The translations under genes and the position numbers were made by a program. Source: Actinomycetota bacterium (GTDB taxonomy: Bacteria; Actinomycetota; Acidimicrobiia; Acidimicrobiales; Ilumatobacteraceae). Taken from it: 37,050 nt of DNA. The stretch spans positions 1 through 37,050 of the forward strand of contig SXPV01000031.1 of the NCBI GenBank assembly GCA_005793215.1. Reading direction: 5' to 3'. The notes under the pieces are model-generated. The model saw only the letters and a list, made by a program, of their open reading frames with translations, ran no database searches and was not told the DNA's origin. Position 1 is the stretch's first letter. Every line of letters begins with the position of its first letter. Below are positions 1 to 37,050 of the stretch, one piece after another.

Positions 1-107
1 CCGAACTCTTCGCGGTAATCGTCGAGCATGGTGAACATCACGCCGTAGGCCGATGACTTCACGGCGATTGCCACGAATAGCGCGATGAGCAAACGCTTGC
101 GTGGCAC
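1..107 (-). CDS. MFS-like transporter, N-terminal fragment (runs off the window)
   Basis: Only the first 35 codons are in the window. Reading leftward from a GTG at 107, the protein starts V-P-R-K-R, followed by a hydrophobic stretch (LLIALFVAIAVKSSAYGVMF) and then an acidic loop MLDDYREEFG. A basic start, a first membrane helix and a short acidic loop are typical of the N-terminus of major facilitator superfamily permeases, but too little is present to name a substrate or to exclude another membrane family. The start is supported by a -10-like TAGCCT exactly 6 nt upstream, the spacing seen for many genes in this window. It is divergent from the aldehyde dehydrogenase gene, with 37 bp between the two starts. 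Confidence 0.5.
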   Translation of the reverse strand, partial: MPRKRLLIALFVAIAVKSSAYGVMFTMLDDYREEF

Positions 108-113
108 GCAGCG

Positions 114-119
114 AGGCTA
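114..119 (-). promoter_or_regulatory. -10 element TAGCCT of the MFS-like gene
   Basis: TAGCCT on the minus strand lies 6 nt upstream of the GTG at 107. It fits TANNNT with spacing for a leaderless transcript. No convincing -35 box is visible. Confidence 0.45.
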
Positions 120-144
120 CTGAATCATCTGCGACAATGGACGT

Positions 145-1524
145 GTGAGAGTTGTCAAGGTCATCAACCCATTCGACCAAACGGTCGTTGGTACGGTCCC
201 ACACGCCAGTACCCGTGATTGTCTGGATGCCGTCGACGCAGCGGATGCAGCATTTGCAGAGTGGCGCACGACAGCACCGCGTGCACGTGCAGAAATGTTG
301 CGCAAGGCGTTCGAGTTGATGATTGCAGAGCACGACGCTCTTGCAGAGTTGATCGTTCGCGAGAACGGCAAGGGGCTCGCTGATTCAAAGGCAGAAGTTA
401 CCTATGCCGCAGAATTCTTCCGCTGGTTCAGCGAAGAAGCCGTACGAATCGACGGTGATTATCGTCGCGCTCCATCCGGTGCCAACTGGCTGTTGGTATC
501 GCGTCAGCCCGTTGGCGTGTCATTGTTGGCGACACCCTGGAATTTCCCGGCAGCGATGGCCACACGCAAGATCGGACCAGCGTTGGCTGCGGGGTGCACC
601 GTGGTATTGAAGCCCGCAAGTGACACACCGCTCACCGCAATCGCCATCTGTGACATTCTCCGTCGCGTAGGCGTACCCGACGGCGTGGTCAATGTCGTCG
701 TGCCCGATCCGCCAGGTGATGCGGTGTCAGCGATGTTGTCGTCCGGCAAGGTACGAAAACTTTCGTTCACCGGCTCCACTCGCGTTGGTGCGTTGTTGTT
801 GGCTCAAGCCGCCGAACGAATCATCAACTGCTCCATGGAGTTGGGCGGCAACGCGCCATTGGTGGTGTTTGATGATGCCGACCTCGATGTTGCCGTTGAC
901 GGCGCAATGTTGGCCAAGATGCGCAATGGTGGCGCGGCTTGCACGGCAGCGAATCGATTCTTCGTACATGAACGAGTTCACGACAAATTCGTCGACATGT
1001 TCGTACAACGCATGTCTTCACTGGTGCTCGGCAACGGATTGGATACCGCCACGCACGTGGGGCCGCTCATCTCGCGGACGCAACAGGACAACGTTGCGTC
1101 ACTGGTCGACGGTGCAGTAGCGAGCGGTGCAACCGTGGTCTGCGGTGGCAAACGTGCGGGCGATGCATCGTTCGGGTATCACCCGACGGTGATCACCAAT
1201 GTGGGATTCGACGCAGCAATTCTCAAGGACGAAGTGTTCGGGCCAGTGGCGCCAATCGTGAGGTTCAGCGATGCCGACGACATTCTCCGCCACTGCAACT
1301 CGGTAGAACATGGTTTGGTGTCGTATGTCTTTACGCGCGACGTTGGAAAGGGTTTGCGGTTTGCTGAGGCACTCGACACCGGAATGATCGGCCTCAACCG
1401 CGGCCTCGTCAGCGACCCAGCCGCACCATTCGGCGGGGTGAAGGCGTCAGGCCTCGGGCGTGAAGGCGGACATGACGGCCTCCTGGCATTTCTCGAAACC
1501 AAATACGTCGCAGGTAACTGGTAA
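145..1524 (+). CDS. gabD: NADP-type succinate-semialdehyde dehydrogenase (GabD1-like)
   Basis: A 459-residue aldehyde dehydrogenase, probably oxidising succinate semialdehyde to succinate in the cytoplasm. Visible family landmarks are PWNFP (oxyanion Asn133), the cofactor loop SFTGSTRVG (residues 207-215), MELGGNAP (general base Glu232) and the nucleophile Cys266 in AACTAANR. The stretch around Glu232 and Cys266 matches mycobacterial GabD1 closely (from memory), which favours SSADH over other aldehyde dehydrogenases. The substrate cannot be proven by reading alone. The start is GTG at 145. A weak -10-like GACAAT (133-138) lies 6 nt upstream, so a leaderless message is possible. No second gene of a GABA pathway is in view. 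The gene is divergent from an MFS-like transporter that could move a related compound, which is only a guess from context. Confidence 0.85.
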   Translation: MRVVKVINPFDQTVVGTVPHASTRDCLDAVDAADAAFAEWRTTAPRARAEMLRKAFELMIAEHDALAELIVRENGKGLADSKAEVTYAAEFFRWFSEEAVRIDGDYRRAPSGANWLLVSRQPVGVSLLATPWNFPAAMATRKIGPALAAGCTVVLKPASDTPLTAIAICDILRRVGVPDGVVNVVVPDPPGDAVSAMLSSGKVRKLSFTGSTRVGALLLAQAAERIINCSMELGGNAPLVVFDDADLDVAVDGAMLAKMRNGGAACTAANRFFVHERVHDKFVDMFVQRMSSLVLGNGLDTATHVGPLISRTQQDNVASLVDGAVASGATVVCGGKRAGDASFGYHPTVITNVGFDAAILKDEVFGPVAPIVRFSDADDILRHCNSVEHGLVSYVFTRDVGKGLRFAEALDTGMIGLNRGLVSDPAAPFGGVKASGLGREGGHDGLLAFLETKYVAGNW

Positions 1525-1679
1525 CTACTCCCAACACAATCGGTTATAAGCGTCGGTAGCAACGAGTGCCGATTCGCTGGCACAATGAAAATTGTGAGCG
1601 CAGGAGCTCGGAAGATTTGTATCGACCTGCTGAACGAGGCAGGAGTGCCCGTCGGGGGTGGCGAGCCGCACGCCATCAC

Positions 1680-1763
1680 GCCGACGTGGAGGCATCCAAC
1701 GGCGTTGTCCACGTGATTGATCAGGTGTTGATTCCACCTACGGTTGACGTCTCCAAGCTCTGA
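1680..1763 (+). pseudogene. C-terminal stub of a fasciclin (FAS1) domain
   Basis: The frame ending at the TGA of 1761-1763 reads ADVEASNGVVHVIDQVLIPP followed by TVDVSKL. This is the highly characteristic last strand and H2-box-like end of a FAS1 domain, which normally needs about 130 residues. The frame stays open upstream to a GTG at 1566, but those codons do not look like FAS1, and no FAS1 H1 box is seen anywhere in 1525-1680. The most economical reading is the leftover 3' end of a secreted or surface FAS1 gene whose front was deleted. Its tail overlaps the 3' end of the DoxX-like gene by 43 bp on the opposite strand. Alternatively it is a very small expressed peptide, which I consider unlikely. 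Confidence 0.5.
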
Positions 1764-2119
1764 TGTCGTCGGGCGGCAGCCACCGCCCACCACACCATCG
1801 GAATCTGCAATGGAAGTCGCCCGTAGGCCACGAGGCGCTCGGAGAGTTCCCGGTCACGCCAGTCCCACGCCATATAGAGATTGGCGGGGTATACGGCAAT
1901 AAAGAGTGCCGCAGCAGCCCACAGCGCAACACGTCGTGTTCGTTGCACGATGACGGCCACACCGACGGCGATTTCGGCAACACCGCTCAGATACGTGGCC
2001 AAGCGCTCCGACCCTGGCAGGGCGGGCGGAACGATGGCATCGAAGAAATCCGGATTTACGAAGTGTGAAATCCCTGCACCGAGCAGGAAGAAAGCGAGTA
2101 GTTTTTCTCCACGAGTCAT
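1721..2119 (-). CDS. DoxX-like small membrane protein
   Basis: A 132-residue integral membrane protein with four predicted helices: about residues 5-20, 42-60 (VAEIAVGVAVIVQ), 64-82 (ALWAAAALFIAVYPANLYMAW) and 102-118 (IPMVWWAVAAA). The order, the GISHFVNPDFF motif after helix 1 and the VYPANLYMA motif in helix 3 fit DoxX/DoxD-like proteins, which are linked to redox and quinone chemistry in membranes. The exact reaction is unknown. The ATG at 2119 is preceded at 6 nt by TAGTCT on the same strand. The gene stands alone, divergent from the Nudix-like gene and overlapping the fasciclin stub at its 3' end. Confidence 0.75.
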   Translation of the reverse strand: MTRGEKLLAFFLLGAGISHFVNPDFFDAIVPPALPGSERLATYLSGVAEIAVGVAVIVQRTRRVALWAAAALFIAVYPANLYMAWDWRDRELSERLVAYGRLPLQIPMVWWAVAAARRHQSLETSTVGGINT

Positions 2120-2125
2120 GCGCGA

Positions 2126-2131
2126 AGACTA
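2126..2131 (-). promoter_or_regulatory. -10 element TAGTCT of the DoxX-like gene
   Basis: TAGTCT on the minus strand, 6 nt upstream of the ATG at 2119, matching the TANNNT-N6-start arrangement seen across the window. Confidence 0.5.
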
Positions 2132-2181
2132 GGTCGTCGCGCATGACCCAACCGCGCTTCAGCGTGCCAAGGAACCCTCAC

Positions 2182-2718
2182 ATGACCGATCGCATCGACA
2201 CCCGAACCAATTGGTTGGACCCTCAGCAGTTGAACGCCGTTCGCGATCAGGTGCCGTTGGTGTACGTGGACGCGGTTCCCGTTCGTGTCGATGACATGGG
2301 CAATGTCACTCATGTGGGAATGTTGCTTCGCCAGACTCCCGATGGCAGCATCTCGCGCACCGTGGTGTCGGGTCGCGTGTTGCTCAATGAGCGGATTCGC
2401 GAAGCCCTCTTGCGACATCTGGAGAAGGATCTTGGTCCACTCGCCCTACCGAAGATTCCGCCCGAGCCTGCCCCGTTCACCGTGGTGGAGTACTTTCCCG
2501 ACCCTTCAATCTCGGGTTTTCACGACCCACGTCAACACGCGGTGAGCCTGGCGTTCGTGGTGCCGGTGTCGGGGGATTGCCAACCCACCCAAGCGGCCCT
2601 CGATTTGGCATGGTATTCACCCGCCGAAGCCGTGAGCGAATCGGTGCGCCGCGAGATGACGAGCGGGCACGATCGGCTCCTTCGCTTGGCGCTTGCGTCT
2701 GTTGGCGCACTGCCGTAG
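2182..2718 (+). CDS. Nudix-like protein (DUF4916) with a degenerate Nudix box
   Basis: A 178-residue soluble protein. Its N-terminal WLDPQQLNAVRDQVPLVYVD, the strand pairs and the SGRVLLNERIREALLRHLEK segment resemble the actinobacterial DUF4916 family with a Nudix fold. The canonical Nudix box GX5EX7REUXEEXGU is recognisable but altered. The first Gly and Glu are kept, the central RE is replaced by RH, and the EE pair by KD. Metal-dependent pyrophosphatase activity is therefore doubtful and a binding role possible. The start at ATG 2182 is chosen because AAGGA (2169-2173) sits 8 nt before it. An in-frame ATG at 2143 would add 13 residues. A perfect hairpin follows the stop and separates it from the converging small gene. 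Confidence 0.7.
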   Translation: MTDRIDTRTNWLDPQQLNAVRDQVPLVYVDAVPVRVDDMGNVTHVGMLLRQTPDGSISRTVVSGRVLLNERIREALLRHLEKDLGPLALPKIPPEPAPFTVVEYFPDPSISGFHDPRQHAVSLAFVVPVSGDCQPTQAALDLAWYSPAEAVSESVRREMTSGHDRLLRLALASVGALP

Positions 2719-2723
2719 CTCAT

Positions 2724-2742
2724 CACCGTTGCTGGAACGGTG
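2724..2742. terminator. Bidirectional hairpin between converging genes
   Basis: Perfect 7-bp stem CACCGTT / AACGGTG with a GCTGG loop, in the 31-bp gap between the stops of the Nudix-like gene and the small Arg-rich gene. There is no T-run on either side, so termination efficiency is uncertain. Confidence 0.55.
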
Positions 2743-2749
2743 GAGAGAA

Positions 2750-3049
2750 CTACGAGGTTCGGCGGCGACGTCGCGCGCGTGAACGGCGACGTCCAGGGGG
2801 TGGTGCAAACACCTGTAATGGTTCACCGTCAGGTTGTTCGAGAGTGAGCGAAATCCCATCGTTGATGTCCTCGGGTTCGGTGGCTGCCTCGATTACCACC
2901 GCGGGTTCTTCCTTGGGTTTGCGACCGAGCAGACGATCGAAGGCGACCATGCCGCCCGCCAACATCGCACCAACGGTGCCGTAGCGCTGGGCAGCGCGAC
3001 GCACCATGTTGGCGTCATCGGAGTCGTTGGAGTTCGGCCGGTCGTTCAC
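2750..3049 (-). CDS. Small Arg-rich protein of unknown function
   Basis: A 99-residue protein I do not recognise. It starts MNDRPNSNDSDD, continues with a mildly hydrophobic helix (RYGTVGAMLAGGMVAFDRLL), then an acidic middle (residues about 50-75, rich in Glu and Asp) and ends in a strongly basic tail PGRRRSRARRRRRTS. A short amphipathic or membrane-touching helix followed by an acidic stretch and an Arg tail could bind nucleic acid or membrane, but no motif proves it. The GTG at 3049 is preferred because TAGGTT lies 7 nt upstream. A TTG three codons earlier is the alternative. It is divergent from the nei gene. Confidence 0.55.
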   Translation of the reverse strand: MNDRPNSNDSDDANMVRRAAQRYGTVGAMLAGGMVAFDRLLGRKPKEEPAVVIEAATEPEDINDGISLTLEQPDGEPLQVFAPPPGRRRSRARRRRRTS

Positions 3050-3056
3050 GAGACCC

Positions 3057-3062
3057 AACCTA
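3057..3062 (-). promoter_or_regulatory. -10 element TAGGTT of the small Arg-rich gene
   Basis: TAGGTT on the minus strand, 7 nt upstream of the GTG at 3049. It supports that start over the TTG at 3058, which would lie inside the -10. Confidence 0.45.
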
Positions 3063-3109
3063 GGGAGAAAATCGACCGAACAATCACTCGCCGTGGGGTT
3101 CGTGACGAA

Positions 3110-3115
3110 TACTCT
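3110..3115 (+). promoter_or_regulatory. -10 element TACTCT of nei
   Basis: TACTCT ends 6 nt before the ATG at 3122 and no Shine-Dalgarno sequence lies between them, so the mRNA probably begins at the start codon. Confidence 0.55.
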
Positions 3116-3121
3116 TTGCGT

Positions 3122-4006
3122 ATGCCAGAAGGCGACACCATCTATCGCAGTGCAGCAGCACTACGTATTGCCCTGATTGGCAAGAAGATGGTGCGATTCG
3201 AAGCGCCACGGTTGGAAGGTGTTCTTCCGCGAATCGGACAGACCATCGAAGAAGTACGAAGTCACGGCAAGCATCTGGAAATCGTGTGGGACGACGGTGT
3301 GGTGCTGCACACGCACATGCGCATGACGGGTTCGTGGCACGTCTATAGAGTGGGCGAGCGATGGCGCAAGCCACCGCATCGTGCGCGAGCCGTCATCGGC
3401 GTTGCCGATTGGGTTGCGGTGTGCTTCTCGGCACCAGTGGTGGAGACGTATCGCGACTTTGATCCGCGTCGACATCCAATCCTTGGTCGGCTCGGACCGG
3501 ATTTGTGTCACGAGCACCCTGACATCGACGAGTGCGTAGTTCGTATGCGCGCGTACGATCCACCAGAGACCACCATTGCCGAAGTGCTGTTGGACCAGCG
3601 CGTGATGTGTGGAGTTGGCAATGTGTACCGCTGCGAACTGCTGTGGGCGTGCGAGTTGAATCCGTGGTCAAAAGTAAGCGAACTGTCAGAAGATGAATGT
3701 CGCGAACTTGTTTCCCTCGCGCACGAGATGCTGCGTGCAAACTTGCAGCGCGTGAATCGAGTCACCACATCAGCCGTGGATGGTGGCCTCGCGGTATACG
3801 GACGACAAGGAAAGGCATGCGGTCGCTGCGGTGACCTCGTTCGCGTGACGCATCACGGGGAAGCCAATCGTGTGTTGTACTGGTGCGCCGGGTGTCAAAC
3901 GATGCACACGCCACCCGTCACCGCACCTCGACGACTCGCAGACGATACGCCAACCGATCAACACCCGGCAGCAAAGATGTTCGCCCAGCCCCTGGAAGAG
4001 CGTTGA
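3122..4006 (+). CDS. nei: Fpg/Nei-family DNA glycosylase/AP lyase (endonuclease VIII-like)
   Basis: A 294-residue base-excision repair enzyme that removes oxidised bases and cleaves the abasic strand. After Met removal the N-terminus is P-E-G-D, giving the catalytic Pro2 and Glu3. SHGKHLEI supplies the conserved lysine, QRVMCGVGNVYRCE is the helix-two-turn-helix DNA-binding motif, and a zinc finger is formed by Cys233-X2-Cys236 and Cys255-X2-Cys258. PEGDTIYRSAAAL favours the Nei rather than the MutM subgroup. About 36 residues extend beyond the zinc finger, which is slightly long. The frame is open upstream to 2834, but PEG must be N-terminal for catalysis and a -10 box sits 6 nt before ATG 3122, so the start is firm. 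Confidence 0.9.
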   Translation: MPEGDTIYRSAAALRIALIGKKMVRFEAPRLEGVLPRIGQTIEEVRSHGKHLEIVWDDGVVLHTHMRMTGSWHVYRVGERWRKPPHRARAVIGVADWVAVCFSAPVVETYRDFDPRRHPILGRLGPDLCHEHPDIDECVVRMRAYDPPETTIAEVLLDQRVMCGVGNVYRCELLWACELNPWSKVSELSEDECRELVSLAHEMLRANLQRVNRVTTSAVDGGLAVYGRQGKACGRCGDLVRVTHHGEANRVLYWCAGCQTMHTPPVTAPRRLADDTPTDQHPAAKMFAQPLEER

Positions 4007-4025
4007 GCCGATTCCATAAAGAGCG

Positions 4026-6608
4026 TTAGACGGCGGAAATTGCCTCGACGATATTGACCTTGGTGGCACGCCATGCGGGATAGACCGCAGCGACAACACC
4101 AAGGACGAACGAGATGAAGACGATCCACAAGGTGGCATTCACAGGAAGTCGGAATGTGATGTCACCCTCATCGCTCAGCGCAGCAACCACCACGATGCCC
4201 ATCACGATGCCGAGCACGACACCCGACACCGCACCGAGCAGCGACGTAATGACACTTTCCCAGCGCACTGTGGTGCGTACTTGCGACTTGGTCATTCCGA
4301 CGGCTCGTAGCAATCCGATTTCGCGACGTCGCTCGAACACCGACAACAGCAGTGTGATGACGATGCCGACGATCGCGATAATGATGGAGAGAACGAGCAA
4401 TCCGTAGATGAGCGCCAGTACCTGATTGATCTGGGCGGCTTGATCGTCGATGAACTCGTCCTTGGTTTGCAATGTGCCGATACCTGCATCACTGCTAATG
4501 GCAGCAATACGATCACGCACGTCGTCGAACACGGCACCCTCGGCCACCTTTATATAGACGAATGCATCGAAGATCGGTGATGGGGCATCGGCGAACATGT
4601 CGCGACTGGCCACGTAATTGGCGAAACTGGTGTCGCCGGATACGAAGCCGCGCACCTCGGCATCCACCACCACACCGTCGACTCGAATGATTTGCAACCG
4701 TGAACCAATGTCCCAGCCCTTGCTCTGTGCGCGGTCGGCATCCACGAAGATGCCGTCCCGACCGAGCGTGGTGAGATCACCCTCCGTCACCCCCAAATCA
4801 AACAGACCGACAATCGTTGACGGGTTGATGGTTTGCACGAAGACTCCGCGTTGCGAGGCCCCTGCCTGCGTTGCGGAAGCAGGTTCGTTCGGATCAATCA
4901 GACGAACCGAGGTGAACCCGACACCGGTTGCTTGGGCAACCCCGTCGAGTGCGGAAATCTGATCGGTGATGGTGAGGGGAATGCCGCCGAAACCCTGCGA
5001 GTCGACCGTGAGAGCAATGTCACCGCTGAACGCATCGCCGAATGTGTCTCGAATCTCGGAGCGGATACTTGCGGCGAGTGCGGTAAACGCCGTCACGAGT
5101 GCGACACCAAGCAACACGGGAGCTGCGGTTCGCGATGTGCGCTTGGGGTTGCGAGCCGCATTTTGGCGTGCCATCACACCACTTGCACCTCGCAATTTGG
5201 CAACAGGGAGGCCAATGGAGAGCGCAATCGGTCGAGCGATGGCAGGACCGAGCACGAGGATGCCAGAGAACACGCCGAGCACCCCGAGGCCGAGTATCTG
5301 GATTGGTGCGTCGTTCATGGCTGCCACCATGCCGGCGCCTCCGGCGACGACGAGCACCATACCAATGATGACGCGACGCGAGATGCTTCCTGCCGTGTCG
5401 AGCGCGGTGTCACGGAGCGCAGCGAGTGGGGGCACTCGTCCAGCACGTCGTGCCGGAAACCATGCAGCAGAGACGGTGACGAGGACTCCCGCAACGAGGG
5501 TGTTGATGAACGAATTTGGTGCGATGGCCAAACCTTGGGTGGGAACCTCGAATCCAGTGGCCTTGAGTAACGCATTCAGCAACTGGGAAAGCAGAATTCC
5601 GATACCAAACCCGATGACGGAACCAACGATTCCCATGGCCGATGACTCAAACAGCAGCGCACGCGACACCTGTCGGCGGCTGGCGCCGATCGCTCGAAGG
5701 AGAGCGTTCTCACGTTGACGTTGAGCAGCGGTGATGGAGAACACGTTGTAGATGACGAATGAGCCGATGCCCAACGCGATGTAGGAAAACACGATTAGGA
5801 ACGTGGAGAAAATGTTGAGTACGTCCTTGATCTGCCCCTGCACCTCGGCAGTGATTTCGGCACCCGTGAGGGTCTCCAGTCTCAGGTCAGCGGGGAGAGC
5901 CTCGTTGATGCGTTGCGCCAACACCTCGTCGCTGACGGAGTCGTCGCCTTCGACCAGGATTGCATCAACGAAGCCTGGCTGCAGCAGAAACTCCGACGCC
6001 GTCGGTTGATCGAACAATGCAAAGGTGGCACCACCGGGTGATGAGATGTCGCCGTAGCTTGCGATACCCACCAAGGTGAATTCGCGAGCACCACGTACTG
6101 CAACCACACGCACCTTGTCGCCGACGACGAAATCACCATTGTCGGCGGTGGCAGTGTCAAGGACGACTTCATTCGGGCCCACCGGTAGACGTCCCGTTTC
6201 GATTGACCACAAGCCCGCCGAATCTGCCGACGCGATACCACCGAACGTGGGTGGGCCGTTGCCCTCGCTGCCGAGCGGTTCGCCGTCCTTGCCGATGACT
6301 CGGGCAAACGCCTGAATGTCGCCGGTGGCCGAGGTGACACCCTCGATGCCGCGCACGGTGTCGAGCACGGAAACGGGGGTCGCAGCGCGCTGTTCGCCGC
6401 CAAAGTCGAGTTCCAAGAACGTGGTGGAGCGTACGTAGGCGTCGACGTCACGGAACACATCGGCGAACAACCGGTCAAACGTCTGATTGATCGTGTCGCG
6501 GAAGACGAACGTTCCAGAGAGGAACGCCGTGCCGAGAATGACGGCCAGCGACGTCAGTACCAGCCGACCCGTACGGGCAAGCGTCATCTTTATTGCGAGG
6601 CGGAACAT
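4026..6608 (-). CDS. ABC transporter permease with two FtsX/MacB-type units
   Basis: An 860-residue membrane protein. An N-terminal helix (about 15-36) is followed by a large extracytoplasmic MacB-type periplasmic-core domain (about 40-260). A first FtsX block has helices near 265-293, 322-347 and 362-385. Two central helices follow (about 405-470), then a second external domain, and a C-terminal FtsX block with helices near 735-765, 785-810 and 822-845. Each FtsX block ends in the usual R-AIGASRRQV / R-AVGMTKSQV coupling motif that contacts the ATPase. Proteins of this build extract or export lipids, lipoproteins or peptides by mechanotransmission; the substrate is unknown. It lies 7 bp downstream of the ATPase gene and is clearly co-transcribed with it. 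Confidence 0.9.
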   Translation of the reverse strand: MFRLAIKMTLARTGRLVLTSLAVILGTAFLSGTFVFRDTINQTFDRLFADVFRDVDAYVRSTTFLELDFGGEQRAATPVSVLDTVRGIEGVTSATGDIQAFARVIGKDGEPLGSEGNGPPTFGGIASADSAGLWSIETGRLPVGPNEVVLDTATADNGDFVVGDKVRVVAVRGAREFTLVGIASYGDISSPGGATFALFDQPTASEFLLQPGFVDAILVEGDDSVSDEVLAQRINEALPADLRLETLTGAEITAEVQGQIKDVLNIFSTFLIVFSYIALGIGSFVIYNVFSITAAQRQRENALLRAIGASRRQVSRALLFESSAMGIVGSVIGFGIGILLSQLLNALLKATGFEVPTQGLAIAPNSFINTLVAGVLVTVSAAWFPARRAGRVPPLAALRDTALDTAGSISRRVIIGMVLVVAGGAGMVAAMNDAPIQILGLGVLGVFSGILVLGPAIARPIALSIGLPVAKLRGASGVMARQNAARNPKRTSRTAAPVLLGVALVTAFTALAASIRSEIRDTFGDAFSGDIALTVDSQGFGGIPLTITDQISALDGVAQATGVGFTSVRLIDPNEPASATQAGASQRGVFVQTINPSTIVGLFDLGVTEGDLTTLGRDGIFVDADRAQSKGWDIGSRLQIIRVDGVVVDAEVRGFVSGDTSFANYVASRDMFADAPSPIFDAFVYIKVAEGAVFDDVRDRIAAISSDAGIGTLQTKDEFIDDQAAQINQVLALIYGLLVLSIIIAIVGIVITLLLSVFERRREIGLLRAVGMTKSQVRTTVRWESVITSLLGAVSGVVLGIVMGIVVVAALSDEGDITFRLPVNATLWIVFISFVLGVVAAVYPAWRATKVNIVEAISAV

Positions 6609-6615
6609 CGGGGAC

Positions 6616-7377
6616 CTATTCGCCGAGGCGCTTCAAGTAGTCGAGAACCTTTTGTGCCGTCGGCGAGAACATTTCGCCCGCGACACGTCCATCGGCCAAA
6701 AAGACGATTCGATCCGCGTAACTGGCTGCGACGGCATCGTGGGTGACCATCACGATGGTTTGTCCGAGGTCGGTCACGGCACGGCGCATGAATGTCAGCA
6801 CTTCCGAACCGGTTTTGGAGTCGAGGTTTCCGGTTGGCTCGTCGGCGAAGATGATGTCGGGTTGGCTCGCCAGCGCTCGGGCGATGGCAACTCGCTGCTG
6901 TTGCCCGCCCGACAACTCGCTTGGGCGGTGATCCAACCGATCGCGCAACGAAATGGTGTCGATCACACGGTCGATCCACGCGGAGTCGCCCTTCTTCTTC
7001 CCCAAGGTGAGGGGCAAGGTGATGTTTTCGTAGGCATTCAGCGTGGGGATGAGGTTGAATGCCTGAAACACGAAACCCACCTTCTCACGACGCAATTCGG
7101 TGAGCTCCTTGTCATTGAGCGACGAAAGGTTGGTGTCGCCGATGAACACGCTTCCGCTGGTGAGTGAGTCGAGCCCCGCAATGCAATGCATGAGGGTGGA
7201 CTTACCCGAGCCGCTTGGGCCCATGATGGCGGTGAACTTACCCTTCTCGAAGGCCACATCGATGCCGTCGAGTGCGCGAACCTCGCTGTCACCCGATCCG
7301 TATACCTTGTGGGCAGCGGCGGCTCGTGCCGCCGAGTTCGTGGTTGGTTGCAATGTGGGGGGAGGAAGTGTGGTCAC
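6616..7377 (-). CDS. ABC transporter ATP-binding protein (LolD/MacB type)
   Basis: A 253-residue ATPase that powers the FtsX-type permease directly downstream. Visible motifs are Walker A GPSGSGKST (53-61), the Q-loop in FVFQAFNL, the signature LSGGQ (155-159), Walker B ending DIIFADE (catalytic Glu180), the D-loop GNLDSKTG and the H-loop VTHD. DEPTGNLDSKTG is typical of the LolD/MacB/FtsE branch. The first 22 residues are a poorly conserved Pro/Thr/Ala-rich lead. GTG at 7377 is the start. A TAGTCT box lies 6 nt upstream, and its TAG is the stop codon of the preceding dehydrogenase gene, so the exporter can be transcribed separately from that gene although only 9 bp separate the two. Confidence 0.92.
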   Translation of the reverse strand: MTTLPPPTLQPTTNSAARAAAAHKVYGSGDSEVRALDGIDVAFEKGKFTAIMGPSGSGKSTLMHCIAGLDSLTSGSVFIGDTNLSSLNDKELTELRREKVGFVFQAFNLIPTLNAYENITLPLTLGKKKGDSAWIDRVIDTISLRDRLDHRPSELSGGQQQRVAIARALASQPDIIFADEPTGNLDSKTGSEVLTFMRRAVTDLGQTIVMVTHDAVAASYADRIVFLADGRVAGEMFSPTAQKVLDYLKRLGE

Positions 7378-7383
7378 CGTTCC

Positions 7384-7389
7384 AGACTA
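7384..7389 (-). promoter_or_regulatory. -10 element TAGTCT of the ABC operon, containing the upstream stop codon
   Basis: TAGTCT on the minus strand, 6 nt upstream of the GTG at 7377. Its first three bases are the TAG stop of the short-chain dehydrogenase gene (7387-7389). Confidence 0.5.
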
Positions 7390-8298
7390 TTGCTGAGGGC
7401 GGATGTCCAGACCGAAGCGTGCGTGAAATTCGTCGTAGTACGCCTCGTCATCGAGATGGCGACCGAACGACACCCACTCTTCATCACTCATTGCAGCACG
7501 CGCTGCAAGAAGTTCCTCTGCTCCCCAGGAACAATGCCAGCGGAGTCGCGGTACGGGTGTTGTTGCTGCTTCGAGAATGGTGGCTGCCGCCTCTTCGGCC
7601 GGTGTTGCGTTGGTGATGCCTGCGGCATAAAACGCAAAGAGCCGGCGATAGTGAGCGTCGTATGCACCCGATTGGTTCGGCGCGTCGATGTTCTTACCAA
7701 AAATGGAACTGCGCGTGATGCCTGGCTCAACGATTGCAACACGGATTCCAAATGGTGCGAGTTCATGGGCGAGACCTTCGCTCATTCCTTCCACCGCCCA
7801 TTTGGATACGTAGTAAGGCGACTGTGCGATTGCGGTGATTTTTCCAACGACGGATGACACGTTGACGATTGCGCCGCGACCGCGTTCACGCATGCCTGGC
7901 AACACCGCTTGGATGCATCGAACCGAGCCATTGTGGTTGATGTTGAAGACCTCGGTGTAGGTGTCGATCGGGCATTCCTCGGTCACGGAGTTTCCGCCCA
8001 CACCAGCGTTGTTGACGAGTACGTCGACGTGTGGTGCGGCAGCAAAGATCTGGGCAAACCCCGTGCTGACGGATGTTGAGTTGCCAACGTCCATTTCCAC
8101 CAGGGTGAGCCGATCGGCGACATTCAAGTCGCGTGCTTTGGTGAGCAACTTGTCGGCCTTGGCCAGCCCGCGAACGGTGCCAAACACGTGGTAGCCCGCC
8201 TGGGCAAAGGCCAGGGTGGTGGCACGACCAATGCCGGAATTGGCCCCGGTCACCACGGCGACTGATGAAGTGTTGGACAAGCGTTGCGGATCTGACAT
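7387..8298 (-). CDS. Short-chain dehydrogenase/reductase
   Basis: A 303-residue classical SDR, a cytoplasmic NAD(P)-dependent oxidoreductase. It shows the cofactor motif TGANSGIG (17-24), NNAG (96-99), the catalytic Ser near 148-149 in NVSSVVG, and Y162-x3-K166. PGITRS follows as the usual post-catalytic loop. The arginine after the second strand (TVRGLAK) suggests NADP preference. Substrate is not readable. An ATG at 8298 is chosen. TACCGT lies 7 nt upstream and the intervening GGAGG could alternatively act as a ribosome site for a slightly different start (GTG at 8307). The frame is open to 8418, but those extra residues are not SDR-like. It is divergent from the giant subtilase and immediately upstream of the ABC exporter. 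Confidence 0.85.
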   Translation of the reverse strand: MSDPQRLSNTSSVAVVTGANSGIGRATTLAFAQAGYHVFGTVRGLAKADKLLTKARDLNVADRLTLVEMDVGNSTSVSTGFAQIFAAAPHVDVLVNNAGVGGNSVTEECPIDTYTEVFNINHNGSVRCIQAVLPGMRERGRGAIVNVSSVVGKITAIAQSPYYVSKWAVEGMSEGLAHELAPFGIRVAIVEPGITRSSIFGKNIDAPNQSGAYDAHYRRLFAFYAAGITNATPAEEAAATILEAATTPVPRLRWHCSWGAEELLAARAAMSDEEWVSFGRHLDDEAYYDEFHARFGLDIRPQQ

Positions 8299-8305
8299 GG
8301 CCTCC

Positions 8306-8311
8306 ACGGTA
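8306..8311 (-). promoter_or_regulatory. -10 element TACCGT of the SDR gene
   Basis: TACCGT on the minus strand, 7 nt upstream of the ATG at 8298. Confidence 0.5.
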
Positions 8312-8373
8312 GGTGGTGCGGCGGCCGAAACGCCCCTGCGAAAATGTTGAAAAATCCTGTTACAGATACGGGG

Positions 8374-8379
8374 TACCCT
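8374..8379 (+). promoter_or_regulatory. -10 element TACCCT of the subtilase gene
   Basis: TACCCT ends 8 nt before the GTG at 8388. No Shine-Dalgarno sequence precedes that GTG, so leaderless initiation is likely. Confidence 0.4.
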
Positions 8380-8387
8380 GCCGTTAG

Positions 8388-11300
8388 GTGGTTGTGAGGA
8401 TTCGTCGCTTGGTAGCACTGTGCCTTGGAGCGGTTTCGCTCATGGCGTTGTTGCCGGTCGTACCTGCGGCAGCTGTGAGCGCGGTACCCGCAGTGGCGGG
8501 CGGCGACACCAAGGACTACATCGTCATTCTGAAGGACTCCGTCAGTGTTGCTGCAAAGGTGAACAAGGAAACTTCGCTCGGCAATGAGGTCAGTGATGTC
8601 TTTTCCAGCAAGGTGAAGGGATTCGTCGCTGAACTCGACAGCGCAGATGTTCGTCGCCTGAAGAACGACTCGCAAGTGTTGATCGTGGAGCCCGACTCCG
8701 TGATGTCGGTGATCGATACGCAGGAGTCAACGACTACTTCGTCGACGTCGAGCACCACCACGTCCACGAGTTCATCGACGTCGAGCACTACCACGTCCAC
8801 GAGTTCATCGACAACCAGCACCACCGTCGTGCCGTCGATAGACGACCTCGCCATCGGCGACCCGATTCCCGGTGAATACATCGTTACGTTGCGTGCCGGC
8901 GTCGGCGCTTCTGCTTTTGCGGCGGCACAGGCTGACAATGGGGTGGATGTGCTCGGCATCTTGACCGCCGCCATCAATGGCTTCGGCGCTCGACTCAGCA
9001 AGTCGCAACTTTCGCTTTTGGCAAGTGACCCCAATGTGACGCTCATCGAGGAGAACACCGTGGTGGGCATCGAAGCCGATCAGGCCAACCCGCCGTCGTG
9101 GGGACTCGACCGCATCGATCAACGATCGGCGAGTCGCGACAACAACTACTCCTACAACTTCACCGGGGCGGGCGTGAACGCCTACATCATCGACACCGGC
9201 GTACGCAGTGACCACCGTGAATTCGGTGGGCGAGTGGTAGCCGGTAGCACCCATGTGCACGACGGTCGCGGCACCGAGGACTGCAACAGGCACGGTACCC
9301 ACGTAGCCGGCACTGTCGGTGGGCAAACAGTTGGTGTTGCCAAGGCGGTCACCATCGTGCCCATTCGAGTGTTGTCATGTTCCGGAAGCGGCAGCATGTT
9401 CAACGTCATCGCAGGTGTCAACTGGATGATTCAACATCACGCAGCGGGCGTTCCTGCTGTCGCCAACATGAGCTTGGGTGGTAACCGAAACACTTCACTG
9501 AATCTGGCGGTGGCCAATGCCGTTGCTGACGGCATCACCATGGTGGTGGCAGCAGGGAACAGTCGCCGTGACGCAAGCACGTTCTCGCCAGCCTCGGAGC
9601 CCTCAGCCATCACCGTTGGCGCAACGTCGTCGAATGACGCACGGGCATCTTTCTCCAACTTCGGCTCCCTGCTTGACATTTTTGCGCCTGGTGTCAGCAT
9701 CCTCTCTGCCGGCCATCGATCATCCATTGAAACCGTCATGTTGTCGGGAACATCCATGGCAGCCCCACACGTAGCCGGCGCAGTCGCACTACTGCTGGAG
9801 GAGAATCCCGGATTGTCACCGAATGACGTTGCAACGATGCTGTCGTCGTATGCCACTCCCGACGTGGTTACCAATGCTGGAACCGGGTCGGTTAATCGGC
9901 TCCTGTACACACGCTCACGCTGGACACCACCAACTCCAGAAGCGCCAAGTGCACCACAAGGGCTCACCGTGGTTGCAGGAGTTGGCCAAGCATCGCTGAG
10001 CTGGACTGCACCAACCCAAAGTGGTGGTGCCAGCATCACCGACTACAAGGTGGAAGTCTCTGCAAACTCCGGTTCGACATGGCTCACGTTTGCTGACGGC
10101 ATCTCCGCATCCACCACGGCAATCGTCACAGGACTCACCAATGGCGTTACCTACTCATTTCGGGTCAGCGCAGAGAACTCCAGCGGCACGAGCCCAACGA
10201 GTGACGTGGTTCGAGCCGTCATCGGGGTTCCAACAGCACCGACAGGACTTACTGCAACGGCCGGTGCGGCTCAGGTGGTGTTGCGTTGGAGCGCGCCGAG
10301 CCACAATGGAGGATCTGCGGTTACCGATTACGTCATTGAGTACTCGTTCGACTCTGGTGATTCCTGGACGACGTTCGTCGATGGGGTTTCCGCAGCCTTG
10401 ACGGCGACGGTGACAGGTTTGACCAATGGCACCACGCATCTCTTCCGGGTGAGCGCGAAGAACGATGTCGGTACGGGTGCCGTATCGACCACTGCAACTG
10501 CAGTGCCATGGCAAGTAAATGCCCCAAGCGCACCTCGAGATCTCAGCATCACGACAGTGATGGCGACGTCCATCGCTCTTGAATGGCGGATTCCTGCAAC
10601 GGATGGTGGCGGTTTCATCACCGGCTACGTTGTCGAACAATCGAGTAACGGCGGTTCGTCATGGTCTACTTCGGTAGTAACCGGCACCGGCGGGCGTGCG
10701 GGCGGCATCTGGTACACCACCGTGTACAGCCTCGTGTCGGGACGCGAGTACCTCTTCCGAGTGCGCGCCACCAATTCGGCAGGAAATTCCGAACCCTCTG
10801 TGGCGACCTCGCCGCAAGCACCGGGAATACCAAGCGCCCCTGAAGATGTTCGAGCCACCGAGGCGGGTGCTCGCCGAATCACGTTGCGCTGGGAAAAGCC
10901 GACCTCCGACGGTGGCAGTGGATTGCGCGGTTACACGATTGAGTACTCGACGGATAATGGTTCGAGCTGGATCGCATGGCCCCAGAACACCGGTGTGGAA
11001 GGTTGTACATGTCAGTACATGTCACGTACCGTCACCGATCTTGCCGATGGCATAGCCCACATCTTCCGAGTGAAGGCGTACAACGCAGTAGGTATTGGTC
11101 CTGTCTCGGAACCCACAGACCCGATGACTCCTCTTACACCAGCGGCGCCGGGCCAGCCAGTCAACGTCATGGGCACCGCGACGCCAGCCGTTGTGGAGCT
11201 CGACTGGGAGGCGCCGGAGAGCGATGGCGGCGCACCAGTTACCGATTACATCGTGGAGTATTCGGTGAATGCTGGCGCGTCATGGACAACCTACGTTGAC

Positions 11301-13790
11301 GGCACGAGCACTGCGACCTTGTCGTCGTTGCGCGACCTTACTCCTGGTGTTGCGCACGTATTCCGTGTGAGTGCGGTGAACTCCGCCGGTCGCGGCTCAC
11401 CCTCAACAGCGTCCAGCCCCGTGGTTCCACTGCCGCCATTGGTGAACGATGCTTTTGCCGGTGCTACTGCAATCGTGTGTGGCGACGACTGCCAATCAGG
11501 AACGTTGGTTCGTCTCACCAGCTCCACCCGATCGGCAACGCGTGAAACCGGCGAGCCAAGTCACGGGGGTTACGGTGCCTCAGCATCACTCTGGTATTCG
11601 TTCAACCTCAATCGGGCCGGCACCGTGGTGATCGATACGCAAGGTAGTGACTTCGACACGTTGCTCGGCGTGTACACGGGCAGTGCTGTGAACGCGCTCA
11701 CCACGATTACCACGAATGACGATGCACCTGGAGGCAACTGGAGCCGAGTCGAAGTGATCCCGAGATTGGACACCACGTACTGGGTGGCCATCGACGGTTA
11801 CGGCAATCGCAAGGGCGCGACGACACTCAACTGGCGATTCACCGAAGCCCCACCCGCCCAGAAGCCGTCTGTTCCATTGAACGTGCGTGCAGTCGCGGGG
11901 AATGCCCAGGCAACGGTCTATTGGTCGGCGCCAGAGAGCGATGGTGGAGCAATCATCACTGCCTACACGGTGACTGCGTCACCGGGCGGTCGTACGTGCG
12001 TAACTTCCGGAGCGTTGACGTGTTCCATCGCTGGACTCACCAACGGCACCGCGTACACCTTTGTAGTTACCGCAACCAACAGCGCTGGCACCAGCAGTGC
12101 ATCGGCAGCATCCGAACCTGTCACACCGCGTGCGGAGACCAACGATGGTGTCACGACACTGTCGTGGGGATTGGACCGCATCGACCAACGCGTGTTGCCT
12201 CTTGACACTCGATACTCACGTACACAGTCGGGGGCAGGCGTTACCGCCTACGTCGTGGATACCGGCGTGCGCGCCACCCACAGCGACCTTGCTGGACGTG
12301 TGGCTACTGGATTCTCCACGATCAGTGACGGCAATGGCAGTAGTGACTGTCACGGCCATGGCACGCACGTTGCGGGCACAATTGCCGGCACCAACTACGG
12401 CGTTGCGCCAGCCGCCTTGGTGGTGCCGATTCGCGTGATGAATTGCAGTGGTTCGGGAAGTACCTCGGACATCATCGCCGGAATCGATTGGATCATCACT
12501 CACCACCAGAGTGGTGTTCCGGCAGTTGCCAACATGAGTCTTGGTGGTCCTCGTTCTGCGGCACTCGATCTGGCGGTGGCGCGAGGCGTTGCGGATGGTG
12601 TCACGTTCGTGGTCGCGGCAGGAAACTCCAACGTAAGTGCGTGCACGGTGTCGCCAGCCGGCGAACCGCTCGCCATCACCGTGGGGTCGACCACCTCAAG
12701 CGACGATCGATCGTCGTTCTCCAATTTCGGCTCGTGCTTGGATGTGTTTGCGCCCGGCTCAAACATTGTGTCGGCAGGACACACCTCCGACAGTGCGACG
12801 CGCTCGATGTCGGGTACCTCGATGGCTGCGCCACATGTCGCAGGAGTCGCGGCATTGGCGTTGTCACAGAATCCCTCGATGTCGCCGGCGGATGTTGCAT
12901 CGGCGATTGCTACGTCGGCAACGCGAAACGTCGTTAGCAATCCAGGTATCGGTTCACCCAACCGATTGGTGTACTCGTTGCTTACGCCGGTACCAAACGC
13001 TGATGATGATGCACCGACCACGACATCAACCACTTCCACCACATCCACCACCTCGACGTCCGTCGTGACGACCACGACGCTTCCATCGCGCGGTGGCGGA
13101 GGCGATGGTGGCGGAGGAGGAGATCGTGGTGGCGGAGGCGGCGGTGGGGACGACGACGAACCGGCGACAACTACGTCGACGTTGGCGCGCCCCTCCCGTG
13201 CTGCAGCCCCCACAACAACGTCACCGACGACCACGTCACCGACCGTGACGTCAACCACAACACCATCGACTGCGACCTCAAATCCAGTAGCCCCGGTCGC
13301 CCCAGCACGCACTGCAGCGCCGGCCGCTGGTGTGCGCCCGGCCATTGGGACTCCGCCCCCATCCCTGCCAGCGTTGACGCGCCCGTTGCCGGCGGCGATT
13401 CGCGCGATTGGTCAGGTGCTGCGAGTGGAAGTCACTGCGCCAAAGGGTGCTCTGATTCATATTTATAAGGACGGACAATTGTGGAAGTCCGTCACACCCG
13501 AGGAAGCCAAGCGGGTTTCGATCCCGGCCAATGGATCGAGCGCCGACGACGTCCAAGTGGTGGTCGTGACTCGTACTGGCGAGGTGATGTCGACACCAAT
13601 ACCGTCAGATGCTGCACCGGGGGATGACTCTGCACCGACACCGGGTTCGAGTAGTTCAACCATTGGCACACGCCCAGTCGCAAACACCAGGACGAAAGCC
13701 ACCACTCGAACGACGGTTCCACGCTCGAAAGCCGGAAGCAAGTCCGGTCAACGTTCAACGACCGACACGGCCAAGCCACCGACCAAATAG
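8388..13790 (+). CDS. Giant secreted protein with two complete subtilisin (S8) domains and Fn3 repeats
   Basis: 1800 residues, exported by an N-terminal signal peptide (basic start, hydrophobic core about 10-25). Order: I9 propeptide (about 43-110); Thr/Ser linker (113-148) with a duplicated 11-residue unit; second I9 propeptide (about 162-228); first S8 domain (about 236-512) with Asp269, His302 and Ser456; five Fn3 domains (from about 519, 614, 712, 814 and 920); a PPC-like beta domain (about 1016-1154) with GSDFDTLLGVYTG; a sixth Fn3 (about 1159-1250); second S8 domain (about 1258-1533) with Asp1291, His1324 and Ser1478; a Thr-, Gly- and Asp-rich linker (to about 1660); a small C-terminal domain (about 1662-1738); and a basic tail. 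Both triads sit in intact motifs (DTG, HGTH, GTSMAAPH). The two S8 domains are alike enough (both open SWGLDRIDQR) to indicate internal duplication. No LPXTG anchor is seen. Likely an extracellular protein-degrading or adhesive protease. Confidence 0.92.
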   Translation: MVVRIRRLVALCLGAVSLMALLPVVPAAAVSAVPAVAGGDTKDYIVILKDSVSVAAKVNKETSLGNEVSDVFSSKVKGFVAELDSADVRRLKNDSQVLIVEPDSVMSVIDTQESTTTSSTSSTTTSTSSSTSSTTTSTSSSTTSTTVVPSIDDLAIGDPIPGEYIVTLRAGVGASAFAAAQADNGVDVLGILTAAINGFGARLSKSQLSLLASDPNVTLIEENTVVGIEADQANPPSWGLDRIDQRSASRDNNYSYNFTGAGVNAYIIDTGVRSDHREFGGRVVAGSTHVHDGRGTEDCNRHGTHVAGTVGGQTVGVAKAVTIVPIRVLSCSGSGSMFNVIAGVNWMIQHHAAGVPAVANMSLGGNRNTSLNLAVANAVADGITMVVAAGNSRRDASTFSPASEPSAITVGATSSNDARASFSNFGSLLDIFAPGVSILSAGHRSSIETVMLSGTSMAAPHVAGAVALLLEENPGLSPNDVATMLSSYATPDVVTNAGTGSVNRLLYTRSRWTPPTPEAPSAPQGLTVVAGVGQASLSWTAPTQSGGASITDYKVEVSANSGSTWLTFADGISASTTAIVTGLTNGVTYSFRVSAENSSGTSPTSDVVRAVIGVPTAPTGLTATAGAAQVVLRWSAPSHNGGSAVTDYVIEYSFDSGDSWTTFVDGVSAALTATVTGLTNGTTHLFRVSAKNDVGTGAVSTTATAVPWQVNAPSAPRDLSITTVMATSIALEWRIPATDGGGFITGYVVEQSSNGGSSWSTSVVTGTGGRAGGIWYTTVYSLVSGREYLFRVRATNSAGNSEPSVATSPQAPGIPSAPEDVRATEAGARRITLRWEKPTSDGGSGLRGYTIEYSTDNGSSWIAWPQNTGVEGCTCQYMSRTVTDLADGIAHIFRVKAYNAVGIGPVSEPTDPMTPLTPAAPGQPVNVMGTATPAVVELDWEAPESDGGAPVTDYIVEYSVNAGASWTTYVDGTSTATLSSLRDLTPGVAHVFRVSAVNSAGRGSPSTASSPVVPLPPLVNDAFAGATAIVCGDDCQSGTLVRLTSSTRSATRETGEPSHGGYGASASLWYSFNLNRAGTVVIDTQGSDFDTLLGVYTGSAVNALTTITTNDDAPGGNWSRVEVIPRLDTTYWVAIDGYGNRKGATTLNWRFTEAPPAQKPSVPLNVRAVAGNAQATVYWSAPESDGGAIITAYTVTASPGGRTCVTSGALTCSIAGLTNGTAYTFVVTATNSAGTSSASAASEPVTPRAETNDGVTTLSWGLDRIDQRVLPLDTRYSRTQSGAGVTAYVVDTGVRATHSDLAGRVATGFSTISDGNGSSDCHGHGTHVAGTIAGTNYGVAPAALVVPIRVMNCSGSGSTSDIIAGIDWIITHHQSGVPAVANMSLGGPRSAALDLAVARGVADGVTFVVAAGNSNVSACTVSPAGEPLAITVGSTTSSDDRSSFSNFGSCLDVFAPGSNIVSAGHTSDSATRSMSGTSMAAPHVAGVAALALSQNPSMSPADVASAIATSATRNVVSNPGIGSPNRLVYSLLTPVPNADDDAPTTTSTTSTTSTTSTSVVTTTTLPSRGGGGDGGGGGDRGGGGGGGDDDEPATTTSTLARPSRAAAPTTTSPTTTSPTVTSTTTPSTATSNPVAPVAPARTAAPAAGVRPAIGTPPPSLPALTRPLPAAIRAIGQVLRVEVTAPKGALIHIYKDGQLWKSVTPEEAKRVSIPANGSSADDVQVVVVTRTGEVMSTPIPSDAAPGDDSAPTPGSSSSTIGTRPVANTRTKATTRTTVPRSKAGSKSGQRSTTDTAKPPTK
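8742..8807 (+). repeat. 33-bp tandem duplication encoding a Ser/Thr linker
   Basis: Two adjacent 33-bp units (8742-8774 and 8775-8807) differ at a single base and encode a repeated STSSTTTSTSS-type 11-mer between the two I9 propeptides. Length variation here would change linker length without a frameshift. Confidence 0.8.
13018..13270 (+). repeat. Low-complexity Thr/Ser and Gly/Asp coding tract
   Basis: ACC/ACG/TCC-type codons give TTSTTSTTST-like runs, then GGT/GGC/GGA codons give a poly-Gly/Asp stretch (about 13092-13160), then a second Thr/Ser/Pro run. It links the second protease domain to the C-terminal domain. Long open frames on the minus strand here are artefacts of the composition. 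Confidence 0.7.
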
Positions 13791-13899
13791 CAGTAAGACC
13801 TCGCTTCGGAACCGGCGGTGTTTCTTCACGAAGTTGCTGCCAAAGTGTGTGAATCCCGTGCGTTGTGGGCTCAACTCCGACTGGATCGTGTGCACCGTC

Positions 13900-13905
13900 T
13901 ACGGT
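13900..13905 (+). promoter_or_regulatory. -10 element TACGGT of the AAA+ ATPase gene
   Basis: TACGGT ends 8 nt before the ATG at 13914. GAAGGG lies between them, but with only 2 nt of spacing, so both leaderless and leadered starts are conceivable. Confidence 0.4.
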
Positions 13906-13913
13906 GAAGGGCG

Positions 13914-15329
13914 ATGAAACCAACAGCGAGCACTCTCGGACAATTGAAGGCATCGGGCTGGAAGTCGCGCTCGGTAAAAGAGGAGATTCGTGAGAACTCC
14001 GTCGCACGAATTCGAGCAGGACTGCCGCTGAGCGAAAGCATTCTTGGTTACGACGACACCGTGATGCCGCAGTTGCACAACGCGCTGTTGGCTGGCCACG
14101 ACATCGTGTTCCTCGGTGAACGCGGCCAGGGAAAGACACGCATCATTCGTTCGCTCACCGGGTTGCTTGATGAGTGGATGCCCATCGTGGCGGGGAGCGA
14201 GATCAACGATGATCCGTATCAACCCGTGTCACGTCACGCTCGCGACGCCGTAGCCGAGCATGGAGACAACACTCCAATCAGCTGGGTGCATCGCGATGAT
14301 CGCTATGGGGAAAAACTGGCCACTCCGGACACCTCCATTGCGGACCTCATTGGCGAAGTTGATCCCATCAAGGTCGCCGAGGGTCGTTATCTCAGCGACG
14401 AACTCACCCTGCATTACGGATTGGTGCCGCGCACCAATCGTGGGATCTTTGCCATCAACGAGTTGCCCGACCTCTCGGAGCGCATCCAAGTGGGTTTGCT
14501 GAATGTGCTGGAAGAACGCGATGTGCAGGTACGCGGCTACAAGATTCGACTCCCGCTCGATGTCCTGCTCGTTGCATCAGCAAACCCGGAGGACTACACC
14601 AACCGAGGCCGCATCATCACTCCATTGAAGGATCGTTTCGGCAGCCAGATTCGTACCCACTATCCACTCGATGTTGCCACGGAGATGGCGATCGTGCGAC
14701 AAGAGGCGCGCCCGGCAACCATCGGTGACGTAGCGGTGTATTACCCGGCATTCATGGAAGAAATCGTTGCCGAGATCAGTCACCTGGCACGTGCGAACGC
14801 CAATGTGAGCCAACGCAGTGGCGTGAGCGTTCGCGTGTCGGTGAGCAACCATGAATTGCTTGCAGCAAATGCCGTCCGCCGTGGGCTTCGAGCAGGAGAA
14901 TCTGCGGTTGCACCGCGAGTGAGCGATCTCGATGCGCTGGTGGCGTCCACCGCCGGAAAGATCGAAATTGAAAGCGTCGACGACGGACGAGAAGGTGCAG
15001 TGTTCGAACAATTGCTACGTGGTGCTGTGCTCCAAGTGTTCAAACGCCGAGTGTCCGGCGACAAAACCAAGGAAGTCGTGGCGGCATTCGAGGCCGGTGC
15101 TGTTGCGAACACCGGAGAAGATGTGTCGTCAACGGATCTCCTGGAGTTTGCCAAACAAGTTCCGGAGTTACGGGCGCTCGCAGTGAAGCTCGGCGATGGC
15201 AACGAGTCGCCCGCTGCAATCGCCAGTGCAGTGGAGTTCGTGTTGGAAGGTTTGCACTTGGCGAAGCGACTCAACAAGGACGCATCGGGTGGTCGAGCCG
15301 TGTATCGCGGGCGTTCCGCAGCGGTCTAG
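13914..15329 (+). CDS. AAA+ ATPase of the magnesium-chelatase/MoxR type
   Basis: A 471-residue cytoplasmic ATPase. Walker A GERGQGKT (68-75) follows the strand HDIVFL. Walker B is GIFAINELPDL, with N-E in place of the common D-E. Sensor 1 is in LLVASANPED, and the arginine finger region is PLKDRFGSQI. The insertion SIADLIGEVDPIKVAEGRY and the ChlI-like loop before Walker B match the Mg-chelatase I-subunit branch, but no tetrapyrrole genes are near. The pair with the VWA protein at 15927 resembles mycobacterial Rv0958/Rv0959 (from memory). Such pairs act as chaperone-like remodellers or metal-insertion machines, so a role in maturing a target protein is inferred. A cyclase gene on the opposite strand separates it from its partner. 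No tag or membrane segment is seen. Confidence 0.85.
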   Translation: MKPTASTLGQLKASGWKSRSVKEEIRENSVARIRAGLPLSESILGYDDTVMPQLHNALLAGHDIVFLGERGQGKTRIIRSLTGLLDEWMPIVAGSEINDDPYQPVSRHARDAVAEHGDNTPISWVHRDDRYGEKLATPDTSIADLIGEVDPIKVAEGRYLSDELTLHYGLVPRTNRGIFAINELPDLSERIQVGLLNVLEERDVQVRGYKIRLPLDVLLVASANPEDYTNRGRIITPLKDRFGSQIRTHYPLDVATEMAIVRQEARPATIGDVAVYYPAFMEEIVAEISHLARANANVSQRSGVSVRVSVSNHELLAANAVRRGLRAGESAVAPRVSDLDALVASTAGKIEIESVDDGREGAVFEQLLRGAVLQVFKRRVSGDKTKEVVAAFEAGAVANTGEDVSSTDLLEFAKQVPELRALAVKLGDGNESPAAIASAVEFVLEGLHLAKRLNKDASGGRAVYRGRSAAV

Positions 15330-15340
15330 TGGCAATCTTG

Positions 15341-15378
15341 CACTGAACTCACACCGCGAACGGTGTGCGAGTCCAGTG
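15341..15378. terminator. Long imperfect hairpin between AAA+ and cyclase genes
   Basis: Core stem CACACCG / CGGTGTG (15350-15367) with a CGAA loop is extended, after small bulges, by ACT/AGT and by CACTG (15341-15345) / CAGTG (15374-15378). It lies just past the AAA+ stop and covers the last codons of the converging cyclase gene. It probably terminates both, though no T-run follows. Confidence 0.55.
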
Positions 15379-15900
15379 TTCGCCGGTGTCATTGCGGTAC
15401 TTGGTGGGAGCAAGTCCCACGAGTCGTGAGGCGTGCACGGGGTGGTCGAAGCCACGCAGGTTGAAGTAACCGACGGGTTCGGCGGTGATGCCTTCTGGCA
15501 GATGTACCGCATCCTCGGTGGGCATGAGGATTCCGTAGTTTGCGGCTTCATCACACAGTCGTGACGCCAGATTCGGGGCGTCGCCGATGTAGTCCTCACC
15601 TTCGAACAAGATGATGAGCCCGGAGGCAATCCCGATACGAAGTCGAAGTTCCCCGAGGCGCTCGGCGAATCGTCGCTGAAGCTCGAGAGCAAAAATCACG
15701 CCAGCATTCTGTTCCACCGCGATGGCCATGAAACCGTCGCCGAGGTGCTTGGCAATGCGGACCCCCACTTCGGACGCAAGGTCACGTGAAACCTCACGGA
15801 AGTCCTTCAGCATGGCTTTGGCTTGGTCGTCGTCCGTGCGCTGAATGAACGAGGTAAACCCCGAGAGGTCGACGAAAATGATCGTGCGTGGGTAACGCAT
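15349..15900 (-). CDS. Stand-alone class III adenylate/guanylate cyclase domain
   Basis: A 183-residue single-domain cyclase homology domain with no membrane segment or sensor domain. The two metal-binding aspartates are present (Asp11 in FVDLSGFTSF and Asp55 in KHLGDGFMA), and the transition-state Asn and Arg are in DAPNLASRL. An active enzyme making cAMP or cGMP as a homodimer is therefore plausible, but I cannot tell the nucleotide from reading. The last 40 residues (AEPVGYFNLRGFDHPVHASRLVG) are the usual tail after the domain. ATG 15900 is chosen because GAGGGG lies 4 nt upstream. An in-frame ATG at 15912 is the alternative. The gene is nested between the AAA+ and VWA genes, converging on the first and divergent from the second. 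Confidence 0.82.
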   Translation of the reverse strand: MRYPRTIIFVDLSGFTSFIQRTDDDQAKAMLKDFREVSRDLASEVGVRIAKHLGDGFMAIAVEQNAGVIFALELQRRFAERLGELRLRIGIASGLIILFEGEDYIGDAPNLASRLCDEAANYGILMPTEDAVHLPEGITAEPVGYFNLRGFDHPVHASRLVGLAPTKYRNDTGEHWTRTPFAV

Positions 15901-15910
15901 CGTGCCCCTC

Positions 15911-15916
15911 ATGCTA
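15911..15916 (-). promoter_or_regulatory. Candidate -10 element TAGCAT of the cyclase gene
   Basis: TAGCAT on the minus strand, 10 nt upstream of ATG 15900. It shares its TA dinucleotide with the opposing -10 of the VWA gene, so the two promoters physically overlap. Confidence 0.3.
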
Positions 15917-15920
15917 CGGT
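15915..15920 (+). promoter_or_regulatory. -10 element TACGGT of the VWA gene
   Basis: TACGGT ends 6 nt before the GTG at 15927. It supports GTG as a leaderless start rather than the upstream frame extension to 15888. Confidence 0.5.
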
Positions 15921-15926
15921 TCGCAC

Positions 15927-17945
15927 GTGGGCCTTCGTTTTACGTATTCGCGCTGGGATGGTACCCAGAAGGGTTTCGAGCTCGATGCCGACTCGTTGTT
16001 GAGTGAGATAACGGATGAACTCATTCACCACGGCGACCCGAACGCAGCCCTGCGTCGCATCATGCAGCAGGGATTGCGCGATCGCAATGGTCGGAACATC
16101 GAAGGCATCCGACAAGCGCTAGAGCGTCTCCGGGAAAAGCGAAAAGAAATTCGTGAGCGGGGGAACGTCGGGCACGAGTTCGACGATGTGGCCAGCGAGC
16201 TCAACGACATCGTGGACGAAGAACGTCTTGCCGTTGATTCAGCGGAGCGTGCCGCGATGGAGTCAGGTGATGCCCGTCGTGCCGACGTAGCCAAGGAATC
16301 AGCGATGAACCGTCGACTGCAACTCGACATGCTTCCCGATGACTTGGCCCGCAAGATCGAAGCGTTGTCGCACTATGACTTTCAGTCTCCAGAGGCACAG
16401 TTGCGTTTCGAGCAACTCTCCGAGCGACTGCGGGATCAGCTTTCCAAACGTCAGTTCGAGCAAGTGGCAAGTGGCATTGAGAACATCACTCCCGAAGCGC
16501 TGGCGCGGATGAACGAGATGATGAAAGCACTCAACGACATGATCGAGCGTCGGCAGCGCGGCGAGGATCCACAGTTCGAAGAATTCATGAAGAAGTTCGG
16601 GGAGTTCTTCCCGGAGAACCCTGCCACACTCGACGAACTCCTCGAACTAATCGCCAAACGCATGGCAGCAGCCCAAGCCATTCTCAACTCGATGACTCCC
16701 GAACAACGTGCCGAGTTGCAGGAGCTCACCGACCAGATGCTTGGCGACAACGAAGTTCGTGAGCAGATGCAGCGACTCAATGCCAACATGCAGGCAATGT
16801 TCCCCAACATGGGGTGGGGCGACTCGCAGGAATTCACGGGCGACCAACCAATGCCTTTCGGCGAGGCCTTGCGAAGCATGCAAGAACTGAGTGATCTGAA
16901 TGATCTCGAGCAGTTCCTGCAGAACGCCACCTCGCCGTCTGCGCTGCAAGAAGTGGATCTCGACAAGGTTCGAGACCTCCTGGGTGACGTGACGGCAGAG
17001 TCGTTGGATCGGCTTGCACGACTGACGGAGACCCTCCGACAGGCGGGACTCGTCGATCAAAAGGAAGGACGTCTGGAGCTCACACCGAGAGGATTGCGAA
17101 AAATCGGAAAGCAGGCTCTGAGCGACCTGTTTGGCCAGTTGGAGCGTGACACTCTCGGCCAACACCGAATCGAGCGCATTGGCACCGGGCATGAACGGGC
17201 GCATGACACCAAGCCATATGAGTATGGCGACCCGTTTCACCTCGACCTGCAGCAAACGCTCCGCAACACGCTGCGTCGGCAAGGTGGCGGATTGCCATTG
17301 AGGCTCTCCCCGGACGACTTTGAGATCGATCAGACCGAGCAACTCACTCGGTCGTCCACCGTGTTGATGGTGGACCTTTCGCTGTCCATGCCGATGCGAG
17401 ACAACTTTTTACCCGCCAAAAAGGTGGCCATGGCCCTGCATTCGCTGATTTCGTCGCAGTTCCCACGGGACTACTTGGGCCTCGTTGGATTCAGCGAGAC
17501 GGCTCGCGAGTTGCGCCACGACCAGCTCCCCGAAGTGTCCTGGGACTTCGTCTACGGCACAAATATGCAGCATGGTTTCGCACTTGCCCGACGCATGTTG
17601 GCCCGCCAGTCGGGCACCAAGCAAATCATCATGATTACGGATGGTGAACCAACGGCACATATTCGCCCCGACGGGGAGGTGTTCTTCAGCTATCCGCCCG
17701 CATACTCCACGATTGAAACCACCCTGCGCGAGGTCATGCGTTGCACGCGTGACGACATTCGGATCAACACCTTCATGCTCGACGCCGATGGTGCTTTGCG
17801 CAGTTTCATCGAGCAACTCACCGCAATCAACAAAGGACGGGCGTTCTTCACCACACCAGAGACCCTCGGTGAGTACGTGCTGGTGGACTTCTTGGAACAC
17901 AAGCGATTGCTGCGCGCCACTGGTGGTCGTCGCCGAGCGAGTTAG
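15927..17945 (+). CDS. VWA-domain protein, partner of the AAA+ ATPase
   Basis: 672 residues starting VGLRFTYSRWDGTQ at GTG 15927. The N-terminal two thirds are highly charged and helical (many Glu, Arg, Gln and Met; repeated ERL/EQL heptad-like stretches between about 50 and 400). The C-terminal third is a von Willebrand A domain (about 475-660) with an intact MIDAS: DLSLS starting at Asp483, a Thr in the VYGTN loop and TDGEP. No signal peptide or membrane helix, so it is cytoplasmic. In MoxR/ChlI-type systems the VWA partner recruits substrate to the AAA+ ring via MIDAS-bound metal. The length equals my memory of the mycobacterial Rv0959-like protein. An imperfect inverted repeat follows the stop. 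Confidence 0.85.
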   Translation: MGLRFTYSRWDGTQKGFELDADSLLSEITDELIHHGDPNAALRRIMQQGLRDRNGRNIEGIRQALERLREKRKEIRERGNVGHEFDDVASELNDIVDEERLAVDSAERAAMESGDARRADVAKESAMNRRLQLDMLPDDLARKIEALSHYDFQSPEAQLRFEQLSERLRDQLSKRQFEQVASGIENITPEALARMNEMMKALNDMIERRQRGEDPQFEEFMKKFGEFFPENPATLDELLELIAKRMAAAQAILNSMTPEQRAELQELTDQMLGDNEVREQMQRLNANMQAMFPNMGWGDSQEFTGDQPMPFGEALRSMQELSDLNDLEQFLQNATSPSALQEVDLDKVRDLLGDVTAESLDRLARLTETLRQAGLVDQKEGRLELTPRGLRKIGKQALSDLFGQLERDTLGQHRIERIGTGHERAHDTKPYEYGDPFHLDLQQTLRNTLRRQGGGLPLRLSPDDFEIDQTEQLTRSSTVLMVDLSLSMPMRDNFLPAKKVAMALHSLISSQFPRDYLGLVGFSETARELRHDQLPEVSWDFVYGTNMQHGFALARRMLARQSGTKQIIMITDGEPTAHIRPDGEVFFSYPPAYSTIETTLREVMRCTRDDIRINTFMLDADGALRSFIEQLTAINKGRAFFTTPETLGEYVLVDFLEHKRLLRATGGRRRAS

Positions 17946-17996
17946 TCGGACCGGGCGTCGCTCGACGTTGTCGCTCGTCGGCTCGACCGTCCGACT
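17944..17996 (+). terminator. Inverted repeat after the VWA gene
   Basis: AGTCGGAC (17944-17951, overlapping the stop) and GTCCGACT (17989-17996) are perfect 8-bp inverted arms around a 37-nt GC-rich loop that can fold further. It could be a terminator or an operator for the following whiB gene. Confidence 0.35.
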
Positions 17997-18065
17997 TGCA
18001 ATTGCACCCGTCCATCTGTCAGAATGACACGGCTGTTATTTGGGCGGGGTAGGAAGAAGGACTCA

Positions 18066-18344
18066 GTGAATCAACGAATTGAAGCGACGGAAGGTGACGA
18101 CCGCGCATGGCAAGACCAGGCCAATTGCTTGGGAGTGGACCCCGACCTCTTTTTCCCCGAACGCGGTGCCTCCACCCGCGAAGCCAAAGAGGTGTGTCGG
18201 GGCTGCGAAGTACGCCAACAATGCCTGGAATATGCCCTGGCCAACGGTGAGAAGTTCGGAATCTGGGGCGGGCTCTCTGAGCGCGAGCGCCGACGACTCC
18301 GTCGTCAGCGTGCGCAGGCCAATCGCAGTTCGATCACTGCCTAG
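18066..18344 (+). CDS. WhiB-family Fe-S transcription factor
   Basis: A 92-residue regulator found only in Actinobacteria and their phages. Four cysteines bind a [4Fe-4S] cluster: Cys21 (QANC), Cys44 and Cys47 (VCRGC) and Cys53 (QQC). The beta-turn GIWGG (65-69) is followed by a basic DNA-binding tail SERERRRLRRQR. Such proteins usually bind the primary sigma factor and respond to redox or NO. The start is set at GTG 18066 because AGGAAGAAGGA immediately precedes it. An in-frame ATG at 18024 would add 14 residues, MTRLLFGRGRKKDS, without family support. About 120 bp of intergenic DNA upstream (with the palindrome GCAATTGC at 17998-18005) probably holds its promoter, but I cannot mark a clear -10. 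Confidence 0.93.
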   Translation: MNQRIEATEGDDRAWQDQANCLGVDPDLFFPERGASTREAKEVCRGCEVRQQCLEYALANGEKFGIWGGLSERERRRLRRQRAQANRSSITA

Positions 18345-18355
18345 CCCTTGCTAGG
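18340..18355 (+). terminator. Short hairpin at the end of whiB, overlapping the tatA -10
   Basis: CCTAGC-CCTT-GCTAGG is a perfect 6-bp stem. It contains the whiB TAG stop and runs into the tatA -10 (18352-18357). It may be a weak terminator or attenuate read-through into tatA. Confidence 0.35.
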
Positions 18356-18357
18356 GT
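18352..18357 (+). promoter_or_regulatory. -10 element TAGGGT of tatA
   Basis: TAGGGT ends 6 nt before the ATG at 18364 with no ribosome-binding site between, so the transcript is probably leaderless. Confidence 0.55.
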
Positions 18358-18363
18358 GCTGAT

Positions 18364-18552
18364 ATGCCAGGTGGACCAGAGATTTGGATCATCGTTGCAC
18401 TCGCTGTGGTGCTATTCGGTGGCTCGCGCCTCCCAAAGATTGCCCGAAACTTGGGTCGTGCCCAGGGTGAGTTGAAGAAGGGCCTTTCGGAAGGCAACGC
18501 CGAAGTCAACAAAGAGCAAAAGCCAGAGAGCGGCTCCACACCGCAAGCCTGA
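18364..18552 (+). CDS. tatA: Twin-arginine translocase subunit TatA/E
   Basis: A 62-residue component of the Tat pore, which exports folded proteins across the cytoplasmic membrane. The short N-terminal stretch MPGGPEIW leads into a single membrane helix (about 7-20, IWIIVALAVVLFGG). The FGGSRLPKIARNLG hinge and amphipathic helix are diagnostic of the family, followed by a charged tail of about 25 residues. The length is at the short end for actinobacterial TatA. No tatB or tatC is in the window. The gene sits 19 bp after whiB with its own -10 box and converges on ppx, 16 bp away. Confidence 0.93.
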   Translation: MPGGPEIWIIVALAVVLFGGSRLPKIARNLGRAQGELKKGLSEGNAEVNKEQKPESGSTPQA

Positions 18553-18577
18553 GGCCGGTGTCTGAGGCTCAGGCCTC
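18547..18577. terminator. Hairpins between tatA and ppx
   Basis: GAGGC-TCAG-GCCTC (18564-18577) is a perfect small hairpin covering the ppx stop. Alternatively GCCTGAG (18547-18553) pairs with CTCAGGC (18568-18574). They lie in the 16-bp gap between converging genes and are a plausible bidirectional terminator. Confidence 0.4.
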
Positions 18578-20107
18578 GCTGAGTTTCACTTTTCGTTTGC
18601 TGACGTCAGCCAACAGGCCCTTGCGCTCGTTGGCGGCATAGAGGTTGAGCGAAATATCGTTCTTTTTCCCTCGTGACTTGGCGGTTATCAATAGTTCACT
18701 CGTGCTCACCTTGACCGAGATGGTCTTCACGCGTGCGTCGTAGGTGCGATCGAGCCCGATGGCAATCCGCAGGATCCCCGCGAGATGTTGCACGATTCGT
18801 TGGTCGGTACTGGACAGTGCGGAAAACTCGGTGTGCTCGGTCTTGGGGACGCTCTTTCGGTGGTAGCGCGCCACCTGGGCGATGATCTCCACCTCGCGAT
18901 CGGTGAGGCCCATGAGTTCCGAATTCCGTATGAGGTAATAGGAGTGCAGGTGGTGTTTGGCGTGTGACACCACCACCCCAACGTTGGCCAGCAGGCTCGC
19001 GAACTCCAGATAGCGACGCCACTCGGGTTGTAGGTTCAGCGGTTCCTCGAGCTGTTCGAAGAGCTGGATTGCCAATTCGGCGACGTGCTGCGAGTGCTCC
19101 GGACGGTCGTCGCAACGGTCGGCAAGTTGTTGCACACTTCGCCGTGCTGCATCATGATCGTCGTCCACCTCAATGAGGCCTTCACGGCGCAGCGTGTCGA
19201 GTAGCAGTCCCTCGCGAAGTGCGTAGTCGGAGAACATCAACGACTTCAGTTCGAAGACGTCGACTACTCCCTCGAGGATCAGGGCCCCAGCCAGGATGAT
19301 GTCGGCGCGATTTGGTTCCAGGCCAAATAGCTTCACGCGCTCGTCGATGGTGGGAGCACTTTGCAGGGCAGTCACCACCGACCGCACCTCGTCGGCAGAG
19401 AACTCGAATCGGTTCATGCTCTTTGGTTCCGACGCGCCGCGTGTGTGCAAGATGATTCGCGCAATCGTTTCTGCAGTACCGGACGAGGTGGCCACCGCCT
19501 CGAATCCCAACTCCATCACCTCTGGTGCCACCACCGACAACGACGAACGAATGAAAGAGCGACAACTAGGAATGGCGCTCGGGTGCAAGGTTGTACCGGC
19601 GAAGAAACGGTCGGTAAGTCGCACCGCGCCGAGTTTGAAACTGCGGGCGAACATTACTTCGTCATCGAGACCAACCACCACCTCGGTGCTACCGCCACCG
19701 ATATCGCACACGAACATCGATTGATCGTGGATACCGATGGCGTTCAGAACTCCAAGGTGGATGAGGCGAGCCTCCTCCACACCGGAGATGACTTCGATAT
19801 CGATGCCGGTTGCCTTGCGAACCTGCTTGATGAACTCCGATCGATTCTTTGCCTCGCGAACGGCGCTGGTTGCCACGGCGCGAACTTCGGCACCATGTGA
19901 TGAAGCAATCTCCGCCATGCGGGCAAGGCTCTTTACTCCACGCCCGATTGCCTCTTCGGAGAGTTGCTTCATATCGCCACCGCCGTGGCCGAGTCGAACC
20001 ACATCCTTCTCGCGCGTGACCACTTCGAAGCCACCGGGAACGGGTTTGGCAATCACCAAATGAAAGCTGTTGGTGCCAATGTCCAGCGCGGCTACGAGCT
20101 CGCTCAT
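18569..20107 (-). CDS. ppx: Exopolyphosphatase / pppGpp phosphatase (Ppx/GppA)
   Basis: A 512-residue member of the ASKHA family that hydrolyses polyphosphate, or pppGpp, in the cytoplasm. It shows the phosphate-1 loop ALDIGTNSFHLV (7-18), the catalytic Glu in SGVEEARLIHLGV, the phosphate-2 loop CDIGGGSTEV and SSGTAETIARI. Beyond about residue 320 there is an HD-like helical domain with several His (SHAKHHLHSYYL), as in the long E. coli-type Ppx (513 residues). The frame is open back to 20470, but the ATG at 20107 starts exactly at the conserved N-terminus and has TATCGT 8 nt upstream. It is divergent from the small gene that leads into ppk, so synthesis and breakdown of polyphosphate lie back to back. 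Confidence 0.9.
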   Translation of the reverse strand: MSELVAALDIGTNSFHLVIAKPVPGGFEVVTREKDVVRLGHGGGDMKQLSEEAIGRGVKSLARMAEIASSHGAEVRAVATSAVREAKNRSEFIKQVRKATGIDIEVISGVEEARLIHLGVLNAIGIHDQSMFVCDIGGGSTEVVVGLDDEVMFARSFKLGAVRLTDRFFAGTTLHPSAIPSCRSFIRSSLSVVAPEVMELGFEAVATSSGTAETIARIILHTRGASEPKSMNRFEFSADEVRSVVTALQSAPTIDERVKLFGLEPNRADIILAGALILEGVVDVFELKSLMFSDYALREGLLLDTLRREGLIEVDDDHDAARRSVQQLADRCDDRPEHSQHVAELAIQLFEQLEEPLNLQPEWRRYLEFASLLANVGVVVSHAKHHLHSYYLIRNSELMGLTDREVEIIAQVARYHRKSVPKTEHTEFSALSSTDQRIVQHLAGILRIAIGLDRTYDARVKTISVKVSTSELLITAKSRGKKNDISLNLYAANERKGLLADVSKRKVKLSEA

Positions 20108-20115
20108 TCGTTCCG

Positions 20116-20125
20116 ACGATAGCCT
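20116..20125. promoter_or_regulatory. Overlapping divergent -10 elements of ppx and the 85-residue gene
   Basis: TATCGT on the minus strand (20116-20121, 8 nt before the ppx ATG) and TAGCCT on the plus strand (20120-20125) share the TA at 20120-20121. The plus-strand box would give a short leader containing GAGGAG (20136-20141) before the ATG at 20147. Only one polymerase could occupy the site at a time. Confidence 0.4.
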
Positions 20126-20146
20126 CTCTGTTCCCGAGGAGTCCCC

Positions 20147-20404
20147 ATGTCTGACGTCACCAAAGAGCCACCCCGAGCCCACATCCGCATTACCTACACC
20201 GGTCCGGTGTACCCCCACTGGGAGATCGTCGGCGACTACGGCGATCCTGAACTCATCGATGAGTTCGCCCGTCGCGCCTACATGCGACTCCTGTACGTTC
20301 CGATGAAGGACAGCCAGTTCCGCCGCAATCGTGAGCGCATCAACAAGGATGCCGAGAACGAGAACGTCAGCGTGGAGTGGTTTCCGGTCGAAGTCAACAA
20401 CTAG
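20147..20404 (+). CDS. Small conserved-looking protein of unknown function upstream of ppk
   Basis: An 85-residue soluble protein that I do not recognise. It begins MSDVTKEPPRAHIRITYTGP, contains the aromatic strand VYPHWEIVGDYGD, a helix ELIDEFARRAYMRLL, a basic stretch KDSQFRRNRERINKDAENE and a final strand VSVEWFPVEVNN. A beta-alpha-beta layout fits a small folded domain. It has a good ribosome site (GAGGAG, 5 nt before ATG 20147), which with its normal codon use argues that it is a real gene. It lies between ppx (divergent) and ppk (49 bp downstream, same strand), so a link to polyphosphate metabolism is possible by context only. Confidence 0.65.
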   Translation: MSDVTKEPPRAHIRITYTGPVYPHWEIVGDYGDPELIDEFARRAYMRLLYVPMKDSQFRRNRERINKDAENENVSVEWFPVEVNN

Positions 20405-20413
20405 CCCCTTTCC

Positions 20414-20445
20414 CCGCGTACGTGAGCCGGGCAGTCCGCGTACGT
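20414..20445 (+). promoter_or_regulatory. Direct repeat upstream of ppk, candidate operator
   Basis: CCGCGTACGT occurs at 20414-20423 and again at 20436-20445, a perfect 10-bp repeat with 22-bp centre-to-centre spacing, i.e. two helical turns. It ends 8 bp before the GTG of ppk. The spacing suits two protomers on one DNA face, but the half-site is not the GTTCA type seen before phoU. Confidence 0.4.
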
Positions 20446-20453
20446 CGTAAACG

Positions 20454-22580
20454 GTGAATGAACCTTCCATGACGACGCGGAAAATTCAGCCAGCTTCTCG
20501 CACCCTCGAGCGAGCGGATGAATATGGTGCTGATATCGATTCCCCATTCATCAACCGCGAGTTGAGTTGGCTCGACTTCAACGAGCGTGTGCTGTCCCTC
20601 GCTCTTGGGTCCCAATTGCCACTACTGGAACGGATCCGATTCCTGGCGATCAGTGCTTCAAATCTGGATGAGTTCTACCAGGTTCGCGTCGCTGCTCTGC
20701 ACGATCAGATTGCCGCCGAGGTCACCGAGCTCAGTCTCGATGGTCGCACGCCAACACAGCAGTTGGCCGAAGTCTCGGTGCGAGTACAGGAGTTCGTCGC
20801 CAAGCAAGAACGATTGCTGATGAGCGAGTTGCTTCCGACGCTCGCAGCGAACGGCGTCAAGATCGTGAAGTGGGCAAAGTTGGGCAAGAGGGTTCGCGAA
20901 GCACTCACTACCGACTACGAGAGCAGAATTTTCCCCATCCTGACCCCTCTGGCGGTCGATCCGTCGCATCCGTTTCCGTACATTTCCAATCTGGCACTCA
21001 ACCTGGCGGTGACGGTTCGAGATACCGAATCCGGCGAAGAACACTTTGCGCGGGTGAAAGTGCCGCGCAACTTCCCGCGATTCATCCCGATTCCCGCCTC
21101 ACACGACTTCATCTTGTTGGAGGACCTCATCGAGGCACACCTAGATCGACTGTTTCCGGGAATGGAAATCGTCAGCGTGTCGCGGTTCCGGGTAACTCGC
21201 AATGCCGACCTATCGGTCGACGACGAGGACGCCGAGGATCTTCTTGCAGCAGTGGAGATGGAGCTTCGCCGTCGTCGTTTTGGTCGCGCAGTTCGACTGG
21301 AAGTACAAACCAACGTGCGTGAAGCAGCACTTGCCCGTATGTGTGCAGAGTTGGAGTTGGAACCTGTCGACGTGATTCGGCACGACTCGTTCGTGGAGTT
21401 GTCGGCTCTGCAGCAGCTCGCAAACCTGGACATGCCGAAACTTCGATTCAAGCCATGGACTCCGGTGACGGCTGGACGCCTCGCGGCTGCCGACGAAGCG
21501 GGGAAGTCGATGTTCGACGTCATTCGCTCACGACAGCTGTTGGTGCACCACCCGTACGAGTCATTCGCCTCATCCACGGAAATGTTCGTGGAGCAGGCGG
21601 CTCGCGACCCCAAGGTGTTGTCGATCAAGATGACCCTCTACCGCACCTCTGGCGATAGCCAGATCGCGCGACACCTGATTCGCGCAGCCGAGGCGGGCAA
21701 ACAGGTGGCGGTGGTACTGGAGTTGAAGGCGCGATTTGATGAGGCTCGAAACGTCAGTTGGGCACGGGAGTTGGAACTCGCCGGCGTGCACGTGAACTAC
21801 GGGTTGGTGGGTTTGAAGACGCACTCCAAGTGCATCTTGGTGGTGCGCGAGGAGGCAGGGGGTATTCGTCGGTACGTGCACCTGGCGACTGGCAACTACA
21901 ACTCGGTAACCGCACGCGTGTATGAGGACATCGGATTCTTCACTTGTGAAGAAGCGGTGGGTCGCGATGCCACTCAGTTGTTCAACTATCTCACCGGTTA
22001 CGGTCGCGAGCCGAAGTACGAACAGCTCTACGTTGCCCCGCACCAATTGAAGAAAGAGATCATTGCGCTCATCGAGCATGAGGCCACCTTTGCGGACCGA
22101 GGTCGCATCACGCTCAAGTTGAATGCGGTACAGGACCCAGAGGTGATCAAGGCGTTGTATGCAGCAAGTTCCGCAGGCGTCAAGATCGACCTCATCGTGC
22201 GCGGAATCTGTTGTATGCGGGCCGGTGTGCCCGGGCTCTCCGACAACATCACGATTCGATCGATTCTCGGCAGGTACCTCGAGCACTCACGCATCTACCG
22301 CTTCGATCATGGACACGACGGTGATGAGCCGCTGCACTTGATCGGTTCCGCAGACCTGATGATTCGAAACTTGAAGGGTCGAGTCGAGACCCTGGTTCGC
22401 TTGACCCATCCAAAGCACCGGGCATGGCTCGATACGGCGTTGTCGTTCCTCTTGGATGACCACAATGTGCACTATCGGATGGGGGCCGACAACGTCTGGA
22501 CGCAGGTAGGCGAGCATCACACCCCAAACGATGCCCAGCGACAGCTCTACGAGTGGGTGGTGGCAACACAGTCTCGCTAG
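20454..22580 (+). CDS. ppk: Polyphosphate kinase 1
   Basis: About 708 residues. It reversibly transfers the gamma-phosphate of ATP to polyphosphate at the membrane face of the cytoplasm. The four-domain layout is visible: N-terminal helical domain starting at FINRELSWLDFNERVL, head domain, then C1 and C2 phospholipase-D-like domains. His476 in VHLATGNYN is the phosphorylated histidine and His611 in LEHSRIYRF the second active-site histidine. ALYAASSAGVKIDLIVRGICC and LIGSADLMIRNL are further signatures. The start could be GTG 20454 or ATG 20469; neither has a strong ribosome site. The first 30 residues are not conserved, so they do not decide. It is followed after 97 bp by the phoU-senX3-regX3 operon. 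Confidence 0.95.
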   Translation: MNEPSMTTRKIQPASRTLERADEYGADIDSPFINRELSWLDFNERVLSLALGSQLPLLERIRFLAISASNLDEFYQVRVAALHDQIAAEVTELSLDGRTPTQQLAEVSVRVQEFVAKQERLLMSELLPTLAANGVKIVKWAKLGKRVREALTTDYESRIFPILTPLAVDPSHPFPYISNLALNLAVTVRDTESGEEHFARVKVPRNFPRFIPIPASHDFILLEDLIEAHLDRLFPGMEIVSVSRFRVTRNADLSVDDEDAEDLLAAVEMELRRRRFGRAVRLEVQTNVREAALARMCAELELEPVDVIRHDSFVELSALQQLANLDMPKLRFKPWTPVTAGRLAAADEAGKSMFDVIRSRQLLVHHPYESFASSTEMFVEQAARDPKVLSIKMTLYRTSGDSQIARHLIRAAEAGKQVAVVLELKARFDEARNVSWARELELAGVHVNYGLVGLKTHSKCILVVREEAGGIRRYVHLATGNYNSVTARVYEDIGFFTCEEAVGRDATQLFNYLTGYGREPKYEQLYVAPHQLKKEIIALIEHEATFADRGRITLKLNAVQDPEVIKALYAASSAGVKIDLIVRGICCMRAGVPGLSDNITIRSILGRYLEHSRIYRFDHGHDGDEPLHLIGSADLMIRNLKGRVETLVRLTHPKHRAWLDTALSFLLDDHNVHYRMGADNVWTQVGEHHTPNDAQRQLYEWVVATQSR

Positions 22581-22584
22581 GTCA

Positions 22585-22628
22585 GTTCACGAACTGTTCA
22601 GCCGTTGTCCAACGGGTGTTCAGGTTTT
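22585..22628 (+). promoter_or_regulatory. Candidate PHO box: four 11-bp direct-repeat units upstream of phoU
   Basis: Units begin at 22585 (GTTCACGAACT), 22596 (GTTCAGCCGTT), 22607 (GTCCAACGGGT) and 22618 (GTTCAGGTTTT), i.e. exactly 11 bp apart. Three have GTTCA and the third has GTCCA. PhoP of Streptomyces and RegX3 of mycobacteria bind GTTCA-type direct repeats with 11-bp periodicity. RegX3 is encoded two genes downstream, so autoregulation is likely. The segment also contains CCGTT-GTCC-AACGG, which could form a weak ppk terminator hairpin instead. Confidence 0.6.
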
Positions 22629-22664
22629 TGCACGGAGTTACAGGGGTTGGGGGCGTAGCGTGCC

Positions 22665-22670
22665 TACCGT
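22665..22670 (+). promoter_or_regulatory. -10 element TACCGT of the phoU-senX3-regX3 operon
   Basis: TACCGT ends 7 nt before the ATG at 22678. It fits leaderless initiation and fixes the phoU start well downstream of the frame's first codon. Confidence 0.5.
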
Positions 22671-22677
22671 AGAGACC

Positions 22678-23397
22678 ATGGAAGAGACCAGAAAGTCGTA
22701 CCATTCCGAACTCGATGAGTTGAGAGCACTCGTGGTTCACCTCGGAGCCTCGGTGATTGAACTGATTCCCCGCGCCACGAACGTGTTGTTGAGCGGCGAT
22801 CTCGAGGGAGCGGATTATCTGGTGCAGTCCGACGACGAAATCGACGCGCGGGCACACGACATCGAAAGTCGAACCTTCGAGATCCTCGCGCTGCAAGCAC
22901 CAGTGGCAGGCGAACTGCGGCAGTTGGTGTCGATCATCAAGATTACGAGCGACCTCGAGCGTTCGGCAGATTTGGCGGTGAACATCTGCAAGGCGGCACG
23001 TCGGATCTACGGTAAGGAGATTGACCCCGTGTTGCGCGGTCTCATCTCCAAGATGAGTGAGCAAGCAGAGCAGTTGTATCAATCAGCCATCAATTCGTTC
23101 GCCGAGAACGATGCGGCAACGGCGGCAGCCATAGAGGACATGGACTCGTTCCTGGACGCCTTGCATCGACAGTTCGTTCAAGCGATCTTCGAAACTCATG
23201 CACGTGAACGAATGGACCTTCAACTGGCGGTGCAATTGGCAATCGTTGCACGCTTCTATGAGCGCATTGGCGATCATGCAGTAAACATCGGTGAGCGTGT
23301 GCAGTTTGCCCTCACCGGCTGGAAGCCCGAACTTCGGGCCATCCAACGCCAGCGTCAGCGTGATGCCACTGGCGAGTTTCCGATTACGAAGGGTTAA
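22678..23397 (+). CDS. phoU: Phosphate signalling protein PhoU
   Basis: A 239-residue, all-helical cytoplasmic protein made of two PhoU repeats (about 10-110 and 115-215). Metal-binding signatures of the family are visible as DLERSADLAVNICK in the first repeat and YERIGDHAVNIGERV in the second. PhoU links the Pst phosphate transporter to the sensor kinase and represses the regulon when phosphate is ample. Here it precedes senX3 by 14 bp, in an order reminiscent of actinobacteria. The pst genes are not in the window. The frame is open back to 22531, but the upstream codons are not PhoU-like, and METRK-type start METs with a -10 at 7 nt support 22678. Confidence 0.93.
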   Translation: MEETRKSYHSELDELRALVVHLGASVIELIPRATNVLLSGDLEGADYLVQSDDEIDARAHDIESRTFEILALQAPVAGELRQLVSIIKITSDLERSADLAVNICKAARRIYGKEIDPVLRGLISKMSEQAEQLYQSAINSFAENDAATAAAIEDMDSFLDALHRQFVQAIFETHARERMDLQLAVQLAIVARFYERIGDHAVNIGERVQFALTGWKPELRAIQRQRQRDATGEFPITKG

Positions 23398-23411
23398 CTG
23401 CAGCCATCGCG

Positions 23412-24638
23412 ATGAGCTACCTACTCGCGATCGTCACTTTCCTCGTCGGCGCAGGACTGGGCGTTTCAGTTGCCCGTCGGCGTATGGCAACCACCGGCAG
23501 TGGAGTGAGCCAGAACGGTGCGGCAACGTCACCCGACGCGAAACCTCTGCGACAACCGTCTGGAGAACGCAGCGAATCGAATTCAACCGAATTGCTAGGT
23601 GAATTGCACGGCGTGCTCGCCGCAGCCCTCAACTCGCTACCGAGTGGAGTCGTCATTGCCGCCGCCGATGCTCAGGTGCTGTTCAAGAACTCGGCAGCCG
23701 AGGCAATCAGTGGAGTGCGACACGTGGATGTTCTGGTGCATGAAGCGGTGACCACCCTTCTCAAGAACACCGTCGGATCACAGCCACAGCACCGAAGGTT
23801 TGATACTGCTGGTTCCCCCTCACGATCGTTCGACTTACGAACCCAGCGACTCGCCGATGGAAGACTCGTGGCGACCATCGAAGACGTCACAGAACGAACC
23901 CGTATCGACACCGTTCGTACGGACTTTGTCGCAAATCTCAGTCATGAATTGAAGACACCGATCGGCGGCATCGCCGCATTGGCCGACACGATGATGGGCG
24001 AAACAGATCCGCAGGTCATCGAGCGGCTTACTTCTCGGATCGTGGAGGAGGCCTATCGACTGTCACGGATCGTGGACGACCTATTGGATCTCTCGCGCAT
24101 CGAATTCGGGGGCGCGCAGGACTGGGAGCCCATGGTTGTCGACGAGGTCGTCAATGAGGTGGTTGCTCGATTGCAGCCAGAAGCGATGCGTGCAGGAGTG
24201 AAACTTGAGGCAAAACTCGCCGATCCTGTTCGAGTGCTGGGGGACCGCATGCAACTGGTGTCGGCCCTCGAGAATCTGGTGACGAATGCCGTGAAATACA
24301 GCGATGATGGCAAGAAGGTGTTGGTAGAGGTACGAACGACTCCCGAGTTCGTCAGTATTTCCGTGGTGGACCAAGGCATCGGAATTGCAGCCAAAGACCA
24401 TCAACGAATCTTCGAACGCTTCTATCGGGTAGACCGGGCTCGATCACGAACCACCGGCGGCTCTGGTCTTGGACTTTCCATCGTCCGACATGTCGTGTCG
24501 AACCATGGAGGGACGGTGTCGGTGGTGTCGGAGGAAGGTCGCGGCTCAACCTTCACCATGACGTTTCCGCGTGACGTGGGCACCGTCAGGAATGGGGTCG
24601 TAGATGCAGCAGTCGACGAGAGGAAAGTGTCCGTATGA
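23412..24638 (+). CDS. senX3: Sensor histidine kinase, SenX3/PhoR-like
   Basis: 408 residues. One N-terminal membrane helix (about 2-20), a low-complexity linker, a PAS-like domain (about 65-165), then the dimerisation/phosphoacceptor helix with His178 in FVANLSHELKTPIGGI. The ATP-binding domain has the N box NLVTNAVKYSDDG, G1 VVDQGIGIA, the F box ERFYRV and G2 GGSGLGLSIV. Like mycobacterial SenX3 it has almost no extracellular sensor, so it probably senses through PhoU and the Pst transporter or through PAS. It lies between phoU and regX3; its TGA overlaps the regX3 ATG by 4 bp (ATGA), indicating translational coupling. Confidence 0.93.
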   Translation: MSYLLAIVTFLVGAGLGVSVARRRMATTGSGVSQNGAATSPDAKPLRQPSGERSESNSTELLGELHGVLAAALNSLPSGVVIAAADAQVLFKNSAAEAISGVRHVDVLVHEAVTTLLKNTVGSQPQHRRFDTAGSPSRSFDLRTQRLADGRLVATIEDVTERTRIDTVRTDFVANLSHELKTPIGGIAALADTMMGETDPQVIERLTSRIVEEAYRLSRIVDDLLDLSRIEFGGAQDWEPMVVDEVVNEVVARLQPEAMRAGVKLEAKLADPVRVLGDRMQLVSALENLVTNAVKYSDDGKKVLVEVRTTPEFVSISVVDQGIGIAAKDHQRIFERFYRVDRARSRTTGGSGLGLSIVRHVVSNHGGTVSVVSEEGRGSTFTMTFPRDVGTVRNGVVDAAVDERKVSV

Positions 24639-25348
24639 ACTCCAACACGTCGCAAACCGTCATGGTGGTGGAAGACGAAGAAGCGTTCATCGAAGCACTG
24701 GTCGTTGGACTACGGCGCGAAGGTTTTGGGGTGGAAGTTGCCCGTGATGGGGCCGAAGCTCTCTCCAATTTCGACAGGATAAGTCCGGACATCGTGCTCT
24801 TGGATGTGATGTTGCCAAAAGTGTCGGGTACTGATGTATGTCGCGAGATACGCAAGAAAAGCCAGGTGCCCATCATCATGGTTTCGGCAAAGGGTACGGA
24901 ACTCGACACGGTGGTTGGTTTGGAAGTCGGCGCCGACGACTACATCGTGAAGCCGTATCGGATTCGTGAACTCGTTGCACGCGTCCGCGCAGCATTGCGC
25001 CGCAGCAATGTGGCCAGTTCCGGCGAAGCCGTCGAAACTGGCGCCAGCATCAACGTTGGCGACGTCGTGATCGATCCTGAGCAGCACGTGGTGACCGTGC
25101 GTGGAACAGTCACCAAGTTGCCACTCAAGGAGTTCGAGTTGTTGTACGTGCTGATCGCCAATGCGGGTCGAGTGCTGACCCGTGACACCCTGATTGATCG
25201 CGTGTGGGGAAGCGACTATTACGGAGACACCAAGACGTTGGATGTGCACATCAAGAGATTGCGATCCAAGGTGGAGGTCGACCCTGGGAATCCCACGGCG
25301 ATTCTGACGATTCGCGGTCTGGGCTACAAGTTCGAGCGCCCCGCCTAG
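24635..25348 (+). CDS. regX3: Response regulator, RegX3/PhoB-like (OmpR family)
   Basis: 237 residues. The N-terminal receiver has the acidic pair EDE (13-15), phospho-acceptor Asp57 in VLLDVMLPKVSG, the switch Ser in MVSAKG and Lys107 in IVKPY. The C-terminal winged helix (about 135-235) contains LPLKEFELLYVLIANAGRVL and the recognition helix TKTLDVHIKRLRSKVE, ending in GLGYKFE. It is the cognate regulator of SenX3, activating phosphate-starvation genes by binding tandem GTTCA-like sites, which are present before phoU. Its TAG stop interlocks with the stop of the converging DUF2342 gene in the sequence CTAG (25345-25348). Confidence 0.95.
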   Translation: MNSNTSQTVMVVEDEEAFIEALVVGLRREGFGVEVARDGAEALSNFDRISPDIVLLDVMLPKVSGTDVCREIRKKSQVPIIMVSAKGTELDTVVGLEVGADDYIVKPYRIRELVARVRAALRRSNVASSGEAVETGASINVGDVVIDPEQHVVTVRGTVTKLPLKEFELLYVLIANAGRVLTRDTLIDRVWGSDYYGDTKTLDVHIKRLRSKVEVDPGNPTAILTIRGLGYKFERPA

Positions 25349-26517
25349 CTTCGGCCTTCGAGGCGAGCCAGCCAAAGACCCGGTGCGACGATTTCGGCCG
25401 GCGTCGGCAGGTTTCCCGGCCGATCTAGCAGTTGGGCAAGCCCCTCTTCTCCGGCACGTTCAATCACCCCCGCCACAAACTGGTGGGCGATTGCCACTCG
25501 CTCGGTGGTGAGATCGATTCCCAAGAGTCTCTCGACGAACACTCGATCGGCAGATTGGGAAACGCGGCGACGCCTGACTGCCTCGGCGATTCGCGAACCA
25601 TCCCCCAGGATTCGAGCACTAGCACGATCGACACAATGATCGATGTAGCCCACTATGGCGGCAACTGCTGCATCAAGCGATGGCGCGATGCGGTCTTGCG
25701 CACTGGAGCGTTGCGCACCGAGCAGCACCGTCGGATCCGAAAGTAGGGAATCCAGAATCTTCATTGGATCACCGGATGACACATCGAGTTGACCGATGCC
25801 GTCAGAAAGCGCACCGGGGTTGGGACGAAATCCTTCAGCAAAGTGAATCACCATCTGTCGAATCGCATCACGTAGATGATCGACACCGAACACTGCACTA
25901 CTCACCAACTCGTGGGTGAGTGCCCACATCGTCATATCGTCGCGAGGGATCGACCATTCGTCGGCAAAACTGTCGACATTGCCGATGACGATCACGAGTT
26001 TGCCGTGGGGTTCGCGTGGCAACGGCAGGTCGAACTGCCCGAACGTGTTGACGGCGAGTCGACCAACCAAGGTGCCCACCGACATGCCAAGCATGGACGG
26101 AGCGATCATCTTGCTCATGCTCGACAGCATCTTCATCATCGGATCAGTGGTGTCGTCGTCGGGCGTCGTATCGTCGGGTGCTCCACGAAGGGCACGTGCC
26201 AGCGATTCGAAATATGGCTTCCACGCATCCAGCGTGAGGTTCACCCACGTGGCACGCCCTACCACTTCCAGTTTTCCAAGATTCCTGATCTCCTGGCCGG
26301 TGACTTCCGTGGCATGCATGTGTGCGACTGCCGCCAGGGAATCAACGGCGATACGCCGTTGCGGGTCGACGTTGTGTTCGTTGGTGCCTTGCGTGGCGGC
26401 CATCAGCGCTGTTTGTCGCGCGACATCCCATTGCAGTGGACCCTGTGCCGACATTGCTCGCTGAAACTGTGCGAACAACGGATTGCTGAATGGGTTCGGC
26501 GTTTCTTCCTCGGCCAC
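25345..26517 (-). CDS. Zincin-like DUF2342 family protein lacking the second His
   Basis: A 390-residue protein of the actinobacterial DUF2342 (putative hydrolase / F420-biosynthesis-associated) family. Recognisable parts are the N-terminal NPFSNPLFAQFQRAM, a Met-rich membrane-associating hairpin (about 128-165, MMKMLSSMSKMIAPSMLGMS), VGRLAVNTFGQFDLPLP, and the C-terminal AEIVAPGLWLARLEG tail. The zincin helix reads WALTHELVSSAVF: His-Glu is there but the second zinc His is replaced by Ser, so hydrolysis is doubtful. GTG 26517 is chosen because TAGGCT lies 8 nt upstream. The frame extends to 26568, but that would run into the divergent moaE start. Confidence 0.75.
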   Translation of the reverse strand: MAEEETPNPFSNPLFAQFQRAMSAQGPLQWDVARQTALMAATQGTNEHNVDPQRRIAVDSLAAVAHMHATEVTGQEIRNLGKLEVVGRATWVNLTLDAWKPYFESLARALRGAPDDTTPDDDTTDPMMKMLSSMSKMIAPSMLGMSVGTLVGRLAVNTFGQFDLPLPREPHGKLVIVIGNVDSFADEWSIPRDDMTMWALTHELVSSAVFGVDHLRDAIRQMVIHFAEGFRPNPGALSDGIGQLDVSSGDPMKILDSLLSDPTVLLGAQRSSAQDRIAPSLDAAVAAIVGYIDHCVDRASARILGDGSRIAEAVRRRRVSQSADRVFVERLLGIDLTTERVAIAHQFVAGVIERAGEEGLAQLLDRPGNLPTPAEIVAPGLWLARLEGRS

Positions 26518-26525
26518 GCGGCTAG

Positions 26526-26531
26526 AGCCTA
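26526..26531 (-). promoter_or_regulatory. -10 element TAGGCT of the DUF2342 gene
   Basis: TAGGCT on the minus strand, 8 nt upstream of the GTG at 26517. Confidence 0.4.
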
Positions 26532-26545
26532 TGACGGTTCGCAAG

Positions 26546-26551
26546 TACGCT
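26546..26551 (+). promoter_or_regulatory. -10 element TACGCT of moaE
   Basis: TACGCT ends 8 nt before the ATG at 26560, 14 bp from the divergent -10 of the DUF2342 gene. Confidence 0.4.
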
Positions 26552-26559
26552 GAAAAGCA

Positions 26560-27039
26560 ATGACTCACGACCGCGTCGAAGTATCAGACTCGCCGCTTGA
26601 TGTTGCGAGTCTGTACCAGTGGGCTCTCTTGCCAGAATGTGGTGCAGTAGTGCTGTTTTCTGGCACTGTGCGAGATCACGCCGAGGGTCGAACTGATGTG
26701 ACCTCGCTCACCTATGAGGCGTACGGCGAAGCAGCCATGAAAAAAATGCAGGAAGTCATTGACGAGGCCAGGAGACGATTTCCTACCGTAGGTCGAGTCG
26801 CACTCGTGCACCGACTGGGTGAGTTGCAACTGACCGAGTCATCGGTGGTGGTGGTGGCATCCGCCCCGCATCGACCGGAAGCCTTCGATGCTGCACGTTT
26901 CTGTATCGATGCATTGAAGCAGAGCGTTCCGATCTGGAAGAAAGAGGAATGGAGCGGCGGAAGCGACTGGGGGACCAACGCTGTAAGTCCCATGTCGCCA
27001 TCTGCAGTGCGCGATGATTCAATTCGGGTGTCCACATGA
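26560..27039 (+). CDS. moaE: Molybdopterin synthase catalytic subunit MoaE
   Basis: A 159-residue protein that, with MoaD, inserts the dithiolene sulfurs into precursor Z during molybdenum cofactor synthesis. Signatures are GAVVLFSGTVRDH, the YEAY strand, RVALVHRLGEL, SAPHRPEAF and the active-site lysines Lys120 and Lys127 in DALKQSVPIWKKE, matching E. coli Lys119 and Lys126. A tail of about 30 residues extends past the core. No moaD or other Moco gene is in the window. The last codons overlap the start of the small membrane protein gene by 4 bp, and that gene is 2 bp from mreB, so all three are probably one transcript. Confidence 0.93.
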   Translation: MTHDRVEVSDSPLDVASLYQWALLPECGAVVLFSGTVRDHAEGRTDVTSLTYEAYGEAAMKKMQEVIDEARRRFPTVGRVALVHRLGELQLTESSVVVVASAPHRPEAFDAARFCIDALKQSVPIWKKEEWSGGSDWGTNAVSPMSPSAVRDDSIRVST

Positions 27040-27275
27040 TCGCGGCAACGATGAGCCTCATCGCAGCAACGTCGATCACGAGTTTGGTGTTTGCGTCGAT
27101 CTCCATCGCATCTGCTGCGACACTGGCGTATCTCGTGGCAACTGACAATCGTCGACACAGGCCCGTGGATGGAGCCGCCCAGTTTCGTCGCCACCTGAAT
27201 GCATTGTCCGACGACTCACGCGAGCACCTCCGTGAACAAATCCGAATCGCCCGTGAGCAACGACAAGGAAACTAG
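27036..27275 (+). CDS. Small membrane protein between moaE and mreB
   Basis: 79 residues. The first 36 are strongly hydrophobic (MSLIAATSITSLVFASISIASAATLAYLV), enough for one long or two short membrane helices. The rest is a charged cytoplasmic-type tail with a predicted helix (RRHLNALSDDSREHLREQIRIAREQR). I do not recognise a family. The ATG overlaps the moaE stop (ATGA) and the stop lies 2 bp before the mreB ATG, so it is translationally coupled on both sides. A small membrane protein directly before mreB could anchor or regulate the filament, but that rests on position only. Confidence 0.65.
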   Translation: MIAATMSLIAATSITSLVFASISIASAATLAYLVATDNRRHRPVDGAAQFRRHLNALSDDSREHLREQIRIAREQRQGN

Positions 27276-27277
27276 AG

Positions 27278-28282
27278 ATGGCACGTGACTTAGCAATCGA
27301 CCTCGGCACCGCCAACACGCTGGTGTACAAGCAGGGCGAGGGCATCATCATGAACGAGCCGACGGTGATCGCCAAGAACCGGCGCACCAACGAGGTGTTG
27401 GCCACCGGTCATGAAGCCTGGGACATGATCGGACGCACCCCGAGTTTCATCGTTGCGGTACGACCGCTGCGCGGTGGCGCCATCACCGACTTCGAGACCA
27501 CCGAACAGATGATTCGATTGCTCCTCAAGCGGGCCGGCGTGTCCCGATTTGCCCGCCCCAAGGTGCTGATTTGCGTGCCATCAGCTATCACCGAAGTAGA
27601 GCGTCGTGCCGTCACCGAGGCCACTCGTCGGGCGGGTGCTGCAGATGCGCAATTGCTGGAACAGCCGATGGCTGCTGCAATCGGCGCCGATCTTCCCATC
27701 GAGGAGCCCATTGCCAACATGGTGGTGGACATTGGTGGCGGCACGACGGAAACCGCCGTCATCAGTCTCGGTGGCATCGTCACCCTTCGTGCCGAGCGGG
27801 TCGGCGGTTTCACGATGGATGAAGCCATCCAGGGATGGGTACGCAAGGAACATGGTTTGGCGATTGGTGAACGCACGGCAGAAGAAATCAAGAAACAAAT
27901 CGGTAGCGCTCAACCATCCGCTGCCGATCGAGATGCCGAAGTGAAGGGTCGCGATCTTGTTACTGGTCTCCCGAAAACCGTGGTGTTGACCGCTGCAGAA
28001 ATTCGTGAAGCACTCGACGAAGTAGTTACGCAGATGATCGATTCGGTGAAGGAGTGTCTCGCAGTGACACCACCGGAGTTGGCTCAAGACTTGTTGATGC
28101 GCGGTATCTACTTGGTTGGCGGCGGCGCGTTGTTGCGGGGCCTCCCCGAACGTTTGCAGTTCGAAACCAAAGTGCCCGTGCAATTGTCACCACAACCTCT
28201 CGAGGCCGTCGTACTTGGCGCTGGTCACTGCATCGAGAATTATCAAGCGTTGCGTGGCATGTTCATGGATGCTCGTCGCTGA
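27278..28282 (+). CDS. mreB: Actin-like cell-shape protein MreB
   Basis: A 334-residue bacterial actin that forms membrane-bound filaments guiding lateral wall synthesis. The ATP-binding loops are intact: phosphate-1 DLGTANTLVY (8-17), phosphate-2 VVDIGGGTTE and the adenosine motif GIYLVGGGALLRGLPE. PSAITEVERRAVTEA and EQPMAAAIGADLPI are typical MreB rather than FtsA, DnaK or Mbl-type divergents. No N-terminal amphipathic extension is present, which is common in Gram-positive-type MreB. AAGGAAAC before the ATG is a modest ribosome site. Unlike classic operons, mreC and mreD do not follow. A CrtO-like acyltransferase and a LysM protein do. Confidence 0.93.
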   Translation: MARDLAIDLGTANTLVYKQGEGIIMNEPTVIAKNRRTNEVLATGHEAWDMIGRTPSFIVAVRPLRGGAITDFETTEQMIRLLLKRAGVSRFARPKVLICVPSAITEVERRAVTEATRRAGAADAQLLEQPMAAAIGADLPIEEPIANMVVDIGGGTTETAVISLGGIVTLRAERVGGFTMDEAIQGWVRKEHGLAIGERTAEEIKKQIGSAQPSAADRDAEVKGRDLVTGLPKTVVLTAAEIREALDEVVTQMIDSVKECLAVTPPELAQDLLMRGIYLVGGGALLRGLPERLQFETKVPVQLSPQPLEAVVLGAGHCIENYQALRGMFMDARR

Positions 28283-28311
28283 GTGCGACGTGAAATGACG
28301 AGAGGTTTGCA

Positions 28312-28785
28312 GTGAGCTACATCACGTGGCCGTTGGTGCTCTTGAATACAGCCGTGTGGTTGATATGCGGAGTTGGTGTGGGGTGGGGATATGCCCGTCG
28401 AGACTGGCGGAGTTTGCGGGCTGATGGTGTGCTGACGCGATTGCGACGGTGGGAGAGTCGGCGGTTCTATGAACGTTGGTGTTGCGTGCGCCGTTGGAAG
28501 GACCGGCTACCCGAGGCCGGCACGTGGTTTGGTGGAGTCAGCAAGCGTCACCTGCCGTCGTTACAGGAGGGTGGACGCACTCGGTTTGCCGCCGAGTCGT
28601 TGCGGGCGGAGCGTGTCCACTTCGTGCTGCTTGCAGTGATTCCACTCACCATGACATGGAGTCGTGGGTGGTGGGTGGTGATCAACCTTGCATTCGGTAT
28701 CACGGTGAATCTCCCGTGCATCATCGTGGCCCGTTACAACCGAATTCGGCTTGCTCGACTGTCGTTCACCGACGCCAACTCCTAG
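28312..28785 (+). CDS. CrtO-like membrane acyltransferase (glycosyl-diaponeurosporenoate acyltransferase family)
   Basis: A 157-residue membrane protein with helices at about 5-26, 100-116 (VHFVLLAVIPLTMTW) and 118-140 (WWVVINLAFGITVNLPCIIV). The conserved core RRFYERWCCVRRWKDRLPEA, GGVSKRHLP and the Asn-Leu-Pro before ARYNRIRL are the hallmarks of the family of staphylococcal CrtO, which acylates a glycosylated carotenoid. No other carotenoid gene is in the window, so the acceptor lipid here is unknown. GTG 28312 is preceded by GAGAGG. It lies 29 bp after mreB; its TAG stop forms the first half of the -10 of the LysM gene. Confidence 0.72.
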   Translation: MSYITWPLVLLNTAVWLICGVGVGWGYARRDWRSLRADGVLTRLRRWESRRFYERWCCVRRWKDRLPEAGTWFGGVSKRHLPSLQEGGRTRFAAESLRAERVHFVLLAVIPLTMTWSRGWWVVINLAFGITVNLPCIIVARYNRIRLARLSFTDANS

Positions 28786-28788
28786 CAT
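28783..28788 (+). promoter_or_regulatory. -10 element TAGCAT of the LysM gene, containing the upstream stop codon
   Basis: TAGCAT ends 7 nt before the ATG at 28796. Its first three bases are the TAG stop of the CrtO-like gene. Confidence 0.4.
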
Positions 28789-28795
28789 GAATCCG

Positions 28796-29149
28796 ATGTT
28801 TCTTCGCGGTCGGCTGCAGTGGACGCTTCTGGCGGTCACCATCATCTCGGGTGGGTTGGCTCTGTTCTTTGCGCAACGAAATGACAGTGGAGTTGAAGTG
28901 GTACCCACCACGATTGCAACGACCACCTCAAGCTCAACCACCACCGTGTATCAGCCACCGATCACCTACGTGGTGCAACGTGGCGACACCTTGTTTGCTA
29001 TTGCCTCGAACTTCCAGGTGGACATGCAAGCACTCATGGATTTGAACGGCATTACGAACCCCGATCGTGTCGAAGCGGGAGACGAACTGGTGATGCCACC
29101 AGCAACGGGATTCGTGCCTGTGGCGCCGTCCACCACGATGTTGCCGTAA
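28796..29149 (+). CDS. Membrane-anchored LysM-domain protein
   Basis: 117 residues: a short basic start, one membrane helix (about 8-25, WTLLAVTIISGGLALFFA), a Thr/Ser linker (TTIATTTSSSTTTV), and one LysM domain (about 56-103) reading YVVQRGDTLFAIASNF...LMDLNGITNPDRVEAGDELVMP, then a short Pro/Thr tail. LysM binds N-acetylglucosamine in peptidoglycan, so the protein should sit outside the membrane and touch the wall. No hydrolase domain is attached. An in-frame ATG at 28787 is an alternative start, but it would lie within the -10. Position downstream of mreB suggests a role in wall growth, by context only. Confidence 0.8.
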   Translation: MFLRGRLQWTLLAVTIISGGLALFFAQRNDSGVEVVPTTIATTTSSSTTTVYQPPITYVVQRGDTLFAIASNFQVDMQALMDLNGITNPDRVEAGDELVMPPATGFVPVAPSTTMLP

Positions 29150-29154
29150 GCGAC

Positions 29155-29168
29155 GAGCCTGTCGGCTC
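29155..29168. terminator. Small hairpin between LysM and mutase genes
   Basis: GAGCC-TGTC-GGCTC, a perfect 5-bp GC-rich stem in the 18-bp gap between converging stops. Weak evidence for a shared terminator. Confidence 0.3.
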
Positions 29169-31141
29169 TAGATCTTGTGTGTAGCGCGGTGGCGTTCCAC
29201 GATGTCGACGATGTCGGACATTATCCGTGCAACGGCGTAATCCTTCGGCGTGTACACCGCTGCCACTCCGGCAGCAAGCAGCGCGACTCGGTCATCATCG
29301 GGGATGATTCCACCAACGACGACGGGTGCGGTGACACCGACGGCACTCAGCTCTCGCAGCACGTCGGGAACCAGTGCTTGATGCGAGCCTGAGAGGATCG
29401 ACAACCCAATCACATCGGGGTCCTCATCACGAGCAGATTCTGCGATCTGTTGAGGCGTCAGTCGAATTCCGCCGTACACCACTTCCATTCCTGCATCGCG
29501 GGCAGCAATGGCAATTTGCTCGGCACCGCTGGAGTGACCATCTAGTCCGGGTTTGGCGACGAGGAGTCGTGGCGGTCCACCACGGAGCGCACTCGATCGT
29601 CGCGCGACAGCCTGTAGTTCGCTGCCACGTGGGGCAGCGATGCCACCCACACCGGTGGGAGCGCGATACTCGCCGAACACCTCGCGCAGTGTGCCGGCCC
29701 ATTCACCCGTGGTGCCACCGGCTCGCGCAAGGGCAATGGACGATTCCATGATGTTCTGGCTGCCTTGGGCAGCCGAACGAAGGTCGCGAAGTGCGTCGGC
29801 GACCGCCCGTGAATCGCGCTGGCTACGCCACTGCTGAACGTCGGCGACATGGGCCGCTTCGACCGTTGGGTCGACACGAAGGATGTTGTCGTTGCCACCC
29901 AGCGGCGACACGGCAGATTCGGTGAAAGCGTTAACCCCAATCACCGTCTGGTCACCGCTCTCGATGCGTCGGGTACGTTCGGCCATTGAAGCAACCAATC
30001 GACGCTTGAGTTCATCGACTGCCGCATAGGCGCCGCCGAGCGACTCAATCTCTCGCAACTCTGCCGTTGCCGCCTCTTCGAGTTCGGCAGTGAGGCGCTC
30101 CACAACGTGCGAACCATCGAGGATGTCGCCATACTCGAGCAGGTCGGTTTCGAACGCCAGTACCTGTTGCATGCGCAGTGACCACTGTTGATCCCACGGC
30201 CGTGGCAACCCGAGTGCCTCGTTCCATGCGGGCAGTTGAACGCTTCGTGCACGAGCACGCTTGGACAACGTGACTGCAAGCATCTCCAACATGATTCGTT
30301 GCACGTTGTTTTCGGGTTGAGCCTCGGTGAGACCGAGTGAGTTCACTTGTACGCCATAGCGAAATCGAAGTGCGCGTTCATCGCTAATTCCGTACCGCTC
30401 GCGACCGATGGTTTCCCACATGTTGGTCATGGCTCGCATCTTGCAGGTTTCTTCGACGAACCGAATTCCAGCATTCACGAAGAACGACATGGATGCGAAC
30501 ACGCCGGGAAAGGCACTGTCATCCACTTTTCCGCTGGCACGAACTGCGTCCAGTATGTCTACGGCATTGGCGAAAGCGAATGCGATCTCTTGCACGGGTG
30601 TCGCTCCAACTTCCTGCAAGTGATACGAGCACACGTTCATGGGATTCCACTTCGGTGCGTGGGTGTTGGCCCACGCAATCATGTCGACGATGATTCGGCG
30701 CGACGCCAGCGGTGGGAAAATGAACGTGCCGCGGGACAGGTACTCCTTCAAGACGTCGTTCTGCGTCGTGCCACGTAGGTCGACACTGGCAACGCCCTGT
30801 TCTTGCGCGTTCGCCACGTACAGCGCAAGCAGCCAAGCTGCCGTTGAGTTGATGGTCATCGAGGTGTTCATCGTTCCTGGCGGGATGTCGCGCATCAACT
30901 TGCGCATGTGACCCAAGTGGGCGACAGGTACGCCAACTTTGCCGACTTCACCACGCGCCAAAACGTGATCGGGGTCGTAGCCCGTTTGTGTTGGCAGGTC
31001 GAACGCAATCGACAAACCGGTTTGGCCCTTTGCCAGGTTGGTGCGGTACAACTCGTTGGATGCCTCGGCGGAAGAATGGCCCGAGTAGGTGCGCATGAGC
31101 CACGGTTCGTCGCGTTGCTGACGCGGACGCTGCTCGGTCAC
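29168..31141 (-). CDS. B12-dependent acyl-CoA mutase, ethylmalonyl-CoA mutase (Ecm/MeaA)-like
   Basis: 657 residues: a catalytic TIM-barrel (about 1-480) fused to a C-terminal cobalamin domain (about 525-657) with the His-on motif GLDGHSSG (axial His536), GLSILSGSH and VVVGGIIP. PWLMRTYSGHSSAEASN, LYRTNLAKGQTGLSIAFDLP and LPAWNEALGLPRPWDQQWSL follow Ecm/MeaA far more closely than methylmalonyl-CoA mutase MutA/B. The likely reaction is (2R)-ethylmalonyl-CoA to (2S)-methylsuccinyl-CoA in the ethylmalonyl-CoA pathway. Crotonyl-CoA carboxylase/reductase is not in the window. GTG 31141 gives a family-like length and has TAGCCT 7 nt upstream; the frame is open to 31249. It lies 10 bp after aat on the same strand. 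Confidence 0.82.
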   Translation of the reverse strand: MTEQRPRQQRDEPWLMRTYSGHSSAEASNELYRTNLAKGQTGLSIAFDLPTQTGYDPDHVLARGEVGKVGVPVAHLGHMRKLMRDIPPGTMNTSMTINSTAAWLLALYVANAQEQGVASVDLRGTTQNDVLKEYLSRGTFIFPPLASRRIIVDMIAWANTHAPKWNPMNVCSYHLQEVGATPVQEIAFAFANAVDILDAVRASGKVDDSAFPGVFASMSFFVNAGIRFVEETCKMRAMTNMWETIGRERYGISDERALRFRYGVQVNSLGLTEAQPENNVQRIMLEMLAVTLSKRARARSVQLPAWNEALGLPRPWDQQWSLRMQQVLAFETDLLEYGDILDGSHVVERLTAELEEAATAELREIESLGGAYAAVDELKRRLVASMAERTRRIESGDQTVIGVNAFTESAVSPLGGNDNILRVDPTVEAAHVADVQQWRSQRDSRAVADALRDLRSAAQGSQNIMESSIALARAGGTTGEWAGTLREVFGEYRAPTGVGGIAAPRGSELQAVARRSSALRGGPPRLLVAKPGLDGHSSGAEQIAIAARDAGMEVVYGGIRLTPQQIAESARDEDPDVIGLSILSGSHQALVPDVLRELSAVGVTAPVVVGGIIPDDDRVALLAAGVAAVYTPKDYAVARIMSDIVDIVERHRATHKI

Positions 31142-31148
31142 GATGACA

Positions 31149-31154
31149 AGGCTA
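31149..31154 (-). promoter_or_regulatory. -10 element TAGCCT of the mutase gene, containing the aat stop codon
   Basis: TAGCCT on the minus strand, 7 nt upstream of GTG 31141. Its first three bases (31152-31154) are the TAG stop of aat. Confidence 0.45.
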
Positions 31155-31835
31155 AGGCGTTGTGGCGGCACGGAGCCGAGCGAGATAGTCGGCGCGCGGT
31201 ACCACGATGCCACCAAGACTGGCCAGGTGCGGAGTGTGCCACTGTGCATCGAGCAGCGTCATCTTTGCTGAACGCATGATGTCGACCAATGCCATGAGTG
31301 CAACCTTCGACGCATCACGCGACATGTGGAACATCGACTCACCCGCGAAGAACTTCTTGATGCGCACACCGTAGAGACCACCTACCAACACACCGTCCTC
31401 GTTGTAGGTTTCCACGCTGTGGGCCCACCCCCGATCGTGAAGGTCGCAGTATTGATCGATGAATCGGGGAGTAATCCATACCTTGTCATCGTTGCCTCGT
31501 GAGGCGCAACCGAGCATCACGCGTTCGAAGTTCGTATTGATTCGGATGTGGTAGCGGCGAGCACTTCGGCGCATGGAACGGGTGATCCGCAGACCATCGA
31601 GTGGTATGACGCATCGTTCTGCGGGCGACCACCAGAACAGCACCGGGTCGTCACTGTTCCGTTCCATCGCAAACAAGCCGTGTCGGTACCCGTCGATGAT
31701 GGTGGAGGCATTGAGATCCGCTCCTTGACCAATGAGGTCATCATCCACCGGCCACTGGGAGACATCCGGCCACTCGTATTCACAGTGACCAACCGGTTGC
31801 GGTGTGCGATCCCATCCGCCGGTGGCGCGCAACAA
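31152..31835 (-). CDS. aat: Leucyl/phenylalanyl-tRNA-protein transferase
   Basis: About 227 residues. It adds Leu or Phe from tRNA to N-terminal Arg or Lys of proteins, marking them for ClpS/ClpAP-type degradation. Family motifs in order: DLIGQGADLNASTIIDGYRH, GLFAM, WWSPAERCVIPL, WITPRFIDQYCDLHDRG-AHSVE, LVGGLYGV, FAGESMFHMSRDASKVAL and LLDAQWHTPHLASLGG. The start is uncertain. There is no ATG or GTG at the expected place; TTG 31835 preceded by GGGGAGA gives the usual length (E. coli enzyme 234 residues). The long frame to 32027 would overlap the dehydrogenase gene and is not conserved. It is probably translated from the transcript of the upstream dehydrogenase gene. Confidence 0.85.
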   Translation of the reverse strand: MLRATGGWDRTPQPVGHCEYEWPDVSQWPVDDDLIGQGADLNASTIIDGYRHGLFAMERNSDDPVLFWWSPAERCVIPLDGLRITRSMRRSARRYHIRINTNFERVMLGCASRGNDDKVWITPRFIDQYCDLHDRGWAHSVETYNEDGVLVGGLYGVRIKKFFAGESMFHMSRDASKVALMALVDIMRSAKMTLLDAQWHTPHLASLGGIVVPRADYLARLRAATTP

Positions 31836-31872
31836 TGCGAGATCTCCCCAACGAGATTCGTGGGGACCCGTC

Positions 31873-32730
31873 CTAGTAGACGTAGAAACCAGCCTTGGTT
31901 TTTCGACCGAGACGACCTTGTGCAACCAACTCGCGTAGGCGCGGTCGTGGCGCAAAGTTGTCGTCTCCGAATGACGAGTGCAACGTCTCCAGGATGGAGA
32001 GCGATGTATCGAGTCCAACGAGATCAAGCAATGCGAATGGACCCATAGGGAAATTGCAGCCGCCTTTCATCGCCGTGTCGATGTCCTCCATCGACGCGGT
32101 GCCGTCTTCCAACATGCGAACGGCGTTGTTCAAGTAGGGGAACAGCAATGCATTCACGATGAAGCCGGCACGATCCAACACGTGCACACCCTCTTTGCCG
32201 ATTGCGGCAACGAATGCCGCAGCGCGCGAGATGGTGTCATCACTTGCGGTGATGGGTCGCACAATCTCCACCAGTGGCAGCACTGCCGCCGGGTTGAAGA
32301 AGTGGATACCGCACACTTGGTCGGGACGCTTGGTGACCTTGGCCATTTCCACCACCGCCAACGTGCTGGTGTTGGTGGCAAGAATCGCCGACGGTTTGGC
32401 GATGGCGTCGAGTTCGCGAAACAACGTTTGCTTGGTGTCGAGATCCTCGACGACCGACTCGATGATGATGTCACAATCGGCCACACCGGCGAGTTCCGTC
32501 GTGGAGGAGATGTTGGCAAGGATCCTGTCCCGCTCCGATGCTTCGAGTTTGCCTTTCTCTACCTGTCGGGCGAGGCCTCCAGAGATTTGCTTGAGAGCCG
32601 ATGCAATTGAGGCATCACTGCGTGCACGAATGATGGCTCGAATACCGCCCCGCGCTGCAACCTCGGCGATACCTGCCGCCATGATTCCCGAGCCAACGAT
32701 GCCTATCGAGGATGTCGCCCCATCTGCCAT
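31873..32730 (-). CDS. 3-hydroxyacyl-CoA dehydrogenase (3-hydroxybutyryl-CoA type)
   Basis: A 285-residue NAD(P)-dependent enzyme interconverting 3-hydroxyacyl- and acetoacyl-CoA. The N-terminal Rossmann motif is GIVGSGIMAAG (10-20), with Ala in place of the third Gly of GxGxxG. Catalytic residues are Ser122 (NTST), His143 (HFFNPA) and the Asn of VNALLFPYLNNAVRM. The C-terminal dimer domain has GPFALLDLVGLD and ends GRKTKAGFYVY. The length is that of stand-alone FadB2/PaaH/Hbd, not of the fused FadB. The ATG at 32730 has TACGCT 6 nt upstream. Placed before aat and an Ecm-like mutase, it could serve the ethylmalonyl-CoA pathway or fatty-acid breakdown. Confidence 0.9.
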   Translation of the reverse strand: MADGATSSIGIVGSGIMAAGIAEVAARGGIRAIIRARSDASIASALKQISGGLARQVEKGKLEASERDRILANISSTTELAGVADCDIIIESVVEDLDTKQTLFRELDAIAKPSAILATNTSTLAVVEMAKVTKRPDQVCGIHFFNPAAVLPLVEIVRPITASDDTISRAAAFVAAIGKEGVHVLDRAGFIVNALLFPYLNNAVRMLEDGTASMEDIDTAMKGGCNFPMGPFALLDLVGLDTSLSILETLHSSFGDDNFAPRPRLRELVAQGRLGRKTKAGFYVY

Positions 32731-32736
32731 GACGCG

Positions 32737-32742
32737 AGCGTA
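32737..32742 (-). promoter_or_regulatory. -10 element TACGCT of the hydroxyacyl-CoA dehydrogenase gene
   Basis: TACGCT on the minus strand, 6 nt upstream of the ATG at 32730, with no ribosome-binding site between. Confidence 0.55.
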
Positions 32743-32764
32743 GTGTGTCGGCCGTTTCGGTGAT

Positions 32765-32770
32765 TACCGT
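32765..32770 (+). promoter_or_regulatory. -10 element TACCGT of the phosphatase gene
   Basis: TACCGT lies 8 nt before a GTG at 32779 and about 17 nt before the preferred GTG at 32788, whose AAGGAG ribosome site would be in the short leader. Confidence 0.4.
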
Positions 32771-32787
32771 GAGAAGGAGTGTCAAGC

Positions 32788-33558
32788 GTGAACGTGAACT
32801 CACTGTTGGACGACGATCGCCGCGTCGTACCGCTCTTTGCGGTGCACAACTTCCGTGATCTCGGTGGCTATCCAACGGGAGATGGACGCCACACACGATG
32901 GCGCACGCTGTTTCGTGCCGACGGGCTGTATCGGCTCACGCCCCAGGACGCAAGCGTGGTGGTGAACCTCGGGGTTCGCACGGTGGTCGACCTGCGCACC
33001 AACAACGAAGTGCGTGAACGCGGAACATTCCCCGTGAACGACCATGACGTGGCGTACCACCACCTTCCGATCATCGACGCAACATGGGGCGAAACGCACA
33101 CTCCCGAGTTCGACGACGCCGTCGACTTCTTGGTGTGGGCTTACCGGGTGATGCTGGCAGAGGCTGCTCCTCGATTCGCCGATGCCATCAATCTGTTGTC
33201 GCAGCAGACGGTGCTACCTGCGGTCTTCCACTGCGCTGCCGGAAAGGATCGAACGGGAATTCTGGCTGCACTCGTGTTGGGTCTCGTGGGAGTGGATGAG
33301 ACGATCATCGCTGCCGACTATGGGCTGACACAAACTGCGACCACACGGCTTCGAGCCTGGGCCCGTCAGCATCAGCCAGAGCTTGCAGATCTCTACGACC
33401 GAATGCCGCCGCGATTCACGGCCGCTGATCCGCGTGCGATGGAGGTCATCCTGAACGACATCACCAGCCGTCATGGTTCGGTGCGCAACTACGTGCGTGA
33501 AATTGGAGTGAGCGACGACGCTGTTCGCGCCATGGCTGACGCGCTTACGACTCGCTGA
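32788..33558 (+). CDS. Tyrosine/serine protein phosphatase (PtpB-like)
   Basis: A 256-residue cysteine-dependent phosphatase of the mycobacterial PtpB/Y_phosphatase3 family. NFRDLGG (21-27) and RTVVDLRTNNEVRERG are typical front motifs. The active-site P-loop is HCAAGKDRTG with Cys149 and Arg155; the Lys-Asp in the loop marks the group that can act on phosphotyrosine, phosphoserine or phosphoinositides. No signal peptide is seen. The start is GTG 32788, chosen for AAGGAG at 32774-32779. GTG 32779 is possible if the transcript is leaderless. Its last 14 bp overlap the 3' end of the cyclophilin gene on the other strand. Confidence 0.85.
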   Translation: MNVNSLLDDDRRVVPLFAVHNFRDLGGYPTGDGRHTRWRTLFRADGLYRLTPQDASVVVNLGVRTVVDLRTNNEVRERGTFPVNDHDVAYHHLPIIDATWGETHTPEFDDAVDFLVWAYRVMLAEAAPRFADAINLLSQQTVLPAVFHCAAGKDRTGILAALVLGLVGVDETIIAADYGLTQTATTRLRAWARQHQPELADLYDRMPPRFTAADPRAMEVILNDITSRHGSVRNYVREIGVSDDAVRAMADALTTR

Positions 33559-34384
33559 TGGTGACGCTCTTCAGCACGATGTCGCCAGCCGGTGGAACTC
33601 CATTGGCCGCTGGGTCGGGGTTGAAGAGCGCGCCCATGGCCTTCACTGCGGTGTCGAGGCCGTCGACGACTTCACCGAACAACGAGTAACTCGGCGGCAA
33701 CGAAGCACCGCTGTTGCCGGTGATGACGAAGAATTGGCTGCCGTTGGTGTTGGGGCCGGAGTTGGCCATGGCCAACGAACCGATCTTGTACTCACCGGCT
33801 TGTGGAAGTTCGTCAGCAAAGGAATACCCCGGGCCACCCGTGCCCGTTGCGGTCGGGTCGCCGCATTGCACCACGAAGTCTTCGATCACACGGTGGCACT
33901 TGGTGCCGTCGAAGTACTTCCATCGCGCAAGCGACACGAAGTTGTTCACCGTGCCAGGAGCACGGTCAGACAACAGTCGAACCGAGAACGAACCCTGCGT
34001 GGTGTCGAACGTGGCGACATAGGTCTTGGTTGGGTCGATGCAGAGCTGGTGCGAGTCGGTGAACTCACGACGTTGTTCGGCACTGCCATCGATTGGAGGG
34101 CATGCACTGGTGCCGTACTCGAACGGAATGCTTGCTTGCGCAGCAACGGTGTCCTGCGTGGTGTCGACGGTCTCCTGGGTCGACTCGGTTTCGGTCTCCG
34201 AGACGTCAGTATTGGAGTTGTTCCCGGTGACGAACACGAAGCCGACCAGTGCCACCACCAAAAGAACGACGACGCCAACCTGAGAGCCACGCTTGCGTGC
34301 CTTGCCCTGTTGCTGTCGTCGTGTCACTTGCTCGCGACGAGCCTCACGATTCTTTTTCTGTCGTTCACGCTTTGAGGTTCCCAC
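33545..34384 (-). CDS. Membrane-anchored cyclophilin-type peptidyl-prolyl isomerase
   Basis: 279 residues. A very basic cytoplasmic lead (residues 1-34, Lys/Arg/Gln-rich) precedes one membrane helix (about 35-53), then an acidic Thr/Glu linker and an extracytoplasmic cyclophilin domain (about 115-279). Domain motifs include TTQGSFSVRLL, APGTVNNFVSLA, YFDGTKCHRVIEDFVVQCGDP, GSLAMANSGPNTNGSQFFVI and SLFGEVVDGLD. The substrate-contacting Arg (CHRV) and the QFFV segment are present, so isomerase activity is expected, assisting folding of exported proteins. GTG 34384 is the start; TAGCAT lies 9 nt upstream. It is divergent from lysC. Confidence 0.9.
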   Translation of the reverse strand: MGTSKRERQKKNREARREQVTRRQQQGKARKRGSQVGVVVLLVVALVGFVFVTGNNSNTDVSETETESTQETVDTTQDTVAAQASIPFEYGTSACPPIDGSAEQRREFTDSHQLCIDPTKTYVATFDTTQGSFSVRLLSDRAPGTVNNFVSLARWKYFDGTKCHRVIEDFVVQCGDPTATGTGGPGYSFADELPQAGEYKIGSLAMANSGPNTNGSQFFVITGNSGASLPPSYSLFGEVVDGLDTAVKAMGALFNPDPAANGVPPAGDIVLKSVTISES

Positions 34385-34393
34385 GAGTGGGAA

Positions 34394-34428
34394 ATGCTAC
34401 CTACCCACATATCGTTCGCGGATAGCGT
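34394..34428. promoter_or_regulatory. Divergent -10 elements of the cyclophilin gene and lysC
   Basis: TAGCAT on the minus strand (34394-34399) is 9 nt before GTG 34384, and TAGCGT on the plus strand (34423-34428) is 9 nt before ATG 34438. The spacing is one base longer than elsewhere in the window, so confidence is lower. Confidence 0.3.
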
Positions 34429-34437
34429 TGTTTTGCC

Positions 34438-35700
34438 ATGGCGCTCATCGTGCAAAAGTACGGGGGGACCTCGGTTGCCGACCCCGAGCGCATGCGCAAC
34501 GTGGCTCGCCACATTGCCACGACGCGAGCAGCCGGGCATCAACTGGTGGTGGTGGTCTCAGCGATGGGAAAAGCCACCGACAACTTGCTGCAGCTGGCAC
34601 ATCAGGTGTCGGCAAATCCACCTAGTCGCGAGATGGACATGCTGCTCACCACGGGGGAGCGCATCAGCATGGCGTTGTTGTGCATGGCGCTTCACGACGC
34701 AGGAGTCGACGCCGTGAGCTTCACCGGCTCGCAAGTGGGCATCATCACCGACACCGTTCACACGAAGGCAAAGATCCTCGAAGTGAAGGGCGACCGAGTT
34801 CGTGCAGCCGTAGCCGACAACAAGGTTGCGGTGGTGGCGGGGTTTCAGGGAATCAGCACGGCAAAGGAGATCACCACGCTGGGTCGTGGCGGTAGCGATA
34901 CCACTGCAGTGGCCCTTGCAGCAGCGCTAAAAGCAGACTCATGCGAGATCTACACCGATGTCACCGGTGTTTTTACCGCCGACCCGCGAGTAGTACCGCA
35001 GGCGCGAAAGGTGCAGGTGTTGCAGTTCGACGAGATGCTGGAGATGGCAGGTGCCGGTAGCAAAGTGCTCGCCCTGCGCTCCGTGGAATTCGCCCGCAAC
35101 CATGATGTGCCCATTCACGTGCGATCGAGTTTCACGTGGGAAGAAGGTACATGGGTGGTGGGTCGTCATCACGAAAGGATGAAGAACATGGAAGAGCCAG
35201 TCATCTCCGGAGTCGTCCAGGATGCAAGCGAGTCAAAGATCACCGTGCTTGGTGTCCCCGATCGGCCCGGTGTCTCGGCGGACATCTTCGAAGCGCTTGC
35301 GTTGGCAAACGTGAACGTGGACATGATCGTGCAGAACACGTCAACGTCCGGAACCACCGATATCTCCTTCACCGTGCCGAAGGCCGACGTTGCAACCGCT
35401 GAGCCGATCGTTGAGCGCATCGCACGCGACCTGAAGGCCGGTGGAGTCAACCACGATGACGACATTGCCAAGGTGTCGTTGGTCGGCGCAGGCATGAAGA
35501 CCAGTCCTGGTGTGGCTGCCAAGATGTTTCGCGTCTTGGCCGACAATGGTGTGAACATCGAAATGATTTCCACGTCCACCATTCGTGTTTCCGTGGTGGT
35601 GCGCGCAGCAATGATGCAACGGGCCGTGCAGGCACTGCACACTGCCTTTGGGCTCGACAGTGGCGATAATTACTCCGCACCACTGCCCGAACGCAAGTAA
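34438..35700 (+). CDS. lysC: Aspartate kinase with two ACT domains
   Basis: A 420-residue enzyme phosphorylating aspartate, the first step to lysine, threonine, methionine and diaminopimelate. KYGGTSV (7-13) starts the kinase fold. [27 protein letters not shown] and [13 protein letters not shown] complete the active site. Two ACT domains follow (about 268-335 and 345-415), with the effector-site patterns [12 protein letters not shown] and [14 protein letters not shown]. Length equals the Corynebacterium enzyme, which is feedback-inhibited by lysine plus threonine; the same is expected here by homology. Codons 248 and 251 are in-frame ATGs behind AAAGGA, matching the usual place of the separate beta-subunit start. 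asd lies downstream beyond one methyltransferase gene. Confidence 0.95.
35174..35190 (+). promoter_or_regulatory. Internal ribosome site and start for a LysC beta subunit
   Basis: AAAGGA (35174-35179) is followed by in-frame ATGs at 35179 and 35188; the second has 8-nt spacing and would give a 170-residue protein made of the two ACT domains. Corynebacterium and Bacillus lysC genes use such an internal start to make the beta subunit. Confidence 0.5.
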
Positions 35701-35703
35701 GTG

Positions 35704-37050
<1,347 letters not shown>

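Follow-up and report, generated by a model that had tools for sequence, protein, structure and literature searches.

Subtilase propeptides are intramolecular chaperones that adjoin their enzyme. Several serine protease domains in one chain are found, as in the protein described here, in the polyserases, which are human proteins with the trypsin fold. Within the S8 proteases, two domains are likewise fused in one polypeptide in CspBA, which occurs in Clostridioides difficile and in four further clostridia, according to the portions of PMC3567191 and PMC12880746 consulted. CspBA is a spore protein in which the CspA prodomain lies between the heads, and its second head is a pseudoprotease in C. 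difficile. The portion of PMC3567191 consulted describes the CspB prodomain as both chaperone and inhibitor, working in trans and specific for its enzyme. Similarly, the consulted part of PMC10580911 reports specific inhibition by the propeptide of pernisine, with Bacillus propeptides being more promiscuous.

We have analyzed a stretch of 37,050 nucleotides (the window; contig SXPV01000031.1, GCA_005793215.1) from an actinobacterium of the family Ilumatobacteraceae, which encodes a secreted-type S8 protease with two heads. Unlike CspBA of C. difficile, this protein has both catalytic triads intact, and in its family both propeptide-type I9 domains precede the first head. The CspBA profile (NCBIfam NF040809) scored it at 34.7 bits, against a cut-off of 1250. 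The open-licence PMC papers searched gave no description of two S8 heads with stacked or remote propeptides, nor of the single-headed I9-PPC-PPC-S8 proteins presented below.

Anatomy of the two-headed protease

The protease is encoded on the forward strand by one open reading frame (8388..13790) that has a GTG start and runs without interruption over 1800 codons (ORF list; Pfam). Its domain order is I9a-I9b-S8a-Fn3x5-PPC-Fn3-S8b-tail, all features lying on the same strand. The basic, hydrophobic and Ala-rich start is suggestive of a signal peptide (8388..8474). It is followed by the outer propeptide-type domain I9a (residues 42-107; 8511..8708), a Ser/Thr-rich linker (8709..8864) that measures 5-118 aa in relatives, and the inner propeptide I9b (residues 160-228; 8865..9071). 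The first protease, S8a (residues 231-510; 9078..9917), carries the triad D269, H302 and S456. Five Fn3 domains (residues 518-1022; 9939..11453), a PPC-like domain (residues 1030-1152; 11475..11843) and a sixth Fn3 domain (residues 1156-1250; 11853..12137) lead to the second protease, S8b (residues 1256-1535; 12153..12992), with the triad D1291, H1324 and S1478 and no preceding I9. A small C-terminal domain (residues ~1640-1735; 13305..13592), for which Pfam gave nothing above gathering score, is kept in relatives. The tail in front of it is Thr/Pro/Gly-rich and of low complexity, and surface attachment is possible.

Pfam recognized Peptidase_S8 twice (276.4 bits over both stretches, cut-off 21.8), fn3 six times and Inhibitor_I9 twice; taken over the whole protein, each of the three families scored above its own gathering threshold. 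The PPC-like domain fell below the threshold (PF04151, 18.6 bits vs. a gathering score of 25.9); the same domain type passes Pfam in the single-headed relative L047 (31.6 bits, gathering score 25.9). Both heads contain the Asp/His/Ser triad and the oxyanion Asn, and both open with SWGLDRIDQR, encoded by a near-identical 30-nt stretch (family D4, 90%). The first-pass annotation had placed the triads at exactly these residues and had described the common opening, the separation of the heads by six Fn3 domains and a PPC-like domain, and the stacking of two I9 domains at the N-terminus with none before the second protease; all of this agrees with the sequence and with Pfam, the PPC-like call standing below its gathering score. 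S8a and S8b share 60.7% identity over 272 aa; between I9a and I9b the identity is 26% over 65 aa.

Among solved structures, those of aqualysin I, a Serratia proteinase K-like enzyme and a Meiothermus keratinase are closest; the entries 4dzt, 2b6n, 8c4z and 5wsl came out on top both by sequence and for the structure model of the window protein. The window protein has the catalytic domains and the I9 propeptide in common with the aqualysin I/proteinase K-like subtilases (S8A). Judged by sequence, both heads are of this type, and proteolytic activity is predicted for them. The mycosin profile (type VII secretion, TIGR03921) was considered and rejected: it gave 264.1 bits for the whole protein in two stretches, below the NCBIfam cut-off of 278.75.

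The first head has the layout of an I9-propeptide subtilase, with I9b ending 3 aa before S8a by profile boundaries. The annotated S8A relatives outside the group are single-headed, and nearly every one that has an I9 carries it next to S8. The two S8 domains of the window protein are the only ones found in its draft genome, which consists of 143 contigs and is 82% complete. The two-headed arrangement goes far beyond what chance would produce, and other genomes repeat the complete domain order.

Probable pairing of the I9 domains with the protease heads

Including that of the window, 50 ORFs encoding two S8 domains were read; they come from 50 genomes and seven genera (g1, g2, g5, g6, g8, g22 and g23) of one family. 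The genomes are a choice of those, among the 221 of the family, that have two matches on one frame, and two-headed ORFs number at least 50. In 44 of them, 139 or more residues precede the first S8, and in all 44 this region holds exactly two I9 domains. I9a is cut by the contig end in L140 and broken by unknown bases in L227; it is recognized only partly in L217, L221, L223, L224, L241 and L229, and by a weak match in L219. As for the other six ORFs, five begin at the edge of a contig, and L136 begins after a frame break. In none of the 50 ORFs did the I9 search find such a domain downstream of the first S8, either directly before the second head or elsewhere between the heads, where CspBA carries a prodomain. 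The spacing of I9b from S8a is 2-15 aa (3 aa in 34/44), and I9b is the ordinary propeptide of S8a.

The region between the heads is far more variable, consisting of Fn3x5-PPC-Fn3, runs of Fn3, alternations of Fn3 and PPC, or PPC-Fn3 alone, with a gap between S8a and S8b of 298-795 aa in relatives. With two I9 domains per two S8 domains across this variable spacer, I9 number follows S8 number although the remaining protein has been rebuilt. Single-headed S8 ORFs with an equal N-terminus (n = 73) had one I9 in 66 cases, two in two and none in five, three of the latter (L134, L141 and one half of L216) representing just the C-terminal part of a two-headed gene. The two ORFs with a pair of I9 domains are L028, where the contig ends inside an Fn3 run and which is probably two-headed, and L089, whose second match is weak.

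These counts bear on the reading that both I9 domains form a tandem prodomain of S8a, with S8b folding by itself or being helped in trans by I9b that is released once S8a has matured. Both I9 domains do precede S8a. According to the consulted part of PMC10580911, folding without a propeptide occurs in some calcium-driven subtilases, and the propeptides of mesophilic Bacillus show promiscuity. In addition, a split gene in genome G088 (L216:5051-8606) has S8a and S8b on two overlapping ORFs and one recognized I9, which adjoins S8a; I9a was not found upstream of it in any frame over the 650 bases before the I9. This locus may represent an S8b that lacks I9a, a two-headed gene that is decaying or has been split, or the outcome of sequencing frameshifts. 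Against the tandem reading, the single-headed proteins have one I9 in 66 of 73 cases and two in just two, one of these being the probably two-headed L028. Together with the single-headed relatives and the structure model presented next, this makes the tandem reading unlikely.

Relatives in the G586 genus provide a natural separation of the domains. L047 (SXZC01000056.1) is single-headed with the order I9-PPC-PPC-S8, and the proteins of this genus have either this order or I9-PPC-PPC-Fn3-Fn3-S8. The genus comprises 20 genomes, 19 of them with a match, and 15 were read. It probably belongs to a family other than the window's, since its matches are absent among the matches listed for that family. 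With profiles of I9a, I9b, S8a and S8b built from two-headed proteins only, all 18 I9 domains of the genus (15 genomes) preferred the I9a profile over that of I9b by 9.3-33 bits, a margin with a comparable case in 1 of 102 other single-headed I9 domains (L052). By the same kind of comparison, the S8b profile gave the higher score for 13 of its 19 S8 domains and the S8a profile for the other six (by 1-13 bits). Tandem single-headed S8 genes with a remote I9, with or without two extra Fn3 domains, were seen in L285, L286, L287 and L288, one of those in L285 being cut by the contig end.

The S8 domains were then placed in a careful tree of 70 chosen rows, which followed a quick tree of 92 rows and included 13 of the 19 G586-genus domains. 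All 13 fell into one clade with 14 of the 19 S8b rows (support 97/92), with no S8a row inside; the clade also holds two single-headed g3 proteins and L292, which is probably the second half of the L028 protein. The S8b domains of g5, g6 and L248 group apart from it, in a clade of their own (99/96). A quick I9 tree (66 columns) grouped the L047 I9 and the first I9 of L028 with 17 of 23 I9a rows (SH-aLRT 99), the other six I9a rows, again from g5, g6 and L248, lying outside. Thus, the G586-genus proteins combine an I9a-type I9 with an S8b-clade S8 and have other domains between the two; unlike the two-headed proteins, they have neither I9b nor S8a, so where I9b and S8a are absent, I9a with S8b remain. 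This co-occurrence speaks against I9a being part of a prodomain of S8a. The careful tree is compatible both with insertion of I9b-S8a-Fn3 into an L047-type protein and with a deletion yielding the L047 type.

The g3 proteins (L244 and L245) are single-headed, with the order I9-S8, and are encoded beside ABC and FtsX genes, like the window protease; L244 also has Fpg and NUDIX genes nearby that resemble those beside the window protease. Their S8 lies within the S8b clade on a long branch, and their I9 leans to I9a by 4-6 bits. The g3 case is suggestive only with regard to the I9a/S8b pairing. Across 103 single-headed proteins, the type preferences of I9 and S8 showed no significant correlation (rho 0.15, p 0.12), so the pairing argument is carried only by the proteins with a remote I9.

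Comparison of distance matrices within 34 two-headed proteins (16 of the 50 ORFs had domain stretches too short or missing) is a weak test, the ranges quoted being subsample ranges and not confidence intervals. I9b preferred S8a by 0.38 (0.08 to 0.61) and, when each group was represented by a single protein, by 0.26 (-0.01 to 0.55). The preference of I9a for S8b was 0.12 (-0.38 to 0.40) in 70% subsamples and 0.30 (0.10 to 0.46) in the sampling by single group representatives, being clear in only one of the two samplings.

We have also modeled both arrangements with AlphaFold, using alignments of rows hand-picked from 82 contiguous I9-S8 stretches together with stretches of the window protein, L025, L028, L029 and L047. 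Most of these rows are proteins with adjacent I9 and S8, which favors docking. A 670-aa stretch of L047 (54 rows) was modeled with a mean pLDDT of 78.5 and a pTM of 0.62, the I9 and S8 blocks lying mostly above 90 and the PPC domains lower. Unautoprocessed pro-subtilisin E (3whi_A) could be superimposed by VIA-align on positions 5..665 of this model with 335 of its 355 residues, at 2.2 Å; the listed chains that matched the catalytic domain alone covered 259-281 residues. The remote I9 is therefore predicted to sit on S8 as in a zymogen, across two PPC domains, a docking that the input alignment favors.

For residues 39-513 of the window protein (33 rows), the model reached a pLDDT of 88.6 and a pTM of 0.76, and 329 residues of 3whi_A matched positions 123..475, corresponding to I9b and S8a, at 2.0 Å. 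I9a was folded, with most blocks above 90, and lay outside this match. The model thus places I9b, and not I9a, on S8a, which speaks against a tandem prodomain; this choice is favored by the input alignment. The short L047 row of that alignment (I9 only, with stray residues) was aligned to I9b and not to I9a.

Based on the I9 counts and on the single-headed I9a-type and S8b-type pairs, we consider it likely that I9a is the remote propeptide of S8b, located more than 1000 residues downstream. The first-pass annotation had offered two readings, one in which the distal head has the additional I9 as its helper, the second I9 being the candidate, and one in which the distal head matures in a different way. 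The idea of an I9 for the distal head is supported, with the roles exchanged: it is the outer I9a that probably matches S8b, the inner I9b being the ordinary propeptide of S8a.

Conservation and genomic setting of the fused heads

Within the window's genus (13 genomes), both heads matched on one open frame in 10 genomes, the window's included. Two others (G001 and G008) showed the C-terminal part only, at a contig end, and one (G010) gave no match. One of the 10 is G003 (L136), whose frame is broken within S8a. A class-wide draw of 395 genomes gave an S8b match at 1e-60 in 31. Two S8b matches on one open frame were present in 12 of these 31, all from the window's family; as both heads had to match at 1e-60, a weaker second head would be invisible here. 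The two-headed ORF also occurs on contigs matching the public records BGOG01000040.1 and CAMBDT010000011.1. L024, L025 and L029 were removed as duplicates of L153, L152 and L234, respectively.

In the aligned rows, S8a keeps the His, Asn and Ser in all 47 and the Asp in 46, the row lacking Asp being L136, in which the region is missing through a frame break. S8b keeps all four residues in 47 of 47 rows. The dN/dS ratios within the genus were 0.034-0.043 for S8b and 0.047-0.088 for S8a (three of four pairs, those with computable dS, which was near saturation). Within the genus, purifying selection acts on both heads, and the two-headed proteins are a real, conserved family of the S8 kind.

A few related loci differ in layout. 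The frame break of L136 (genome G003, L136:1-1300) lies inside S8a, the preceding frame holding I9a, I9b and the start of S8a. In g8 (L211-L216 and L243), a second, single-headed S8-Fn3x3 gene adjoins the two-headed gene, one copy being cut by the contig end. A further S8 domain of the window's family (G143:C1:78919-79818) is located in an open frame of 6930 aa.

Having two complete catalytic domains, the protein could alternatively be a polyprotein that is cut in the Fn3 region to yield two independent proteases, and CspBA is indeed cleaved between its heads, as stated in the portions of PMC12880746 and PMC3567191 consulted. This is doubtful, since the heads have stayed fused across seven genera while the spacer between them was rebuilt; the idea is compatible with the I9a-S8b pairing rather than competing with it. 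Besides such a split, the first-pass annotation had suggested that polymeric substrates could be bound and cut by the two heads. An assembly error or frameshift joining two genes, which the first-pass annotation had wished to see checked along with the occurrence of the arrangement elsewhere, might be suspected in a draft genome of 143 contigs at 82% completeness, and it is refuted by both heads lying on one open frame in 50 genomes.

Upstream of the window protease lie genes for an ABC transporter, FtsX and an SDR protein. The SDR ORF (7387-8418, reverse strand), as listed, overlaps the protease start on the opposite strand; the SDR gene probably begins further inside this ORF, which would leave room for a divergent promoter region. 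Downstream, on the forward strand, are a MoxR-like AAA gene (13914-15329) and a gene for a VWA protein (15888-17945). The order protease-MoxR-VWA recurs in g1, g2 and g23 wherever the contigs extend far enough, and it was not seen in the sequence stretches examined of g5, g6, g8 and g22. Hence, a working link of the protease with MoxR and VWA is possible and is not needed. Further along the window (18569-25348), Ppx, polyphosphate kinase, PhoU, a histidine kinase and a response regulator are encoded in one run, forming a phosphate/polyphosphate cluster. A literature search on the ecology of the window's group gave nothing specific.

Proposed maturation of the precursor

If I9a is the propeptide of S8b, the order becomes nested, I9a-(I9b-S8a-Fn3x5)-PPC-Fn3-S8b, and one protease cassette would lie between another protease and its propeptide. 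In the maturation that we propose, the protein would be secreted, and I9b would fold and inhibit S8a and then be cut off at the junction, as in usual pro-aqualysin. This step is well supported by homology. We infer those that follow, namely long-distance chaperoning, the sequence of cleavages and the role of the finished enzyme. I9a would fold back along the chain to S8b, ~1150 residues downstream, which it could reach via the linker and the Fn3/PPC string, and it would fold S8b and plug it, with the I9a tail in the S8b active site.

As the I9a tail does not run on into the S8b N-terminus, the latter could be in its mature place from the start, and it is the I9a-I9b linker that would need cutting. 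The S8b N-terminus would remain joined to Fn3, an N-terminal cut being unneeded. S8b would be freed by cutting of the Ser/Thr-rich linker and of I9a, either by S8a or by S8b itself, and the mature product would be a double-headed enzyme on an Fn3/PPC rod.

A tentative extension, which we regard as possible but not as the probable course of events, is that activation is ordered in cis. S8a would first mature on I9b and would then cut the I9a-I9b linker that holds S8b shut. The precursor would form a closed loop, and the outer propeptide would fold its enzyme past a complete second enzyme. If true, this would amount to a protease cascade within one polypeptide and to subtilase maturation without a cut at the enzyme's own N-terminus.

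Two heads in one polypeptide are already known from CspBA. What is surprising here are the stacked, nested propeptides, one of which probably acts at a distance. In such proteins, hundreds of residues would lie between the propeptide and its enzyme, including a whole protease in the two-headed form. Because nature offers adjacent (I9b-S8a), remote single (L047) and nested forms, both tolerance of distance and cognate specificity can be tested directly. For the bacterium itself, which has a small genome, we predict that a single gene of this kind may be enough to retain extracellular proteolysis.
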